Assembly (NCBI GenBank): GCA_030690945.1
Contig: JAUYFM010000016.1
Span: 1 to 63,931, forward strand
Length of the DNA: 63,931 nt
Origin: Smithellaceae bacterium
GTDB taxonomy: Bacteria; Desulfobacterota; Syntrophia; Syntrophales; Smithellaceae
Direction: 5' to 3'
The notes beneath the pieces were generated by a model. That model saw only the letters and a program-made list of their open reading frames with translations, had not been told where the DNA came from and ran no database searches. The position numbers were made by a program, and so were the translations under genes. This document shows positions 1-63,931 of this stretch, one piece after another. Each line of letters starts with the position of its first letter. The first letter of the stretch is position 1.

Positions 1-60
1 AAGAGCTACCGGCTCAGGGAGGCTTCTAAAAGACTTGCGTTAGAAAAGAAAAACAACTAA
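1..60 (+). CDS. istB: IstB-like transposition helper ATPase, C-terminal fragment (partial)
   Basis: Frame 1 from the first base reads 19 codons ending in REASKRLALEKKNN and a TAA at 58-60. This basic tail resembles the C-terminus of IstB, the AAA+ ATPase that works with the IstA transposase of IS21 elements to select targets. Only the tail is in the window; the ATPase core lies off the left edge. An identical tail is encoded on the minus strand at 63871-63930. With so few residues the family call rests mainly on the downstream IS end. Confidence 0.6.
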   Translation, partial: KSYRLREASKRLALEKKNN

Positions 61-140
61 ATAAAACTCCGTTCTGCCGACACTGGGGTGGGGGATTTTG
101 ACCCGGCCACGGATGGGGGATTTTCAAGTGGCCATCCGGG
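1..140. mobile_element. Terminal fragment of IS21-type insertion sequence (left copy)
   Basis: These 140 bases are an exact reverse complement of 63791-63930 at the other end of the window. They hold the last codons of an istB-like gene (1-60) followed by about 80 noncoding bases containing two spaced GGGGGATTTT motifs, as in the multiple terminal repeats of IS21-family ends. Identity with the right copy stops at base 140, so I place the IS edge there. The rest of the element lies off the window to the left. I infer IS21 family membership from the IstB tail and the end structure; no transposase is visible to confirm it. Confidence 0.8.
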
Positions 141-927
141 CAATGATCTTCTTTTTGTCATTTCTGTTATATCGTGAGAGTATAGTATCAAATTTGTAAG
201 ATTTATAAGCACTTTTCCCTTCTATGATTTGCATTAAAACAAATTTTAGATCCTCTTGGTTTTCCTCTAAACTTTGATGAATTTCAGAAATATCTTTATA
301 ATCATCAGTGATTTTTTCAATCTCTTCAAAACGGTTTGTTAAGTCTGATTTAATGTTTTCTATTTGGGTGCAAATTAAAGTTATTGTCTTTAATTGTTTT
401 TTAAGTTCATCCTTCCAATCATCATCCAAAACACGAATAGTTACTTTTTTGCCATGGCTAATCAAACCAATGCCGGGCTTAATTACAGAATTGTCGAAAT
501 ATGTTTCAATCTCGCTTTCTGGAATCAAAAAAGTTTTTTCTATATAATCGGGCTCCCCTTCCTTCCTCGCCTCCTTTTCCTTCCATTCTATTTCCAAAAT
601 TGTGAACGTTAATGCTATGGGGTCATATTTTTCTATATAAATGTCTAAGGCGACACGACACCAATGTAAATGGTTTTCGAAGAGAATTTCATTTCGTTTT
701 AATAATATTTCAGTAAGTTGTTTTTCTTTCTCTGATAATGAGCTAATCGTCGTTTTTTTTATTGGGTATAATTCTAGCGCTTTTCTGGTGAAGTCTTTTG
801 AGAAATTAAAGGCGGCTTGAAGATTATTAAAAAAAGATATTAGAATGTCATCCGTTGTTTTACCATTGGCAAAATCACAGACAAGTTTTCCGTATCGGGA
901 TAATTTTTCTTTTTCGTTCCTATCCAT
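124..927 (-). CDS. Hypothetical protein, C-terminus cut by the IS end
   Basis: I do not recognise this 267-residue soluble protein. It is rich in Lys, Glu and Ile, has no membrane segment, and looks mostly helical with coiled-coil-like stretches around residues 175-240. I prefer the ATG at 927 because GAGGG lies about 9 bases upstream; a GTG at 942 gives five more residues. The last codons (MAT and stop) lie inside the IS21 end at 124-140, so the native C-terminus was lost or replaced when the IS landed. It lies just beyond the integrase and is AT-rich compared with the core genes, so it is probably cargo of the same island. Confidence 0.55.
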   Translation of the reverse strand: MDRNEKEKLSRYGKLVCDFANGKTTDDILISFFNNLQAAFNFSKDFTRKALELYPIKKTTISSLSEKEKQLTEILLKRNEILFENHLHWCRVALDIYIEKYDPIALTFTILEIEWKEKEARKEGEPDYIEKTFLIPESEIETYFDNSVIKPGIGLISHGKKVTIRVLDDDWKDELKKQLKTITLICTQIENIKSDLTNRFEEIEKITDDYKDISEIHQSLEENQEDLKFVLMQIIEGKSAYKSYKFDTILSRYNRNDKKKIIARMAT

Positions 928-1016
928 TACTTTCCCTCTCACAAGTCCCCTATGGTTAGACCGGGAAAACAGAAAAGGGGTTCTCTCTGCTTATCGGGTG
1001 CGCTCCCTATTCCCGG

Positions 1017-2303
1017 CTATTTCTTAAAGTTCACCACTTGCCCGGTTTGCTCTTTTGTCTTGTCTTGCCCGGCGCTTGCAATGGCCTGTTCAAAGCCGCG
1101 CGTTGCGTTCTGCAATGTTGCCGGTGCAAGGTGACTATAACGCTCCGTCATGGCAATAACTGAATGGCCCAAAAGCTCTTTCAAGGTGTAAATGTCCGTT
1201 CCCGCCGTAACGTGCCAGCTTGCATAAGTATGGCGCAAGGTGTGCGCGACAACCTTTTGACGCGGGTCTGTTATGCCTTCGTTAAATTTCAATTCCGCCA
1301 CAGCCTCAAAAAAGATTCGCGGCATTTCTTTTAATGGCATTTCTTTTAAATCCTTGCCGATCTTGCGCGTGAAAACAAAATCTTCCGGCTCCCGGCGCGT
1401 CATAGCTTCAAACATGGCCTTTAGTTTTTCAGTCATAAACGCCGCCCGGCCTTCCCCGCCCTTTGCGTCCATAACCCGGATAATGCCGCGCTCTGTGTCT
1501 ATATGACTCCATTTCAAGCCGGTAATTTCCCCCATGCGAAGCCCGGTGTGAAGGCTTAATAATGCCATGTTATAAGCCACGGCGTCTTTTTCCTGTAATG
1601 CGTTTAAAAGGATATCCGCTTCTTTATGGCTTAGGAAACGAACGCGCCGATTGTCAACCTTTGGTTTGTTAATGGCCCGCGTCGGTGTATCGCCGGAAAC
1701 AAGCCCGTCGCGCCTTGCCATATTCCAAACTTGCCGAAACGTCGCTAAAACATATTGCAGGGTGCGCGGTGACTTGCCCGCGTCAAGGATATTCTTTTTG
1801 ATTTTTTCAAGGGTAAAAGGTTTAACATCTTTCAAGGGTATGTTTCCGATAACTGGCTCAAGCCAGTTTTTGAAATGCTCTCTTGCCTTGCGCGTCGTTT
1901 CCTTTTTCCGGCCAACTTCAAAAGTCGGGAAATAAACTTTTTCAAAATAATAATCAAAGGTGACATTTTCTTTTTCGGCCAACTCTTGCGCGGCTTTCTC
2001 ATCTTCTTTACGCTGTCTTTCGATTTCTCTTTTTTCGCCCAGGCGTGTAGGCGCTTCTTTTTTCCCATGCTTAGCGGCACCCCTTAGACGTTCAAGCACA
2101 AGCGCCGCCTTTGCCTCTGTCCAAAACTGCCCATCTTCCGGGTCGCGTTCGCTTGTCCAGCCAAGGCTTTCTTCAATTCTCTTGCCGTCGCGCTGGTATC
2201 GAATGACAAAGTATCGGTCAAAGTTGACGCCATGTTTCCGGGTCGCGTGTTTGCGAAACCTAACACCCGTAAAGTTTGTTTTTTCCCATTTGCCCGTTGT
2301 CAT
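1017..2303 (-). CDS. Tyrosine recombinase / phage-type integrase
   Basis: This 428-residue integrase would catalyse site-specific integration and excision of a genomic island. It has an N-terminal arm-binding region (about 1-110, with a charged helix at 85-115), a SAM-like core-binding domain (about 113-215) and a C-terminal catalytic domain. The catalytic set is visible: R256 in TGLRMGE, H354 and R357 in HTLRH, H380 in LGH and Y389 in ERYSHL. The ATG at 2303 has a GAGGGGG Shine-Dalgarno sequence. Only about 160 bp separate it from a tRNA-Leu 3' fragment at 2473-2533, the expected attachment site for this integrase class. The island it belongs to should extend leftwards out of the window. Confidence 0.93.
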   Translation of the reverse strand: MTTGKWEKTNFTGVRFRKHATRKHGVNFDRYFVIRYQRDGKRIEESLGWTSERDPEDGQFWTEAKAALVLERLRGAAKHGKKEAPTRLGEKREIERQRKEDEKAAQELAEKENVTFDYYFEKVYFPTFEVGRKKETTRKAREHFKNWLEPVIGNIPLKDVKPFTLEKIKKNILDAGKSPRTLQYVLATFRQVWNMARRDGLVSGDTPTRAINKPKVDNRRVRFLSHKEADILLNALQEKDAVAYNMALLSLHTGLRMGEITGLKWSHIDTERGIIRVMDAKGGEGRAAFMTEKLKAMFEAMTRREPEDFVFTRKIGKDLKEMPLKEMPRIFFEAVAELKFNEGITDPRQKVVAHTLRHTYASWHVTAGTDIYTLKELLGHSVIAMTERYSHLAPATLQNATRGFEQAIASAGQDKTKEQTGQVVNFKK

Positions 2304-2472
2304 ATTGCCCCCTCTTTTTTAAAGTCCCCCGTTTGTTTGTCCCCACTCTGTCCCCACTTATAGCCGGAAATAGTGTTTTTTTAAATTATGTCTTGTGAAA
2401 TAAGATAAGGTAAAACTCTTTGAATGTCAATGGGTTTGTTTGATTAAAGGAAATTAAAGGAAACGTTAAAAA

Positions 2473-2533
2473 GGGGACTCAAAATCCCCCGAGGGCAACT
2501 TCATCCCGGTTCGATTCCGGGCTCCGGCACCAA
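2473..2533 (+). other. tRNA-Leu(CAA) 3' fragment, probable att site of the island
   Basis: The sequence folds as the anticodon arm (GGGGA, loop CTCAAAA, TCCCC), a class II variable arm, a T arm (CCCGG, TTCGATT, CCGGG) and the 3' acceptor strand ending in CTCCGGCACCA. The anticodon reads CAA, so leucine. The matching 5' acceptor GCCGGAG and the D arm are absent upstream, where the sequence turns AT-rich. A tRNA 3' end starting at the anticodon stem beside a tyrosine recombinase is the usual att scar of an integrated element. The intact tRNA should lie at the other end of the island, off the left edge. It is not a functional tRNA gene. Confidence 0.8.
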
Positions 2534-2584
2534 ATTCTACCTCCCTTAAATTCCCTATTCCGCTATCCGGCCTAGAGACCATCT

Positions 2585-3529
2585 TCAATCGTTTTTACCG
2601 GTTTCATATCTTTTCAAAAAACTGACAAAGGTTTGATGATGCGGGCGGATGTCGAAGGATTTAAGATAAATTAAATAGAACTTTCTTTCCATCCGACAGG
2701 AGGTGATGGGAATTTCATAAAGCAATCGCGACGCCAGTTCGCGTTTAACCGCGTGCACCGACAAGACGGATACACCCAGACCGGCGATGACCGCCTCCTT
2801 GATCGCCTCCGAGCTGCCCAATTCTCCGCAAATATTCAATTGCGGCAGACTGATCGATTTTTTTTCTTTGAGATAAACCTCAAAAACATCCCGCGTCGCT
2901 GATCCTTTTTCCCGCAGGACGAAAGGCTCCTGCAGCAGTTCGGAAATATCTATCGAACCTTTTCTGATCCAGCGATGATGTTTCGGAACAACCAGAATCA
3001 GTCGGTCGCTCCAGACAGGTTGCGCCGTCAGTTTCCGGTTGAGCGGCTCTTTGCCGATGCAGCCGATTTCCACCCCGCGATCCAGCACCATATTCAGAAC
3101 TTCCTGGCTGTCTTCCGTTTTGATGAAAATGCGGATGTCGGGATGAACTTTTTTAAACGCGCTCATGGCATGCGGTAGGATGTAGGTGGCGGGAATAGTA
3201 CTCGCGCCGACATAGATGTCACCGCCCGTATTTTCGTGCAACTTTTGAATTTTTTCGCCCGCCTCCTTGCGCATCCTGACCATCCGCTGCGCGACATCGT
3301 AAAGGATTTTTCCTTCCGGCGTCAACGAAACACCTGTGTTGCTGCGATTGACCACTTTCACGCCCAGGCAGTCTTCCACATTGCGGATATTCTTCGTCAG
3401 CGCCGGTTGTGTCAGCAGCATGCGTTTGGCCGCACGGCTAAAACTGCGCTCTTCCACGAGAGAGATCAGCGCCTCCATTTGCTGAAGGGTAATACTTTTA
3501 AATCGATGGTCCATCATGCCTAAGTCCAT
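2585..3529 (-). CDS. LysR-family transcriptional regulator
   Basis: The protein has 314 residues with a typical LysR layout. A winged helix-turn-helix occupies about 9-68 (ITLQQMEALISLVEERSFSR, then AAKRMLLTQPALTKNI) and a periplasmic-binding-like effector domain about 95-300. The effector part resembles the CysB/CbbR/CysL group. It is divergent from the SDR gene at 3693 across a 163 bp gap, the classic arrangement for a LysR protein controlling its divergent neighbour, so the SDR and NUDIX genes are likely targets. The effector cannot be read from sequence. The start could also be the ATG at codon 5 or 6, because no strong Shine-Dalgarno sequence marks the first one. Confidence 0.9.
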   Translation of the reverse strand: MDLGMMDHRFKSITLQQMEALISLVEERSFSRAAKRMLLTQPALTKNIRNVEDCLGVKVVNRSNTGVSLTPEGKILYDVAQRMVRMRKEAGEKIQKLHENTGGDIYVGASTIPATYILPHAMSAFKKVHPDIRIFIKTEDSQEVLNMVLDRGVEIGCIGKEPLNRKLTAQPVWSDRLILVVPKHHRWIRKGSIDISELLQEPFVLREKGSATRDVFEVYLKEKKSISLPQLNICGELGSSEAIKEAVIAGLGVSVLSVHAVKRELASRLLYEIPITSCRMERKFYLIYLKSFDIRPHHQTFVSFLKRYETGKND

Positions 3530-3617
3530 AACATAAATATTTTTTATCTACAAAATATATGTCAACCGAACGAATATGGATTGATGTTGGCATATTTCGG
3601 TAACGACAATTCTGTTA

Positions 3618-3646
3618 TTGTGATAATATTCACCACCACATTATAC
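3618..3646 (+). promoter_or_regulatory. Putative sigma70 promoter of the SDR gene
   Basis: TTGTGA (3618-3623), a 17-base spacer and TTATAC (3641-3646) lie in the gap between the divergent LysR and SDR genes, 47 bases before the SDR start. An AAGGAG Shine-Dalgarno sequence precedes the ATG at 3693. AT-rich dyad-like sequence around 3600-3630 could hold the LysR site, but I cannot define it. Confidence 0.4.
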
Positions 3647-3692
3647 GACTCCGGAAAACATCCGGTCGATAATATCTATAAAGGAGAAATAT

Positions 3693-4481
3693 ATGAAACT
3701 GACAGAAATGTTTTCACTCAAGGGAAAAGTGGCACTGGTGACGGGCGGCGGCCGGGGCATCGGTAAATTCATTGCCACGGGACTCGCGGAAGCTGGCGCG
3801 GATATTGTTCTAACCTCCCGCAAATTGAAAAATCTTGAAGAAACAGCCAAAGAACTGGAAGCCAATCAAAACGTAAAAACGCTGGCGATTGCCTGCGATA
3901 TGGCCAAAGAAGACGCGATTGACACCATGCTTGCCGAGGCGGTAGCACAATTCGGGCACATCGATATTCTGGTCAACAATGCCGGTGCGACCTGGGGCGC
4001 TCCCACACTGGATTTCCCGCTGGAAAAATGGGATCAGCTTTTCAATGTCAATGTGCGTGGTGTCTGGATTCTCACACAGAAAGTCGCCCGCATTATGAAA
4101 CAGCAGGGTGGCGGAAACATCATCAACATTTCTTCCGTCATGGCTTTCCGCGGATCAACTGAGGAATCCCATCCGGCAATTCCCTATAACTCTACAAAAG
4201 CAGCCATTAATTTGCTGACCATGAATCTGGCTGTTAAGCTTGCCCCTTTCAACATTCGCGTCAACGCCATTGCGCCGGGCTTTTTCCACACCGATATGAT
4301 GGCTTATATCGACAAACCGGAGCTCAAAGCGATACGCGACGCGATGATCATGGAAATTCCTCTGCGCCGTATCGGAGAAATGGACGATATGAAAGGAACT
4401 GCCGTGTTTCTGGCGTCTGCCGCATCATCCTATGTCACCGGACATGTCCTGGTAACCGACGGCGGCCTGATTGCCAAGTAA
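3693..4481 (+). CDS. Short-chain dehydrogenase/reductase (SDR)
   Basis: The 262-residue protein is a classical SDR, an NAD(P)-dependent oxidoreductase with a Rossmann fold. The cofactor motif TGGGRGIG is at 17-24, NNAG at 95-98, catalytic Ser at 147/148 and the YxxxK pair at Y165 and K169. Length and motifs match the gluconate 5-dehydrogenase / 3-oxoacyl reductase-like group. The substrate cannot be set from sequence; in this setting a hydroxyacyl-CoA or sugar acid is possible. It starts with a good Shine-Dalgarno sequence and is followed 24 bases later by a NUDIX gene, so the two are probably co-transcribed. The divergent LysR gene is the likely regulator. Confidence 0.92.
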   Translation: MKLTEMFSLKGKVALVTGGGRGIGKFIATGLAEAGADIVLTSRKLKNLEETAKELEANQNVKTLAIACDMAKEDAIDTMLAEAVAQFGHIDILVNNAGATWGAPTLDFPLEKWDQLFNVNVRGVWILTQKVARIMKQQGGGNIINISSVMAFRGSTEESHPAIPYNSTKAAINLLTMNLAVKLAPFNIRVNAIAPGFFHTDMMAYIDKPELKAIRDAMIMEIPLRRIGEMDDMKGTAVFLASAASSYVTGHVLVTDGGLIAK

Positions 4482-4505
4482 ATTGTAACAAAAGGGAAGA
4501 AGATC

Positions 4506-5396
4506 GTGTCTTCATTTGAGCAGGCTTCTGTGCCTAAAGAATCGACAACAGTCATTTTAGTCCGCAAAAACGATGCGGGGTTGGGAGAAGTCTTTTTAGC
4601 CCGCCGCCATCAGCGTCAGTCTTTTATGGCGGGGGCTTATGTTTTTCCCGGTGGACAAGTGGATGCGGCAGACAGCGATTTGGGCCTTTCTCGTTATATT
4701 TCGGCTACCGATAATTTTACCCCACAAACGATACTGCAGGACGCAAGCCTTACCGAGGAGTTGGCGCAGAGTCTTTTTGTCTGCGCCATCCGGGAAACCT
4801 TTGAAGAAACGGGTGTGCTTTTCGCGCAAACAGGCGGAATTTTTATTCAACTGGATTCGGGGCAGGAGATCGTCCGCTTTGCCCACTACCGGCAGGAGTT
4901 GAACCGGGGAAAAATTTCTCTTCAAGACATCGCCGCAAAAGAAAATTTATTCTTTGCCTGCCATGCTTTGATTCCCTACGCCCATTGGATTACACCGGAA
5001 ATCGTGCCGAAGCGGTTCAGCACCCGTTTTTTTCTGGCCAGATTACCCGACGGTCAAACGGCAACAACAGATTCTGATGAACTGACGGATTTTCTCTGGG
5101 TAACACCCGGAGATGCTCTGCAAATGCAATTGAACAAAGAAATCATGCTGATGCCGCCGACACTCAAGACGGTTGAAGAACTGGCGGCATTCGCTGATAT
5201 TGATGAACTCTTCGAGCATACCCGACACCGGACCATTTATCCCATCTTACCGGAGGCTGCGGCAAATATCTTGCTGCTTCCCCATGATCCGGAATACGGC
5301 ATTGCCAAATATAAAAGACCGGCAAGGCCGAACGAACCTTCCCGTTTCATATCCGTAGACGGGATCTGGCAGACGGGGCATTACCTGAACAAATAA
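4506..5396 (+). CDS. NUDIX hydrolase (NUDT19-like, possible CoA diphosphatase)
   Basis: This 296-residue NUDIX protein begins with GTG at 4506 behind a purine-rich GGGAAGAAG stretch. The NUDIX box is split by an insertion: FPGGQVDAAD near residue 50 and the catalytic REtfEETG near residue 98. The insertion between them and the later WITPEIVPKRFSTRFFLA motif resemble the NUDT19 group, whose characterised members hydrolyse CoA and acyl-CoA diphosphate bonds. A CoA substrate would suit a window so rich in CoA enzymes, but this is inference. It follows the SDR by 24 bases and ends at a strong stem-loop shared with the convergent lemA gene. Confidence 0.88.
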   Translation: MSSFEQASVPKESTTVILVRKNDAGLGEVFLARRHQRQSFMAGAYVFPGGQVDAADSDLGLSRYISATDNFTPQTILQDASLTEELAQSLFVCAIRETFEETGVLFAQTGGIFIQLDSGQEIVRFAHYRQELNRGKISLQDIAAKENLFFACHALIPYAHWITPEIVPKRFSTRFFLARLPDGQTATTDSDELTDFLWVTPGDALQMQLNKEIMLMPPTLKTVEELAAFADIDELFEHTRHRTIYPILPEAAANILLLPHDPEYGIAKYKRPARPNEPSRFISVDGIWQTGHYLNK

Positions 5397-5427
5397 AGCC
5401 CTGAACATCCTTACGATGCTCAGGGCT
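5397..5427. terminator. Bidirectional stem-loop terminator
   Basis: AGCCCTGAACATC and GATGCTCAGGGCT pair around a CTTAC loop with one internal mismatch. It begins at the last base of the NUDIX stop codon and lies between two convergent genes, so it can serve both. No long T tract follows, so its efficiency is uncertain. Confidence 0.65.
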
Positions 5428-5451
5428 CAAGTTGTCGAAATTTAATCTGAA

Positions 5452-6024
5452 TTAGAACTTTATTTTAGGCACCACTTTTGCCGCTTCTTCGACTTTGAAG
5501 AAGGCTGCCTCTTTAAAACCGAACATCCCGGCGACAAAGTTTGCCGGGAACGTTCTGATGGCTTGATTGTATATTTTCACCGCGTCATTGTATCTCATTC
5601 TTTCCACGGCAATCCGGTTTTCTGTTCCGGCCAGTTCATCTTGCAGCTTCATGAAGTTTTGATTCGATTTCAAATCAGGATATCGCTCCACCACCACCAT
5701 CAACCGGCTGAGAGCGCCGGATAATTGATTATTGGCCGCGATCTTTTCGGGCACCGTTCCGGCGCCGCCTACTTTAGAACGCGCATTGGTCACTTCCACC
5801 AGAACATCTTTTTCCTGTTTGGCATAACCCTTAACGGTTTCCACCAAGTTCGGTATTAAGTCATAACGGCGCTGCAGCTGATTTTCCACCTGAGACCAGG
5901 CCGCCTTTATCCCAACGTCCATTTGCACAAATTTGTTGTAGTTACCGGCAAATATTGAATATACAGCAATGACCAGAACAGCAATAACCGCTACCACAAT
6001 GAGAATTTTCTTTCCTGTCGACAT
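5452..6024 (-). CDS. lemA: LemA family protein
   Basis: This 190-residue protein has an N-terminal membrane anchor (about residues 5-26) and a helical cytosolic or periplasmic domain. The family signature is clear: NYNKFVQMDVGIKAAWSQVENQLQRRYDLIPNLV split over residues 29-63, followed by the KGYAKQEK and NQLSGALSRLMVVVERYPDLKSN regions. LemA proteins are widespread and poorly understood; they are often encoded beside TPM-domain proteins, and that pairing is seen here. It is the last gene of a minus-strand trio (TPM, nucleotidyltransferase-like, LemA). Confidence 0.93.
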   Translation of the reverse strand: MSTGKKILIVVAVIAVLVIAVYSIFAGNYNKFVQMDVGIKAAWSQVENQLQRRYDLIPNLVETVKGYAKQEKDVLVEVTNARSKVGGAGTVPEKIAANNQLSGALSRLMVVVERYPDLKSNQNFMKLQDELAGTENRIAVERMRYNDAVKIYNQAIRTFPANFVAGMFGFKEAAFFKVEEAAKVVPKIKF

Positions 6025-6052
6025 TTTCCCCCTCCTCTATTATGTTAAATTA

Positions 6053-6778
6053 TTATAAACTATCGATGATGTGACACGCCTTTTCCACTTCCCGCAGATA
6101 CTTTTTAAAAACGTCTATTACTTCGGTGTTGGAAAGTTTATCGACGCCTTCTCTTATATCGAAGCACAGCATAAAAACCGCTGCGTCGATTGCAAAGACC
6201 TTGTTTATCTCTATGATTGTTTCGCGTTTGTTCCGCGGCGCCTTCGCCTGCTTTAAATAAAGCATCGCATTAAAAATAGAAACAAATGCCGTCACTGACT
6301 TACTAATCAGTTGCCTGACGGGGCGCGCCGAACCTTCAGATTCCAGATACCCTTCACGAAGCAGAAGAATTTTCCCCTTGAGCTCGCGCTCAATTTGCAG
6401 GCGCAGGTCTTCCGGTTTGAAGACTAATGACTCAAGAACATTTTCGCCATAAATCAAAATCGAATTGTTTTTCATATTAAGAAATTCAATGGGGTACGCA
6501 TCCAGCGATGACTCAATAAAGGCTTTGGTCATCACCCGCGGCATAGCCACATTGCGTTTTCTCCAGTTCTTGACCAGAGCAAATCCATCTTCCAGGCGGT
6601 TGATGCCTTCCGTCGTCAGAACAACCAGGATATTAATATCCGATTTTCCTTTCACGTAGGCCCCGCCGGCAGCGCTTCCATATAGCATCAGCGAAATCAG
6701 ATCTTTGCCGAACGCTTTCAGATAGTCCTCGGTTAAAGGAACGAAAATGTCTTGAGGTTGATCCGGTATTTTTGCCAT
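6053..6778 (-). CDS. Nucleotidyltransferase-fold protein with altered catalytic motif
   Basis: The protein has about 241 residues. Its N-terminus carries a Pol-beta-type nucleotidyltransferase motif, LMLYGSAAGGAYVKGKSDINI. The usual metal-binding pair (SDxD) reads SDIN here, so the second acidic residue is Asn. The rest is helical (about 95-241) and resembles the HEPN-like or substrate-binding helical tail of such enzymes. I prefer the ATG at 6778, which has GGTGGAG just upstream; a GTG at 6787 adds three residues. It sits between the TPM and LemA genes in the same direction. It may be a catalytically weak or regulatory member; the substrate is unknown. Confidence 0.7.
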   Translation of the reverse strand: MAKIPDQPQDIFVPLTEDYLKAFGKDLISLMLYGSAAGGAYVKGKSDINILVVLTTEGINRLEDGFALVKNWRKRNVAMPRVMTKAFIESSLDAYPIEFLNMKNNSILIYGENVLESLVFKPEDLRLQIERELKGKILLLREGYLESEGSARPVRQLISKSVTAFVSIFNAMLYLKQAKAPRNKRETIIEINKVFAIDAAVFMLCFDIREGVDKLSNTEVIDVFKKYLREVEKACHIIDSL

Positions 6779-6796
6779 GCTCTCCACCCTTATTGT

Positions 6797-7690
6797 TTAA
6801 TAATCGCCACCTGCTCCGCCGCCGCCGCTTCCACCGCCGCCGAAACCGCCAAACCCGCCGCCGAATCCACCACCGCCGCCGCCGCCACGACCACTGCTGC
6901 TGACCAGCAACAATAATAGCCAGGGCAGCATGGACCGGCCGGTTTTGGTTCCCAGAAGCACCGCGGCAGCAATGAAGAAAATGATTAATCCGACAATATT
7001 AAAGCCCTTTTTCTCCGGACGAGCTTTTGTCCCGTAGGGCGATGCAACACCCGTTAATTGAACACCCGCATCCTTGGCAATATAAGTGCCACAGGCAAAC
7101 ATAGCATTGTAAAGAGCTTTGCCCGTCTCGCCTTTTTTGAGGTGCGGCACTACATACTTGTCCCGTATTTCGCCCACTAAACCATCCGGCAGTATTCCCT
7201 CAACACCATAGCCGGTTTCAATGCGAATTTTCCGCTCTTTGACGGCAAGGAATATCAGGACGCCTTTATCTTTGCCTTTTTCCCCAATGCCCCAGGCTTT
7301 GTATAACCCATTCACATAAAGCGTAATTTCTTCCGTTGGTCCAATTTCCGGCATCGTGGCCACGACGACCGCTGTTCTTGTTTTCTGCCATATCTCGTTC
7401 GCCAGCGATTCCATTTTAGCGGCATTGGCCTGGTCAATCACATTGGCAAAGTCATTGACGGCCGTTCCCTTCGGTGGTGGATATTTTTCTGCCGCAAAAA
7501 CAACACCCGCCGTCAGAGCAATAAAGATTGCCGCGCACAGGACTAGTAATGTTTTGCATCCGCGAATCAACCACCTCGCAGCAAGCTGTCGAGGTATGAA
7601 ATGAACGTCATTATATCGCAGCAAGCTGCGGAGAATTGACGCTCGTCCCGCAACAGCGGGATTTAGAGACTGAATATATTTACTTCCCAC
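6797..7690 (-). CDS. TPM-domain protein with Gly-rich C-terminus (YgcG-like)
   Basis: After a hydrophobic signal segment (about residues 46-66, ending VVFAAEKYPPP) comes a TPM domain of about 130 residues with VNDFANVIDQ, TEEITLYVNGLYKAWGIG and the IETGYGVEG motif. A second membrane helix (about 232-262) and a Gly/Phe-rich tail ending GGGAGGDY follow. The family is exported and usually paired with LemA; membrane-linked phosphatase-like activity has been shown for plant homologues. The first 40 residues come from REP-like palindromic DNA and are probably not native. Translation may really start near the TTG at 7570; the GTG at 7690 has AAGGG upstream. The tail lies in very low-complexity GC-rich sequence. 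Confidence 0.85.
   Translation of the reverse strand: MGSKYIQSLNPAVAGRASILRSLLRYNDVHFIPRQLAARWLIRGCKTLLVLCAAIFIALTAGVVFAAEKYPPPKGTAVNDFANVIDQANAAKMESLANEIWQKTRTAVVVATMPEIGPTEEITLYVNGLYKAWGIGEKGKDKGVLIFLAVKERKIRIETGYGVEGILPDGLVGEIRDKYVVPHLKKGETGKALYNAMFACGTYIAKDAGVQLTGVASPYGTKARPEKKGFNIVGLIIFFIAAAVLLGTKTGRSMLPWLLLLLVSSSGRGGGGGGGFGGGFGGFGGGGSGGGGAGGDY
7572..7635. repeat. Pair of REP-like palindromes
   Basis: Two related imperfect palindromes sit about 40 bases apart: CCTCGCAGCAAGCTGTCGAG and CGCAGCAAGCTGCGGAG, sharing the core GCAGCAAGCTG. They fall just before the TPM signal peptide and extend that reading frame artificially. They look like short interspersed palindromic elements of the REP class. 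Confidence 0.5.
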
Positions 7691-7874
7691 AGAATACCCT
7701 TAACGTTCTTCCGACTGAGCAACAATAACATGCCATATTTTCGAGTAGGTTGACTATTACGTAAAGCTCATTCCCTGTCAAGGCGGAAATATAAGCAGCA
7801 GATAGTGCTTGCGCAAGAGTCTGTTAGATACTAAAGACAAATAATTCTGAACATGTTTGTAATATTTGTAACTT

Positions 7875-9410
7875 ATGACTGCAAAAATAATTTTAATTCA
7901 CCCGCCCGTTGCAAAACCCTCTGAACCGCCGGCAGGAATTGCCAAACTGTCTTCTTGTCTGCAAGCTAACGGCGTTGAACATCGGGTGATCGACGCCAAT
8001 CTGGAAGGCATTCTCCATTTGGTGCGAGCCTTCGCCCAGGCCGGCGCGCCTTCCGGCCGCTGGAACGTCCGCGCCTGCAAAAACCTGGAAGCCAACCTGG
8101 CCGCCCTGCAAAACTCTGACACCTTCGGCAACAAAAGCCGCTACTCCCGCGCCGTGTTGGATGTCAATCACGTTTTGAATTTAGCCGGGAAACCCTCCGG
8201 CGTAAACCTGTCCTTGTCCGACTATACAGACAACAAACAATCCCCGGTGAAAAGCGGCGACTTGATCCGGGCCGCCGAAAATCCCGAAGCCAACCCTTTC
8301 TATCCTTACTTTTCCGGACGTCTGACGCAAGTGTTGGCGGAGTCTCCAGAGTTTATCGGCTTTTCACTTAATTTTTTAAGCCAGGCGCTTTGTACGATGG
8401 CCATGATCGGCTTTATCAAAAAGAGCCACCCCCGGCAGAAAATTATTCTGGGCGGGTCCCTGACAACATCCTGGGCTCAGATCACAGGCCGGACCAATCT
8501 TTTTCCCGGCCTTGTGGAGGAAGTTGTGGCCGGCGCGGGAGAAGATAAATTGTTGGAACTTTTGGGAGTAAAAGATGTCCAAAGCGGCGCCTCAACGGAT
8601 TATCGTCTTCTGATCGAGAATCGCTATATTTCTCCAGGTTTTATCCTGCCTTACAGTGCGTCGCGCGGTTGCTGGTGGCGAAAGTGCGCGTTTTGCCCGG
8701 AGAAAGCCGAAGCTAATCCCTATCTGCCCCAGCCCGTCACGGAGTCCATCGAAGAATTGCAGACACTGACTGAGCAGACGCATCCATCATTGATTCACCT
8801 TCTGGATAGTTCCATCACTCCGGCGCTTTTAAAGGCGCTGGCGGAACAACCGCCGGGTGCCCCCTGGTATGGTTTTGCCCGCGTTACCCGACATTTAGCC
8901 GATGAGGATTTTTGTCGGGCGTTGAAAGCCGGCGGCTGCGCGATGCTGAAACTCGGCATAGAGTCCGGCGATCAGACCGTTCTTGACCATTTGAACAAAG
9001 GCATTGATCTTCAAACAGCCTCGGCAGCGCTCAAGGCTCTGAAGAATGCCGGCATTGCCACTTATTGCTATTTTCTCTTCGGCACGCCACCGGAAGACGA
9101 AGCGGCCGCTTACAAGACGCTGGATTTCGTCTGCCGCCACGCCGACTGCATTGACTTTCTGAATCTCGCGATCTTTAATCTACCCGCTACCAGTATGGAG
9201 GCGGAAAACCTCGCCACACAGGATTTTTATGAAGGCGATTTATCATTATACAGAAGTTTCCATCATCCCGGGGGCTGGCAACGCCCCAATGTCCGCAATT
9301 TCCTGGCTAAAACATTCAAGAAGCATCCCGCAATAGCGCCGATTGTCAAGCGCGTCCCGGAATTTTTCACCTCCAACCACGCGCCGTTTTTTACTTTTCC
9401 AAATAAATAA
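7875..9410 (+). CDS. B12-binding-type radical SAM protein
   Basis: This 511-residue protein starts with IILIHPPVAKPSEPPAGIAKLSSCL, the usual opening of cobalamin-binding radical SAM enzymes (Rossmann-like part about 1-230). The radical SAM core follows with SRGCWWRKCAFC; the cysteines are C266, C271 and C274, a CX4CX2C spacing rather than CX3CX2C. KLGIESGDQTVLDHLNKG and YCYFLFGTPPEDE are typical later core motifs. The DxHxxG base-off B12 motif is not obvious. The reaction is unknown; relatives methylate or rearrange unactivated carbons. It stands between divergent TPM and the RNR gene with its own upstream region. Confidence 0.82.
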   Translation: MTAKIILIHPPVAKPSEPPAGIAKLSSCLQANGVEHRVIDANLEGILHLVRAFAQAGAPSGRWNVRACKNLEANLAALQNSDTFGNKSRYSRAVLDVNHVLNLAGKPSGVNLSLSDYTDNKQSPVKSGDLIRAAENPEANPFYPYFSGRLTQVLAESPEFIGFSLNFLSQALCTMAMIGFIKKSHPRQKIILGGSLTTSWAQITGRTNLFPGLVEEVVAGAGEDKLLELLGVKDVQSGASTDYRLLIENRYISPGFILPYSASRGCWWRKCAFCPEKAEANPYLPQPVTESIEELQTLTEQTHPSLIHLLDSSITPALLKALAEQPPGAPWYGFARVTRHLADEDFCRALKAGGCAMLKLGIESGDQTVLDHLNKGIDLQTASAALKALKNAGIATYCYFLFGTPPEDEAAAYKTLDFVCRHADCIDFLNLAIFNLPATSMEAENLATQDFYEGDLSLYRSFHHPGGWQRPNVRNFLAKTFKKHPAIAPIVKRVPEFFTSNHAPFFTFPNK

Positions 9411-9520
9411 TTTCCTTCTATTGACAAGGCCTAGATGTTGTGGTTAATGGCATTCATCATACTACATGTAGTGTTTTTTATTTAACAACCCTCTTATCAT
9501 CTTCAAAGGAGTTCAGCCCA

Positions 9521-11752
9521 ATGGAAAAGAAGACTTACACCCCCATCGTTCCGGAATTAACGAAAAACGCGATTACCGTTCTGGAGCGGCGTTACCTGAA
9601 ACGCGATAAAGAAGGGAAGGTGCTGGAGACTCCTGTTCAAATGTTTCGGCGCGTGGCGGATACCATTGCCGCCGCGGATCAGAAGTTTAATGAAAAAGCG
9701 GATACCGCCCCCGTCGCTGAAGAATTCTATCATATGATGACCCAGTTGGAATTTCTTCCCAACTCCCCTACCCTAATGAATGCCGGGCGTGAACTGGGAC
9801 AGCTGTCGGCTTGTTTTGTCTTGCCGGTCGGCGATTCCATGGAAGAAATTTTCGACGCTGTTAAATTCACCGCGCTGATTCACAAGTCCGGCGGCGGCAC
9901 CGGATTTTCCTTTTCCCGATTACGTCCGGCCAACGATGTCGTTCTAACCACCACCGGCATTTCCAGCGGCCCGATCTCTTTCATGCGTGTTTTTGATGTG
10001 GCCACCGAAACGATCAAGCAGGGCGGAACCAGACGGGGCGCCAACATGGGCATTCTGCGCGTCGATCATCCGGACATCATGGATTTCATCATGTGCAAAG
10101 CCGACAAAAAACAGCTTAATAATTTCAACATTTCCGTGGGCCTGACCGAAGCCTTCATGAAGGCTGTGGAAAAAGATGAAAATTACGACCTTATCAATCC
10201 CCGCGACGGACAGGTTTCCGGAGCCCTCAATGCACGCAAGGTTTTTAACCGGATTATCACGCAGGCCTGGGAAAACGGCGAGCCGGGCATTGTCTTTCTC
10301 GACCGGCTCAACCGTGACAATCCGACACCCCATGTCGGCATGATCGAATCGACTAATCCGTGCGGAGAACAGCCGCTTCTGCCCTATGAATCGTGCAATC
10401 TCGGCTCCATCAACCTCAGTAAAATGGTTCAAGACGGCAAGATCAATTGGAAACGGCTTAGCGAAGTTGTTCACCTGGCCGTGCATTTTCTGGATAATGT
10501 CGTGGAGGTCAATAACTATCCTCTGCCCCAGATTGCCGAGATGACCCTGGGCAACCGCAAAATTGGACTGGGTGTCATGGGCTGGGCGGATATGCTGATT
10601 AGGCTTCGCATTCCCTACAATACCGAGGAAGCCATTGAACTGGCCCATAAAGTCATGGGATTCATCAATGAAAAGGGACACACCGCATCGCAGGCGCTGG
10701 CCAAATCACGCGGCGCATTTCCGAATTTTAAAGGGTCCGTCTATGACAAAAAAGGCGAAGCGCTGATGCGCAATGCCACCGTGACCACCATCGCGCCCAC
10801 CGGAACCATTTCGATTATGGCCAATTCCTCGTCCGGCGTGGAACCGCTTTTTGCCGTATCGTACGTCCGTCAGGTGATGGACAACGATATCCTGGTGGAA
10901 GTTCATCCCTATTTTGAAGCCATCGCGAAAGAAAAAGGGTTTTACTCGACAGAACTCATGCAGCGGATTGCCGAACACGGCACGCTTCACGCTCTTACCG
11001 AAATTCCGGAAGACATCCGCAGTTTGTTTGTCACCGCGCATGACATTTCGCCGGAAGTCCATATCCGGATGCAGGCCGCCTTTCAGAAACACACCGACAA
11101 TGCCGTCAGCAAAACGGTGAACTTCACCAACGGGGCCACCATTGCCGACGTCGCCCGCGTCTATGAGCTGGCTTATCAGCTCGACTGCAAGGGCGTCACG
11201 ATTTACCGCGACGGCTCCCGCGATCAGCAGGTGCTGTCCGTGGGCAAAAAAGAAGAATCGGCCGCGCAAGCAGGCCCGGATAAAGACCAATCAACGACCA
11301 AACGCGAACGGCCCAAAATCCTTAAAGGCTGGACCTACCAGATGCAGACCGGCTGCGGACCGCTGTATGTCACGGTTAACGAGGACGCCACCGGCTTATT
11401 TGAACTCTTCACCACGATGGGCAAGGCCGGAGGATGCGCCGCATCACAGAGCGAAGCTATCGGACGCATGGTGTCGCTCGCGTGGCGCAGTGGACTTCAG
11501 GCGCGCCAGGTTATCAAACAGCTACAGGGCATTTCCTGTCACTCGCCGTCCGGCTTCGGTGAAAACAAGATCCTTTCCTGCGCCGACGCGGTGGCCAAGG
11601 CAATTCAAGCTCACGTAGAGGCCAACGGCGGCAAGGTGCAGCATGCAAAACGCGCCTTCCGCAAAGGCGCCTGCCCCGACTGCGGCGGCATCGTCGAACA
11701 CGAAGGCGGCTGCGCCGTCTGCCGCATCTGCGGCTACAGCGAGTGCGCGTAA
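9521..11752 (+). CDS. nrdJ: Adenosylcobalamin-dependent (class II) ribonucleotide reductase
   Basis: The enzyme converts ribonucleotides to deoxyribonucleotides through a B12 radical and works with or without oxygen. From the ATG at 9521 (AAAGGA Shine-Dalgarno sequence 10 bases upstream) it has 743 residues; an upstream in-frame start would add 27 unlikely residues. Visible are the LSACFVLPVGDSMEEIF region, the active-site loop NPCGEQPLLPYESCNLGS and the APTGTISI finger-loop motif. It ends in a TSCPD-type domain (GCGPLYVTV to AIGRMVSLAWRSGL) and a zinc ribbon (CPDCGG and CRICGYSEC). This is the NrdJ-a architecture. No companion gene is adjacent. Confidence 0.95.
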   Translation: MEKKTYTPIVPELTKNAITVLERRYLKRDKEGKVLETPVQMFRRVADTIAAADQKFNEKADTAPVAEEFYHMMTQLEFLPNSPTLMNAGRELGQLSACFVLPVGDSMEEIFDAVKFTALIHKSGGGTGFSFSRLRPANDVVLTTTGISSGPISFMRVFDVATETIKQGGTRRGANMGILRVDHPDIMDFIMCKADKKQLNNFNISVGLTEAFMKAVEKDENYDLINPRDGQVSGALNARKVFNRIITQAWENGEPGIVFLDRLNRDNPTPHVGMIESTNPCGEQPLLPYESCNLGSINLSKMVQDGKINWKRLSEVVHLAVHFLDNVVEVNNYPLPQIAEMTLGNRKIGLGVMGWADMLIRLRIPYNTEEAIELAHKVMGFINEKGHTASQALAKSRGAFPNFKGSVYDKKGEALMRNATVTTIAPTGTISIMANSSSGVEPLFAVSYVRQVMDNDILVEVHPYFEAIAKEKGFYSTELMQRIAEHGTLHALTEIPEDIRSLFVTAHDISPEVHIRMQAAFQKHTDNAVSKTVNFTNGATIADVARVYELAYQLDCKGVTIYRDGSRDQQVLSVGKKEESAAQAGPDKDQSTTKRERPKILKGWTYQMQTGCGPLYVTVNEDATGLFELFTTMGKAGGCAASQSEAIGRMVSLAWRSGLQARQVIKQLQGISCHSPSGFGENKILSCADAVAKAIQAHVEANGGKVQHAKRAFRKGACPDCGGIVEHEGGCAVCRICGYSECA

Positions 11753-11839
11753 TTGTTACTTTTGATTTAATTGCTTCAGAAATACAAAAAGTAAATGGAT
11801 GCAGAAAGTATCCAGCCCATCCCTGTCATTCCCTTGCAG

Positions 11840-11969
11840 AGACTGTGTCGCAATTCTCTTTTGTCATTACGAGACGCCTCTCAGGCGTCGTGGTAATCTC
11901 ATGTATACGGCAACTTACGAGATTGCTTCGGTCGCTTCACTCCCTCGCAATGACATTGCGACACAGTCT
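11840..11969. repeat. MITE-like element, family C copy 1
   Basis: A 130 bp element is bounded by perfect 15 bp terminal inverted repeats, AGACTGTGTCGCAAT and its complement. Inside is the interspersed motif GTCATTACGAG facing CTCGCAATGAC. It has no coding capacity beyond spurious frames. A second member with the same termini lies at 19918-20057. It sits between nrdJ and the AbiE-type pair, at the edge of the defence-like segment. Confidence 0.75.
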
Positions 11970-12091
11970 GGCAGACGGGAATCCAGTCATCTTTTTCATT
12001 CCGTCCTGGACGGGAGGGATTGAGGGTGGGTGAAATTTCTCTTCGTCATTTTAAAAATGTAGCATTGGTGCTCATCAATAACCAATTAATT

Positions 12092-12188
12092 TTGACATTT
12101 CCCATCAAATATATCATACTTAAACTATACATAACAAGTTATTATCTTTTATATTGCACATTAACATTGTTAATGTTATATTGCACAT
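12092..12188 (+). promoter_or_regulatory. Promoter and candidate operator of the AbiE-type pair
   Basis: TTGACA (12092-12097), 17 bases and CATACT (12115-12120) form a good sigma70 promoter. Downstream are two perfect direct copies of TTATATTGCACAT (12149-12161 and 12176-12188). Between them is an inverted repeat, TAACATT and AATGTTA around GTT. Only 17 bases separate the second copy from the antitoxin-like start at 12206. Known AbiEi antitoxins repress their own operon from repeats upstream of the gene, so this is the expected place for such a site. Confidence 0.55.
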
Positions 12189-12205
12189 CAAAGGTTAATA
12201 AAGAT

Positions 12206-13201
12206 ATGGATAATCCATTAATCAAAGAGCTTAAAAAGTACATCAAAGACACATTAGATATTACGCTGGTTATTCAGCCATGGGATGACTGCGCTGATTT
12301 GCCTTTTTTTCTCAAAGATCAATACACCTTCTATCAGACAAAGATCGTGACAACACACTGCATCCTGATGGTGGCTAATGACAAGCAGGAAACAACACCT
12401 GCGGTGATCAGAAAACATATTGACCTTCTCGGGCTGAAAACGAACAAAGCAGAAATCATTTACGTCCGCCAACAATTAAATTCCTTTAACCGCAAAAGGC
12501 TGGTTGAGCAGAAGGTTTGCTTTATCGTCCCCACCAATCAGATGTATCTGCCTTTTCTGGGAATTGATTTTCGGGAACACTTCAAAAAATTGCAGTCGCG
12601 ACCGGAAACACTGAGCCCGTCCGCGCAGGTCGTTATTCTTCATGCTCTTCTTAAGGGCAATCAGGATATTTTGCGTCTCAATGATCTTGCCGAAAGATAT
12701 GGCTATTCCATAATGACCATGTCGAGAGCCTTTAGCGAGATTGAATCGCTTGGCCTTGCTGAAATCAACACGCAGGGACGCGGCCGTAGACGTGAAATGA
12801 TGCTGAAAGGCACAAAGCAGGAAATCTGGAAAAATTCACTGAAATTTTTACGGGCTCCGGTTATTCAGCGTTTGTATCTGGACCAATCGGTTACCATCCC
12901 CGATGGAATCTATGCGGGCCTCAGCGCTCTTGCCAGGTATTCGGCAATCGCAGAATCTGGAAACACGGTTTGGGCCATAAGCAGCGCCGAAGGACGATCA
13001 TGGACCCAAAAATATCAGGTGGGAAAACTCGCTGCAAAAGATTTGCATTCCCATGAGATTGAAGTCTGGAGCTATGATCCGAAACTATTTGCGGATGCGG
13101 GTGTCGTTGACCGTCTTTCTTTGTTTCTTTCGCTTCAGGATGAAAAAGACGAACGCGTGGAAGCAGCGCTTGAACAAATGATGAAGGAAATGCCATGGTA
13201 A
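12206..13201 (+). CDS. AbiEi-like antitoxin / winged-helix protein (COG4861-like)
   Basis: From the ATG at 12206 (AAAGG upstream) the protein has 331 residues; an in-frame start at 12020 would add 62 AT-rich residues from promoter DNA and is rejected. The middle holds a winged helix (about 145-205: SAQVVILHALLKG, LNDLAERYGYSIMTMSRAFSEIESLGL) followed by a basic wing GRGRRRE. The layout and the 7 bp overlap with a downstream nucleotidyltransferase gene fit the AbiEi/AbiEii type IV toxin-antitoxin arrangement, where the first protein is both antitoxin and autorepressor. Family assignment is by architecture, not close sequence recognition. Confidence 0.65.
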   Translation: MDNPLIKELKKYIKDTLDITLVIQPWDDCADLPFFLKDQYTFYQTKIVTTHCILMVANDKQETTPAVIRKHIDLLGLKTNKAEIIYVRQQLNSFNRKRLVEQKVCFIVPTNQMYLPFLGIDFREHFKKLQSRPETLSPSAQVVILHALLKGNQDILRLNDLAERYGYSIMTMSRAFSEIESLGLAEINTQGRGRRREMMLKGTKQEIWKNSLKFLRAPVIQRLYLDQSVTIPDGIYAGLSALARYSAIAESGNTVWAISSAEGRSWTQKYQVGKLAAKDLHSHEIEVWSYDPKLFADAGVVDRLSLFLSLQDEKDERVEAALEQMMKEMPW

Positions 13202-13953
13202 AAGGACTGGATATTTTTAGAAATCATTTTCGCGGCTATACTGATCGCTTTATTCTCATCGGCGGCACCGCCTGTGATCTGGCAATGGAAGAAGCCGGCT
13301 TGCCGTTCCGGGCAACAAAAGATCTGGATATTGTTTTGTGCATAGAAGTTCTTGATAGAATATTTGTTGAAACATTCTGGGATTTCATCCGCATCGGAGG
13401 TTATCAGATTCAGGAAAAGGCTTCCGGTAAAAAGCAGTTCTATCGTTTCGCAGACCCAGCAGATAAATCATTTCCGTATATGCTGGAATTGTTTTCGCGA
13501 AAACCGGACGTCTTGTCCATTGCTGACGAAAGCCATTTGACACCGATACCAACCGAAGAAGAGGTAGCCAGCTTATCGGCGATTCTGCTTGATAATGGCT
13601 ATTACTTTTTTATCACTGAAGGGAAAAAAGAAAGGGATGGACTGCCTGTTATCGGAGCAGACCGCCTGATTCCGCTCAAAGCCAAAGCATGGCTTGATTT
13701 GAATCACCGAAAACAACAAGGGGAAACAATTGATTCAAGAAATATTCGAAAACATAAAAATGATGTATTCAGACTCTACCAGATTGCGGAACCTGCCAAT
13801 CAAGTATCCCTGCCGGCAAATATTGCAAAAGATTTGCGCCTTTTTTTCAGTTTAATTACCTCTGAAGAAATTAATTTAAGATCATTGGGACTTGGATCGA
13901 CCACAGTGGCAGCGATTATCACAGAACTAAAAAGAATGTATGGGCTTGATTAA
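13195..13953 (+). CDS. AbiEii-like nucleotidyltransferase toxin (COG4849-like)
   Basis: This 252-residue protein has a DNA polymerase beta-type nucleotidyltransferase core: ILIGGTACDLAMEEAGLPFRATKDLDIVL. GG-T and the D-L-D metal pair (residues about 45-49) are both intact. The conserved later acidic strand and a LKAKAWLDL helix follow, as in AbiEii/MenA-type toxins, which transfer nucleotides to tRNA or proteins. It overlaps the upstream winged-helix gene by 7 bp, implying translational coupling. It may act as a growth-inhibiting or abortive-infection toxin, but activity is inferred. It lies directly before a large Avs-like gene. Confidence 0.68.
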   Translation: MVKGLDIFRNHFRGYTDRFILIGGTACDLAMEEAGLPFRATKDLDIVLCIEVLDRIFVETFWDFIRIGGYQIQEKASGKKQFYRFADPADKSFPYMLELFSRKPDVLSIADESHLTPIPTEEEVASLSAILLDNGYYFFITEGKKERDGLPVIGADRLIPLKAKAWLDLNHRKQQGETIDSRNIRKHKNDVFRLYQIAEPANQVSLPANIAKDLRLFFSLITSEEINLRSLGLGSTTVAAIITELKRMYGLD

Positions 13954-14303
13954 GTAGGGCGCTGTCTCTACTTTCACCTCAGAGTTATTCAGGCGGATAG
14001 GCTTTTAGACTGTAGACTGTAGGAAGAACATAAAACGTCTATCCAGCGCAGGCCGGAATCCAGTATTAAAATCACCCCCGTCATTGCGAGATAGCGCAGC
14101 AATCGAAGCAATCTATTTATTCAACCGGCAACTCTATGTTTTTTCTTGCAATATTTTTATGAAGTAGTATTGTTCATCACGCATCATCAAATAATTTTAA
14201 AATGTTCATTGGAGGCTGAAGTCTGATATTTCAAGACCTAACCTTTATTTTCTCTTTAAAAGAAATAAAAAAATTCACGTTCTCTAATTGAAGTCGAATA
14301 CCT
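13954..14303. other. 350 bp gap before the STAND gene, with repeat remnant
   Basis: I see no gene. Around 14080-14125 is a solitary copy of the interspersed motif GTCATTGCGAG followed by GAAGCAATCT, the same kind of sequence found inside the MITE-like elements of this window. The last 120 bases are very AT-rich and presumably hold the promoter of the gene at 14304, but I cannot pick a confident -35/-10 pair. Confidence 0.4.
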
Positions 14304-17300
14304 ATGACCAGAGCCGGAACAAAATCCAACCAAGGAGATGACTACCAGCGCATAGTAGCTCTGCATTGGCTCATCCGTCTTATTAATGATGAGGATGATA
14401 TTTCCTATATCCAAGCTGAATCAAACGGCCTTCCAGCTATTGATGAGAAGATCAGTGTGGACGATGTTGTGATTGTTTATACAAATGGGCATAGACGTCA
14501 CATTCAAGTCAAAAAGAATCAGCCACAAAACGTCGTTTGGTCATTATCGGACCAGAGTTTAGCCAATGAATTACCAAAGATTCGAGACCAATTGGAAAGC
14601 AAAGATGATACGATTGTGGAACTTAGTTCTCGCACGCCCTTCGGTGACATCCAATCCGTTGCAGAAGCCAGTCGTGAATATCCGGATCTAGATACATTCT
14701 CTCGCGGGAGTGGCGAAAATTTAAAAACAACCCTGAGTGTTGTAGCTAAAAAATGGGAACGGTCCGAAGTGGATGCTCTAAAGCTTCTGCGCCGTCTTGA
14801 ATTTGCGTCGCCTCTCTCTTTCGCTGACTGGGATCGTCAAAACAAGCAAGAACTCTCGATGCTGGTTTCCAATGCAGATTTAGCCATGCCCATTCTTGAG
14901 TCTTTTCTCAACGCACATCAGTCTAAACTTCAGGCAACGACACTAACAATTTATCGTGAAGATGTGATCCGGCATCTGGAGCAAAAAGGTATCGTCAAAG
15001 CACCCCAGTACAGTGAAACTAACATTCTTGAACAATTTCAGCAGACCTCTCGAATTGGCCGTGAGTGGCGACGTACGATCGGGGGCCACAAGATTATACG
15101 CGCCGAATTAGCTGGGTTGATCCAATTGATCGAAGATGGTACCGATACCATACTTGTCACAGATCGCCCAGGGAGTGGCAAAACTTGTCTGCTTTTGGAT
15201 CTTGCGGATTTTATCGAGAAAGATCCGCGTTTCAGTCTTTTATTCATAAAAGGAGATTGTTTTGCAAAACTTAAAAGTGACGGCGACCTGAAAGGTACCG
15301 GCCTGCCGGAGGATATCGTCGGTCTCTGTGGTCGGCTCTCGGAACTCCGTCGGATAGTTGTGATCGTCGATTCGTTGGACGTCCTATCGATGAATCGTGA
15401 CCATGGTGCGCTGGGGATGTTTCTTCGTCTGTTGGATCGCCTGAGCCCCATGCGGAACGTCACGGTTGTCGCGGCGTGCCGTTCATTCGACCTTCAATAC
15501 GATCCACTCCTCCGTGATCGCGAGTGGAAACATAAGATTGGCGTCGCGGATTTTGATTATGAGACCGTTGTATCCCCCTTCCTGCGCGAATGGGGCGTTC
15601 AGGAGGCAGAGCTTGATAGAGAGATGAGACGTCTTCTGCAGCTGCCACAGAATCTTCGGTTATTCGAGGATATCGTTAAGCGAGGTGGTCGATGTAATAT
15701 CCATTCAGCGTATGAACTGCAGGAGGTATATCTCCAAGAGGTGGTCGTTAAAGATCCTGCGCTTGGAACCCCCGCAATGACTGCTCTACAGGATTTAGCT
15801 GATCGGTTGCTGCGTGAGCGCACCCAACAAATACATCCTACCGCCTTCTCAATTAATGAACCTTTACGCCGTGCCCTCGTGAGCAGCGGGATATTGTATG
15901 AGGACCAAAACCATTGTCTCGGTTTCAGCCATCAGACCTTGTTTGACAATTTATCTGTTTATTCCTCCCTTTCACGGGGTGAAGACCTTGCTGGATTTAT
16001 CAAATCGCATCCTCCTTTTCCCTTTCTACGCGCTGCGGTGCGCAGTTTCGTCTTCCATTTGCGGACTCATTCCCCGGACCAATTTTCAAGGCAGGTATGG
16101 GCTGCCGTCCATGACATTGATATAGCCTATCATTTGAGACGCCTGATCGCCGAATCCTTAGCCGAGATTGACCCGCACACCCATGATTGGCCGCTGTTTC
16201 GTCGGCTATTCCGTCAGGAGCCGGAACTGTTCCGCCGCCTTTTCTGGCAGCTTAGAGGTGACGCCTGGTGGCGGTTGCTTCTTGACCGCTGGTTGCCCTC
16301 ACTCGAATCTCCTGATTGTGACAATGAATGGTACAGCCTTTTAATTTCAGGGCTTGATCGCTGGATGAACAAGAATCCTACGGAAGTCGTTGCGCTATGG
16401 CGGCGAGCATTCGCTGAAAGGTGGGGCGAAATAAACCGACTTGCTGGGCATATCACAGTCCAACTCCTTAAGTTTCAGCATTGGCAGATCAAAGGCATCG
16501 CCGAACTGATCGAAATTCTATCATTGGAAGAAAAAGGTGAAGGACACTTGCTAGGGAAATCAGTCAGTCTCTACGTTGATAATACGAACGAAGGGGACGA
16601 ACTGTTGTGGAAGTACATAATCGGAGACGTCAATCTTGAGAATCCTCAGCTAGATATCGGCAAGAAACTACGTTGTGATCCCCATGTTTTTCATGACAAG
16701 GAATTCCTGAAGAACAGATTGGTCCGATCTGAACGGCTTTTGGATCTTGCCATCAATGCCTTGGAGGCATGGACCGCTAGCGACAGTATTCGTTCCACCA
16801 AACATCGCTTAACGTCAACGTTTCTCTATAGTTCATCCTTTGAACTTCGACATAGCCATCATGATATGCATCCGGTTGATAATCTAACGGTTTTGCTCAC
16901 CAGTATAGAGCAGGCTCTCAAACACCATGCCCGAGCAGATGACAACTGGTGGCAAAAAAATGAGCCACGACTTCGGAATTCAACAGAGGAAATACTGCTT
17001 TACTTTCTTGTTAATGCCTATAGGGAAAATCCCGAGGCAAATGTTGATGGTATAGCTCATCTCCTATCTGATGCAGAGCTTCTCCGTTATGGCCACATCG
17101 AACATGAACTTGGCGAGCTAATTCAGGCTAGTTATCACCTTTTAAGTCCCGAAATGCAGGAGATTAATCAACATGTCTTCCTTGGCCTTTATTCTGATGA
17201 GAATTGGGAAGGTGAGGATGTACCACAATGGGTACTCCATATTATTTACAACTCCCTCATTTGGATACCGGCAATCTTCAGATTCCCCATGAGCCAAACC

Positions 17301-18896
17301 TTTGTCGAGCGTTTTCAATCAAGGTTTGGCACAGCCTTACCGTCGCCGCATATTTCATCTTGGGGAGGCATCGTCCGTTCACCGGTGCCTCTGGCAACGT
17401 TAATTAAGCTGAAAGATGCTGATCTGTTTCGCCTGTTAAATTACTACAGTACACACAATACTCACAGCAGCCATCCGGCGGATTTCCATAAAGGTAGGCG
17501 TAGCTTGGTTGAGCATGTCCTCAGTGAGGCGGCTGCAGTTGATCCAATACGCTATCTTTCCCTGCTGTCAGCACCTGATCAACAAGAGTTACAGACCGGC
17601 TATACCCTGAACATACTTGAAGGCGTTGCTAATCATCTTCGCTATCGCTTCGGCAATTTGCAACCACCTCAAGGTTGGTTTGCTGTGGAGCCCGCGCCGG
17701 ATGGATTGAATTTAAGTCGATTGTTATTGGATCTGATTGAGAGCCGTTCCGACTTGTGGAATGACGGTTATGCCATTGCTCGGATGCTTGAGGCCTGTTG
17801 TGAGGTTCTGCATGATCATGATTCTGCAGAACGTCTCGTCTTTCTTTTGTTTCGCCTTCTTCATCACCCCAACCCAGCAGAAGAACGACAGAGGATCTTC
17901 AGTCAAGACAAGAAAGGGATTACTTCCCATGATCTTCTAGACTACGCAATCAATAGCGTTCGCGGCATTGCTGCTGGTAATGCTGTGTCGCTGTATAATC
18001 GACTTCTGGAAAACGAGATCGACTTCCCGGAACTACTTTTCCCTCTATTGCGCCATTTTGCGCGCGATCCTGTAATGGGTGTCCGAGCTGCCGTGCTGGA
18101 ACATCTACCCTACTTGACTTCCAAACAGCATGCTTTGGGGTGGCAGCTTTTTCATGACATCTTCCGAGAACCACAAACCCATTTGTGGCCCATAGCCGAA
18201 AGGCAGTTTTATTACCAATATAATGAACATTTCGACGAGGTCGCCCCCTATCTGGAAAGACTGCGGCTCGAAGCCCTTGATGAAGGGAGAAATACCTGGG
18301 CGAGAATCGCTGCCTTAGCCGTACTTTCCGGACATATAGAAGAGGCCGAACTATTTCGGCAACTGGAGTTGATGAACTTGCCCTCAGCTTGGCTGGGCGT
18401 TTCTGCAGTGTTCACAGCTAATCTGGATCTACATCGCCATGATAAACTTTGCATAAACGGACTGCGGCGAATTCTCCAATCATCGAATCTGGACAATCAG
18501 ATATACGGAAATATAGAAAGGGCTTTTGATCCGAAGAATCATGGTCGTCTCCTCGGCAAAGACATTGCAATCAACTTTATCGATGCTATAAAGCCGGATA
18601 ATCAACCTTTTGGCCTCTTCACTTTCCTCGATTGGATCGCTGACCTCGCCGGGCGCGATCCAATCGAGGCTCTAGAAATTTGTGAGCGGCTTGCTAAAAG
18701 ACTTAGTGAAATGGTTTCCCCTTATCACATCTGGCATCATGAGCCACTTATCGCTGCCCTATCCAGCATTCTCCGTGAAGCGGACGAAACCGACGACGAC
18801 GAACTCATCAATCGCGCTGTTCGTCTCCAGGATTTCTTTTTACGTTTGGATATGCCCGGCATCGACGATTACTTGAAGCACGCAAGCCATGTATGA
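14304..18896 (+). CDS. Giant STAND NTPase with N-terminal nuclease-like domain (Avs-like)
   Basis: The 1530-residue protein has the three-part plan of antiviral STAND (Avs) proteins. Residues 1-230 start with GDDYQRIVALHWLI and carry D54 plus Q68-x-K70 (VDDVVIVYTNGHRRHIQVKK), like the PD-(D/E)XK core of Cap4/DUF4297 nucleases. Residues about 260-560 are a P-loop NTPase: Walker A RPGSGKT at 288-294, Walker B VIVDSLD with D356/D359, and a VAACRS sensor strand. The remaining 950 residues lack recognisable enzyme motifs and look like helical repeats, the usual phage-sensor part. It would oligomerise and cut DNA on sensing a phage protein, if the analogy holds. It stands alone, next to the AbiE-type pair. 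No strong Shine-Dalgarno sequence is visible. Confidence 0.78.
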   Translation: MTRAGTKSNQGDDYQRIVALHWLIRLINDEDDISYIQAESNGLPAIDEKISVDDVVIVYTNGHRRHIQVKKNQPQNVVWSLSDQSLANELPKIRDQLESKDDTIVELSSRTPFGDIQSVAEASREYPDLDTFSRGSGENLKTTLSVVAKKWERSEVDALKLLRRLEFASPLSFADWDRQNKQELSMLVSNADLAMPILESFLNAHQSKLQATTLTIYREDVIRHLEQKGIVKAPQYSETNILEQFQQTSRIGREWRRTIGGHKIIRAELAGLIQLIEDGTDTILVTDRPGSGKTCLLLDLADFIEKDPRFSLLFIKGDCFAKLKSDGDLKGTGLPEDIVGLCGRLSELRRIVVIVDSLDVLSMNRDHGALGMFLRLLDRLSPMRNVTVVAACRSFDLQYDPLLRDREWKHKIGVADFDYETVVSPFLREWGVQEAELDREMRRLLQLPQNLRLFEDIVKRGGRCNIHSAYELQEVYLQEVVVKDPALGTPAMTALQDLADRLLRERTQQIHPTAFSINEPLRRALVSSGILYEDQNHCLGFSHQTLFDNLSVYSSLSRGEDLAGFIKSHPPFPFLRAAVRSFVFHLRTHSPDQFSRQVWAAVHDIDIAYHLRRLIAESLAEIDPHTHDWPLFRRLFRQEPELFRRLFWQLRGDAWWRLLLDRWLPSLESPDCDNEWYSLLISGLDRWMNKNPTEVVALWRRAFAERWGEINRLAGHITVQLLKFQHWQIKGIAELIEILSLEEKGEGHLLGKSVSLYVDNTNEGDELLWKYIIGDVNLENPQLDIGKKLRCDPHVFHDKEFLKNRLVRSERLLDLAINALEAWTASDSIRSTKHRLTSTFLYSSSFELRHSHHDMHPVDNLTVLLTSIEQALKHHARADDNWWQKNEPRLRNSTEEILLYFLVNAYRENPEANVDGIAHLLSDAELLRYGHIEHELGELIQASYHLLSPEMQEINQHVFLGLYSDENWEGEDVPQWVLHIIYNSLIWIPAIFRFPMSQTFVERFQSRFGTALPSPHISSWGGIVRSPVPLATLIKLKDADLFRLLNYYSTHNTHSSHPADFHKGRRSLVEHVLSEAAAVDPIRYLSLLSAPDQQELQTGYTLNILEGVANHLRYRFGNLQPPQGWFAVEPAPDGLNLSRLLLDLIESRSDLWNDGYAIARMLEACCEVLHDHDSAERLVFLLFRLLHHPNPAEERQRIFSQDKKGITSHDLLDYAINSVRGIAAGNAVSLYNRLLENEIDFPELLFPLLRHFARDPVMGVRAAVLEHLPYLTSKQHALGWQLFHDIFREPQTHLWPIAERQFYYQYNEHFDEVAPYLERLRLEALDEGRNTWARIAALAVLSGHIEEAELFRQLELMNLPSAWLGVSAVFTANLDLHRHDKLCINGLRRILQSSNLDNQIYGNIERAFDPKNHGRLLGKDIAINFIDAIKPDNQPFGLFTFLDWIADLAGRDPIEALEICERLAKRLSEMVSPYHIWHHEPLIAALSSILREADETDDDELINRAVRLQDFFLRLDMPGIDDYLKHASHV

Positions 18897-19257
18897 ATAG
18901 AGGGACATCCTATATTGTTCCCGACACCAAGCAGGACATCCTTAAAAAATTAAGTTTCCTCGGCGGGTTGAGGCCGTCCTTAAAATTCCAAGTTATTGCG
19001 TCAAAAGCTGACTTTCATTTATCGCATTCGAAATAAATTGTGAATAAATTGGACCTGCGAATAAATTGGACCGGTTCTATTTAATTCTATTTTAATTTAT
19101 GAGGAACGACTCGGATAAAGGAAAACCAATATTTCAGCAACGCGGTTCATTTTTCTATTGATCCCGCTCTCCTGCAACTATTATATCCAGCGCATCACCT
19201 CGCCAACATCCTTCCCAATTTTTTTCACCCCATTTAACACCATAATAAAAAATTACC
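18897..19257. other. Noncoding gap after the STAND gene
   Basis: I find no gene in this stretch. It contains a short repeated phrase AGGACATCCT (18904 and 18931 regions) and otherwise AT-rich unstructured sequence leading to the TetR promoter. It may mark the end of the defence-like segment. Confidence 0.35.
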
Positions 19258-19286
19258 TTGACAACCTACCTACTAGTAGGTATGAG
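19258..19286 (+). promoter_or_regulatory. Promoter with embedded TetR operator
   Basis: TTGACA (19258-19263), a 17-base spacer and TATGAG (19281-19286) form a sigma70-like promoter. The spacer is almost filled by a perfect 16 bp palindrome, TACCTACTAGTAGGTA (19267-19282). A TetR dimer bound there would block RNA polymerase. The gene starts 25-30 bases later, so autorepression is very likely. Confidence 0.75.
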
Positions 19287-19311
19287 TAATACAAATATGA
19301 CGGAATGAGAA

Positions 19312-19887
19312 ATGAAGATGGACGAAAAAATTGATACAAAAAAACAGATTTTGGATATCGCCGAGGATCTTCTTCTGGATCGGGGCTATAACGGCTTCAG
19401 CTACAAAGATATCTCCGGCGCTTTAAATATTAAGAACGCTTCTATTCACTATCACTTCCCCAAAAAGACCGATCTGGGTGTGGCCATTATTCAGCGTGCC
19501 AGTAATCGTTTCCAGAAGTGGGCTGGTTCTTTAGACAGCAAGGATTTACCCTCTTCGAAAAAGCTGGATGAATTCTGCCTGATATTTAAAAAATTTGTGG
19601 AGCAAAAGCAGGTTTGTCTGGGCGGTGCGTTGGAAACCGATTTCAAGACTCTTCCGGAAGAGATGCAGGAAGAAACGCGCCTGTTTATGTCCACCGTGTT
19701 TCAGTGGCTGGAGAGTTTTCTGATGGCAGGCAAGAAAAAAGGTGAGCTCAATTTTCCGGGAACTGCGAAGGATCAGGCGCTGCTGACCATGGCCAGCCTT
19801 CAGGGGGCTATTCAAATTGTCCGGGTGACTTCACCGGCTAGTTTTGACGCGACGGTGAAGCAGATTAAGCGCTATGTCTGCGCGTAA
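19312..19887 (+). CDS. TetR-family transcriptional regulator
   Basis: The protein has 191 residues. The N-terminal helix-turn-helix is clear (KKQILDIAEDLLLDRGYNGFS, then YKDISGALNIKNASIHYHFPKK, residues about 9-55), and the rest is a helical ligand-binding domain ending in a TetR_C-like helix. Residues such as Y-H-F-P-K-K are typical. The upstream 16 bp palindrome inside the promoter indicates autoregulation. The methionine at 19318 (MDEKID) is an alternative start. The ligand is unknown; nearby CoA-transferase and Fe-S protein genes on the same strand are possible further targets. Confidence 0.92.
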   Translation: MKMDEKIDTKKQILDIAEDLLLDRGYNGFSYKDISGALNIKNASIHYHFPKKTDLGVAIIQRASNRFQKWAGSLDSKDLPSSKKLDEFCLIFKKFVEQKQVCLGGALETDFKTLPEEMQEETRLFMSTVFQWLESFLMAGKKKGELNFPGTAKDQALLTMASLQGAIQIVRVTSPASFDATVKQIKRYVCA

Positions 19888-19917
19888 TTATTTTGCAGGA
19901 TACTTCCCCGCCCCTGG

Positions 19918-20057
19918 GAGCCTGTGTCGTAATTCATATTTATGTCATTTCGAAGCGAAGCGAGAAATCTTGTTTCCAATAAATTCATTGCTTTAAGATT
20001 CCTCACCCCGCCATAGCGGGATTCGGAATGACAAAAAAGTAATTACGACACAGTCTC
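19918..20057. repeat. MITE-like element, family C copy 2
   Basis: A 140 bp element is bounded by 17 bp inverted repeats (GAGCCTGTGTCGTAATT and the complement of GAGACTGTGTCGTAATT, one mismatch). These match the termini of the element at 11840-11969. The interior differs: GTCATTTCGAAGCGAAGCGAG faces TCGGAATGAC, with a CCCCGCCATAGCGGG hairpin inside. It lies just after the TetR gene. Confidence 0.72.
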
Positions 20058-20279
20058 TGGAGGGAGGGGATAACCTAATACTCTAAAGGGTACTCGAGGA
20101 TACACGTTGAGGGGGGATCATTATATTCACCCTCCCTCAATCCCTCCCCTCGAGGGAGGGAAGAAAAAAAAGATTGCCACGTCGCGTAAAGCTCTCCTAC
20201 CCTGATCACCTGTAGGTGACGCGAGGGCACGCGTCGCAATGACAAACAAAGTTTTAAAAATAAAATATGGAGGTCACTC
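20058..20279. other. Gap with CCCTC/GAGGG repeats before the QueG-like gene
   Basis: No gene is seen. The stretch holds GGAGGGAGGGG facing CCCTCCCTCAATCCCTCCC and CTCGAGGGAGGG, i.e. low-complexity inverted sequence. Near 20210 it holds ACCTGTAGGTGACGCGAG, a relative of the short CCTGAAGGTCACTCGAG repeat found elsewhere in the window. Confidence 0.35.
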
Positions 20280-21062
20280 ATGAGTGATGCACTGAAGGAA
20301 AAAATTAAAAACTACGCAATGACTCTCGGAATAGACGATTTCGGCTTTGCCGCGGTGGCAGATTACCAAAGCCCCCAGAGTCCGAAGATTGAGTCGATAT
20401 TCCCCGGAGCGAAATCGATTGTTGTGGCCTGCGTTAAAGAGATGTCCCATGTGGAGAGCCCCAATCCTCAAATTGCCATGAACGGGCGGCTCGACATCAT
20501 GGAATACGCGCGGTCCACCAATTACAAAATCTCAAGTTTTCTGGAGAAGGAGTGCGGCGCCAAAGCCATGAGTGTCCCTCTTTCTTACCCGCTGGAACTG
20601 ACCCCGCAGAATTCCCGCAGTGTCGCCGATTTTTCCCTTCGGCATGCCGCCGTGGCCGCAGGCCTGGGCGTTTTTGGACGCCACAATCTGGTAATTCATC
20701 CGCGCCTGGGGCCCCGCGTTCTCTTTATGGCGGTGCTCACCGATCTGGCGCTCCCTTCAGATCCGCAGGTCACCGAGGACCTCTGCACCCATTGCAATCT
20801 CTGTGTGGAGAGCTGCCCTGCTGCCGCTCTGGATGTTGAAGGACAGACGGATTTTGGAAAATGTATCAAGGTTTCGCAGCCCTATGGTCTGGCAAAGATC
20901 ATCGGTTTCTGGATGAAATGGGCGGGCAAATCGCCCGATGAGCAAATAAAAATGCTCTTCACCAAAGATTTCTTTATGACCTACCAGGCAAGCTTCATCG
21001 GTTTCCAGTACGCCTGCTTCAAGTGCTACAGTTCATGCCCCGTGGGAGGCAGCTGTAAATAG
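20280..21062 (+). CDS. QueG-like 4Fe-4S protein (epoxyqueuosine reductase-related)
   Basis: The 260-residue protein has an N-terminal fold resembling epoxyqueuosine reductase (GIDDFGFAAV, then FPGAKSIVVACV, RHAAVAAGLGVFGRHNLVIHPRLGPRV). A bacterial ferredoxin domain follows with CTHCNLCVESCP near residue 165 and a terminal cysteine group CFKCYSSCPVGGSC. It is clearly shorter than true QueG (about 350-380), so tRNA queuosine reduction is doubtful; such short relatives are common in anaerobes and lack an assigned reaction. GGAGG lies upstream of the ATG. It precedes the fused CoA-transferase gene by about 100 bases on the same strand. Confidence 0.8.
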   Translation: MSDALKEKIKNYAMTLGIDDFGFAAVADYQSPQSPKIESIFPGAKSIVVACVKEMSHVESPNPQIAMNGRLDIMEYARSTNYKISSFLEKECGAKAMSVPLSYPLELTPQNSRSVADFSLRHAAVAAGLGVFGRHNLVIHPRLGPRVLFMAVLTDLALPSDPQVTEDLCTHCNLCVESCPAAALDVEGQTDFGKCIKVSQPYGLAKIIGFWMKWAGKSPDEQIKMLFTKDFFMTYQASFIGFQYACFKCYSSCPVGGSCK

Positions 21063-21161
21063 GTGATTGGGTGTAGAGAGCATCATGGGAAGGACACACA
21101 AGGCCGGGAAGTGATCTAAAAAGGGATTAGTGACACCTTTCATTTTGCAGAGGGGGACATA

Positions 21162-22964
21162 ATGGATTCTGATCTGAGACAATTTCTCAACGACAAAATG
21201 GCATATAGCGAAATCATCGGCACCGGTAAGGTGATGGAACTCTCTGAAGCTGTCCGGCAATTCGTCAAACCGGGAATGAGCCTTCAAAATGGCGCGGGCA
21301 TGGCATCCCCGACCGCCGCATACTATGAAATCGCCCGCCAGTTCTGGGGAAAAGATCCGGGCTTTACCTTGATCGCCGTTGTGGGAGGCGCCTATAATTT
21401 CGCCCTTTACGTTTACGGGAAATTATGCCGGAAAATTATCTCCGGCTTTAATGGAGACGGATACCCCTTTCCAAGCCCCAACCCCATCCTTACCCGCGCC
21501 ATGCAGGAAGGAACCGTCGATTTCGAGAACTGGTCATATCTGACAATCACGCTTCGCCTGATGGCCGGCGCCATGGGTGTGCCGGCATTCCCCACCAAAT
21601 CTCTCTGCGGCAGCTCCATGGAAACGGACAATAAAGACAGCTTCTTCCGGATGCCGGACCCTTTCGGAAGCGGAGAATCGCTCAATTTCGTAAAGGCCCT
21701 TCATCCGGATATCAGCCTTGTTCATGGATGGGCATCGGACACGGAAGGCAATACCCTGATTGCCGCACCCTACTCCGGAAATCACTATGGCCCTCTCGCA
21801 GCCAGGGGAGCGGTTATTGTCACCGTTGATAAAATCGTCGATGCCGATTTCATTCGTCGCCACGCCTATATGACTCGCATTCCCAGCTATGTCGTCAAAG
21901 CGGTTTGCCCGGTGCCCATGGGCGCCCATCCGACTGGTCTGCATGCCCTGGGGATACCGGAGTTCGAAGGGTATGGCGAGGATGAAGCATTCATTATGGA
22001 AGCCCGGCAGGCCTCGCGAAATCCGGAACAATATCAGGCCTGGGTGGATAAATGGGTACTGGGATGCCGGAATCACGATGAATTTCTTAACCGCCTTGGT
22101 CAGCAGCGAATCTGGTTCTTAAAGGGCAGAATCCAGGAGGATTCCTGGACATCGGAACTTTCGGAACGATCTACACGCCTGACTCTTCCGGAAGAGGCAA
22201 CACCGGCGGAAAAAATCGTGTTTGCTGCTTCAAACAAGATTCAGGATATCGTGAAGACAAAAAAATATCAGCTGGCCCTGTGCGGCATCGGTGTTTCCAA
22301 CCTGGCCGCGTGGCTGGCTTATTACGATCTTCGCCGGGCCGGATATCCTTTAGAGTTGATTGCTGAAATCGGCTATTACGGCTATTCCCCCCAACCGGCC
22401 GATCCCTTTGTTTTCAATCTGCGCAACATCCCATCATGCAGGATGATTTCCGATATCTTTACCTCCCTGGGCATTTTCATGAGTGGCTCCCAGACTTCCA
22501 GCATCGGCATTCTCGGGGCAGGACAGATTGACCGATTCGGTAATATCAACACCACAAAGCTCTCGCCCAAAGGTCCCTATCTCGTCGGATCGGGCGGCGC
22601 CAATGATGTGGCTTCCGGAGCCAATGAATGTATCGTGACTCTCGAGCAGAATAAAAGTCGGTTTGTGGCAAAGGTTCCTTATATCACTTCTCCCGGCATG
22701 AAGGTCACCACGGTTGTTTCCCAACTCGGCATGTTCGAGAAAGACTTCGGCAATCATGAACTGACCTTGACGGGATATTTTCCCGTCGGGCCTGCCAGAT
22801 CGGAAGAGGAATCCATCAGGGCCATAAAGGATGCTTGCTGTTGGGATTTAAAGGTTCGCGACACCCTGGAAGTTCTGCCGCTTCCCTCAGGAGAAGATCT
22901 GAAGTTCCTGCGCTCTTTCGATCCGAAGCGGTTGTTTCTGGGCGGAGATGAATCCGAACGCTAG
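21162..22964 (+). CDS. Fused alpha-beta family I CoA-transferase (glutaconate CoA-transferase-like)
   Basis: At 600 residues this is two CoA-transferase family I halves in one chain. The first (about 1-330) has VKPGMSLQNGAGMASPTAAYYEI and PDISLVHGWASDTEGNT, as in GctA-like alpha subunits. The second (about 350-590) begins EKIVFAASNKIQDIV and has ELIAEIGYYGY, where the Glu of AEIG matches the catalytic Glu of the SENG/ENG motif in beta subunits. Such enzymes move CoA between carboxylates. The acid used here is unknown. GAGGGGG lies upstream of the ATG. The gene next to it on the other strand is a remnant of a different CoA-transferase family. Confidence 0.82.
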   Translation: MDSDLRQFLNDKMAYSEIIGTGKVMELSEAVRQFVKPGMSLQNGAGMASPTAAYYEIARQFWGKDPGFTLIAVVGGAYNFALYVYGKLCRKIISGFNGDGYPFPSPNPILTRAMQEGTVDFENWSYLTITLRLMAGAMGVPAFPTKSLCGSSMETDNKDSFFRMPDPFGSGESLNFVKALHPDISLVHGWASDTEGNTLIAAPYSGNHYGPLAARGAVIVTVDKIVDADFIRRHAYMTRIPSYVVKAVCPVPMGAHPTGLHALGIPEFEGYGEDEAFIMEARQASRNPEQYQAWVDKWVLGCRNHDEFLNRLGQQRIWFLKGRIQEDSWTSELSERSTRLTLPEEATPAEKIVFAASNKIQDIVKTKKYQLALCGIGVSNLAAWLAYYDLRRAGYPLELIAEIGYYGYSPQPADPFVFNLRNIPSCRMISDIFTSLGIFMSGSQTSSIGILGAGQIDRFGNINTTKLSPKGPYLVGSGGANDVASGANECIVTLEQNKSRFVAKVPYITSPGMKVTTVVSQLGMFEKDFGNHELTLTGYFPVGPARSEEESIRAIKDACCWDLKVRDTLEVLPLPSGEDLKFLRSFDPKRLFLGGDESER

Positions 22965-22985
22965 TTGCCGGGTGCGTATGAGGGG

Positions 22986-23516
22986 TTACTTCTTGTTGCT
23001 TCTTCTCCAAATTCCCTTCTTTGCGGCCGCCTTGATCAAATCGTCCCGGAAATCGGGATGGGCGATAGAAATCAGATTCTCGGCAATGCCCCAGGTGGAC
23101 AAACCCTTGAGACAGACCTTCCCATACTCTGTGACGACGTAAAAAGCCCAGGCTCTTGGTATCGAAGTGATTCCCTGGAGATCGGGAACAATCCTGGAGA
23201 CGACCTGATCACCGATCCTGCGGGTCGATTTGAGGCAGATAAAAGCTTTGCCCCCTTTCGATTTCGCCGCACCGGCAACAAAATCGCCCTGGCCGCCCGA
23301 CCCGGAGATCTGCCTGTCGCCGATAGCCTCGGAGGCAATCTGCCCATAGAGGTCAACCTGTACGGCATTGTTGATGCTGATCATGTTTTCGTTTTTTGCG
23401 ATATTCTCCGGCGTATTCGTGTAATCGACGGGGTAGCTCGCACAGACGGGATTGTCGTGGACAAACTCATACAGTTCCTGGGTGCCCATGGCAAAGGTAT
23501 AAATCATTTTGTTCTT
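22986..23516 (-). pseudogene. Acetyl-CoA hydrolase/transferase C-terminal remnant cut by a MITE
   Basis: About 176 codons match the C-terminal part of the cat2-type CoA-transferase encoded at 24595-25911: [67 protein letters not shown] and [12 protein letters not shown] line up in order. The N-terminal 250 or so residues, including the catalytic Glu region, are missing. The homology stops exactly at the edge of the MITE-like element at 23517-23648, which supplies a false start (MNATWY). It is therefore very likely a dead gene. Confidence 0.8.
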
Positions 23517-23648
23517 ATACCAAGTTGCATTCAAATGTTAACAGTAGTTCGGGTCTCGTGTGACCTTCAGGTTATTAGACCCGTTGAACACGCGAACCTA
23601 AAGGTTCGGACTACGTTGGTTCGTTATCCTTTGAATGCGACTTGGTAT
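23517..23648. repeat. MITE-like element, family B copy 1
   Basis: A 132 bp element has 19 bp terminal inverted repeats (ATACCAAGTTGCATTCAAA at the left; ATACCAAGTCGCATTCAAA on the other strand at the right). It is almost identical, in inverted orientation, to 57972-58103 (two differences in 132 bases). It ends the remnant CoA-transferase gene. Its centre carries the CCTGAAGGTCAC segment that copy 2 lacks. Confidence 0.85.
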
Positions 23649-23804
23649 TAATAACACGGATATAAATTCTTTAGCAAACGGAAAAGTATCCGGAACGACT
23701 CTGTCAAAATGCAAAAGGGACGGATGTTTTCCACGATTTCTTTTACGGGCCTGCCCGGCAGTTATCAGAGCCTCATATTACATATTCATGAAAGGAGTAG
23801 CCAG

Positions 23805-24317
23805 ATGAAAGTATTACAGATTCAGCCTGTAGCCCCCTCGGCAATTCGTGATCGCTATTTCATGGTAATCCAATTAGCCGTTTTGCTTCTTTTCCTATGC
23901 CCCTTTCTGATGACGCAGGCCTATGCCCAGTCCTGCGAGAAGATCGCGCGGGATGTGAATGTGCGGCTTTCGCCCAAGATCGACGAGCAGGAATTGATTG
24001 AGGTTATTCGCCATCTGAATAACACGAACAACAGAAAACTTCCGGCCAAGTTTGTGAACAAGCGGGAAGCCCGATCACAGAGATGGAAACCCGGAAAGGA
24101 TTTGTGGTCGGTTGCCGCCCTCAGAGGTTCAAGCATCGGCGGCGACCGGTTCCAGAACCGGGAGGGACGGCTGCCCGATCAAAAATGGCGCGAGGCCGAC
24201 CTGGATTACAAGGGCGGGCACCGTGGCGGCAAACGTCTTGTCTTTTCGCAGGACGGGAAGCGGTTGGTCACCGTGGACCATTACAAAACCTTTATGGAGG
24301 TGCCCCCATGCCGATAA
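23805..24317 (+). CDS. Secreted guanyl-specific ribonuclease (barnase family)
   Basis: From the ATG at 23805 (AAAGGAG upstream) the protein has 170 residues: a long signal peptide (about 1-42, VIQLAVLLLFLCPFLMTQAYAQ) and a mature domain ending in a barnase fold. The catalytic residues align with barnase by motif and by spacing: E130 in WREADLDY, R144 in GKRLVF and H159 in TVDHYKTF (14 and 15 residues apart, as E73, R87 and H102). It should cleave RNA 3' of guanine, outside the cell or after delivery to rivals. The next gene, overlapping by 10 bp, encodes its barstar inhibitor. Confidence 0.9.
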   Translation: MKVLQIQPVAPSAIRDRYFMVIQLAVLLLFLCPFLMTQAYAQSCEKIARDVNVRLSPKIDEQELIEVIRHLNNTNNRKLPAKFVNKREARSQRWKPGKDLWSVAALRGSSIGGDRFQNREGRLPDQKWREADLDYKGGHRGGKRLVFSQDGKRLVTVDHYKTFMEVPPCR

Positions 24318-24589
24318 AACGATGTGCGTTAAACGGCCTGGCCATCCGTTCACTTGATGATCTCTATGATCAGCTCTCAAGCCGGCTCTCCTTGCCCGCG
24401 CATTCCGGCCGCAATCTGGATGCACTCTGGGATGTTCTTTCCACGGATGTTGAAGGTCCGTTCAAAATCGTCTGGAAACACAGCGATGATTCAAAGAAGT
24501 CGATGGGCAGAGATTTCGATCGGGTCGTGAAATTGCTCCAGGAGCTGGAAGGAGAACGGGACGATTTTCAACTGACCATCGAACCGTAA
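24308..24589 (+). CDS. Barstar-family ribonuclease inhibitor
   Basis: This 93-residue acidic protein closely follows barstar in length and motifs: LNGLAIRSLDDLYDQL, then NLDALWDVLSTDVEGPF. D38 and D42 occupy the places of barstar D35 and D39, which plug the barnase active site. It would protect the producer's cytoplasm from the RNase before export. The ATG at 24308 has GGAGGTG at ideal distance, inside the end of the barnase gene, so the two are translationally coupled. It is convergent with the CoA-transferase gene at 24595 with only 5 bases between them. Confidence 0.9.
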   Translation: MPIKRCALNGLAIRSLDDLYDQLSSRLSLPAHSGRNLDALWDVLSTDVEGPFKIVWKHSDDSKKSMGRDFDRVVKLLQELEGERDDFQLTIEP

Positions 24590-24594
24590 TACAT

Positions 24595-25911
24595 TCACCG
24601 GTATTTTTTTATAAAATGATAATGGGAGCCGAAACGTTCAAATGCCGCCTGATCCAGTGCATCCTGATGTTTGGGGTGAGCAATGCTGATGATCAGCCGC
24701 GCCCGCTCCTGCAAGGATCGGCCGTAAAGATTCACCGCACCGAATTCCGTCACCAGCCAATGCGCATGGGCGCGTGTTGTCACCACGCCCGCGCCGGGCA
24801 GCAATGCGGGAGCGATCTTGCTGACCCCTTTGTCCGTAACCGACGGCATGGCAATAATGGCCTTGCCACCCCGGGAACGCGAAGCGCCATACATAAAATC
24901 GATCTGCCCGCCCACACCGGAGTAAAATTTCATGCCTAATGAGTCGGCGCAGATCTGGCCGGTCAGATCAACTTGCAGCGCGGAATTAATGGCCGTGACC
25001 TTCGGGTTTCTGGAAATGATAAACGGATCATTGGTATAGCCGACATCCTTCATCAGCACTTGTGCATTCTGATGCGTGTAATCATATAATTGTTTTGAAC
25101 CCAAAAGAAACGTCGCCACCATCTTTCCCTGATCAATCGCCTTCATCGCGCCGTTGATCACGCCTTTTTCCACAAGCCCGATTACGCCGTCGGCAAACAT
25201 CTCCGTGTGGATACCAAGATTTTTATGCCCGCCCAGTTGATCCAGCACCGCGTTGGGAATGGCGCCGATGCCCATCTGCAGGGTGGCGCCATCTTCGACG
25301 AGCGCCGCGCAATGCCTGCCGATGGCCGCTTCCAGAGCATCGGGTTTCGCAAAATGGCCCGTCTCCAGCGGGGTATCATCTTCGACAAAAATATTGATTC
25401 TGCTCAAGGGAATGACGGCATCGCCGAATGTGCGGGGAACATGCGGATTGATCACCGCAATCACGGTATCCGCTGTTTCCATGGCAGCCAGTGTTGCATC
25501 CACCGATGTCCCCAGGGACACTGTGCCTTGTTCATCCGGCGGACAGACTTGCACCATGGCCACATTGCAGGGCAGATAACCTTCGCGATAAAGACGCTGG
25601 GTTTCGCCTAAGAACACTGGAATGTAATCAGCATATCCCTGCTGGGTCGGCTTACGAACATTCGATCCGACAAAAAAAGAATCCAGCTGGAAAATACCTT
25701 CAAACTCCGGATCGGCATAAGGCGCCGGGCCTTCCGTATGGAGATGATGGATATGAACATCGCGCAATTCACCCGCGCGCCCGCGCCGGCACAAAGCGGC
25801 AACCAGGCACTGGGGGGAACTGGCCACACTGCTGAGATGGACATGATCGCCTGATTTGATGACCTCAACCGCTTCGTCAGGCGTTAAAATTTTGAGGTTT
25901 TTTCTGTCCAT
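24595..25911 (-). CDS. Acetyl-CoA hydrolase/transferase (4-hydroxybutyrate CoA-transferase-like)
   Basis: The 438-residue protein is a cat2-type CoA-transferase. GIHTEMFADG holds the catalytic Glu (E237), at the position expected from 4-hydroxybutyrate CoA-transferase. GVGGQIDFMYGASRSRGGKA and VTEFGAVNLYGRSLQERA are the other family signatures. It moves CoA between acetyl-CoA and a short acid; the acid is not known. I chose the ATG at 25911 (AGGATC upstream); an in-frame ATG at 25953 would add residues encoded by the MITE at 25935. A truncated relative lies at 22986 and a fused relative at 39809. It follows thiolase and hydrolase genes on the same strand. Confidence 0.9.
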   Translation of the reverse strand: MDRKNLKILTPDEAVEVIKSGDHVHLSSVASSPQCLVAALCRRGRAGELRDVHIHHLHTEGPAPYADPEFEGIFQLDSFFVGSNVRKPTQQGYADYIPVFLGETQRLYREGYLPCNVAMVQVCPPDEQGTVSLGTSVDATLAAMETADTVIAVINPHVPRTFGDAVIPLSRINIFVEDDTPLETGHFAKPDALEAAIGRHCAALVEDGATLQMGIGAIPNAVLDQLGGHKNLGIHTEMFADGVIGLVEKGVINGAMKAIDQGKMVATFLLGSKQLYDYTHQNAQVLMKDVGYTNDPFIISRNPKVTAINSALQVDLTGQICADSLGMKFYSGVGGQIDFMYGASRSRGGKAIIAMPSVTDKGVSKIAPALLPGAGVVTTRAHAHWLVTEFGAVNLYGRSLQERARLIISIAHPKHQDALDQAAFERFGSHYHFIKKYR

Positions 25912-25934
25912 ATTGATGATCCTGGCGAAGGGGA

Positions 25935-26044
25935 CTAGTGTCTCGTCAATCAAGAAATGTCATTTCGACCGCAGGGAGAAATCTAAGATTTCTCAGTCGT
26001 TATGACTCCTTCGAAATGACAGAGTATCGTTGACAGGACACTAG
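25935..26044. repeat. MITE-like element, family A copy 1
   Basis: This 110 bp element is identical base for base to 39612-39721. It begins CTAGTGTC and ends GACACTAG, and inside has GTCATTTCGACC facing TCGAAATGAC plus GAGAAATCT facing AGATTTCTC, so it folds into nested hairpins. It sits directly upstream of the CoA-transferase gene. Perfect identity implies recent spread or gene conversion. Confidence 0.85.
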
Positions 26045-26138
26045 GCTGAAGGTCTTTTTTGTAGGCCTTCGGCCTTTATTTATTAATGACGGCGCATAAA
26101 GCGCCTTCATCTTAGCCTTCAGCCTTTAACCTTCAGTC

Positions 26139-26936
26139 TTATGACTTTAAAAACTCCCGAATATCGTGACTGAGCTGGTCTGGTTTTTCCAGCAGAATCG
26201 CGTGGCCGCAATTTTCGTAAATAATCATTTTCGCTTCCGGCAGCGTTTTTTGATAATCCTCCGCCAGCGGAATCGGGAAAAGCGGATCGTCCTTGCCTAA
26301 AATAATCAAGGTGGGCTGCGTAATATTCTGCGCCCGGCTGTTGATATCAAAAACACTGGCTGCTGCAAACTGCCTCAAAAAGGCATGCAGCGGTTGCGGA
26401 TTCTTCATCCGCAACTGGACTGCCTGATCCAAAATATCCGGGTGCTTTTCAACAAATCCCGGCGCCGTCATCATTGTTAAATCGATACGATATATCTGCT
26501 CGGCCGGTTTACCATAGATGGCTGCGGCCACTTTCTCCCAGAAAGGCTTGCCCAGTTCCTGGGATCGAGAACCGCCCATACCCGTCGCCACCAAAATCAG
26601 ACGGTTGACCCTGTCAGGATAAGACAGAGCCATTTCCTGTGCAATAAAACCACCCATGGAAAGCCCCGCCACGTGGGATTTTTCAATACCCAGCGCTCCC
26701 AGCAACCCGACTGCATCAGAAGCCATCAATTTAATGGAATATTCTTCATCCGGCTTGTCGGTTTGGCCGATGCCCCGGTTATCGAGCGCAATCACCCGGA
26801 AGTCTTTGGATAGTTCCCGTATCTGCGCGAACCATAAATCCATGGGAAAAGCCAGACCGTTAATGAGTATCAGCGGCTCGCCCTTGCCCTGCTCTTCGTA
26901 ATAAATTTTGATTCCGTTGACTGTTTGATGCGGCAT
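26139..26936 (-). CDS. Alpha/beta-fold hydrolase
   Basis: The 265-residue enzyme has the complete alpha/beta hydrolase triad: S93 in GLSMGG, an Asp in LGKDDPLFP (about 216) and His in CGHAILLEKP (about 245). The oxyanion region INGLAFPMDLW and the DNRGIGQTDKP motif resemble 3-oxoadipate enol-lactonase and ring-cleavage-product hydrolases. The substrate is not known; a thioester or lactone is possible beside thiolase and CoA-transferase genes. It lies 270 bases after the thiolase in the same direction, with a MITE of family B between them. Confidence 0.88.
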   Translation of the reverse strand: MPHQTVNGIKIYYEEQGKGEPLILINGLAFPMDLWFAQIRELSKDFRVIALDNRGIGQTDKPDEEYSIKLMASDAVGLLGALGIEKSHVAGLSMGGFIAQEMALSYPDRVNRLILVATGMGGSRSQELGKPFWEKVAAAIYGKPAEQIYRIDLTMMTAPGFVEKHPDILDQAVQLRMKNPQPLHAFLRQFAAASVFDINSRAQNITQPTLIILGKDDPLFPIPLAEDYQKTLPEAKMIIYENCGHAILLEKPDQLSHDIREFLKS

Positions 26937-26948
26937 AAGAAACTCCTA

Positions 26949-27062
26949 ATACCAAGTTGCATTCAAAGGGTAACAAATCAATGTAGTCCGAACCTTTAGG
27001 TTCGCGTGTTTAACGGGTCTAGAGACCCATACTACTGTCGACTTTTGACGGCGACTTGGCAT
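26949..27062. repeat. MITE-like element, family B copy 2 (short form)
   Basis: This 114 bp member has the left terminus ATACCAAGTTGCATTCAAA and a decayed right arm. It shares the GTAGTCCGAACCTTTAGGTTCG core with copies 1 and 3 but lacks 18 bases at the centre of the palindrome: GGGTCTA joins GAGACCC directly. It lies just upstream of the alpha/beta hydrolase start. Confidence 0.78.
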
Positions 27063-27146
27063 AAGAAACATAAACAGGTCATTGCGAGTAAATTGTTTCT
27101 TCCATTTGCAACCAGTTCGCTGATCTGGTAAATTGCTCCTACAAAA

Positions 27147-27188
27147 CAAGGGGTCTTGCCACCCTTTAGTGGTGGTTGAAACCCCTTG
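27147..27188 (-). terminator. Stem-loop after the thiolase gene
   Basis: CAAGGGGT pairs with ACCCCTTG, and an inner CCAC/GTGG pair surrounds CCTTTA, giving a two-part stem just 17 bases beyond the thiolase stop on the minus strand. It could stop or attenuate transcription before the hydrolase gene. There is no strong T tract. Confidence 0.4.
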
Positions 27189-27204
27189 TTCTGTAAATAA
27201 TTCA

Positions 27205-28494
27205 TTAAACCGCTTCGAGGGCAATTGCCATGCCCTGGCCGCCGCCGATGCACAGGGATGCGAGCCCTAATTTAACATTGCGGCGCTTCATTTCATTGGC
27301 CAGCGCCAAAACAATGCGCGCCCCCGAACAGCCAACCGGGTGTCCGATGGAAATGGCCGAGCCGTTGACGTTGGTAATGTCCCAGGGAATATTCAGCTCG
27401 CGCAGGCAGGCCATGGCCTGAGAGGCAAACGCTTCGTTGAGTTCAAACAGGCCGTAGTCTTTAATCGACGTGCCGGTAATGCGCAACAGCTTGCGAACGG
27501 CAGGAACAGGACCCAGTCCCATATAAGCGGGATCAACGCCGCCTGAGGCATAGCCTTTAATCCGCGCCAGGGGTTTCAAACCCATCTGTTTGGCTTTGTC
27601 TTCGCTCATGATCAGCAAGGCCGCTGCCGCGTCGTTGATGCCGGAGGCGTTGCCGGCTGTGACCGTGCCGTCCTTCTTGAAAGCCGTGCCCAGCTTGGCC
27701 AGTTTTTCCATGCTGGTGTCCATCGGACGTTCGTCCGTATCGAAAATTATCGGGTTGCCCTTTTTTTGTGGGATGGTGACCGGAACAATTTCACCTTTCA
27801 GGAGGCCGCTTTTAATCGCGCTGCGGGCGCGGGTGTGGCTCTCGAGGCTCATCTTGTCCTGCTCCTCGCGGGAGATGTTGTAGCGCGCGGCGATGTTTTC
27901 GGCAGTAATGCCCATGTGGTAACCATAGAAAATTTCATACAGAGCATCAAATACCATCAGGTCAACGGTTTTGCCGAAAGGCATATCCATCCGGTGGCCC
28001 CAGCGGGCCTTGGGCAGGCCAATCGGAACATCGCTCATGTTTTCCATGCCGCCCGCGATGACAACCTCGCTGTCACCAGCCTTGATGGAGGCCGCGGCAA
28101 GCGCGATGGCCTTCATGCCGGAGGCGCAAACTTTGTTGATGGTGAAGGCCGTGGTTTCTTTGGGAAGACCGGCGCGAATCATGGCCTGGCGTCCGACATT
28201 TTGTCCCTGACCGGCTCCGATGACGTTGCCCATGATCACTTCATCCACGGCGATGTCCTTGAGATTGCCATCCCACTTGCAATACTGCTGCTCAATGGGC
28301 GAAAGGCCTTCGTTCTTTGCGGTATCCGGCGCATCTTCTTGGGCGTAGGCCGGCAACACCGGTTTGAAACCGGCTTTGATTAAAGTTTCGCGAATGACGA
28401 GCGCTCCCAGATCTTTGGCTGGAACGTCTTTCAGGGCACCGCCGAAGGCCCCAACCGCGGTGCGCGCACCGCTGACAATGACTGCATTTGACAT
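27205..28494 (-). CDS. Acetyl-CoA acetyltransferase (thiolase)
   Basis: Thiolase condenses two acetyl-CoA or cleaves acetoacetyl-CoA and longer 3-ketoacyl-CoA. The catalytic residues are visible: C123 in NKVCASGMKA, NEAFASQ, the His and Cys region GHPVGCSGAR and the C-terminal CIGGGQGMA. At 429 residues it is about 35 longer than usual; the extra stretch is at about 45-80 (LPAYAQEDAPDTAKNEG and following), between the first strand and the IDEVIMGNV-like motif. This insertion is known in some anaerobe thiolases but is worth noting. GGAGG lies upstream of the ATG. It leads a group of hydrolase and CoA-transferase genes. Confidence 0.93.
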   Translation of the reverse strand: MSNAVIVSGARTAVGAFGGALKDVPAKDLGALVIRETLIKAGFKPVLPAYAQEDAPDTAKNEGLSPIEQQYCKWDGNLKDIAVDEVIMGNVIGAGQGQNVGRQAMIRAGLPKETTAFTINKVCASGMKAIALAAASIKAGDSEVVIAGGMENMSDVPIGLPKARWGHRMDMPFGKTVDLMVFDALYEIFYGYHMGITAENIAARYNISREEQDKMSLESHTRARSAIKSGLLKGEIVPVTIPQKKGNPIIFDTDERPMDTSMEKLAKLGTAFKKDGTVTAGNASGINDAAAALLIMSEDKAKQMGLKPLARIKGYASGGVDPAYMGLGPVPAVRKLLRITGTSIKDYGLFELNEAFASQAMACLRELNIPWDITNVNGSAISIGHPVGCSGARIVLALANEMKRRNVKLGLASLCIGGGQGMAIALEAV

Positions 28495-28679
28495 AATACT
28501 ACTACCTCCTTGATCTCGATATATTGATAATTCTTATGTCATTTCCATGACATTTTTAAGTCCAAAAGCCTGTGACGATTGACAATGCATCAAATTTGCG
28601 AGGGAGTATTTCATAATTGAGAAGCTAAGGCAAGAATGATTTACCGCGACTATCGGGCATAACGGGGATGGTTTTTCAT

Positions 28680-28811
28680 GGTCGTGTCTCGTATCTCGTG
28701 AAGCGTGAAGCGTCGTTCGTGACCCCCTTGCAGAGGGCGCGAGCGTATCTCGTTTTCACGCTTCACGCTTTACGTCTCCCGCTTCACGAAATACGGATCT
28801 TCACGCTTCAC
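28680..28811. repeat. CGTGAAGCG linker repeat, copy 1
   Basis: Imperfect palindromic array with GTGAAGCG and GTATCTCG units on the left and CGCTTCACG units on the right. It overlaps the 3' end of the HD-GYP gene, whose last dozen codons and TAA stop (CGTAAAGCG, a variant of CGTGAAGCG) come from the repeat. It marks the downstream limit of the signalling cluster. Confidence 0.75.
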
Positions 28812-30233
28812 GATCTCAAGGCTGAATCGTTTTTCCTCAAATAACCGCAGGCAGGCATCCACAACTTCAGCATCATAGAGAATGCCTCTGTTTTTTAAAA
28901 TCTCATCCTTCGCCTCATCAAGTCCCCGAGACGGACGATAGGGGCGATGCGACGCCATGGCTTCTATGACGTCCGCGACTGACAATATTTTTGATTCCAG
29001 CAAAATATCATTTCCGGTTAATTGGTTGGGATAGCCTGAGCCATCCAGCCTTTCATGATGCTCTATGACCATTCGGGCAATCGGCCAGGGAAAGTCAATG
29101 TCCTTCAAAATATCATATCCGGCCTGGGCATGCATCCTCACGATCTGAAGCTCAATGTCCGTCAGTTTGGTCGGTTTGGTAAGAATCTCGGAAGGAATGG
29201 ATATCTTCCCAAGATCATGAATCATACAGGCCAGACGAAGTCCGTCGACTTGTTTATCTTCAAGGTGCATTTCCACAGCAATAGCCTGGGCAAGATCGGC
29301 CACCCTGCGCTGATGACCTGCGGTGTAAGGGTCTCTCGTTTCCACCGTTATGGCCATGGCATTAATCGTGGCACCGAGTGATTTCCGCAACCGGTCAACA
29401 CCTTCCTGGCGTTCTGCTTCCAGTATTTTGAGTTCGGTAATGTCGCGCGCAACGCCACTGAAGCCCGTCGGAAGACCTGCTGAATCTTTTATTAATGTAA
29501 AAGAGGTCTGAACATACCTGGTGGTCCCGTCTTTTCGGATAATTTCATAATCAAATAATCTCCCGGGCTCACCTGTCCGGTAAGTTTGATTATGAGCCGA
29601 ATATATTTTTCGGGCTGTCTCCTGAGCCGTAAATTCCCGCGTGTCCATACCCATGAGTTCTTCCGGAGGATAACCCCATATCCGGCACAATGCGGTATTG
29701 AAAAAAGTAAATTTGCCGGCGATGTCTGTTTCATAATAACCGTCCTCAATCCTCTCCAGAATCGTCCGATATTTTTCCTCACTCTGGCACAATGCTTCTT
29801 CGGCCTGGATACGCTTGGTTCTTATTTCTTTCTTTTCCAGTTCCCGGGCAATGGCTACGCCAAGACGCGTCAAATTATCCTTCATGATATAATCGTGCGC
29901 CCCGCGGTGAATACAATCCAAAGCCGTCTCTTCTCCAATGGCTCCGGAAACAACAATGACCGGAATATCGATGTTCAGTTTCTTGATCATCGCAAGGGCG
30001 TCAACAGCACTAAACCGCGGCAGGTGATAATCACACAAAATAACATCCCAGTTTTTGCCGGACAAAGCATTGGTCATATCTTCCGGCGTCTCCACCCGTT
30101 CATATTCAGGTGCGTAGCCGTCTTTTTTCAGTTCCCTGAGGATGAGCAGGACGTCATCTTCCGAATCCTCCACCATTAAAACCCGGAGGAATCGAGGATT
30201 GCCGATTTCAGATTCAGTATTTTTTGCCATCAT
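28770..30233 (-). CDS. REC-PAS-HD-GYP response regulator
   Basis: From the ATG at 30233 (AAGGGG upstream) the protein has 487 residues. An N-terminal receiver domain (about 12-130) has VEDSEDD and the phosphoacceptor Asp in LCDYHLP. A PAS domain (about 150-270) ends in VARDITELK. An HD-GYP domain (about 285-470) has IHDLGK and HHERLDGSGYP, complete for c-di-GMP hydrolysis. It is the likely output of the cluster: phosphorylation by the kinase at 31395 would tune c-di-GMP. An upstream start at 30278 would add 15 residues encoded by the linker repeat. The last residues are also repeat-encoded. Confidence 0.92.
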   Translation of the reverse strand: MMAKNTESEIGNPRFLRVLMVEDSEDDVLLILRELKKDGYAPEYERVETPEDMTNALSGKNWDVILCDYHLPRFSAVDALAMIKKLNIDIPVIVVSGAIGEETALDCIHRGAHDYIMKDNLTRLGVAIARELEKKEIRTKRIQAEEALCQSEEKYRTILERIEDGYYETDIAGKFTFFNTALCRIWGYPPEELMGMDTREFTAQETARKIYSAHNQTYRTGEPGRLFDYEIIRKDGTTRYVQTSFTLIKDSAGLPTGFSGVARDITELKILEAERQEGVDRLRKSLGATINAMAITVETRDPYTAGHQRRVADLAQAIAVEMHLEDKQVDGLRLACMIHDLGKISIPSEILTKPTKLTDIELQIVRMHAQAGYDILKDIDFPWPIARMVIEHHERLDGSGYPNQLTGNDILLESKILSVADVIEAMASHRPYRPSRGLDEAKDEILKNRGILYDAEVVDACLRLFEEKRFSLEIVKREDPYFVKRET

Positions 30234-30245
30234 TAAAAACCCCTT

Positions 30246-30340
30246 CGTATCTCGTGAAGCGTATCTCGTGAAGCGCATCTCGTGAAACGTATCTCGTCGT
30301 TAGTATTTTTCGCTTCACGCTTCACGAGATGCGAGATACG
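30246..30340. repeat. CGTGAAGCG linker repeat, copy 2
   Basis: GTATCTCGTGAAGC is repeated three to four times, then an AT-rich loop (TTAGTATTTTT) and the inverted CGCTTCACGCTTCACGAGAT arm. It fills the gap between the single REC gene and the REC-PAS-HD-GYP gene. Confidence 0.8.
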
Positions 30341-30341
30341 T

Positions 30342-30785
30342 TTATTTTGAAACCGGTGGCGGCTCATTCCAAACCAACCAGAACAAACCTAGCGATTTAA
30401 TCGCTTCCACAAACTTATTAAAGTCAACCGGTTTACGGACATAACTATTTGCGCCCAGTTTATACCCATTGGCCAAATCCACCTCTTGCGATGAAGACGT
30501 GAGGATAACCACCGGCAGTAGTTTAGTGGCCTCATTTTGGCGGATGGCCTTCAGCACTTCCATGCCGTCGATTTTTGGGAGCTTCAGATCCAGCAGGGTA
30601 ACTACGGGCATATCCGTCAAATCCCGTCCCGCATAAATCCCCTTTCCAAACAGGTAATCCAGGGCTTCCACACCATCTTTGGCCACGATCACCTTATTGA
30701 AGATATTGTTTTGTTTGAATGCCCGTAACGTCAACTCGACATCATCAGGATTGTCCTCCACCAGCAAAATAATTTTGTTACCCAC
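30342..30785 (-). CDS. Single-domain response regulator (Rcp1-like)
   Basis: The 147-residue protein is a receiver domain alone: acidic pair VEDNPDD near residue 10, phosphoacceptor Asp in TLLDLKLPKIDG (about 66), Thr/Ser in ILTSSS and Lys in VRKPVDF. This is the Rcp1 type that pairs with bacteriophytochrome-like histidine kinases with the same C-terminal layout as the kinase encoded upstream at 31395. It begins with GTG at 30785 preceded by GAGGAG. It may shuttle phosphate between the kinase and other proteins. Confidence 0.93.
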   Translation of the reverse strand: MGNKIILLVEDNPDDVELTLRAFKQNNIFNKVIVAKDGVEALDYLFGKGIYAGRDLTDMPVVTLLDLKLPKIDGMEVLKAIRQNEATKLLPVVILTSSSQEVDLANGYKLGANSYVRKPVDFNKFVEAIKSLGLFWLVWNEPPPVSK

Positions 30786-30802
30786 AATTCGCTCCTCTCA
30801 TT

Positions 30803-30902
30803 GCGTATCTCGTGAAGCGTCGTTCGTGAAGCGTATCTCGTATCTCGTCGTTCACGCTTCACGCTTCACGAGATGCGCTTCACGGTTTCTTCCGCTTCAC
30901 GA
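30803..30902. repeat. CGTGAAGCG linker repeat, copy 3
   Basis: Units of GTATCTCGTGAAGCGT and GTTCGTGAAGCG on the left, CACGCTTCACGAGATGCGC on the right. On the minus strand its last unit (TCGTGAAGCGG) supplies the Ser codon and TGA stop of the four-helix-bundle gene. Confidence 0.8.
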
Positions 30903-31268
30903 ATTTAATCGTTTTATTAAGTTTCTCAACATCCGCGACTCGTGATCGAGTTTCTCGATTATTTTATCTCTTCCTGCTTGTGTAATATATACCAAAGCAA
31001 CACTAACCTCAACTTGTGTTTCCAGTTCGGCGCATGATCCAAGAGCAATATATAAAAACTGACGATATTCTTTGTTATGATACCGGTTGAAGCCCTCGGC
31101 AATATTGGAAGTTATGGACACGGCCGCTCTTCTCATTTGACTTGCCAACCCGTATAATTCTTCTTTGGGAAATGTTTTTGTACATTCGTAAACATCGACG
31201 ACTATTTCCATCGCCAGCCGCCACACATCCAAATCCCTGAAGTTCTTTATCTTACTCTTTTCTTCCAT
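30897..31268 (-). CDS. Four-helix-bundle protein (S23/bAvd-like)
   Basis: The 123-residue protein is the widespread small four-helix-bundle family also found in 23S rRNA intervening sequences: FRDLDVWRLAMEIVVDVYE, then KTFPKEELYGLASQMRRAA, SITSNIAEGFNR and FLYIALGSCAELETQ are its hallmarks. The function is unknown; relatives of diversity-generating retroelements bind RNA. AGGAG precedes the ATG at 31268. The stop codon lies in the linker repeat. It has no signalling domain, so it is an oddity inside a two-component cluster and may be linked to the repeats themselves. Confidence 0.9.
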   Translation of the reverse strand: MEEKSKIKNFRDLDVWRLAMEIVVDVYECTKTFPKEELYGLASQMRRAAVSITSNIAEGFNRYHNKEYRQFLYIALGSCAELETQVEVSVALVYITQAGRDKIIEKLDHESRMLRNLIKRLNS

Positions 31269-31281
31269 CGTGAACTCCTAG

Positions 31282-31389
31282 TTCGTGAAGCGTCTTTCGT
31301 GAAGCGTATCTCGTTCTTTTACGCTTCACGCTTCACGTAATACGCTTCACTGGTTCTTGCGCTTCACTCTTCACGCTTCACGAGATACT
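31282..31389. repeat. CGTGAAGCG linker repeat, copy 4
   Basis: TTCGTGAAGCGTCTTTCGTG on the left faces two inverted stretches of CGCTTCACGCTTCACG on the right with a CTTTTA loop. It separates the PAS histidine kinase gene from the four-helix-bundle gene. Confidence 0.8.
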
Positions 31390-31394
31390 TTATT

Positions 31395-33992
31395 TTACGG
31401 CAACGTAAAATAAAAAACTGCGCCTTTCCCTACTTCTCCTTCCGCCCAGACCTCACCTCCGTGGCGGGTTATAATCCTTTTTACCGTTGCCAGACCTATT
31501 CCCGTTCCCAAAAATTCATTCTTTGTATGGAGGCGCTGGAAAGTGCCGAACAGTTTGTCCACATAAGCCATATCAAAACCCACGCCGTTGTCCCGGATAA
31601 AGACAACTTTCTTGCCCGCCAGATCTGTCATGCCGAATTCAATCTTCGGCCGCGCCTCCTTGCCGGTGAATTTCCACGCGTTATCTATCAGGTCCGTCAG
31701 GGCAATGCGCATCAATGCGGAATCACCATCGATGATAACGCCTTCCTGGATAATGACATCGATGATTCGAGCAGGATCATCCATTTGAGAGTTTTTTGCA
31801 ATTTCCCGGAACATTTTACTCAAATCAACCGATTCACGACGAAGTTCAAAGCGGCTTATCCGGGAAAGTTTCAGCATATCTTCAATGAGCATCCCCATAT
31901 TCTGCGTTGCCGCACGAATCCTTGCCAGATAATTGCGTCCGGTGTCGTCAAACTTTTTCTGGTAGTCCTCCAGCAGAGCCTGGCTGAAGCCGTCTATGCT
32001 CCGAAGGGGCGCACGCAAATCGTGGGAAACGGAATAACTAAACGACTCCAGCTCTTTATTGGTTGCTTCCAGGGACTGGTTGATGAAAGCAACTTTTTTA
32101 TTGCTGGCGTTGAGATCCTCCACGATGCTCAGCAGGGCCAATTGGCTATTACGCAGATCATTGGTTCGACTGAGCACCTTCTTTTCCAGTTCCACGTTCA
32201 AGCCGATAATTTCCTCTTCCCCCCGTTTGCGGTCATTGATGTCGATGATGAAACCTTCAAAATAATTCTTGCCAGGCTGATTTTCGGTAAGTCTTGCATT
32301 GATAACCGCCCAAAAGGTCGTGCCGTCCTTTCGGCGCATTTGACATTCGAATTCTTTGAGATATCCACTTTCTCTGAGAACTTTGATTGCTTTTTTCCTT
32401 TCACTAGGATTTGCATACAATTGGCCGGCAATATCGTCAACCGCTCCGATAATCTCTTCCGGACATTCGTAGCCGAATATTTTGGCAAGGGCCATATTGG
32501 CACTGATTAACTTGCCTTCCGGGGTCGTCTGAAAAATTCCCTCCATCGAGTTCTCAAACAAATTTCGATATTGCCGTTCGCTTTCCCTCAGTGCCTCCTC
32601 CGCGTGCTTGCGATTGGCGACGTCAATGCCTATGCCGATCAGGCATGGCTTCCCCTCAAACGTAAAAAGTTTGCCGGTAAAAAAATGCGGCGTCCCGATT
32701 CGGTCTTTGGATATGAAAGCGGCCTCAACAGACGACTCTCCTGTGGTGAAGGACTCTTTAATCCTTTCCGCGACAATCTCCTTTTCCGGCGTTTCGAAAA
32801 AATCAAGTGCCGACATGCCGGATATTTCGTCGGCCGAATATCCGGATTTCTTCTCAAAGAGGGCATTCCACCGCAAAAATTTGCCGTTCTCGTCTAAGAT
32901 ATAAAACAGGCCCGGCATGCTGTCCATGACAGCCGTGATGAAGCTGCTCTCACGCTGGACAATCTCCTCGGCTTGTTTGCGGCCGGTAATGTCATTAATG
33001 CTGGACAAAACGCATATTTCATTTTTGACCGTGATTATATCAGCCGAGAAAAGCCCCGTAATCCTCTCGCCTGATTTTTTCCGGAATTGAAATTCGCGAT
33101 CATACACCTTACCTTTGCTTGCCAGTTCGCTGACGACTGCGGCGCGATCTTCGTCTCTGTCCCAGATATGCATACCAATCGTTGTATTTCCTTTAACATC
33201 CGCCAATTGGTATCCGGTGATGTTCAGAAAACCTTTATTGACTTCAATAATCTGTCCATCGGACAGCCGGGTAATCGTGATGGCAAAGGGAGCGGAATGA
33301 AACGCCTTGGAAAATTTTTCTTCCTCTGTTGTGATCTCCAAGAGCAGCCGCTTATTGAACATCAGCGCCAGGCCATATGTCAGAAGAATAAACAGCATCT
33401 GGTGAGAAATTAGTACAAACTGTTCAAATATCCCGGACTGGAGATAATCGCCTGTTGAATGCGCAACGGCAAAAAACTCGACAATCCGGACAACACTAAT
33501 TACACAGTAGCCAGCAAAAACAATACCTACGACCCTTGTCATCTGCCTCATGCCGGGTTCGACTCGATACAACAGGAGCCACGCACATTGAAAACAAAAA
33601 ATCAGTAATACCACTGAAGAATTAAGATATCTTGCCGCCAGAACGGGTTGAACAAGTGCGAAATAGGCATGAACAAGGACAAACACCGCCAGCAGAATAT
33701 AATTATGAATCTGTAAGCTTTTTTTGCCGATAAAGCGCAAAAGACCCATATAGCCCAAAAGCGCCCCAGTCATCGCCAGGGCATTGGCCAGCACAACAGA
33801 TATCCAGTCCGGGATTTGGCCGCGTAGGACAATCAGAAAAAGCGCCGTCGTTTGCAGTACAAAATTAAAAACAAAAAACCCCGTGCCGGCGAAGCGTTTA
33901 CGGTTTTGCTGCCACAAAAGCACAATAACGACCACGCAGACGATATCGGTGATCATATAACTGAAAATAATGGTTCGCATGTCCAGAATCAT
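31395..33992 (-). CDS. Membrane PAS sensor histidine kinase
   Basis: The 865-residue protein has about seven N-terminal transmembrane helices (residues 8-220), then three PAS domains (about 225-350, 350-475 and 475-600, each ending in a DITxRK or DINDRK-type linker), and a kinase core. The H-box SYSVSHDLRAPLRSIDGF (His near 650) and ATP-binding motifs LTDLIDNAWKF, RDNGVGFD and GTGIGLATVKRII are intact. The core resembles phytochrome-type kinases. It is the only complete kinase of the cluster and is the likely source of phosphate for the single REC and the REC-PAS-HD-GYP protein. Its Shine-Dalgarno sequence GAGG lies at the repeat edge. Confidence 0.93.
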   Translation of the reverse strand: MILDMRTIIFSYMITDIVCVVVIVLLWQQNRKRFAGTGFFVFNFVLQTTALFLIVLRGQIPDWISVVLANALAMTGALLGYMGLLRFIGKKSLQIHNYILLAVFVLVHAYFALVQPVLAARYLNSSVVLLIFCFQCAWLLLYRVEPGMRQMTRVVGIVFAGYCVISVVRIVEFFAVAHSTGDYLQSGIFEQFVLISHQMLFILLTYGLALMFNKRLLLEITTEEEKFSKAFHSAPFAITITRLSDGQIIEVNKGFLNITGYQLADVKGNTTIGMHIWDRDEDRAAVVSELASKGKVYDREFQFRKKSGERITGLFSADIITVKNEICVLSSINDITGRKQAEEIVQRESSFITAVMDSMPGLFYILDENGKFLRWNALFEKKSGYSADEISGMSALDFFETPEKEIVAERIKESFTTGESSVEAAFISKDRIGTPHFFTGKLFTFEGKPCLIGIGIDVANRKHAEEALRESERQYRNLFENSMEGIFQTTPEGKLISANMALAKIFGYECPEEIIGAVDDIAGQLYANPSERKKAIKVLRESGYLKEFECQMRRKDGTTFWAVINARLTENQPGKNYFEGFIIDINDRKRGEEEIIGLNVELEKKVLSRTNDLRNSQLALLSIVEDLNASNKKVAFINQSLEATNKELESFSYSVSHDLRAPLRSIDGFSQALLEDYQKKFDDTGRNYLARIRAATQNMGMLIEDMLKLSRISRFELRRESVDLSKMFREIAKNSQMDDPARIIDVIIQEGVIIDGDSALMRIALTDLIDNAWKFTGKEARPKIEFGMTDLAGKKVVFIRDNGVGFDMAYVDKLFGTFQRLHTKNEFLGTGIGLATVKRIITRHGGEVWAEGEVGKGAVFYFTLP

Positions 33993-33999
33993 GAACTAC

Positions 34000-34083
34000 C
34001 TCGTATCTCGGAATTCGTGAAGCGTATCTCGTGAAGCGTATCTCGTTTTTACGCTTCACTCTTCACGCTTCACGAGTGACGCT
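34000..34083. repeat. CGTGAAGCG linker repeat, copy 5
   Basis: The shortest copy. On the minus strand it reads stop codon TCGTGA, GTGAAGCG units, an AAAAA loop, CGAGATACGCTTCACG units, then CGAGATACGAGG, whose GAGG serves as Shine-Dalgarno sequence of the kinase gene. The whole gap between the two genes (34070 to 33992) is repeat. Confidence 0.85.
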
Positions 34084-36700
34084 TTTCCAGCTCCGCAATC
34101 TGTTCTTTGAGTTCTATAATCCTCAACTCCCGGCCTACGAATGCCCGGTTCGTCTCTTCGAGCAGGTCAATCGTTTCATTAAGCTCCGCCGTCCGTTCTT
34201 TTATTCTCTGTTCCAAATTTTCATTGAGGTCACGGATTGATTCTTCCGCACGCTTTCGCGCGGTAATATTGCTGACGGCATGGACTGCGCCGGAATAATG
34301 ACCGTCCGCATCCAAGATGGGGTCCACTGTTACTTCAAACCAACCCTCTTCAGTCTTCAGCTCCATGATCTCACGGCGCAGGCTCTTTCGCGCCCGGAGA
34401 AGGGGACATTCGGGGATCGGCTGCGTCGTGCCGTGCACAATCTCCCAGCAGTATTTTCCGATAAATTCGCCGCATGGGCGATGAAAGAACTTCTCTGCGG
34501 TCTTATTCGATCGTAACACCCGTTGCTCCGAATCCAGAACCCAGATGGCCGTATCGGTGGAGTCAAAAGTGATCTGCCATTGTCTGCTTAATTCGCGTAT
34601 TGCTTCTTCCGCCTGCTTGCGCTCGGTTATGTCGTTGTGGACACCAAACATCCGAATTACTTTACCTTCATTATTTTTCAAAGAAGATGCTTTGTTGTGT
34701 ATCCACCGATAAGTTCCATCTTTGTGGCGAAACCTGAATTCCAACATAAAATGTTCAACAGGATGATTAAGATAAGAATAAACTGCATTTTGGCAGTTTT
34801 CTTTTTCCTCTGGATGAAGGTGTTCAACCCATGTATTGAAATCGTTTTTCAATTCATGATCTTTATAACCGATTTGTTTTTTCCATTGCTCAGAATAAAA
34901 AACTTCGTTGGCTTCAACATTCCAATCCCATATCCCTTGTTCTGAAGCATCAATAACAAGCTCATATCTTTCTTCACTCTCTTTCAGCTCCTTCTCGAAC
35001 CTTTTGCGCTCGGTGATGTCCTGGAACGCCCCATGAACTTTGATGATCTTCCCGGCTTCATCTTTTACCGGCTCGCCCATTGTCCTTATCCAGACCCGCT
35101 TGCCATTGGCAGTGATGATCTCCATTTCTTCATCATAGGGAATGCCGTTTTGGGCGCATTGGGTGAATACTTTTGTTATTTTTTCCCGCCACTCTGGCGC
35201 ATAATAGTTTATCCTCTCTTCCACCAATGGCGCATACCCGGCAGGCCTTTCGTGGATGGCCGCCGTTTCATCGGACCATGTACAAAGGTTGTTTTTCAGG
35301 TCAACGCTCCAGCCGCCAAGTTTTGCCTTCTCTCCGGCGATCCTCAAAAGGCTGGCATTTTCTTTAAGCCTTTCCTCCGCCCGCTTGCGTTCGGTGATGT
35401 CCAGGATGGAGATGATGCCTGCGGGTCTTCCTTGCACCGTTGTTGAGGCACCAGACAAATCGACACACTTCTGTGTGCCGTCCTTCGCGATGATCTTGAA
35501 TTCATGACGATTCGTCGTTTTTTCTCCCTGCTGGCGCTTCCGTCCGTGTTTCTGTATCACCGACTTGTAGTCGGGGTGGATGAAATCCCAGAAATTCATA
35601 GACAGAAGTTCTTTTACGGAATAACCGCAAATGATCTCGGCAGCGCTGTTCGCGTAAATCCAGCGGTCATCCTGGTAAAGCATCACCGCCGCGGGCGTCG
35701 AGTCAACCAGCACCCGGAACTTCTCCTCACTTTCCCGCAGCGCTTCTTCGGCCTGCTTGCGTTCGGTGATGTCTATTATTGTTGTTATAAAGAAAAGGGG
35801 GTTACGATTGGCATCACGATGCATTGCAACGCTAGTATCCGCCCAGATGTAAGAGCCGTTTTTGTGCGTATACCGTTTGTTGAACCGGGCTGAATCTTCC
35901 TTGCCCTGCAGGAGTGAATCTACAAATTTTTGAGTTGTTTCAATATCATCTGCAGGAGTAACGTCCTGCCATCTCTTGTTTTTTATTTCTTCCTTTGTAT
36001 AACCAAGCATATCACAAAACGCCTGGTTAACATTAATTTCACCTGTAAGAAGAGTAATAGACTTTCCGGTATTAGCCACCTCGAATACAGATTTATATTT
36101 TTCCTCGCTTATTCTCAAGGCCTCGGCATGCTGGATGGCTGATACCTGATCCGACAGAATCTTGCCGACAAGGATCGTCGCCAGCGGATATAGCAGAATC
36201 ACCGGTATGCCAACGCGTTTCACAACGCTCATAATGATATTTTCCGGCAGTGTGAACATCAGGGCAATCATGGCCACATGAACGACCAGACCAAAAAAGT
36301 AGAGATGCCGAGTGGATGGTGGCTGTGTTGACGGGCGTAGCCGGAAATGGGCCACCAGGCCGATCCCTGCTGATGAAAGAATAACCAGTACGCCCATGAT
36401 CGTCCCCACACCACCCAACCCGAGGCGGCAGGCGATTGTCATCAAACCGGCCACAGACGCCGCCCAGGGACCAAAAAAGAGGGCACACAAACTGATCATG
36501 ACCGATCGCCCGTCAAAGATCAGACCCGGCCCCATATTAAGCGGACGCAGCATCCCAATCACGGCGACTCCACCGAAGAGGACGCCTTGCATCAAAACAC
36601 CCAACCGGGTGCTCCGCGGCCAGTGTTTATCAATAAAACCGGAGACAACGCTAAGCGCCACCAGCAACGCCAAATTGGTAATCAAATCAAGATAAACCAT
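34070..36700 (-). CDS. 5TM-receptor multi-PAS signalling protein without kinase domain
   Basis: The 876-residue protein begins with a LytS/YhcK-type 5TM receptor (about 1-190; GLIFDGRSVMISLCALFFGP is its signature). Five PAS domains follow (about 200-320, 320-445, 445-570, 575-700 and 705-825), several with the DITERK linker. There is no HisKA, HATPase, GGDEF or EAL domain. Instead it ends in a coiled coil of about 45 residues with RELRIIELKEQIAELEK, closely shared with the HAMP-GAF protein at 36851. It probably signals through protein contact, perhaps to the kinase encoded next. Its TGA stop and part of its Shine-Dalgarno sequence come from linker repeats. Confidence 0.9.
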   Translation of the reverse strand: MVYLDLITNLALLVALSVVSGFIDKHWPRSTRLGVLMQGVLFGGVAVIGMLRPLNMGPGLIFDGRSVMISLCALFFGPWAASVAGLMTIACRLGLGGVGTIMGVLVILSSAGIGLVAHFRLRPSTQPPSTRHLYFFGLVVHVAMIALMFTLPENIIMSVVKRVGIPVILLYPLATILVGKILSDQVSAIQHAEALRISEEKYKSVFEVANTGKSITLLTGEINVNQAFCDMLGYTKEEIKNKRWQDVTPADDIETTQKFVDSLLQGKEDSARFNKRYTHKNGSYIWADTSVAMHRDANRNPLFFITTIIDITERKQAEEALRESEEKFRVLVDSTPAAVMLYQDDRWIYANSAAEIICGYSVKELLSMNFWDFIHPDYKSVIQKHGRKRQQGEKTTNRHEFKIIAKDGTQKCVDLSGASTTVQGRPAGIISILDITERKRAEERLKENASLLRIAGEKAKLGGWSVDLKNNLCTWSDETAAIHERPAGYAPLVEERINYYAPEWREKITKVFTQCAQNGIPYDEEMEIITANGKRVWIRTMGEPVKDEAGKIIKVHGAFQDITERKRFEKELKESEERYELVIDASEQGIWDWNVEANEVFYSEQWKKQIGYKDHELKNDFNTWVEHLHPEEKENCQNAVYSYLNHPVEHFMLEFRFRHKDGTYRWIHNKASSLKNNEGKVIRMFGVHNDITERKQAEEAIRELSRQWQITFDSTDTAIWVLDSEQRVLRSNKTAEKFFHRPCGEFIGKYCWEIVHGTTQPIPECPLLRARKSLRREIMELKTEEGWFEVTVDPILDADGHYSGAVHAVSNITARKRAEESIRDLNENLEQRIKERTAELNETIDLLEETNRAFVGRELRIIELKEQIAELEKRHS

Positions 36701-36706
36701 ATAGAC

Positions 36707-36855
36707 CTCGTCGTTCGTCGCTCGGGATTCGTGAAGCGTCGTTCGTGAAGCGTGAAGCGAAAAAAATCGTCACTCATGAAACGTGAAGAGTGAGATGCGA
36801 GATACTAGATACGAGATGCGCTTCACTCTTCACGCTTCACGAGATACGCTTCACG
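36707..36855. repeat. CGTGAAGCG linker repeat, copy 6
   Basis: A 149 bp copy with GTTCGTGAAGCGTGAAGCG on the left and CGCTTCACTCTTCACGCTTC on the right around an A-rich loop. On the minus strand it starts with the ACGTGA stop of the HAMP-GAF gene and ends with GACGAGG, the Shine-Dalgarno sequence of the 5TM-PAS gene. Confidence 0.8.
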
Positions 36856-38362
36856 TCTTCTGCTTTTCCAGCTCCGCAATCCTTGCCTTCAGCTCCCGCA
36901 TCCGCAATTCCCGATCCACAAATACTTTATTGATCCGCTCCAGCTCGGCGGTTCTGGCCGACAATTCAGCAGTTCTCTGGGCAACGCGTCCTTCGAGCTC
37001 TTTATTAAGCAGCCTGAGCTCGTCTTCCACCTGATAGCGCTTCTTTGCAAGTTCCATTATTTCAAGCGCATAGTTAATATTATTGGTAACTTCATTAAGC
37101 AGGTTTATTTCCTCTTCATTGAAAAAGAACGGGTCGGCATCGTAAATTGTGAACACGCCGATGACCCTGTGCTGCAAAACAAGCGGCAGAGAGATGACGG
37201 AACGGTAACCGCGCTGTAATGCCTCCTCCCGCCAGAGAGCCATGATGGGATCATTCGCTATATCATTGCAGAAAAAAAGTTTCCCCTCACGGGCTGCGAT
37301 ACCAGCTGGCCCACCGCCTTCCGGGATATCTTTTGTAGAAATTTTCTTGATTTTGGTGAGATAGCCTTCCTCAAAGCCGCTCCAGACAGCAGGCTTAATA
37401 ATTTTATCTTGCTCATCAATCAGTCCAACCCAGGCCATCCGGAATTTTCCGTATTCAACGGCGATGAGACAAACCTCGGCAAATAATTTTTTCTGCTCAC
37501 GGGTGCGGATAACCATTTGATTGATTTGGCTGATGACCGCCAAAACACGGTTGGTACGTCCTAGGTTTTCTTCCACCCGCTGCCGCTCCGCTATCTCATT
37601 CCCTAAATTTTTCAAGGAGGTATGTGATTGTTTCAGTTTAACCACCATTTTATTGCTGGCACGGGCCAAATCCGCCAGTTCATCGTCATCTTCAGCAACT
37701 ATTTGATAATCCAGATTACCATCTCCAATAACTTTAATTCCGTCAGTGAGCGTAGCCAGACGTTTCGTCAGGACTTTGTTGAGGTTGGTTGAATTGATGG
37801 CTATCACCATGCCGCCGCCCACAAAGATGAAGATGATCACGAAAGCGCCTATATTTTTTGCCCTTTTTGCTGCCATTTCAGTTGATTCATGCAATCTTCC
37901 GAGACTATCTATCAAGGCGTAGGACTTCAGAAATACCTGGCCGATCAACCGCGATTCCGCTTCATCAAAAGTAAATCTCTCGTCCGAACGGCGATTCTCT
38001 CGCTTATGTTTCTCCAGTATCGCTGAGAACATAGAGTATGTCGCATCAGAATCCTTCCGCGCTTCCTGCAGCAGGGCTTTGTCCTCTCCGGTCGTAAACT
38101 GGCCAGCCGCTTTTTCCATTAATACCCGGATAGTTTCGGATTTTGCCTGCCACTGGATGCTCGCCCGTTCTTCCCGATACAGAAGATAATCGTCCCGCAA
38201 TGCGATGCGCTCAAAAGCGATGTTCCGTATTTTCAATACCAGATTTACATTCCGGCCGGCTCTTTCATGCCACCAGAATGACAAAGCCAGGCAAAGTATC
38301 ATGATGATGATAACAACCATGTAGATCAAGCTATTGAGTCTAAGTTTTGTTTTGATCTTCAT
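36851..38362 (-). CDS. HAMP-GAF membrane signalling protein with coiled-coil tail
   Basis: The 503-residue protein has a transmembrane helix at about 12-33, a helical periplasmic sensor (about 35-165), a second helix at about 170-190, a HAMP domain (about 192-245, ending DELADLARASNKMV), a coiled-coil linker, a GAF domain (about 280-425) and a C-terminal coiled coil. There is no output enzyme. The tail RELRMRELKARIAELEK matches the tail of the next protein (34070) almost residue for residue, preceded in both by an N-x-x-F-V motif. Its position right after the solute-binding lipoprotein gene suggests it may read that protein's ligand state. GAGG precedes the ATG. Confidence 0.88.
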   Translation of the reverse strand: MKIKTKLRLNSLIYMVVIIIMILCLALSFWWHERAGRNVNLVLKIRNIAFERIALRDDYLLYREERASIQWQAKSETIRVLMEKAAGQFTTGEDKALLQEARKDSDATYSMFSAILEKHKRENRRSDERFTFDEAESRLIGQVFLKSYALIDSLGRLHESTEMAAKRAKNIGAFVIIFIFVGGGMVIAINSTNLNKVLTKRLATLTDGIKVIGDGNLDYQIVAEDDDELADLARASNKMVVKLKQSHTSLKNLGNEIAERQRVEENLGRTNRVLAVISQINQMVIRTREQKKLFAEVCLIAVEYGKFRMAWVGLIDEQDKIIKPAVWSGFEEGYLTKIKKISTKDIPEGGGPAGIAAREGKLFFCNDIANDPIMALWREEALQRGYRSVISLPLVLQHRVIGVFTIYDADPFFFNEEEINLLNEVTNNINYALEIMELAKKRYQVEDELRLLNKELEGRVAQRTAELSARTAELERINKVFVDRELRMRELKARIAELEKQKT

Positions 38363-38368
38363 ATTTTC

Positions 38369-38567
38369 CTCGTATTGCGTGAAGCGTATCTCGTTAAGCG
38401 TATCTCGGAATTCGTGAAGCGTATCTCGTGAAGCGTGAAGCGAAAAAAACCGTTACTCGTGAAACGTAAACACTGACCACCTAAGGATGGCACGAGCGCG
38501 AGATACGAAATACGAGATACGCTTCACGTGTTCTTTCGCTTCACGCTTCACGAGATACGCTTCACGT
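38369..38567. repeat. CGTGAAGCG linker repeat, copy 7
   Basis: The longest copy (about 200 bp), with GCGTGAAGCGTATCTCG units on the left and CGAGATACGCTTCACG units on the right, interrupted by a short unrelated stretch (CACTGACCACCTAAGGATGG). It fills the gap between the solute-binding protein and HAMP-GAF genes. On the minus strand it ends in TACGAGG, the Shine-Dalgarno sequence of the HAMP-GAF gene. Confidence 0.8.
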
Positions 38568-38573
38568 TTGTTA

Positions 38574-39584
38574 CTAACGAATTATCCTCACCGCCGCAGG
38601 CTTGACCGCCAAAAGGCCGTCCATATAAATAAAATCAAGATAATTGGGCATATCCCGGCGCGCCACTAATTGGTTTTTTATGGCCCACCGCGTCTGGTCT
38701 TCCAAGTCCACCAGCAGAGCTTGATCGAGGGTCACCCGGAACGTGAAAATGTCCCATGTTTCATCAAGAATGCCTTTGTCCGTTTTGAGGAATTCAGCCA
38801 CCAGTCGCCTTGCTTCTTCGGGATGCTCAAGCACAAATGTTTCAGCCTTGATCAGCGCCCGCAAAACCTTTTTTATCGCTTCAGGATTCTTCTTTACATA
38901 TTCCTGCGAGGCGACAACGCAGAAGTTCTCTGTATAGAGTGATTCCCCGAAGAAGATTATCCCGTTGTTTCCCAATTTCTTCTTCAGTTGGCTCAAGGTA
39001 GGATTCCATGTGGAGACGGCATCAACTTTTCCCGTGGCAAGAGCTTTGGCCATCTCGTCGGGCTTTAGATCAATAATTTTGACTTGTTTTATGTCAATAC
39101 CCTGTGCCAGCAGAAAAGAATCCGCGAAGAAATGCCCCGTTGTCCCCAACGTCAGGCCGATTTTTTTCCCTTTCAGATCTGATGGCTTGGCAATCCCGCG
39201 GTCTTGCCTGGCCACGATGGCTTCATTTTTGTTGGAAGTCTGGATCGCTGCAAGAATGTTGATTTTCTTGCCGCCCATGACGGCAAGCATGATCGGTGTA
39301 TCCGCAACGGTGGCTACATCCGCCTTTCCATCCATCATTGACTGGAGCGCTAATTTTCCAAAGGCATGGGGCTGCGGTGTTGCGTCCAGCCCTTCTTCCT
39401 TAAAATAATTCTTCACGAGGGCGATATGCACGAGAGTTGAATTGAAAATAGTTGTATAAGCTATGGTGATTTTTTCCGGCGGGCTGGCCGGTTTTTGCTG
39501 GCAGCCGTTGACGGTCAAGGTGATGAACGCGATGGCGGTAAGAATAAGGCTGGTGAAACGGCGTGTCGCCTGGAAATGAACCAT
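38574..39584 (-). CDS. NitT/TauT-type solute-binding lipoprotein
   Basis: The 336-residue protein has a signal peptide with a lipobox-like end (LTVNGC, Cys near 28), then a periplasmic-binding fold of the SsuA/ThiY/TauA type: ITIAYTTIFNSTLVHIALVKNYFKEEGL split over 39-66, GKADVATVADTPI, DLKGKKIGLTLGT and VDAVSTWNPTL. Such proteins normally feed ABC importers for sulfonates, nitrate or thiamine precursors. No permease or ATPase gene is near. It is instead the first gene of a sensor cluster, so I infer a role as ligand-sensing subunit. The ligand cannot be predicted. Confidence 0.87.
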   Translation of the reverse strand: MVHFQATRRFTSLILTAIAFITLTVNGCQQKPASPPEKITIAYTTIFNSTLVHIALVKNYFKEEGLDATPQPHAFGKLALQSMMDGKADVATVADTPIMLAVMGGKKINILAAIQTSNKNEAIVARQDRGIAKPSDLKGKKIGLTLGTTGHFFADSFLLAQGIDIKQVKIIDLKPDEMAKALATGKVDAVSTWNPTLSQLKKKLGNNGIIFFGESLYTENFCVVASQEYVKKNPEAIKKVLRALIKAETFVLEHPEEARRLVAEFLKTDKGILDETWDIFTFRVTLDQALLVDLEDQTRWAIKNQLVARRDMPNYLDFIYMDGLLAVKPAAVRIIR

Positions 39585-39611
39585 GTTCTTTCCCCCTATT
39601 CTATATGGTGG

Positions 39612-39721
39612 CTAGTGTCTCGTCAATCAAGAAATGTCATTTCGACCGCAGGGAGAAATCTAAGATTTCTCAGTCGTTATGACTCCTTCGAAATGACAGA
39701 GTATCGTTGACAGGACACTAG
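39612..39721. repeat. MITE-like element, family A copy 2
   Basis: Identical over all 110 bases and in the same orientation to 25935-26044, with CTAGTGTC and GACACTAG termini. It lies upstream of the solute-binding protein start and downstream of the CoA-transferase/GNAT fusion gene. Confidence 0.85.
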
Positions 39722-39808
39722 GACCTGTTAGGACAAGTGTAATACCTCTTTACGCTTTTTTCCGCAAGGGGAATACGGCTATGTTACGCGCCGGTAAAAC
39801 CCGGCTAA

Positions 39809-41719
39809 TTATTTTGCCCTGGCGGCACCTCCGTTTGCAGCAGCTTGCGCCGCCAGATTGAAGCGCAAAATCACTGCGTCAGTATCGGACGTGCGGGACA
39901 TTGCAATTTTTGACTTTTCAAAGACTTTCAGCATAGCCTCATTGCGCGGCAGCACATAAGCGATAAAGCAGCCAATCCCCCGGTCGCGGGCGATCTTAAT
40001 CAGGTAGTTAAACATGAAAGTGGCAACGCCTTTTCCCTGAAACTCTTCATCGACAATGAAAGCGATTTCATAAGCACCCGCTCTTTTATCGTAAGCGTAA
40101 CGCGCCTCGGCGATGATTCTTTCATTGCGGCCTTTTTCCACGATGGCGACAACCGAAAGAACCTCCTCGTAATCAATGCTGACGTAGGTTTGCATTTCTT
40201 TGTGCGGCATAACAGGCTTCGAGGCAAAATAGCGGAAATATTTTGATTCGTCGGAAAAATTGTAAAACAGACGGCGCATCATGTCCTCATCGGACGATTT
40301 GATCGGACGGATTTTAATTTCCAGACCGTCTCGCAGGGATTTGCGCGTTTCCAGCCCGGACGGGTAGTTGGCGGCATGGCGGGCAACATAAATCTGATCC
40401 GCATAGACATAATTAAGCGCCTTGGCCTGGTTAAGCAAACTTTCGCGATGATCGGGATGGGCAATGTCGATCATCGCAATGGCCCGCTCCCGGATGGACT
40501 TGCCGAAAAGATTCGCCACGCCGTATTCGGTGACGATATATTTGACGACGCCCAGCGTGCTGTGAGGGTTGTCAATGTCACAGTCATGCTTGATGACGAT
40601 GTTGCTTTGCCCTTGTTTATCCACGGAATTGAGCGCCACAATCGCCTTGCCTCTTTTGGAAATGGTTGCGGCCACCGCAAAGCTCAGTTTGCTTTCATAA
40701 CCGGAAAGGAGATTGTCGCCGGAATGGAAAATGACCAACTCGCCGGAAATATCGATTTTTTTAACGTTCACGATGCCGATGAGACTTTTGATTCGCCGCA
40801 CAACGAAGGGGTTGCTCAGCCGGGCAATCGGATAAAACTCAAAAACGGGATTGCGGTTAACATACTCATACAAGGCGCGACTTCCGTAACAATAGCTCGC
40901 CGTGACGAGGCCCCCGTTATAACGGCTGCGGTCCAGCGAGATCGCGCCGGAATTGATCAGATCAATAACCCAGTCGGAAAGAACATGCGTCAGAATGCCG
41001 AGATTTTTCTTGTTTTTCAAATGAGCGGCCACGGCGTTGAATATCCTGCCAACATGCAGCACCACGGTTGCGCCGTCCTCGATCAGGTTTGCTATATTCC
41101 AGCCAATACGGTCCACGATTGCATCATAGGGCTTGTTTTCCCGCTCAATAAGCGGCAAATCGCTTTCGATAATATAGTCGATACTGCTGATATGAATGGC
41201 CGTCTCGCCGTGGGTTACCGGCATGTTTGGATTGATCTCCGCAATCGTCAGCGACGCCTGCTTAATAACGATATTGGCCACATCCACCGCCACGCCCAGA
41301 GACACAAACCCTTTGTCGTCGGGCACGGAAGTCTGGATAATCGCCACATCCACCGCCACCGCGCCGCTTAAAAAAATGTAAGGCAGCTCCATCAGGTTGG
41401 CGGGAATGAAATCGACTTTGCCTTCGGCAATTTCCTTGCTGATACTCTCGCCGATATTGAATGTCTTTAACCGGTATTGCCTGTATCCGTCGCGTTGAGA
41501 CGGAAGATAATTGCCCAGCGTAATGAGCTGAATGATTTCCAGATCGCGGATATTGCGCGCGCCGGACGCGGCAATGGCCGACAGAACTTTCCCCGGGGCC
41601 GCGACAGCGCTTGAGACAAAAATTTTCTGTCCGGGTTTTAGTTTTTCCAGCGCCTGATCCGTACTGATCACTTTGCTGCGATAATCGAACGAACCTGTCA
41701 TTTTGCAATTTTCCATCAT
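39809..41719 (-). CDS. Acetyl-CoA hydrolase/transferase fused to a GNAT acetyltransferase
   Basis: The 636-residue protein has a cat2-type CoA-transferase part (about 10-440) and a C-terminal GNAT domain (about 460-615; acetyl-CoA loop FQGKGVATFMFNYLI). Family motifs are present (SVPDDKGFVSLG, EINPNMPVTHGE, VTEYGVANLFGKSIRERA). The segment that carries the catalytic Glu in relatives (GIHTEMFADG in the protein at 24595) reads GILTHVLSDW here, so Glu is replaced by H245. Acyl transfer through a glutamyl-CoA thioester is then unlikely; the first part may sense acyl-CoA and steer the acetyltransferase, possibly a protein lysine acetylase. GGAGG precedes the ATG. It is divergent from the carboxylase operon. 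Confidence 0.88.
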   Translation of the reverse strand: MMENCKMTGSFDYRSKVISTDQALEKLKPGQKIFVSSAVAAPGKVLSAIAASGARNIRDLEIIQLITLGNYLPSQRDGYRQYRLKTFNIGESISKEIAEGKVDFIPANLMELPYIFLSGAVAVDVAIIQTSVPDDKGFVSLGVAVDVANIVIKQASLTIAEINPNMPVTHGETAIHISSIDYIIESDLPLIERENKPYDAIVDRIGWNIANLIEDGATVVLHVGRIFNAVAAHLKNKKNLGILTHVLSDWVIDLINSGAISLDRSRYNGGLVTASYCYGSRALYEYVNRNPVFEFYPIARLSNPFVVRRIKSLIGIVNVKKIDISGELVIFHSGDNLLSGYESKLSFAVAATISKRGKAIVALNSVDKQGQSNIVIKHDCDIDNPHSTLGVVKYIVTEYGVANLFGKSIRERAIAMIDIAHPDHRESLLNQAKALNYVYADQIYVARHAANYPSGLETRKSLRDGLEIKIRPIKSSDEDMMRRLFYNFSDESKYFRYFASKPVMPHKEMQTYVSIDYEEVLSVVAIVEKGRNERIIAEARYAYDKRAGAYEIAFIVDEEFQGKGVATFMFNYLIKIARDRGIGCFIAYVLPRNEAMLKVFEKSKIAMSRTSDTDAVILRFNLAAQAAANGGAARAK

Positions 41720-41797
41720 TACATCCTCCGCTGAATTGACTATAAGATAGAATATTTCAACAAAATAATCAATTTATGATTGGGAAAGACTATCCGC

Positions 41798-41827
41798 TTG
41801 ACAACCCATGTATATGCTAAGTATAAG
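41798..41827 (+). promoter_or_regulatory. Putative sigma70 promoter of the carboxylase operon
   Basis: TTGACA (41798-41803), 18 bases and TATAAG (41822-41827) lie about 50 bases before the GTG start at 41879, in the gap shared with the divergent CoA-transferase/GNAT gene. AGGAAGG serves as the Shine-Dalgarno sequence. Confidence 0.55.
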
Positions 41828-41878
41828 CGTCCATGATGAGAATAGTATATCACTAAACAGCATACAGGAAGGACATTT

Positions 41879-43327
41879 GTGAAAAAAATTAATAAAGTGC
41901 TGGTGGCCAACCGGGGGGAAATCGCTCTTCGCATTATCCGCACCGTTAAGGAAATGGGGCTTTCTACCGCCGCGGTTTATGAAAAACCGGACAGCGAAGC
42001 GTATTTTTTACGATTTGCCGATCAGGCCATTCTGATTGGCGACGGGCCGCGCAAGGATTACCTTAATATTGATAAAATCATCTGGGCGGCGCAAAAAGCC
42101 GGGGCGGATGCCATTCATCCCGGTTACGGTTTTTTATCGGAAAACCCTGATTTGGCCACAGCCTGTGAAGATGCAGGTATCACGTTCATCGGGCCGCCGC
42201 CCAAGGTTATTCGCGATCTGGGCAACAAGGTCGTCGCTCGTGATATCATGAAGAAAGCCGCTATCCCGTTTATTCCGGGAACCGGCGCGCTGGCCGACGG
42301 CGAAGAAGGCATTCGAGAAGCATTGGCCTTCGCAGCTCAGCAAGGGTATCCGATCATGCTCAAGGCACTGGCCGGCGGCGGTGGCCGCGGCATCCGCAAA
42401 ATTGCCGGAGAAGAAGAACTCCGCGCGCAGCTGCCGCAGGCGCGCTTTGAAGCACGCTCCGCCTTCAATGACGACCGTATTTATATTGAAAAATGCGTAG
42501 AGTCGCCGCGGCATATCGAAGTGCAGATTCTGGCCGACGCTTACGGTCACATCATGCACCTGGGGACAAGGGATTGCTCCATCCAGCGCCGTCATCAGAA
42601 ACTGCTGGAAATCGCACCCGCCGATCTGCCGCCTTCCGTCCTCGAGGCCATGCACCAGACGGCGATACAGGCGGCGCGCCAGGCGGGTTATGTCAACGCC
42701 GGAACGGTGGAGTTTCTGGTCGATCCCCAAACCAACCAATTCTGGTTTATGGAAGTCAACACCCGGCTTCAGGTGGAACACACCGTTACCGAAATCCTCA
42801 CGGGCATCGACATTATTCGTCAGCAGATTCTGCTGGCCGAAGGCGGCCGACTCGAAATTCCGGAAGAACGAATCTATCTGGTCGGCAAAGCCATTCAGGT
42901 CCGCGTCAACGCCGAAGACCCCAAAAATAATTTCATGCCCGAAGGCGGCAAACGCGTGGACGTGTATCAGTCGCCCGGCGGTCCCGAAATCCGCCTCGAC
43001 GGCATTGTCTATCAGGGCTATAAAATACCGACTGATTACGATTCGCTGCTCGTGAAGCTGACTGTGCGCGGCTATTCCTGGGAACAAACGATTCAGCGCC
43101 TGAAACGCGCGCTGAAAGATTTTTTAATCGTCGGGCCCAAAACCACGATCCCCTTTTATCTGGCCATTTGCGATGAAAAAGATTTCCGCAACGGTCAATT
43201 TACGACCAGCTATCTTGATCTGCATCCCGAAATATTCAATTATCCCGACGCCGAGCGGGAAATCGCCAAGCTGTCGAGGTTGATCGCAGAAATCCATTCC
43301 AGAAAGATAAATCCCTACGCTTATTAA
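41879..43327 (+). CDS. Biotin carboxylase subunit (AccC/PycA-like)
   Basis: The 482-residue protein carboxylates biotin at the expense of ATP and bicarbonate. It begins with GTG at 41879 (KKINKVLVANRGEIALRIIR). The ATP-grasp region has GGGGRGIR, KCVESPRHIEVQILAD, the EVNTRLQVEHTVTEILTG signature and a C-terminal biotin-carboxylase domain. Length fits a stand-alone subunit. It lies 36 bases before a gene with carboxyltransferase and biotinyl domains, so the two form a two-subunit carboxylase like the PycA/PycB enzymes of methanogens and some deltaproteobacteria. Confidence 0.93.
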   Translation: MKKINKVLVANRGEIALRIIRTVKEMGLSTAAVYEKPDSEAYFLRFADQAILIGDGPRKDYLNIDKIIWAAQKAGADAIHPGYGFLSENPDLATACEDAGITFIGPPPKVIRDLGNKVVARDIMKKAAIPFIPGTGALADGEEGIREALAFAAQQGYPIMLKALAGGGGRGIRKIAGEEELRAQLPQARFEARSAFNDDRIYIEKCVESPRHIEVQILADAYGHIMHLGTRDCSIQRRHQKLLEIAPADLPPSVLEAMHQTAIQAARQAGYVNAGTVEFLVDPQTNQFWFMEVNTRLQVEHTVTEILTGIDIIRQQILLAEGGRLEIPEERIYLVGKAIQVRVNAEDPKNNFMPEGGKRVDVYQSPGGPEIRLDGIVYQGYKIPTDYDSLLVKLTVRGYSWEQTIQRLKRALKDFLIVGPKTTIPFYLAICDEKDFRNGQFTTSYLDLHPEIFNYPDAEREIAKLSRLIAEIHSRKINPYAY

Positions 43328-43363
43328 TGGGTTAAGCGACAAGCATCGAGGAGAACATTTGTT

Positions 43364-45295
43364 ATGAAAAACTTACCGGAAGGTAGAATAACGCCCCAGG
43401 AACTCAAAAGCGCCGGGGTCAAATATATTCTGGACAAAATGAGCGGGCAAAAAGGTTATTATGTCACCAACGCTGAAAGAGATCTGTCGCAGTCTGATTT
43501 TAAAAACCGGATCATGCCGCATACGCAAATTCTGGTGGCGCAGGAACGAAATGCGGCCGGTTACTTTTCTCTGGAAATTACGGGCGGCGCGTCGGTGCAT
43601 GTCGATATGCTGCGCAAGCAGATGAACCCGCTGGAAAAACTGGAGGTATTGAGCGGCTATATGCCGGATACGCTTTTCCAGACATTGTGCCGCGGGATCA
43701 ATTTGTTCGGCTACCGGCCCTATCCCGAAAACGTCATCCGCCTGACGGTCGAAGCGTTTGCCCGATATGTCCATGTCTGGCGCGTCTTTGATTTCTTAAA
43801 CTACATTCCTAATATGATTCCTGTTTATGAGGAAGTTAAAAAAGCAGGAAGGATTCTGGAGGCGGCGGTCTGTTTTTCCACGGGACCGGAACACACCAAC
43901 AAGTTCTACCTGAAAAAGGTCGCCGAGATTCTGGATGTGACCGGACCGGACATCATTCTGGCGATTAAAAATCATGGCGGCCTGGGGTCGCCCAGACGCA
44001 TGGGCGACCTGGTTCATGTAATCCGTCAGAAACATCCGGACCTGCTGATCCACTATCACGGGCACAACACCGACGGCAATGAAATCAGCCGCGTGGTGGC
44101 CGCCGTCCAAAACGGCGCGAATATCGTGGACGCCGGCGATCACGCCCTGACCGGTTTTTACGGCCCGCCGCCGCTCTTGACGGTGGTGAACACGCTGGAA
44201 GATTATGGTTACACGGCCATCGGCCTGGATAAACAGGCGGTGATTGACACCTCCAACAAGCTCAGACATGAGCGGCAATATTATCGTGATTTTGAATCAC
44301 AGTTCTTTGGGTTTGACCCGACGGTGCAAACCCATAAACTGCCCGGTGGCGCGACGGGATCGAGCTTTGAACAAGCGATCAAGGGCGGCTTTCTCGACCG
44401 GATGCCGGAAATTTTACAAAACGAACTGCCGAGAGTGCAAACCGATCTGGGCAATTTCTGGAGCGTCACGCCCGGTTCGCAGATTCTCTGGACGACCGCC
44501 GCCAATAACGTACTCAAAAGAGAGCGCTATAAAGATGCGAGCGACGATTTGAAAAACCTGCTTCTGGAACGCTACGGCAAATTTCCGTTTTACCGTCCCG
44601 CCGACGACATCTATGCAGCGGTCTTTGGTAAGGATTGGAAGAAAATTCTCAAAAACGAGGGCGGCTACCAGAAGATTGAGGACGTCGATCTGGCCATTGA
44701 AAAACGCATGCTGGAACACAGCCTGGGCAGGTCCGCTTCAGACGACGAGCTGGTATTGTATCTCCAGCATCCCCATGATGCGGTAAGCTTCTTTAAGTTT
44801 GAGGAAAAATTCGGCAAGACCTGGGCTCTGCCGCCGGAGGTCTGGCTCAGGCGCGGCGGTTTTAATATCGGCGAAAAATTTGAATTCCCCGACGCCTATG
44901 GCAAATTGCATGCCATTGAAATCGGCCCTTCGCGCCGCACCAAAGATGGCTCTTTTATGACGATCCTGGGGATTGATTATCATCCCGAACCGATTATCAC
45001 GCTGGTTGAAAATGAAGGCGGAGAAAAACTCAAATCCAAAGTCACGCTAACACCCAAGGAAATTGGGGCACTGGCCAGAGTGGGCGACATCCGCGCAACG
45101 ATGAAAGGCGTGGTCAATCAGATTCCCGTGGCTGTGGGCGAAGCGGTAAGCGACGGAGATCCACTGGTCGTCCTGGAAGCCATGAAAATGCTGACCAATA
45201 TCGTAGCCGAATTCAGCGGCAAAGTGACGGAGATTCTTGTCTCGCCCGGTTCATCCGTGGAAATCGGCGAAAAGCTGATGATGATTGAGATATAG
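43364..45295 (+). CDS. Divergent carboxyltransferase with biotinyl domain (PycB/OadA-like)
   Basis: The 643-residue protein has an HMGL-like TIM barrel (about 20-300), a PYC_OADA middle domain (about 320-540) and a C-terminal biotinyl domain with the EAMKM biotin site. Metal-site features HGH (in HYHGHNTDG) and the Lys in AIKNHGG match pyruvate carboxylase, and RGINLFGYRPYP equals its RGxNLVGYRxY motif. But the DAHQSLLAT segment that supplies the metal-binding Asp reads MPHTQILVAQ. So this is a biotin-dependent carboxyltransferase whose substrate may not be pyruvate. It forms an operon with the biotin carboxylase upstream. AGGAG lies upstream of the ATG. Confidence 0.85.
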   Translation: MKNLPEGRITPQELKSAGVKYILDKMSGQKGYYVTNAERDLSQSDFKNRIMPHTQILVAQERNAAGYFSLEITGGASVHVDMLRKQMNPLEKLEVLSGYMPDTLFQTLCRGINLFGYRPYPENVIRLTVEAFARYVHVWRVFDFLNYIPNMIPVYEEVKKAGRILEAAVCFSTGPEHTNKFYLKKVAEILDVTGPDIILAIKNHGGLGSPRRMGDLVHVIRQKHPDLLIHYHGHNTDGNEISRVVAAVQNGANIVDAGDHALTGFYGPPPLLTVVNTLEDYGYTAIGLDKQAVIDTSNKLRHERQYYRDFESQFFGFDPTVQTHKLPGGATGSSFEQAIKGGFLDRMPEILQNELPRVQTDLGNFWSVTPGSQILWTTAANNVLKRERYKDASDDLKNLLLERYGKFPFYRPADDIYAAVFGKDWKKILKNEGGYQKIEDVDLAIEKRMLEHSLGRSASDDELVLYLQHPHDAVSFFKFEEKFGKTWALPPEVWLRRGGFNIGEKFEFPDAYGKLHAIEIGPSRRTKDGSFMTILGIDYHPEPIITLVENEGGEKLKSKVTLTPKEIGALARVGDIRATMKGVVNQIPVAVGEAVSDGDPLVVLEAMKMLTNIVAEFSGKVTEILVSPGSSVEIGEKLMMIEI

Positions 45296-45322
45296 AATAT
45301 AGGCTGAAGACCGACCCCCTTG

Positions 45323-45385
45323 CTGACCTGATAACCTGATGACCTGATGACCTGAAGGTCACTCGAGGTCACTCGAGGGGGCACG
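45323..45385. repeat. Short GACCTGA / GGTCACTCGAG repeat cluster
   Basis: Several imperfect tandem units (GACCTGATAACCTGATGACCTG) are followed by two GGTCACTCGAG units. The same CCTGAAGGTCACTCGAG string is found inside family B MITE copies 1 and 3. A related inverted string, CCTCGTGTGACCTTCAGGTC, lies at 47106-47126. It may also form a terminator-like hairpin between the convergent genes. Confidence 0.5.
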
Positions 45386-45396
45386 AGACTGTTAGG

Positions 45397-45939
45397 TTAC
45401 TGCAGATACACGCCCGTTCCGATAAAATAGTTTGTTCCCGGGATTGGCTCTACATACCCTAATTTACTGAACTCGTTTTTCGAACCAGGCTTAACCCAAT
45501 AAAACTCGACGAACCCTCCGCCTTTCTTTGCGGCAGCGCTCAGTTCGCGGATGACAAATTTCCCCTTTACATCTTTGTGATCGTAAAGGTTCTTACCGGG
45601 CAAATCCTTCTGGGTTGCATGGGCAATATTAAAGCAGCTGTAATCATAGACATAAAAATATCCTGATTTGTCCGGGTAAAAACGTACAGGTTTAATAAAG
45701 GAACGAATCATTTCAACGCGCTCTTTTTCATTCTTTACACCCTTGAGGATTTCTCCCAGGCCGGCGGCAGAAATGTGTGTCACTGTCTTGGCCATGTCCT
45801 TGTAACAGTCAACAGGCGCCTTATCTTCCGTATATCCGAACCTGGCATCCGTGATAAAAACGAACATGCTGATAAAGAATATAAGCAGCAATATCCCTGA
45901 AACTTTTTTTAACTTTTCTTTTTTGCAATACTTCTTCAT
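45397..45939 (-). CDS. Secreted or membrane-anchored single Cache domain protein
   Basis: From the ATG at 45939 (GGAGGATAT upstream; a start at 46038 would add 33 residues of leader DNA) the protein has 180 residues. A hydrophobic segment (about 13-32) is followed by a single Cache (sCache_2-like) domain: DKSGYFYVYDYSCFNIAHA, LPGKNLYDHKDVKGK and GTNYFIGTGVY are its hallmarks. Usually this domain is the extracellular part of a chemoreceptor or kinase; here it stands alone without any cytosolic output. It could work with a separate membrane signal protein. It is divergent from the enoyl-CoA hydratase gene. Confidence 0.85.
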   Translation of the reverse strand: MKKYCKKEKLKKVSGILLLIFFISMFVFITDARFGYTEDKAPVDCYKDMAKTVTHISAAGLGEILKGVKNEKERVEMIRSFIKPVRFYPDKSGYFYVYDYSCFNIAHATQKDLPGKNLYDHKDVKGKFVIRELSAAAKKGGGFVEFYWVKPGSKNEFSKLGYVEPIPGTNYFIGTGVYLQ

Positions 45940-46108
45940 TGTAATATATCCTCCATTGATGTTATTGATAACAAAACACTCTTGCCCCAAACGTCTGTGC
46001 GATGAATTGTGAGCACTTATCGGAAAAATTGCAAGCAAATATTCAATTTTCGATTCAAATGCTTATACTTCGGGAAAACAAAAACGATATTCTTTCCTCT
46101 GTTTCCTC

Positions 46109-46137
46109 TTGACACGCTTTCACGTTCTTTCTATACT
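46109..46137 (+). promoter_or_regulatory. Strong sigma70 promoter of the enoyl-CoA hydratase gene
   Basis: TTGACA (46109-46114), exactly 17 bases, TATACT (46132-46137). The start codon lies 75 bases downstream behind AAGGAGG. This near-consensus promoter implies high expression. Confidence 0.75.
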
Positions 46138-46211
46138 GTCAGAGGTAAGGAAGAAAATATCGACATTCAATAGATTTAGTAAAAAAATTCAATACCTAAG
46201 GAGGAATAAAG

Positions 46212-46994
46212 ATGGCTTTTAATTATGAGAAGTTAACGGTAGAACAAGACGGCATGGTTGTCGTTGCGGCAATCAATCATCCGCCGGCAAATTCGATGGG
46301 ACAGGGTGTTTTGAGAGACATCAATGACTTGCTGGATACGTGCGAAAAAGACGACAATGTGCGTGTCATCGTGATTACCGGTTCCGGCGCAAAACTGTTT
46401 TCCGCAGGCGCGGATATTACCGAATTTGCCGACCTTCAGGCAGGCAAAGTTCCTAAATACGACGGTAATGAAATTTATTTCAAAATCGAAAACTATCCCA
46501 AAGTCATCATCGCGGCCATGCAGGGTGGCGCTTACGGCGGCGGTCTGGAACTGGCCTGCTGCTGCCATTTGAGAATTATGGCTGAAGAAGCAACTCTGGG
46601 GCTGCCTGAAGTTAAACTGGGTCTCAACCCCGGTTGGGGCGGAACCCAACGCCTGCCTCGTTTTATCGGCAAGACCAAGGCCCTTGAGCTCATGCTGACC
46701 GGCGATTTTATGCCGGCCAAAGATGCTTTAACATTGGGTCTTTTAAACAAAGTTGTTCCGGCAGCTGAAGTGCTGGCGACAGCCAAAAAGCTGGCCAAGA
46801 AACTGGCCGGCGGCGCACCGGTTGCGCAACGCGAAATTATGAAGGCGGTGAGACTTGGTTTGGAAAGCAATTTGCACGATGGCGTCACCAAAATCGAAAG
46901 AGCAGCAAGCCAGGCGTTGGTATTCACCGAAGATTTCAAAGAAGGCGCAAAGGCCTTCCTGGAGAAAAGAGCGCCCAATTTCAAAGGCCGCTAA
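46212..46994 (+). CDS. Enoyl-CoA hydratase/isomerase (crotonase family)
   Basis: The 260-residue enzyme hydrates 2-enoyl-CoA during beta-oxidation or its reverse. The crotonase signature is clear: SAGADITEF, then GGAYGGGLELACCCHLRIMA, with the first catalytic Glu in LELA context and the second in LPEVKLGLNPGWGGTQRL. It starts behind an AAGGAGGAATAAAG Shine-Dalgarno sequence, has a near-consensus promoter and ends before a perfect terminator, so it is a strongly expressed single-gene unit. Activity on crotonyl-CoA or cyclic enoyl-CoA cannot be told apart by sequence. Confidence 0.93.
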   Translation: MAFNYEKLTVEQDGMVVVAAINHPPANSMGQGVLRDINDLLDTCEKDDNVRVIVITGSGAKLFSAGADITEFADLQAGKVPKYDGNEIYFKIENYPKVIIAAMQGGAYGGGLELACCCHLRIMAEEATLGLPEVKLGLNPGWGGTQRLPRFIGKTKALELMLTGDFMPAKDALTLGLLNKVVPAAEVLATAKKLAKKLAGGAPVAQREIMKAVRLGLESNLHDGVTKIERAASQALVFTEDFKEGAKAFLEKRAPNFKGR

Positions 46995-47041
46995 CAGCAG
47001 CCTTGCACTTGTGTAAACATGCCTGGACTCCCTGCATTAAC

Positions 47042-47080
47042 AAATGGGCGGCATTCTTTCGAATGCCGCCCATTTCCCTT
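47042..47080 (+). terminator. Rho-independent terminator of the enoyl-CoA hydratase gene
   Basis: A perfect 15 bp stem (AAATGGGCGGCATTC with its complement) closes a TTTC loop and is followed by ATTTCCCTTT. It ends the hydratase transcript and, being symmetrical, could also serve the convergent liv operon. Confidence 0.85.
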
Positions 47081-47155
47081 TAGCCTTCAGACTTCGGCCT
47101 CGCGCCCCCTCGTGTGACCTTCAGGTCAGCAAGGGGGTTAGCCTAATAACCTTTT

Positions 47156-48511
47156 TTACTTCCTCAACTGCGCCGGTGTCTTGTAGCGTTTCGGATCAAC
47201 CCATTTGGCTACATGTGCTTCGTTTTCCGGACAGGACTCATGCAGATAGGCAACCTTACCGAGTTCCTGGAACTGGGCGATCAACTGATAAAAATAACCG
47301 GGATAAGTTTTGTAGGGATTGTTCGGATCAACTCTCACACGGGAGTGATAAAAAGGAGACACTTTCTTGGTTTCATATTTCACCTTACCCAGGGAATAGA
47401 CGGTTTCCACATCTTCCATTGCTTTGATCAATTTTTTAATGTCACCGGTTCCCTTAGCCTTTTCGATGGCTGCCTTGAAATGGAAAATATCGGCATAGGC
47501 AATGTGAACGTGAATCTGCATGGGAATTTTACGCGCCTGCGCTTTTTTCACCAGCGGAATGGTTTTGTCCGTCAGGGGAATGTCATCGAGATCCGTGAAG
47601 GAGCTGATAACGCTTAAGCCCTTACCACCCGTCATCTTCCAGAAATCCTTGGTCTGGGCAACGCCGCCGTACATCATAACCTGAATATCCTTTGCCGCCG
47701 AATCGTTCCACTGTTTGGTAAAAGATTCCACATCGGTAAACCAGGAGCTGACGAAAAAAATAAGATCGGCATCGGCTTTCTTGATGTCCTGAAGAATTGG
47801 CAGAAACATGGTGCCGCGGGGTTTCACCAACTTGCTGTAAACAATTTCCAGACCGCAATCTTGGGCCATTTTCTCCCAGGTCGGCAAATTGAGCTCAGGG
47901 ATGCCTTTGCGCCATTCCTGCGTCCAGGTCAGATCTTCCCATAGAATGGCCAGCTTACGTGCTTTTATATATTCGGGTATCGTTTTGCAGAAGTAATATT
48001 TCTGCTGGGCGTAATGAGCCGGTTCCGCATCCCAGTCGCGGAAGCAATGATCATATTTTGGCGCTTCTTTGAGGATGCGCGCCGTCAGTTCTGAGCCCAT
48101 CGGCCCGTTGAAAACCAGAATATGCGGATATTCTTTCGCCAGCTGTCCGGAGGCTTCCTGCACAGCCAGACAGATTTCCGTACGACCTTCCACTGAAATA
48201 AACTTGGCCTTGTCATCGATGACTAATTTACGAAACGCCTCTACAGACAGAGACGTATCACCCTTGTTATCCATGACCACATACTTGACCGGCCGTCCCA
48301 GAATGCCGCCGGCAGCATTGATTTCCTCCACCGCCATTTTCTGTATGTCCATACACGGCCTGGTACCGGGTGACGCCACCATGCCGATGTAGCCGATCAC
48401 AAACGGCTCGCCTTTCGGCTGCGCCATTGAGATGGACGGTGCACTGATTGCAATGGCAACCAGCAGCATCAAAGCTGTAAAAATGACAACCCCTCTTGAT
48501 CGCTTCATCAT
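47156..48511 (-). CDS. Branched-chain amino-acid-type ABC substrate-binding protein (LivK-like)
   Basis: The 451-residue protein has a signal peptide (about 1-30, ending SISMAQ) and a type I periplasmic-binding fold: FVIGYIGMVASPGTRPCMDIQ, AVEEINAAGGILGRPVKYVVMDNKGD. It captures the substrate for the ABC importer whose other subunits are encoded at 51268-54623 in the same direction. Between them are two CaiB-type CoA-transferase genes, so the ligand is more likely an organic acid that is then activated with CoA than an amino acid. The length is above the usual 370-400. Confidence 0.9.
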   Translation of the reverse strand: MMKRSRGVVIFTALMLLVAIAISAPSISMAQPKGEPFVIGYIGMVASPGTRPCMDIQKMAVEEINAAGGILGRPVKYVVMDNKGDTSLSVEAFRKLVIDDKAKFISVEGRTEICLAVQEASGQLAKEYPHILVFNGPMGSELTARILKEAPKYDHCFRDWDAEPAHYAQQKYYFCKTIPEYIKARKLAILWEDLTWTQEWRKGIPELNLPTWEKMAQDCGLEIVYSKLVKPRGTMFLPILQDIKKADADLIFFVSSWFTDVESFTKQWNDSAAKDIQVMMYGGVAQTKDFWKMTGGKGLSVISSFTDLDDIPLTDKTIPLVKKAQARKIPMQIHVHIAYADIFHFKAAIEKAKGTGDIKKLIKAMEDVETVYSLGKVKYETKKVSPFYHSRVRVDPNNPYKTYPGYFYQLIAQFQELGKVAYLHESCPENEAHVAKWVDPKRYKTPAQLRK

Positions 48512-48590
48512 GTTACCCCCTCCTCCTCATAAAAAAAGCTTAAAAAAATTAATGATCAAATCTATGCTGAATATTTGATCCTCCTAGTCG

Positions 48591-49913
48591 CTAATCATTA
48601 AGATACTTTTTGCTGATATACTCATTGTCCTTACCGATCTCGCTTGAGACCCATTTGACCCGGGGAGGCGACTCGGACATTTTCACAAAATTGGCGCTGA
48701 TGGTGTATTTCCCCAGTTTTTCATCCTCTACTTCCTGAAAGGCCTTGCGGATCTGCCACTGCTTGTTTTTCATCGCCTCTTCCGGTGTCATAAGCTTCAT
48801 GACAATCGGCACACCGCCGCCCCGCCACTTGGACCGTGCGGATCTTTTGCTGTAATTCAAAGCCATTTTAACCAGCTCATCGCTGGTGAATTGAAGCGTT
48901 TTTTCCTCGATAATCTTATGCAGGTGCAGCGCCTGTTCCAGAATGTCGGGGATGCGGTCCGACGAATAGCGCCAATCGTCTTCCTGTTCCCAGAGACCGA
49001 GAATTTTTAAGAGTGCGCGAAAATCATGATCACGGGGCGCGGCGATCGCTACAAAGCCGTCTTTGCATTTCCAGTGTCCATAAGGATACAAAATGAAATC
49101 CAGGACGCCGATACGCGGGCGCGCTTTTTCCCAGGTAAAACCGATAGTGGCCGGCATGCCGACCATGGAAGAATAGGCGTCCATCCCGGCGACGTCCACC
49201 ATCTGACCCTGGCCGGTGTTTTGCCGGTGAATCAGGGCGACCGTGCCGCCGAGAGCTGCGGAAAGCCCGGAGACATACCAACCGGCCCACATGCCGCCGC
49301 GCAGAGGCCAGTTCTTGGGTTCGGGTTCATTGGGCGTCCCGCCCATTTGCGCGGGTAGTCCGGAACCCGCTTGTGAGGTAATATCCGTATCCGGCATGTT
49401 AGCGGATTCTTTAGCTTTATCCGTGTATTGCCCGTATGCGGAAAGCGCGATATAAACCAATCCCGGGTTATCCACACTTAGTTGACGGTAGCCGATTCCC
49501 CAGCCGTCCATCTCGCCGGGTGCGAAGCTTTCGATCACCACCGCTGCTTTTTTGGCGAGTTTTGCGAAAACTTTCCTGTCTTCGGGATTATTTTTAATAT
49601 CGAGCGTCATGTATCGTTTGTTGCGTCCCTCGAACATAAACGGGATTCCCACCCCTTGGACCGTGACGCCGAAGGGTGTAATCTGGCGCGCCGGATCGCC
49701 ATCCGCCGGCTCAATTTTGATAACCTCCGCTCCAAACTCGGCCAGAAAACTTGCGCAGATAATGCCTGCGAAGTTGGCCGAACTGACATCGAGCACCAAA
49801 ATGTCATCGAGCACTTCCGGCTTTCCTTCGGCGTTCATCATTTCGGCCAGGATTTTCCCCCGGTCACTGCCCTTGGCCGCGTGTCGAGTATAAATTTCTT
49901 CCTTCGGGCTCAT
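48591..49913 (-). CDS. CaiB/BaiF-family (type III) CoA-transferase, second of pair
   Basis: The 440-residue protein is a type III CoA-transferase: VLDVSSANFAGIICASFLAEFGAEVIKIEP near the N-terminus, then FAPGEMDGWGIGYRQLSVDNPGLVYIALSAYGQ. The catalytic Asp is predicted in MPDTDITSQAGSG. It overlaps the preceding CaiB gene by 4 bp, so the two are translationally coupled and may form a heteromer, as in some benzylsuccinate or succinyl-CoA transferases. It lies inside the Liv-type importer operon. Confidence 0.92.
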   Translation of the reverse strand: MSPKEEIYTRHAAKGSDRGKILAEMMNAEGKPEVLDDILVLDVSSANFAGIICASFLAEFGAEVIKIEPADGDPARQITPFGVTVQGVGIPFMFEGRNKRYMTLDIKNNPEDRKVFAKLAKKAAVVIESFAPGEMDGWGIGYRQLSVDNPGLVYIALSAYGQYTDKAKESANMPDTDITSQAGSGLPAQMGGTPNEPEPKNWPLRGGMWAGWYVSGLSAALGGTVALIHRQNTGQGQMVDVAGMDAYSSMVGMPATIGFTWEKARPRIGVLDFILYPYGHWKCKDGFVAIAAPRDHDFRALLKILGLWEQEDDWRYSSDRIPDILEQALHLHKIIEEKTLQFTSDELVKMALNYSKRSARSKWRGGGVPIVMKLMTPEEAMKNKQWQIRKAFQEVEDEKLGKYTISANFVKMSESPPRVKWVSSEIGKDNEYISKKYLND

Positions 49914-51265
49914 TTTCTAACCTCTTTTCCGTAGTTATAGATGGGGTCCTCGCTCAGATTATAATAGACAGGTGGTTTCAGTCCCGGCCTGTCGTCAAAT
50001 GTCCCGATGACTTTTTTCTTTTCCAGGTCCTGAATTTCCTCTTCCGACATCCCCAGAAACTTCTTGAGCACAAGGCGGTTATGATAACCGAGCGGCCGCG
50101 CCAGCCACTTGGTACGCGAGGGCGTGCCGGAGAGCTGAGCGGATGGGCCGGCAATCACCAAATTGCCGTAAACATCGTCCTTGAAAAGAACGACACTGCC
50201 CCGCTTACGTCGCCACTCGTCATAAGCGATGGAATAGTCGTCCGCCACTTCAGCAGCCGGGAATCCTTTTTCATCGGCCAGCTTGACGATATCGGCGCAG
50301 GATTGCGACTTGACCCAATCGACCGCCATTGCGGTCAGCGCTTTGGCGTTTTCAGGCTTTAATCTTTCCAGCGTACTGGCAAAACGCGGATCCGTGGCCC
50401 ATTCGGCCTTGCCTATGGCACCGGCAAAGTTTTTGAACTGATCAGCCGTCGCGCAGGCCAATGCCAGAAACTTGTCGTCGGCTGTTTTAAAGATGGATGC
50501 CGGCATCATGGTAGGATCTGTGTTTCCCGTGCGCCCGATCGCTTCTTTTGTTACCGAATGATACGTGTAATGATACAGAAGACGCATCAGACCCTCGGTT
50601 TGGGCCATATCAATATATTGCCCCTTGCCGGTTTTCTTGCGGTGATAAAGGGCCATTAAGATCGCCAGAGCGCCGAAATTGCCGGGAACGAAATCACCGA
50701 CGTAGTCCGGCAGTTTGTAATAAATATCCGTATCCGGATAGCCGTTTAAGGTCAGCACACCGCTGGCGCCCTGGGCCAGCAGATCCCAGCCGGGGAAATA
50801 GCGCATCGGACCAAACTGGCCGTAAGTGGAACAGCTTAAGAAGACGATTTTGGGATTAATCTGTGATATCTTTTCATAACCGATGCCCCACGCATCCGCC
50901 GTGCCGGGCGCGAAGTTTTCAATGACTACGTCCGCTTCTTCGGCCATTTTATAGATAAGCTCCTTGGACTGTTTCAACTGGAGATTAACCGAAAGAAAAT
51001 ACTTATTTTTTGTGATATTATGCCAAATCGGATTCGAGTGCTTCCAGTATTTCCCCCAGTAGGTCGCCGGCCGCCAGAGATCACCGTAAAAAGGCAACTC
51101 CAGTTTAATGACTTCTGCGCCGTAATCCGCAAGCAGCCTTGCCGCAATCGGTCCGAAGATCACGTGAGAGAAATCCAGCACCCGAATGCCTTTGAGCGCT
51201 TCGGGCTTTTGGCTTGCCTCGTCGGGATTGAAAAGTTTTGCCGTATAAGAAAAATAATCTTCCAT
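49910..51265 (-). CDS. CaiB/BaiF-family (type III) CoA-transferase, first of pair
   Basis: The 451-residue protein has the type III pattern: VLDFSHVIFGPIAARLLADYGAEVIKLE, NFAPGTADAWGIGYEKISQINPKIVFLS, and GWDLLAQGASG with the predicted catalytic Asp. Its stop overlaps the start of the second CaiB gene (4 bp), and its own start is 2 bases from the livF stop. This order (transport, then CoA transfer) suggests uptake of a carboxylate followed at once by CoA activation from a CoA donor. Which acid is unknown. Confidence 0.92.
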   Translation of the reverse strand: MEDYFSYTAKLFNPDEASQKPEALKGIRVLDFSHVIFGPIAARLLADYGAEVIKLELPFYGDLWRPATYWGKYWKHSNPIWHNITKNKYFLSVNLQLKQSKELIYKMAEEADVVIENFAPGTADAWGIGYEKISQINPKIVFLSCSTYGQFGPMRYFPGWDLLAQGASGVLTLNGYPDTDIYYKLPDYVGDFVPGNFGALAILMALYHRKKTGKGQYIDMAQTEGLMRLLYHYTYHSVTKEAIGRTGNTDPTMMPASIFKTADDKFLALACATADQFKNFAGAIGKAEWATDPRFASTLERLKPENAKALTAMAVDWVKSQSCADIVKLADEKGFPAAEVADDYSIAYDEWRRKRGSVVLFKDDVYGNLVIAGPSAQLSGTPSRTKWLARPLGYHNRLVLKKFLGMSEEEIQDLEKKKVIGTFDDRPGLKPPVYYNLSEDPIYNYGKEVRK

Positions 51266-51267
51266 TG

Positions 51268-51972
51268 CTATCTCCCTAAATATGCCTTTTTCACCAGATT
51301 GTTCTTCATCAGATCCTTACCGCTTCCCTCCAGCACAATTCTTCCTTCCTGAATAATGTAGCCGCGATCAGCCAGCTGCAGGGCACGCAGCACGTTTTGT
51401 TCGGTGAGTAAAATCGTCAGCCCCGTTTCCCTGAGTTTGCCAAGGGTTTCGTAAACACTATCGACGATCAGCGGAGCCAGACCAATCGAGGGTTCATCGA
51501 CCATTAAAAGATGTGGGATGGCCATCAGTCCCCGGCCAATTTTCAGCATCTGCTGCTCGCCTCCGGAAAGCAGACGCGCGGCCATGTTGCATCGCTCCTT
51601 GAGAATCGGAAACAGGCTATAGACATATTCCATGGTTTTTTTTCTTTTGGCCCAGGCTGTTTTCCGATAAGCACCCAGCAGAAGATTTTCCCTGACGGTC
51701 ATAAAAGGAAAGCTTTTCATTCCTTCCGGAACCTGCACAATGCCTCGATCCACAATTTTATGCGACGGCAAACCCTGAATGGCTTCATCACGAAAAATTA
51801 CTCTGCCGCTGGTAGGCTTCATCATGCCCTGAATCACATTCAGAATCGTACTTTTCCCGGTGCCGTTGGAACCCAGGATGGTCACAATTTCCGATTGCCG
51901 GACATTGAAACTGACGCCATGCAACGCCGGAATGACACCGAAAGACGCGCTTATTTCATTAACTTCAAGCAT
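51268..51972 (-). CDS. livF: Liv-type ABC transporter ATP-binding protein LivF
   Basis: The 234-residue ATPase has Walker A GSNGTGKST (about 34-42), Q-loop, the LSGGEQQMLKIGRGL signature and Walker B LLMVDEPSIGLAP. This order and size are typical of LivF. It starts 8 bp inside the end of livG and is followed 2 bases later by the first CaiB gene. It powers import through LivH/LivM. Confidence 0.94.
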   Translation of the reverse strand: MLEVNEISASFGVIPALHGVSFNVRQSEIVTILGSNGTGKSTILNVIQGMMKPTSGRVIFRDEAIQGLPSHKIVDRGIVQVPEGMKSFPFMTVRENLLLGAYRKTAWAKRKKTMEYVYSLFPILKERCNMAARLLSGGEQQMLKIGRGLMAIPHLLMVDEPSIGLAPLIVDSVYETLGKLRETGLTILLTEQNVLRALQLADRGYIIQEGRIVLEGSGKDLMKNNLVKKAYLGR

Positions 51973-52711
51973 ATTCCCTCCACCCTCTACCCAGGTACGC
52001 TTCGATCACATCATCATTATTGACCACCTCATCCGGTGTGCCTTCCGCTAATTTGGCGCCGTAATTGATGGCGACAATCCGGTCGGCTGCTTCCATTAAA
52101 ACCGCCATGACATGCTCAATCCAGAAGATGGTGACGCCGAATTGCTCTTTGGCCCGGGCGATCATATGGATGGCATTCTTGGCTTCGCCGGGGTTGAGGC
52201 CGGCCATGACCTCGTCGATAAACAGCAGTTGGGGCGTGGTAGCCAGAGCGCGCGCCAGCTCCAGCATTCTCAGTTCGTAGAAGGTCAGATCGCGTGCCAG
52301 GATATTGCGTTTGCTGAAGAGGCCGACAAATTCCAGATAATGCGTTGCATCGTACATGGCGTCCTGAAAACTCTGATTGATCCTTTTTTTGCCGGCAATG
52401 GAACTGGCCAGAACACTGGTCAGCGCCGTCAATTCCGGGAAGGGACGCGGAATCTGATAGGTGCGGGCAAGCCCCATATACGCTCTTTGATGCGGCTTCA
52501 TATCCGTGATATCCACACCGTTCATTTCAATTTTACCGGACGTAGCGGGAAGATAACCCGTCAAACAATTGACCACTGTGGATTTACCAGCGCCGTTAGG
52601 ACCGATAAATCCCAGCGTTTCTCCTTTGTGAATTTCAAAGGAGACATCGTTCACCGCCACGATCCCTCCGAAACGTTTGACCAGATTGCTCACTTTAATT
52701 AATGGAGTCAT
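51965..52711 (-). CDS. livG: Liv-type ABC transporter ATP-binding protein LivG
   Basis: From the ATG at 52711 (GGAGGTAACC upstream) the protein has 248 residues; the longer open frame to 53017 overlaps livM and is rejected. Walker A GPNGAGKST, the LivG-specific TDMKPHQRAYMGLARTYQIP stretch, Walker B LLFIDEVMAGLNPGE and the C-terminal YLGRG-like end (AYLGRGWREYA) are present. The signature region reads LTFYELRMLELARAL instead of LSGGQQ, a common LivG relaxation. It pairs with LivF. Confidence 0.93.
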   Translation of the reverse strand: MTPLIKVSNLVKRFGGIVAVNDVSFEIHKGETLGFIGPNGAGKSTVVNCLTGYLPATSGKIEMNGVDITDMKPHQRAYMGLARTYQIPRPFPELTALTSVLASSIAGKKRINQSFQDAMYDATHYLEFVGLFSKRNILARDLTFYELRMLELARALATTPQLLFIDEVMAGLNPGEAKNAIHMIARAKEQFGVTIFWIEHVMAVLMEAADRIVAINYGAKLAEGTPDEVVNNDDVIEAYLGRGWREYA

Positions 52712-52713
52712 GG

Positions 52714-53754
52714 TTACCTCCGCACATGAATGGTTGGCAAATATTCGCGATAACGGCGCTTTCGATAAAGGCCAAATAAACCTTCCGGAAGGGCAAACAA
52801 CAGAGCCAGCAGAATAATAGGGAACAACACCGGCTGGATCGGCCCCATATATCGAATCAGCAGCATCTCCAGGAAAGAGACAAAATAGCCGCCGACCACG
52901 CAGCCGAAAATCTGGGCTCGTCCGCCGATCATCAGCACCAGCAGAATCTTCAGCATAAACGTCAGCGGCAGATAAGTAATGCCGGCAAACGAACTGAAGT
53001 AATGGGCGTAAAACCATCCGATGATACCAACCATGGTCGAGGCGGCAACAAACGCGATAATTTTAACCTTGTTGATATTGATGCCGATGGAATGGGCGAC
53101 GTCCTCATCATCATTGATCGCCGCCATGAGCAAGCCGTAGCGCGACTTGAGAACTTTGTTGATAACCCACAAATAGGCAAACATGATGACCGTGGAAAGA
53201 TAGCCGATGATCAGAAAATTGTTTTTGGCGTTGCCGGTGTCCAGAAGCGGCACGATGCCGAAGAGACCGGTATCGCCTTTGAAAATATCGGTATAGATGA
53301 AGGTCACTTCCAGGAAAACCAGCGGCAAAAGCAGTGTCAGGAGGACATAATAAAGACCCCGCGCCATGATGACCAGCGGGCTGAATAAAAAAGCCGCGAT
53401 CATCGTCATCAGAATGGCAAACGGTAGGGTGGTCAGCGGCCCCCAGCCGTAAGCGATGCTGAGTAGAGCAGCCGTATAGCCTCCCACACCGATGTAAAAT
53501 TGAGGGCCGAAGTTCATGCGTCCCGTCCCGATGGTCATCAGCGCCAGGGGCATCGCGATGGCGGCGTAGATATTGGCCGAAATCATCGTATTGATCAGGC
53601 CGGGGCTGACAAAGTAGCATACCGTTGGAGCAATAAAAAGAAGGGCGACCCAGATCAGCGTGTTGCGCCAATAGCGCGGCTCCAGAACCCATTCCCATTT
53701 TTTCGTTCCAAGCCGGATAACAATGCGGTCTCTCTTTAATTCCATTTCTACCAT
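52714..53754 (-). CDS. livM: Liv-type ABC transporter permease LivM
   Basis: The 346-residue membrane protein has about 9-10 transmembrane helices and the LivM-type motifs NLYAAIAMPLALMTIGTGRMNFGP-like (SANIYAAIAMPLALMTIGTG) and the EAA-like loop around SIGININKVKIIAFVAAS. It forms the import channel with LivH. It overlaps livH by 7 bp and is 2 bases before livG, so all are one operon. The fourth codon (MELKRDR) is an alternative start. Confidence 0.92.
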   Translation of the reverse strand: MVEMELKRDRIVIRLGTKKWEWVLEPRYWRNTLIWVALLFIAPTVCYFVSPGLINTMISANIYAAIAMPLALMTIGTGRMNFGPQFYIGVGGYTAALLSIAYGWGPLTTLPFAILMTMIAAFLFSPLVIMARGLYYVLLTLLLPLVFLEVTFIYTDIFKGDTGLFGIVPLLDTGNAKNNFLIIGYLSTVIMFAYLWVINKVLKSRYGLLMAAINDDEDVAHSIGININKVKIIAFVAASTMVGIIGWFYAHYFSSFAGITYLPLTFMLKILLVLMIGGRAQIFGCVVGGYFVSFLEMLLIRYMGPIQPVLFPIILLALLFALPEGLFGLYRKRRYREYLPTIHVRR

Positions 53755-54623
53755 AACGACTCACTCCTTGCTAAGCCTTGGGGTCGAATAACCAAAATAA
53801 CCATGACAAGAATCAATGCCGACAAATTCATGAAGCGCGGCTCTCCAATAACAAAACAGACGATGGCGTGGGTAAATCCGATTAAAAAACTGGCCATGAT
53901 CGTGCCTTTAATGTTACCCAAACCGCCTAAAACTGCGATGAGGATCGCGGTAACCATATACATCCCGCCCATGCCCGGCTCGATCGACCAGACCGGTGAG
54001 ACAATGAGCATCCCGATAATGACGGGCAAAAGGACGATCATCATCGTAAACATATAGAGCGTTTCAACATTGATGCCGACAATTTTTGACGAGTAAATGT
54101 CCTGGGACAAAGCCCGGATGGCCATACCGGTTTTTGTTTTAACAAAGAAGAAAACGAACGCACCGGTCAGCGCGAGAGCGATCACGGCGCCGACCATCAG
54201 CTGCTTGGGCACCACCACGTCCCAGAATTGGAACGTGCCGGCCATCAGCGTTGTTTCCAGATAAACACCCGCCTGAACCGGATAAAAATAATTGCACGCC
54301 TGCTCAACAATCAAGCCCACCAGGAGCAGCGCCGTCAGAAGAACATCCTCGGTTGTGAGATATTTTTTAATCATGCCTTTGTAAATGAGGATGGAGACAA
54401 TAAATTGAACCACGACCATGCCTAAAATGGAAGGGATCAGAGGCCAATCGAGCGCCGACATAAACATCCAAGTGCCGTATATCGTGAGAGGGAAGATATA
54501 AGCGTATCCGAGATGAAAAATCCGCAGCACTCCGCAGATCAGAGAGAAACCCAGGGCAATCAGAAGATAAATTGAACCCAGCACAAAAGTAAAAACGACA
54601 ACACTCTGAATATAAGTCCACAT
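53748..54623 (-). CDS. livH: Liv-type ABC transporter permease LivH
   Basis: The 291-residue protein has about 8 transmembrane helices with the LivH-like opening (GSIYLLIALGFSLICGVLRI) and the conserved loop MAIRALSQDIYSSKIVGIN, where LivH usually reads RACAED. It also has the GGLGNIKGTIMASFLIG motif. It is the first gene of the minus-strand operon livH-livM-livG-livF-caiB-caiB-binding protein. The promoter should lie in the 550 bp gap upstream. Confidence 0.92.
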   Translation of the reverse strand: MWTYIQSVVVFTFVLGSIYLLIALGFSLICGVLRIFHLGYAYIFPLTIYGTWMFMSALDWPLIPSILGMVVVQFIVSILIYKGMIKKYLTTEDVLLTALLLVGLIVEQACNYFYPVQAGVYLETTLMAGTFQFWDVVVPKQLMVGAVIALALTGAFVFFFVKTKTGMAIRALSQDIYSSKIVGINVETLYMFTMMIVLLPVIIGMLIVSPVWSIEPGMGGMYMVTAILIAVLGGLGNIKGTIMASFLIGFTHAIVCFVIGEPRFMNLSALILVMVILVIRPQGLARSESLW

Positions 54624-55176
54624 GCCTTTTCACCCTCTATGAATAGATCTAAAATTTTTTCATAACAACGATCATGAAAAGTTCCCGAAATTCCCGGAAA
54701 CCACTTCTTGCGCTTCGATCAGCGCTGGCTAACATGAAATCCAGCACGCCGGGTAAAGACACAAAAAACAATCGTAACCAAACAGAGCCGGTGCAATTGT
54801 TGTCGAAAAAATTGTAACAATGATCTTTGATGCTTGTTGAAAGATTGAAAATATTTGAAAATATATTTGGCTGGCGTTAAACCCTGACGGGAATCACGCG
54901 GATTGATCTCGGCATTGACGATACTACGTTGAGGCGGAAAATACTTCGCGAACACAAGGCCTCCAAAGCTTTTAGATTTTGAATCTGTTCCATTTTCGGG
55001 GAAACCGTTTGGCAATAAATTCTGCAAGTCGGCTCCCCAGGATCATATTTTTTCAGCTGCTTTGAAATGGTTCACATAAAATATTTGCATCATGTTAAAA
55101 AATGCGAAAGCGGTTTAGTTACTAAAACATGTTGTTTTTTTTGTCAACGAAAAAATAACTTAGAAAATATTTTTTT
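54624..55176. other. 553 bp noncoding stretch upstream of the liv operon
   Basis: No convincing gene is seen. A 102-codon open frame on the minus strand (54719-55027) has no Shine-Dalgarno sequence, unusual composition and no recognisable motif. The stretch is AT-rich from 55060 on and should contain the liv operon promoter and any regulator site. A partial dyad, TTCCCGAAATTCCCGGAA, is at about 54679-54696. I cannot identify a riboswitch. Confidence 0.4.
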
Positions 55177-55404
55177 TCAAAGCGACATTATTTCAAAGAA
55201 ATCCAGTTTTCCTTGCAGAATATTTTCCAACAGATTTCTGTCGGACAGATTGAAACGCAAGCAGACGCCGCAGTCGGAACTGAGATGACGTGGCACGGGA
55301 ATGAGCTTGCAGGAAATATTTTGAGCCTTGATGATCTTTTCGGCACGCAGCGCGTGACTTATGGATGCAAACAAAACGACAGCATGGGATGAGGAATCGG
55401 TCAT
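55177..55404 (-). CDS. DUF3343 protein (putative sulfur/selenium carrier)
   Basis: This 75-residue protein belongs to the DUF3343 type: HAVVLFASISHALRAEKIIK, then LIPVPRHLSSDCGVCLRF. The Cys pair in DCGVC is the probable functional site. Members are encoded with YedE transporters, TusA/YedF proteins and a distinct cysteine desulfurase family in selenium-using or sulfur-handling anaerobes, as here. It follows the desulfurase gene by about 27 bases on the same strand. Function is inferred from context. Confidence 0.85.
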   Translation of the reverse strand: MTDSSSHAVVLFASISHALRAEKIIKAQNISCKLIPVPRHLSSDCGVCLRFNLSDRNLLENILQGKLDFFEIMSL

Positions 55405-55431
55405 TGGCGAAACATTTATCCTTTCAAAAGA

Positions 55432-56589
55432 TCAGCGATTTATAAGCCCGACAACAGCCCGAGCGGCGTAATCCGCATCCTCATTTGTATTGAGAAAACC
55501 GAAACTGAAACGAACCGTCCCTTGCGGAAATGTCCCGATGGTCCGGTGGGCCGACGGCGCGCAGTGCAAACCCGGCCGACACAGAATGCCCCATTTTTCT
55601 TCAAAGTAAAGAGCGGCATCCGACGGCATGATATCCCGGACGTTAAACGACACAACCGCGGTTTGTCCGGCGGCATTATTCGGACCATAAACGACGACAC
55701 GATCTCTTAATGCTATCATGTGATCCAGAAAACGGGCCGTTAATTGTTCTTCTTTCGCCCGAATCACTGCGATGGTCTTCCCGCTAATAAAGTCCGCTCC
55801 CGCCCCCAGACCGGCAATGCCTATGGTGTTGGGCGTGCCGCTTTCATACTTGTCCGGCATAAAATCCGGCTGCTCTTCAAATTCAGAGCGGCTGCCCGTT
55901 CCGCCCATCATAAGCGGTGGAATATTTTTCTCCAGCCCTTTGCGGATATAAAGCCCTCCTGTGCCCTGTGGCCCATAGAGTGATTTATGGCCGGTAAAAG
56001 CCAAAATATCAATTTTCATTCTCTGCACATCGACCGGCAAAGCGCCCGCTGTTTGCGATGCGTCCACACAAAAAATAATGTCGCCTTGCTCCTTAAGCCG
56101 TAAACCAACCGCTTCAATCGGGAAAATCGTTCCCGTCACATTGGAAGCGTGCGTCAGAACAACCATTCTGGTTTCATTCCGAACGGCTTTGCTGATATCA
56201 TCGGGATCAAGTTCGCCGCGCGGAGAGCAGGGAATCACCGATACGCTCGCACCCTGCGATTCAAGAAATCGCAATGGCCTCATCACGGAGTTATGTTCCA
56301 TGGAGCTGGTAATGATATGGTCGCCCGGCTTGAGCACGCCCAGCAGGGCGATGTTGAGCGCTTCCGTGGAATTTTTCGTCAGAGCGAGGCACAGCGGGTC
56401 ATCGATGTTGAAAAGGCGAGCCAATATTTCACGCGTTTCGTAAACAATGCGCCCGGCGTCGATGGAACGGCCATGTCCGGAACGTCCGGGATTGGCGCCG
56501 ATGGCTTGCTGATAAGAAATCATCGCCGCAAGCATCGCATCCGGTTTGGGAAACGACGTTGCGGCGTTATCCAAGTAAATTGTTTTCAT
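55432..56589 (-). CDS. Cysteine desulfurase-family aminotransferase class V (TIGR01977-like)
   Basis: The 385-residue PLP enzyme has YLDNAATSFPKPDAM at the N-terminus, the PLP-binding Lys in AFTGHKSLYGPQG (about 207) and the catalytic-Cys region RPGLHCAPSAHRTIG (about 342-356). It should release sulfur or selenium from cysteine or selenocysteine as a persulfide or perselenide. The YLDNAATSFPKP opening and GLHCAPSAH motif are those of the selD-associated subfamily rather than housekeeping IscS. It sits in the cluster YedE-TusA-desulfurase-DUF3343. SelD itself is not in the window. Confidence 0.9.
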   Translation of the reverse strand: MKTIYLDNAATSFPKPDAMLAAMISYQQAIGANPGRSGHGRSIDAGRIVYETREILARLFNIDDPLCLALTKNSTEALNIALLGVLKPGDHIITSSMEHNSVMRPLRFLESQGASVSVIPCSPRGELDPDDISKAVRNETRMVVLTHASNVTGTIFPIEAVGLRLKEQGDIIFCVDASQTAGALPVDVQRMKIDILAFTGHKSLYGPQGTGGLYIRKGLEKNIPPLMMGGTGSRSEFEEQPDFMPDKYESGTPNTIGIAGLGAGADFISGKTIAVIRAKEEQLTARFLDHMIALRDRVVVYGPNNAAGQTAVVSFNVRDIMPSDAALYFEEKWGILCRPGLHCAPSAHRTIGTFPQGTVRFSFGFLNTNEDADYAARAVVGLINR

Positions 56590-56616
56590 TGAAACTTTCC
56601 GTTCAACGGCGATCTT

Positions 56617-56832
56617 TTATGATTTGGCCGTCCGAATGATTATATCCGCCCCGTTTTGGCTGATGTCCACCTTCAGGCCGCGCCGCTTGATCAGGCGTGA
56701 GACATTTTCACGCGCGACTTCATTATCGACCAGAATTTCCAAATCCGCATTGCCGTCCGCCAAAGCCCGGTCGACTAAAACGACGGGCTGCGGACAGGAT
56801 AACCCTCGGGCGTCAATTTGTTTTGTGCTCAT
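56617..56832 (-). CDS. TusA/YedF-type sulfur carrier protein
   Basis: The 71-residue protein is a TusA-fold carrier with the Cys-Pro motif in GLSCPQPVVLVDRAL (Cys near 12) and the later DNEVARENVSRLIKRRG strand-helix part. It lacks the DsrE-like second domain of full YedF. It would receive sulfur or selenium from the desulfurase encoded 27 bases downstream, and may work with the YedE transporter encoded just upstream. Confidence 0.92.
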   Translation of the reverse strand: MSTKQIDARGLSCPQPVVLVDRALADGNADLEILVDNEVARENVSRLIKRRGLKVDISQNGADIIIRTAKS

Positions 56833-56854
56833 GTATTATTCTCCTTCCCGAAAA

Positions 56855-57934
56855 TCAAGCAACTATTTTGTCTCTCTGCGTAAATCCAATCACCAGACAG
56901 AAAATCAATCCGATGATCACGGCAGCAGGACCGAAAGCGGCCACGCCTTTGGGCGAACTGGCAATGGCAAAATTATGAGCAAACGCCGCGCCGACAATCA
57001 TGCCCATTGCAAAAATGGCCGCGTCCATGTCGCCTTCACCGGATAGAAAGAGCTGACGTCCCGGACATCCGCCCGCCAGAACAAACGCCAGTCCCGCAAG
57101 CGTCATGCCCAGAAAATTCCAGAGATGGTCGGTATGCGCAATCGGCTGCCCCTCAAAGCCGGGTTTGAACTGACCGAGAATCAAATTCATCACAAATGCA
57201 AAAACCAACAGCGCGGCCACACCGCTCACCAAATGAAAATCCCGAATCAGTATCATATCGCGAAACGCGCCCATCGTGCAGAACCGGCTGCGCTGCGCCA
57301 GCGCGCCGATAATCAAACCGGCAATGATGCTGATGATAATAGGCGCGTGCTGAGAACCAGGTCCTTTCACACTGGAAAAGATCGGACCGCCCGGCGTGAA
57401 GGAAACCTGAAAGACCAGCAAAAGAAAAAGGCCAACCATCAGCGCCGGGAAAATCCAGCCGCTGGCTTTCCTTTGCGGATAGGACCGCCCGAGGCTGAAA
57501 CCGTTTTTTAAAAGCAGAACGCCGATAAAAATTCCGAAAACCAGGCCCACCAGTCCCAGGATAGCGTTGCCGTCGCCGCCGGCCAGGCGTAAAAGCGTCC
57601 GCCAGGGACAACCTAAAAATACCAGCGCGCCCAACATCGCAAAAATGCCGAGGAAGAAACGAATTAAGGGTGAAGAACCGCCGCGCGGTTTGTACTCTCC
57701 GGCAAAAAGAGCCGCCGCAAAAGCCCCCAAAACAAACCCCATGATTTCGGGCCGGAGATACTGGACAACCTCCGCCCGGTGCAATCCCAGCGCTCCGGCA
57801 ATGTCTCGTTCAAAACAGGCCACGCAAATGCCCATATTGGGAGGATTGCCGAAATACTGAAGCAGCGCCGCACCGATGCCGATCACCGCTCCGACGACAA
57901 TAATCCCCGTGCGGGTTGCAAAAATATTTTTCAC
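56855..57934 (-). CDS. yedE: YedE/YeeE-family putative selenium/sulfur transporter
   Basis: The 359-residue membrane protein has about 9-10 helices and the paired YeeE/YedE motifs LGCPWRTLLRLAGGDGNA and GGCPGRQLFLSGEGD, each with the conserved Cys. RSRFCTMGAFRDM is a further family motif. Related proteins import thiosulfate; this subfamily is linked by gene neighbourhood to selenium. It leads the minus-strand cluster with tusA, desulfurase and DUF3343 genes. GGAGG lies upstream of the ATG. Confidence 0.9.
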   Translation of the reverse strand: MKNIFATRTGIIVVGAVIGIGAALLQYFGNPPNMGICVACFERDIAGALGLHRAEVVQYLRPEIMGFVLGAFAAALFAGEYKPRGGSSPLIRFFLGIFAMLGALVFLGCPWRTLLRLAGGDGNAILGLVGLVFGIFIGVLLLKNGFSLGRSYPQRKASGWIFPALMVGLFLLLVFQVSFTPGGPIFSSVKGPGSQHAPIIISIIAGLIIGALAQRSRFCTMGAFRDMILIRDFHLVSGVAALLVFAFVMNLILGQFKPGFEGQPIAHTDHLWNFLGMTLAGLAFVLAGGCPGRQLFLSGEGDMDAAIFAMGMIVGAAFAHNFAIASSPKGVAAFGPAAVIIGLIFCLVIGFTQRDKIVA

Positions 57935-57971
57935 TTTAAAAACCTCCTCCTGGAAAAGTTAACAACGTATT

Positions 57972-58103
57972 ATACCAAGTCGCATTCAAAGGATAACGAA
58001 CCAACGTAGTCCGAACCTTTAGGTTCGCGTGTTTAACGGGTCTAATAACCTGAAGGTCACTCGAGACCCGAACTACTGTTAACATTTGAATGCAACTTGG
58101 TAT
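57972..58103. repeat. MITE-like element, family B copy 3
   Basis: 132 bp, inverted relative to copy 1 (23517-23648) and different from it at only two bases. Terminal repeats ATACCAAGTCGCATTCAAA and, on the other strand, ATACCAAGTTGCATTCAAA. It lies upstream of yedE, between it and the wHTH-ATPase gene. Confidence 0.85.
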
Positions 58104-58202
58104 TAGCAGGATGATCAGGGTAAAAGCAAATTCATAATAGTAATAATGTTATAGGTATTATAACGATAAGGTATGCCGACACATCAACCGCTATCCATAG
58201 GG

Positions 58203-58254
58203 GTTGTATACAACTTTTACGAAATTCAATTATGAAAGTTGTATACAAGTTGTC
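58203..58254. promoter_or_regulatory. AAGTTGT-type dyads downstream of the wHTH-ATPase gene
   Basis: GTTGTATACAAC (perfect 12 bp palindrome) is followed by AAAGTTGTATACAAGTTGTC. The latter closely matches AAAGTTGTCAACAAGTTGTC, found upstream of the same gene at about 59326-59345. The pair of similar sites on both sides of a gene with a DNA-binding domain suggests operators. Confidence 0.5.
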
Positions 58255-58256
58255 CA

Positions 58257-59276
58257 CTAGGCTTTGGCGCGCCTGATCATGAGCCGTATATTTTCATGGA
58301 TGTTTTTCACGGTCACCTTGATGTCTTTGTGCGTGTTTAGCCAGACGCGGAATATTTCGTCGGCAAAGGCTTGTCCCACCGTATCCACGTCTTTGAAGTC
58401 CAGCTCTATGGTCTTGAACTTCTCCAGCCCGGCAAGAATTCTGCGGGCCTGCGACCGGGATACATAATCGACATCCTGATGATACAGCTTCACCTTCACG
58501 CCGGTCTTACTGAACTGGAAAGATTCATCGGTATATTGATTAAACAAATCGGGGAGTGTCTTTTTTGATTTCAATCCCAGGACAAATTCAACTCTTGTTC
58601 CCCTGGTGGATTGAATATCCTTTATGTAAATATCCTGAGCGGCATTGTCGAAAAAGAGTTTCTTTTGAAAGCTTTTGATGATCAGTTGATCTGCTATTTT
58701 TGATGTAAAAAAGATGCCCTCGCCGCTGTGCGCCTCCGGCGCCGTCGTTTCTTTCCCTTTGAGCAGGTCCTGAATGGCATCCATGGTTGAGGCCAGCCGC
58801 TTCCTCTTCATGATATTGTTAAAGATGCCGACGCCCCAATCCACGATGGTAAAGCGAATGTCCGTCCTGGTTTTCATGAGGACAACATCAATTTTCTCCG
58901 ATTCGGAATGTTCAATGGCGTTGTTGAGCATTTCGGTAAAGGCGTAATCGACGATGGAAGACACATTGCCGGATATTCCTTGAAAGATGGAGCTTTCTTC
59001 CTTGATTGCGCTCAGCACCTTGTCTTCGGCCAGATTCTTGTTGTTTATTATCTTTCTGACTCTTGGGGGTCTTGCCGGAAGCACACCTTTTTTTGAGGGA
59101 AGAACATAATGCGCCTGATTGGCCTTACCCACCCTAATAATGGCACCCTCATTGGCCAGGTTCTTGAGAAACATCTGTGCGTAGGCCCTTGAAAACCCCG
59201 TTTTATTCACGAGATCAGCTGTTGTCACCCGGCTTTTTTTCTTTAGAAAATCAAATATAAGGTCTTTTAAGTCCAT
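58257..59276 (-). CDS. wHTH-HATPase-STAS-like (DUF4325) regulatory protein
   Basis: The 339-residue protein joins three parts: a winged helix (about 1-65; VTTADLVNKTGFSRAYAQMF), a GHKL-type ATPase domain (about 85-225; EMLNNAIEHSES, IVDWGVGIF and HSGEGIFFTSKIAD), and a C-terminal STAS-like DUF4325 domain (about 240-335; ELDFKDVDTVGQAFADEIF). There is no phosphoacceptor His. The combination resembles anti-sigma kinase plus STAS partners fused to a DNA-binding domain, so it could be a one-protein ATP-driven switch. Flanking AAGTTGT sites may be its own operators. No partner gene is adjacent. Confidence 0.8.
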   Translation of the reverse strand: MDLKDLIFDFLKKKSRVTTADLVNKTGFSRAYAQMFLKNLANEGAIIRVGKANQAHYVLPSKKGVLPARPPRVRKIINNKNLAEDKVLSAIKEESSIFQGISGNVSSIVDYAFTEMLNNAIEHSESEKIDVVLMKTRTDIRFTIVDWGVGIFNNIMKRKRLASTMDAIQDLLKGKETTAPEAHSGEGIFFTSKIADQLIIKSFQKKLFFDNAAQDIYIKDIQSTRGTRVEFVLGLKSKKTLPDLFNQYTDESFQFSKTGVKVKLYHQDVDYVSRSQARRILAGLEKFKTIELDFKDVDTVGQAFADEIFRVWLNTHKDIKVTVKNIHENIRLMIRRAKA

Positions 59277-59296
59277 CGCTTATGCCTCGAATTTTT

Positions 59297-59348
59297 ATTG
59301 ACAACTTCATTGTAACCTAATTTTAAAAGTTGTCAACAAGTTGTCTAC
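59297..59348 (-). promoter_or_regulatory. AAGTTGTC sites upstream of the wHTH-ATPase gene
   Basis: TTGACAACTT (59299-59308) faces AAAGTTGTCAACAAGTTGTC (about 59326-59345), forming repeated AAGTTGTC half sites within 75 bases of the start at 59276. A similar 20-base string lies just past the gene end. Likely autoregulatory operator; the exact promoter is unclear. Confidence 0.5.
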
Positions 59349-59492
59349 CATGGCGGGAAGTAAGATAGTTGGAGCCCTTGGGGATCAATTACTTTTTAAA
59401 GATTGACAAGGCAGGATGACCTGCTATGTTCCTTGCTAACTTCTGGATGGTCAATAATTATAATCGCATAAACGGGCGTGGCGGAATGGAAA

Positions 59493-59834
59493 TTAAATGT
59501 GCCTGCCTTCATTATTTACATGTCCCTCTGCAGATTCGATGCGGGACAACTCTTTTTTCAGTTTTTGTTCAGTATGCCATAGATCATATGCCTGTTGCAT
59601 ACGGAGCCAAAGCCCAGGCCCATTACCGGCAAATTTGCCTATCCGAAGCGCCATTTCCGTTGTAATTGGATGAGTGCCTGCTAAGACGCGGTGCAACTGC
59701 TGACGAGACACACCGAGCCTTTTGGCGACCTCACTAACTGAAAGGTCAAGATTTTTGAGCACATCTTCGCGTAAAATTTCACCGGGATGAACCGGCGCTC
59801 GCTTTAGCGGGCGTTTAACAAAATATTCTCCCAT
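59493..59834 (-). CDS. higA: HigA-family antitoxin
   Basis: The 113-residue protein has the HigA opening RAPVHPGEILREDVL and a Cro-like HTH (LDLSVSEVAKRLGVSRQQLHRVLAG), then NGPGLWLRMQQAYDLW. It neutralises the HigB toxin encoded 10 bases upstream and represses the operon. The C-terminal extension after LKKELSRI is variable in the family. Confidence 0.93.
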   Translation of the reverse strand: MGEYFVKRPLKRAPVHPGEILREDVLKNLDLSVSEVAKRLGVSRQQLHRVLAGTHPITTEMALRIGKFAGNGPGLWLRMQQAYDLWHTEQKLKKELSRIESAEGHVNNEGRHI

Positions 59835-59843
59835 TTTATTACC

Positions 59844-60119
59844 TCAATGATATTGTTCCAATTCCACTTTTATAGCATCACCATCTTTCCACTCGAAGGT
59901 AATACACCAAGGGCCATTGACATGAATGCTGTATCGTTTGGGATCTCCCTTGAGGCCGTGAAAATTAAACCCCGGCACATTCAAATCCGTCAACAACTCT
60001 GCTTGATCCAAAGCTTCTAAACGCCGCAGGGTACGTAATTGTAAATCCTGCCTCACTTTGCTTGTGTGACCTTGTTCAAACAGCTCGGCAAGACCCTTAT
60101 GTTTGAAGCTTATTATCAT
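59844..60119 (-). CDS. higB: HigB-family toxin (RelE superfamily)
   Basis: The 91-residue protein starts MIISFKHKGLAELFEQG, as expected for HigB, and has LNVPGFNFHGLKGD and SIHVNGPWCITFEWKDG; it ends EQYH like most members. HigB cleaves mRNA on the ribosome. It precedes higA by 10 bases in the usual toxin-first order. It is intact, unlike the related gene at 63561. Confidence 0.93.
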   Translation of the reverse strand: MIISFKHKGLAELFEQGHTSKVRQDLQLRTLRRLEALDQAELLTDLNVPGFNFHGLKGDPKRYSIHVNGPWCITFEWKDGDAIKVELEQYH

Positions 60120-60126
60120 ATGTCAT

Positions 60127-60154
60127 AGTGTAGCATGTTATGCGACAGTGTCAA
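60127..60154 (-). promoter_or_regulatory. Promoter of the higBA operon, possibly giving a leaderless mRNA
   Basis: On the minus strand TTGACA (60154-60149), 16 bases and TACACT (60132-60127) form a good promoter. The expected start of transcription is within a few bases of the ATG at 60119, leaving no room for a Shine-Dalgarno sequence. The spacer holds a GTCGCATAACATGC stretch where HigA might bind. Confidence 0.5.
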
Positions 60155-60185
60155 CTAAATTCTCGCATATGATTGTTTCATGGTT

Positions 60186-62057
60186 TTATCGAGAAGTCAT
60201 TTCCTGTTTCTTCATCATGATCAATACAGCAGAGATGGCGCCTTCGGTCATGCCGGGGATGCGCTCCATCTGGCCGATGGTGGCAGGTGTGATGCGGGTG
60301 AGCTTGGTGCGCAGTTCATTGGAAAGACCGGGAACCGCTGAGTAATCAAAGTCCGGCGGGATTTTCTTTTTTTCCTGATCTTTTAATTTTTTCGTCGCTT
60401 CGAACTGGCGCTTGATATAGCCTTCGTACTTAATTTCTATTTCAATCTGCTTTTTAATGAAGGGATCGCTTTGCGCCTCCCAGCCGGGGACGCCGGCCAA
60501 ATCATCATAAGCAACTTCATATCTTTTCAAAAGGCCGTACAGGTTTGTGGCCTGCGTGAGCGGCGCTGATTGCAGTTTGGTCAGCGTTTCATTCACTTCC
60601 GGCGTGGGTTTAACGGACACGGATTTGAGATGGGCAATGCCCTGCGCGATACGATTCATCTTATCCTGAAGATCAACATAATGATCGCGCTCGATCAGCC
60701 CCAATTCGCATCCCTTGCCCATCAGGCGGATGACGGCGTTGTCTTCCCGCAGAATCAGCCGGTACTCGGCGCGCGAGGTAAACATGCGGTAAGGTTCATC
60801 CACGCCGCGTGTGACCAGATCGTCGATCATCACCGCTATGTAGGCTTCGGAGCGATCCAGAATAAATGGCGGAGCGCCCTGAAAGGCAAGGGTGGCATTG
60901 ATGCCTGCCCAAAGGCCTTGCGCCGCCGCCTCTTCATAACCGGATGTGCCGTTGATCTGGCCGGCCAGATACAAGCCGGAAATTAATTTTGTTTCCAACG
61001 TGAGCTTGAGCTGGCTGGGCTGCACAAAATCATATTCGATGGCGTAGGCCGGGCGCATAATCTCGGCCTGTTCCAATCCCCGCACACTATGAACAATCTG
61101 ATACTGCAATTCCAACGGCAGAGAGTTGCCCAGTCCCTTGGCATATATTTCCTGTGTGTCGAGACCTTCATGTTCCAATACCACCGGATGACTCTGCCGG
61201 TCGCCGAAGCGCATGACCTTATCTTCCAGCGACGGGCAATAACGGGCGCCGACGCCTTTGATAGCGCCGGAATAAAGCGGAGACTGCTGAATATTATCCC
61301 GAATCACGCGATGCGTTTCGGCAGACGTGGCCGAAAAATAGGAAGGCAGGCGTTCGGACCGCAAAGCCTTGGTGGTAAAAGAAAAAGGTGCAGGTTCCGG
61401 ATCGCTGTCCTGACGCTCCAGACAGGTAAAATCAATGGACGAGGCACGCAAACGTGGCGGCGTGCCGGTTTTCATCCGGCCCACTTCAAAGCCGAGTGCC
61501 TTAATTTGATTGGCCAGGCCAACGGAGGCCAGTTCGCCTGCGCGTCCTGATTGTGTTTGCGACGTGCCGATATGCACCAGGCCGTTTAGAAACGTCCCGG
61601 TGGTGATAATGACTTTTTTGGCGCCGTAAAAAAATCCGCTCGAATCCAGCACGCCTTTAATTTCATTGTTCTCGATGACCAGGCTCTCGACCATGGCCTG
61701 ACGGATATAGAGATTTTTCTGATTCTCCACGGTGGCTTTCATGGTCAGGCGGTAGAGCTGTTTGTCGCACTGCATGCGCGACGATTGAACAGCCGGACCT
61801 TTGGAGGCGTTGAGCAGCCGGAAATGGACAGCGGTTTTATCGGTGATCTTGCCCATCTCGCCGCCGAGGGCGTCGATTTCCTTGACGAGCTGGCCTTTGG
61901 CCAGGCCTCCGATGGCCGGATTGCAGGACATCAAGGCAATGGAATCCAGATTGATATTAAACAAGAGCGTCCTTACGCCCATGCGCGCCGAAGCCAGCGC
62001 CGCTTCACAACCGGCGTGACCGCCGCCGATGACCAATATGTCGTAGAAATCCGACAA
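60186..62057 (-). CDS. mnmG: tRNA uridine 5-carboxymethylaminomethyl modification enzyme MnmG
   Basis: The 623-residue flavoprotein works with MnmE to modify the wobble uridine of several tRNAs. FAD-binding [10 protein letters not shown] is at 11-20, followed by [23 protein letters not shown] (split over 44-66), [31 protein letters not shown] and [15 protein letters not shown]. The helical C-terminal domain (about 550-615, [18 protein letters not shown]) is complete. The start at 62057 is preceded by AAAGGAG. It is a single gene between a HigBA module and a divergent radical SAM gene. Confidence 0.97.
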
Positions 62058-62129
62058 TTCAACGCTCCTTTAATCAAGCACTTGTGCTTGTCTGCAATCA
62101 ATAGTACAAGCCGATGGTAATACATAACC

Positions 62130-62159
62130 AGTAGGGAACGGTCGCGACCGTTCCCTACT
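62130..62159. repeat. Perfect 30 bp palindrome (REP-like)
   Basis: AGTAGGGAACGGTCG is followed directly by its reverse complement, with no loop. GC-rich palindromes of the form GTAGGG...CCCTAC are scattered in many bacterial genomes. It lies in the gap between mnmG and the divergent radical SAM gene. Confidence 0.75.
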
Positions 62160-62211
62160 ATGGCGTTTTTACGGCATGGACTGTAAAAACACAACATAAA
62201 AAAGAGGATAA

Positions 62212-63153
62212 ATGGCCAAACCGGCGTTCTGGAAAAACAATAAACGATATTACGATCTCAAAAGTTACTGGCGTAACCTGTTCGGCTGTCATGTCCACAA
62301 GCTGGCCATTGACGCAGGCTTTACCTGCCCCAACCGTGACGGTCACGTGGCCACGGGCGGCTGCATTTATTGCGACGGCAGAGGTTCGAAGTTGCGCCAG
62401 CACGGCGAATTGCCCTCCATTGCCGATCAGATCGCTTCCGGCAAAAAATATTATAAGCCGTCCGCTTCTAAGTTTATTGCTTACTTTCAGACCTTTACCA
62501 ATACTTACGCGCCGGTGGCCGGATTGCAAGCTCTCTATGATGAAGCGCTGGATCAGGAAGACGTCATCGGCCTTTCCATCGGCACAAGGCCGGACTGCCT
62601 GGGGTCGGATGTGATTGAGCTTTTGAGTGGCTATGCGAAAAAACATCACATCTGGGTCGAATTGGGTTTGCAGTCCATCCACGACAAAACATTGCAGCTC
62701 ATTAATCGGGGACATAATTTTCAGCAGTTTCTGGATGCGGTCACTGCTCTTTCGGGACGGGGCCTGAATATTTGTGTCCACATTATAATAGGATTACCGG
62801 GGGAAAGTGGCGAAGACGTATTAAAAACAGCAAAAACTCTGGCCACTCTGCCGATTCACGGCATCAAGATTCATTCATTGTTAGCCCTTGATGGTACACC
62901 TATGGGCGAACTATACAAAAAAGGTTCAATCCCCATGATCAGCAAGGAAAAGTACGTGGCGCTTACGGCCGATGTGCTGGAAGTTCTACCGCCCGAGATG
63001 GTCATTCAGCGTCTGACCGCCGACGGCTATCGCGATATCTTTCTGGCCCCTGCCTGGGCCGGCAATAAACTGGATGTGCTTAATTCTATTAATAAAGAGT
63101 TGGAGAGAAGGGACTCCTATCAGGGAAAACATTATCAGGATATAAAGAAGTGA
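62212..63153 (+). CDS. YhcC-like radical SAM protein (TIGR01212 family)
   Basis: The 313-residue protein has the family's unusual cysteine pattern GFTCPNRDGHVATGGCIYC (C39, C51, C54), then FQTFTNTYAP, IGTRPDCL, WVELGLQSIHDKTL and HIIIGLPGESGEDVLKTAKTL. The substrate of this widespread family is unknown; some relatives are elongator Elp3-like in core fold. It is divergent from mnmG, so an involvement in tRNA modification is conceivable but unproven. Confidence 0.93.
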   Translation: MAKPAFWKNNKRYYDLKSYWRNLFGCHVHKLAIDAGFTCPNRDGHVATGGCIYCDGRGSKLRQHGELPSIADQIASGKKYYKPSASKFIAYFQTFTNTYAPVAGLQALYDEALDQEDVIGLSIGTRPDCLGSDVIELLSGYAKKHHIWVELGLQSIHDKTLQLINRGHNFQQFLDAVTALSGRGLNICVHIIIGLPGESGEDVLKTAKTLATLPIHGIKIHSLLALDGTPMGELYKKGSIPMISKEKYVALTADVLEVLPPEMVIQRLTADGYRDIFLAPAWAGNKLDVLNSINKELERRDSYQGKHYQDIKK

Positions 63154-63248
63154 ATCGCGAAGAATAAAGGTTCAAGCAAAGTTCGGCCCTAGGAAAAAAT
63201 TAAAAACTGAATTAAGTGTTATCTGCCCGAATTACGACTGCCAATTTA

Positions 63249-63548
63249 CTAAGCGTGCGCAAATTCGTGAATTCCGGCCAGCTTATGCCGGATACCCTTT
63301 TCCACTGTTTTCAGGTCATAGGACGTCTGCAAGTTGAGCCAGTATTGCGGCGACTGGCCAAACGCCTTGCCAAATAGCAGTGCTATTTCAGCGTTAACGG
63401 GCCGCTTTCCTTTGATGATATGTGAAATTCTCATAGGAGAAAGACCGATAGCGTGGGCAAATCCGACCTGAGAAATATTCAACTCATCAAGAATCTCTTT
63501 GAGAAATTCACCCGGATGAACCGGCGGAAGATTGTTTTTTGTATTCAT
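63249..63548 (-). CDS. higA: HigA-family antitoxin (second module)
   Basis: The 99-residue protein has LPPVHPGEFLKEILDELNISQ, the HTH (VGFAHAIGLSPMRISHIIKG), then KRPVNAEIALLFGKAFGQSPQYWLNLQ. It is a complete HigA. Its toxin partner 12 bases upstream is cut by an IS end, so the operon's own promoter is lost and expression may depend on read-through from the IS. Confidence 0.93.
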   Translation of the reverse strand: MNTKNNLPPVHPGEFLKEILDELNISQVGFAHAIGLSPMRISHIIKGKRPVNAEIALLFGKAFGQSPQYWLNLQTSYDLKTVEKGIRHKLAGIHEFAHA

Positions 63549-63560
63549 TTTGTTACCTCC

Positions 63561-63790
63561 TCAGTGATAATCGACAATTTCAACGTCATAAGCTTCGCCG
63601 TTTTGAAAACGGAAACAGAGACGCCATTGGTCGTTGATGCGGATGCTCCATTTTCCCGCGCGATCTCCGGTTAGGGCTTCCAGTCTGTTCGACGGCGGCG
63701 TACGTAAATCTTCTAGGTGTGTTGTAGCGTCAAGCTGGGTCAGCCTTTTTATAGCCCGTTTCAGAATATTGGACGAGAAACGTCTCGATT
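63561..63790 (-). pseudogene. higB: HigB-family toxin, 5' end removed by IS insertion
   Basis: Codons from the IS edge to 63561 give 75 residues that match HigB from about residue 17 onward: RAIKRLTQLDATTHLEDLR, PPSNRLEALTGDRAGKWSIR, INDQWRLCFRFQNGEAYDVE, IVDYH. The first 17 or so residues (normally MIxSFxHKGL...) are missing. The open frame continues into the IS end, where an ATG (63818-63816) or TTG (63833) could start a chimeric protein, but without a good Shine-Dalgarno sequence. I treat it as an inactivated toxin. Confidence 0.8.
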
Positions 63791-63930
63791 CCCGGATGGC
63801 CACTTGAAAATCCCCCATCCGTGGCCGGGTCAAAATCCCCCACCCCAGTGTCGGCAGAACGGAGTTTTATTTAGTTGTTTTTCTTTTCTAACGCAAGTCT
63901 TTTAGAAGCCTCCCTGAGCCGGTAGCTCTT
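63791..63930. mobile_element. Terminal fragment of IS21-type insertion sequence (right copy)
   Basis: Exact reverse complement of bases 1-140: the IS end (63791 to about 63870) followed on the minus strand by the istB tail (63930-63871). It interrupts the higB gene. The rest of the element lies off the right edge. Confidence 0.8.
63871..63930 (-). CDS. istB: IstB-like helper ATPase, C-terminal fragment (right copy, partial)
   Basis: The same 19 codons and TAA stop as at 1-60, read on the minus strand from the window edge. istB points towards the higBA remnant, so transcripts that leave the IS could reach the antitoxin gene. Confidence 0.6.
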   Translation of the reverse strand, partial: KSYRLREASKRLALEKKNN

Positions 63931-63931
63931 T

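Follow-up and report, generated by a model that had tools for sequence, protein, structure and literature searches.

A CoA-Transferase/GNAT Fusion Lacking the Catalytic Glutamate in a Smithellaceae Bacterium: a Candidate Pseudoenzyme Regulator of Protein Acylation

Introduction

The Type I and II KATs (Pat, PatZ/YfiQ, SlPatA) combine a Pat-type GNAT domain with a large CoA-handling enzyme domain from which the catalytic residue, a His in class II KATs, is missing (PMC8556138). This second domain is a dead acyl-CoA synthetase, and that of Salmonella Pat binds acetyl-CoA (PMC8556138). The fusion described here has the same arrangement, but the residue lost is a Glu, and the partner is a CoA-transferase in a protein of 636 aa instead of an NDP-forming acyl-CoA synthetase in one of about 900 aa. 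With the Type III KATs (cAMP-, NADP+-, and ACT-GNAT) it shares an N-terminal non-GNAT domain and a C-terminal GNAT domain; the regulatory domains of the Type III proteins, however, are smaller ligand-binding modules.

On the CoA-transferase side, the fold is shared with AbfT, AtoA, and RipA, which are 4-hydroxybutyrate or butyryl-CoA:acetate CoA-transferases with 28-32% identity over the CoA-transferase half. By contrast, in the fusion the Glu, the GGQ loop, and Arg389 are replaced and a GNAT domain is appended. The 3-methylglutaconyl-CoA decarboxylase AibA/AibB is also a CoA-transferase relative without the Glu, but it consists of two subunits and is still an enzyme, and the available part of its description mentions no GNAT portion (PMC7756340).

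Five GNAT types are set out in the accessible sections of two reviews, none of them with a CoA-transferase partner (PMC8556138, PMC6456759). In those sections the term “CoA transferase” occurs once in the former, for the acetate:succinate enzyme, and never in the latter. No description of a CoA-transferase/GNAT fusion was found within an open-licence library of papers. Bifunctional proteins of this type carry a product name in NCBI annotation, and the architecture is therefore not novel in itself; what appears to be undescribed is that fusions are repeatedly found in a pseudoenzyme state. Syntrophic bacteria operate at the thermodynamic limit, with acyl-CoA enzymes that are heavily acylated (PMC9676460). 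To our knowledge, no acyltransferase dedicated to this modification has been described in such organisms.

We consider it probable, though not strongly so, that the fusion is a Pat-type protein lysine acyltransferase with a pseudoenzyme CoA-transferase as its regulatory or docking domain. It is best read as convergent with the Pat proteins of E. coli and Salmonella, in which a dead acyl-CoA synthetase takes the place of the CoA-transferase.

Domain Organization of the Fusion

The window, i.e., the whole stretch of DNA analysed, comprises 63,931 nucleotides of contig JAUYFM010000016.1 from a Smithellaceae bacterium (assembly GCA_030690945.1). The fusion gene lies on its minus strand, and frame 1 of the plus strand across 39809-41719 is interrupted by stops. 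The gene and its parts are the following:

39809..41719, minus strand: CoA-transferase/GNAT fusion gene, 636 aa, ATG start
40415..41686, minus strand: CoA-transferase domain, residues 12-435, transferase-dead as judged by sequence (Pfam PF02550 and PF13336, 2oas match, 17 of 47 conserved positions replaced)
39860..40339, minus strand: GNAT domain, residues 461-620, Pat type (Pfam and closest structures)
40985..40987, minus strand: His245 codon (CAT), in place of the catalytic Glu (alignment)
41054..41056, minus strand: His222 codon, in place of the Gly found in 151 of 151 Glu-bearing sequences
40688..40705, minus strand: residues 339-344, SGYESK, in place of the SG.GGQ loop and containing Glu342
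40067..40069, minus strand: Glu551 codon, putative general base of the GNAT (aligned with chain residue 235 of M. tuberculosis Pat)
40022..40039, minus strand: GNAT P-loop QGKGVA, residues 561-566 (motif Arg/Gln-x-x-Gly-x-Gly/Ala)

Pfam places the N- and C-terminal domains of acetyl-CoA hydrolase/transferase at residues 57-187 (PF02550, 79.6 bits) and 279-432 (PF13336, 131.2 bits), and the GNAT domain in a best stretch of 515-602. The fusion has no Pfam match to an acyl-CoA synthetase domain, which is present in a 906-aa protein of the same genome (L246). The nearest solved structures are 4-hydroxybutyrate CoA-transferases for residues 12-432 and Pat proteins for residues 450-622. A structure model of the whole fusion, built from a 43-row alignment, has a mean pLDDT of 83.3 and a pTM of 0.81, and its superposition on 2oas (Z 45.0, rmsd 2.8, 417 residues aligned) indicates that the CoA-transferase fold is intact. 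Both the fusion and the Glu-bearing unfused paralogue at 24595-25953 (166.3 and 283.5 bits, respectively) score below the NCBIfam cut-off of 674.8 bits for butyryl-CoA:acetate CoA-transferase (TIGR03948). A plasmid search with the fusion as query returned 183 records, none spanning 80% of the query.

The motif GILTHVLSDW of the fusion aligns with GIHTEMFADG of the paralogue, so that His245 occupies the column in which the paralogue and the three PDB homologues compared carry Glu, the residue that forms the acyl-glutamyl anhydride in class I CoA-transferases. This substitution, the starting point of the earlier note, is present as described there. The paralogue's catalytic Glu is residue 251 counted from the TTG start and 237 from Met15, and its designation as E237 fits the latter.

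Distribution of the Glutamate

A search of genome contigs yielded 78 loci of relatives (the best 80 of 106 stretches), to which 120 further fusion regions from Desulfobacterota genomes were added, hand-picked from ranked lists. The final alignment contains 207 proteins, 174 fusions and 33 unfused, after removal of short, broken, and duplicate rows. These removals concern ORFs shorter than 380 aa (L028, which also has His, L006, fragments in L017 and L024, and the second half of L065), the broken L065, L010 (identical to the query), P0002 (identical to L004), and the duplicates L096, L097, and L192; L147, read in a wrong frame among the fusions, was corrected before counting. The unfused set consists of 5 proteins from the fusion's own genome and 28 from the query-recruited loci; 20 more come from the ranked list, and since the unfused protein of L242 is identical to that of L014 and is counted once, there are 52 distinct unfused proteins in total.

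Across the 174 fusions, column 245 holds E in 118, D in 23, H in 19, P in 5, Y in 4, Q in 2, and N, G, and L in one each. The Glu is thus absent from 56/174 aligned fusions, which is not a population frequency because the regions were hand-picked from ranked lists, vs. 0/52 distinct unfused enzymes (Fisher's test, p 3.2e-8, on 53 unfused rows and with related rows that are not independent). Both the Glu and GGQ are found in all 52 distinct unfused proteins. Among the fusions, exact GGQ occurs in 86/118 of the Glu-bearing and 0/56 of the Glu-less, and the GG of the loop in 117/118 and 8/56, respectively. An apparent loss of the Glu in 4/38 unfused enzymes was rejected, as three cases were wrong-strand shadow frames (L117, L124, L142) and the fourth was the broken gene L065.

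Loss of the Glu across the entire fusion group is therefore ruled out: 118/174 retain it and 56 lack it, and the question raised in the earlier note, whether the whole group has lost the residue, receives a mixed answer. As far as sequence can tell, fusion by itself does not imply a dead transferase, since most aligned fusions keep the Glu. The Glu-bearing fusions (e.g., L002 of the same genome) have the same two-domain architecture and length as the window fusion but, retaining both Glu and, in 117 of 118, GG, may be genuinely bifunctional. Of the nine Glu-less lineages described below, three (8/56 sequences) have changed Glu to Asp only and kept GG, and these could retain some activity.

Matches at E <= 1e-190 are found in 163/395 Desulfobacterota genomes, and the best unfused match listed, at 2.0e-169, falls short of that level; if the fusions are regulatory, their role would concern much of this phylum. 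Contigs of metagenome bins titled Lokiarchaeota also carry fusions, with Glu on six (L040, L042, L043, L047, L049, L050) and with His on a seventh (L039).

Number of Losses and Origin of the Fusion

Two trees, in which the two motif regions were omitted, describe the relationships: one built by FastTree from all 207 rows, the other by a quick IQ-TREE run from 74 of them. Parsimony gives 9 changes on both, i.e., nine separate Glu-less lineages. The first is the window clade, including a P/Y subclade (28 rows, support 100), and the second is a D clade of mixed taxonomy that includes one G (15 rows, support 100), with members titled, e.g., Desulfobacter, Sulfuricella, and Paucibacter in their records. 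The other seven are a smaller D clade (6 rows), a pair with Q, and five rows that each stand alone. A single loss, with all Glu-less fusions in one common clade, is rejected by the AU test (p 3.4e-110), and so is the joining of three lineages (the two D clades, the larger one including its G row, and L149; 13 rows, p 5.4e-9). Holding the two largest Glu-less clades together is not rejected (p 0.625, likelihood 10.85 higher), and the nine losses may therefore be eight or fewer. We read the phylogeny as several independent losses, about 8-9, of which the count may be 8 or fewer.

The origin of the fusion itself is seen differently on the two trees. With IQ-TREE the 66 fusions group together with a support of only 27, and with FastTree rooted on L007 they split into six groups.

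Gene Neighbourhood and Genome Inventory

The genes of the window that bear on the fusion are:

27205..28494, minus strand: thiolase (acetyl-CoA C-acyltransferase), 11.3 kb from the fusion in the window
26139..26936, minus strand: alpha/beta hydrolase, of the same ancestral operon
24595..25953, minus strand: unfused CoA-transferase with Glu and GGQ, of the same ancestral operon
41879..43327, plus strand: biotin carboxylase subunit of the pyruvate carboxylase type, in divergent orientation, with 159 bases between it and the start of the fusion
43364..45295, plus strand: carboxyltransferase/biotin subunit (pyruvate carboxylase subunit B type)

In relatives the order on one strand is fusion, thiolase, alpha/beta hydrolase, and unfused CoA-transferase. 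The thiolase lies immediately 3' of the fusion in 8/15 of the loci L011-L028 with enough downstream sequence, and the CoA-transferase is third downstream in 7/7 of those eight that extend far enough. Upstream on the opposite strand, the pyruvate-carboxylase-type pair or one gene of it is present in 8/18 of the loci L011-L028, a count in which the gene of L020 sits behind another gene and in which L014, L015, and L026 extend hardly at all in the upstream direction. The interval between fusion and thiolase in the window (28770-39584) contains genes whose translations read as sensors or regulators and an NMT1-like binding protein. Part of this stretch is found in L012, with a 96% identical fusion, and it is lacking in L024 (95%), so the stretch was probably inserted or lost recently.

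Ten matches to PF13336 occur in the genome. Four of these belong to fusions, which carry Glu (L002), Leu (L008), Pro (L009), and, in the query, His. As Glu-bearing and Glu-less versions coexist in one genome, the passage from metabolic enzyme to sensor is a directly testable question. The genome also encodes one sirtuin, an acetyl-CoA synthetase with PKTRSGK that scores above its curated cut-off, and 15 PF13607 matches, of which the one examined (L246) is a synthetase-GNAT protein of 906 aa.

The ancestral operon suggests another role for the dead half, namely that it heteromerises with the unfused CoA-transferase and so brings the GNAT domain to acylate that enzyme or the thiolase, with sensing being secondary. 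The consecutive order of the four genes on one strand in relatives favours this arrangement, as does the usual formation of dimers and tetramers by such CoA-transferases. In Syntrophomonas wolfei, moreover, a CoA-transferase and a thiolase are reported to be heavily lysine-acylated, and the Act2 CoA-transferase to be a likely homotetramer (PMC9676460). However, the fusion and the paralogue are only about 33% identical, which is low for a shared interface, and the contigs of the other two Glu-less fusions of the genome (C8, C48) contain no further PF13336 match and hence no such partner nearby. We regard heteromerisation as unlikely, although it is the strongest of the alternatives to a pseudoenzyme regulator.

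Several further genes were observed beside these. On contig C56 (L247:5031-9204), the Glu-bearing L002 is aligned with genes for a PaaK-like AMP-forming ligase and an ACT-domain protein and with an ORF of 145 aa that has no Pfam match. The ligase suggests itself as a candidate target. The Pro-bearing L009 (L249:4993-8061, contig C48) comes after a glycerol-3-phosphate dehydrogenase-like gene. In the window, a 182-aa ORF on the minus strand (22986-23534) consists of a C-terminal CoA-transferase domain only (PF13336, 197 bits) and looks like the remnant of another CoA-transferase. Near the other CoA-transferases, a 600-aa protein encoded on the plus strand (21162-22964) matches the CoA-transferase family PF01144 in two stretches but nothing in NCBIfam at 1e-10. 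A plus-strand ORF of 1530 aa (14304-18896), with no Pfam match at 1e-5 and weak PADLOC matches to PDC-M54A (1.5e-8) and LmuA (9.7e-8, residues 7-235), is possibly a phage-defence protein.

Changes in the Pocket

Within the window's clade, the H clade comprises 20 fusions, after five unfused rows from the same loci were dropped for being without GNAT. Position 245 is occupied by His in 18 of them and by Asn and Tyr in one each, and this conservation among relatives rules out an artefact, chance, or a single sequencing error as the origin of His245. The earlier note had held that other family motifs remain; this is true of NPNMP and VTEYG, and not of the GGQ loop, G222, and R389, which are altered. 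Replacement residues are themselves conserved in the clade (E342 and L389 in 20/20, H222 and H245 in 18/20), vs. G342 and R389 in 150/151 and G222 in 151/151 of the Glu-bearing sequences. Beyond the Glu, the pocket changes are thus G222H, G342E, G343S, and R389L, accompanied by less uniform ones such as H243L (50%) and G382T (25%). Of 47 positions conserved both in Glu-bearing fusions and in unfused enzymes, 17 are replaced in the H clade, 12 in the P/Y clade, 6 in the D15 clade, and 1 in the D6 clade. A metal site formed by His222, His245, and Glu342 was considered; the three residues are not strictly coupled. Taken together, the replacements look like a rebuilt pocket and not like decay.

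An additional Glu in the active site, which the earlier note had named as evidence against its proposal, is partly present in the sequence in the form of Glu342, located in the former GGQ loop in 20/20 of the H clade. The catalytic Glu might accordingly have moved, with Glu342 and His245 performing CoA transfer or another acyl-CoA reaction (hydrolysis, decarboxylation) in an enzyme that is changed and not dead. A precedent is the AibA/AibB decarboxylase, which has a Cys for the Glu of the glutaconate CoA-transferases, its closest structural homologues (PMC7756340). Yet the P/Y sister clade has Gly342 in 8/8, meaning that the shared loss of Glu245 came without Glu342, and Arg389 and the loop glycines are gone as well; a relocated nucleophile is accordingly improbable.

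What the pocket of a pseudoenzyme regulator would bind is a separate matter. AarC-E294A, described as inactive (<=0.0043 units vs. 43 for an equal mass of wild type), gives crystals in which it is closed over bound CoA and an analogue of acetyl-CoA (PMC4876117), so loss of the Glu alone need not abolish binding. Judging from spacing, Gly388 of AarC, 94 residues past the Glu there, would correspond to the GGQ loop, at residue 339 here. The loss in the H clade reaches further, to the GGQ loop, G222, and R389, and acyl-CoA binding at the old site is therefore not assured. Sensing of acyl-CoA by the CoA-transferase half is plausible, and a different ligand is possible.

The GNAT Domain

The GNAT half of the model matches S. 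lividans Pat (4u5y, Z 25.2, 164 residues aligned), and phmmer finds the GNAT of SlPatA (4nxy) at 1e-22. In the alignment, Glu551 falls on residue 235 of 4ava, the Pat chain of M. tuberculosis; the M. smegmatis counterpart of that residue, E234, has been named as a possible base (PMC8556138). This position holds E or D in 172/174 fusions, including 54/56 of the Glu-less. The P-loop motif, Arg/Gln-x-x-Gly-x-Gly/Ala as defined in PMC8556138, is present in its strict form in 97/118 Glu-bearing and 43/56 Glu-less fusions. The mycobacterial NCBIfam model for Pat (NF058543) gives 76.1 bits, far below its cut-off of 460, with only positions 132-284 of 317 matched.

GNAT folds serve many acceptors, and the acceptor might be a small molecule (amine, amino acid, antibiotic), with the transferase half shaping the acyl-CoA supply. 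Pointing in this direction, the GNAT half weakly matches a model for arsinothricin N-acetyltransferase (2.7e-4) and a structure resembling phosphinothricin acetyltransferase (3.2e-6). But the best GNAT matches are Pat proteins, other GNATs scoring lower, and we think a small-molecule acceptor as doubtful as a relocated Glu.

Selection on the CoA-Transferase Half

In the window clade, dN/dS ranges from 0.037 to 0.198 for the CoA-transferase half (11/12 pairs gave a value) and from 0.035 to 0.239 for the GNAT half (9/12 pairs), values with dS above 1 being saturated and rough. The median ratio of CoA-transferase to GNAT protein distance is 0.52-0.99 in four Glu-less clades vs. 0.49-1.75 in seven Glu-bearing ones, with no general acceleration of the CoA-transferase half in the four Glu-less clades compared. 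Across 14 sequences, 20% of residues 12-56, 39% of 57-190, 42% of 191-278, and 47% of 279-432 are invariant, and 31% of the GNAT. The dead CoA-transferase domain in the window's clade is under purifying selection. Ordinary decay, with a vestigial transferase half and a GNAT that alone matters, would fit the repeated loss of nucleophile and loop, but it is very improbable given purifying selection similar to that of the GNAT, a full length that is kept, conserved replacement residues, and an invariance in residues 191-278 and 279-432 that exceeds that of the GNAT. One broken fusion, L065, is seen within a Glu-less clade.

Proposed Mechanism

For a Pat-type acyltransferase with a pseudoenzyme regulator, we infer the acetyltransferase activity, regulation, ligand, and targets as follows. 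The GNAT half would do the chemistry, with acetyl- or acyl-CoA in the P-loop, Glu551 as the base, and a lysine of a metabolic enzyme as the acceptor. The CoA-transferase half would form no glutamyl-CoA adduct and would control the GNAT instead, either through a CoA ester or similar metabolite bound in its altered pocket, or by assembly with and docking onto partner enzymes, or by both. Likely targets would be enzymes of acyl-CoA metabolism, i.e., the thiolase or unfused CoA-transferase of the ancestral operon, or AMP-forming acyl-CoA synthetases. The earlier note had proposed that the CoA-transferase half is a regulatory domain for the GNAT, sensing acyl-CoA. The regulatory part gains from the loss of the nucleophile, the constraint on the domain, and a GNAT nearest to Pat; the acyl-CoA-sensing part is weaker. 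As the H clade is changed well beyond the Glu, its ligand is uncertain, and the domain may not bind acyl-CoA at all.

More generally, CoA-transferases joined to a Pat-type GNAT may have turned into pseudoenzyme regulators several times independently, paralleling the dead acyl-CoA synthetase of Pat, with syntrophs such as the present one carrying several; we hold this wider proposal tentatively, as a serious possibility that stops a little short of probable. If true, acyl-CoA-responsive protein acylation would have been built from at least two unrelated CoA enzymes. The present genome has four CoA-transferase fusions and at least one synthetase-GNAT protein.
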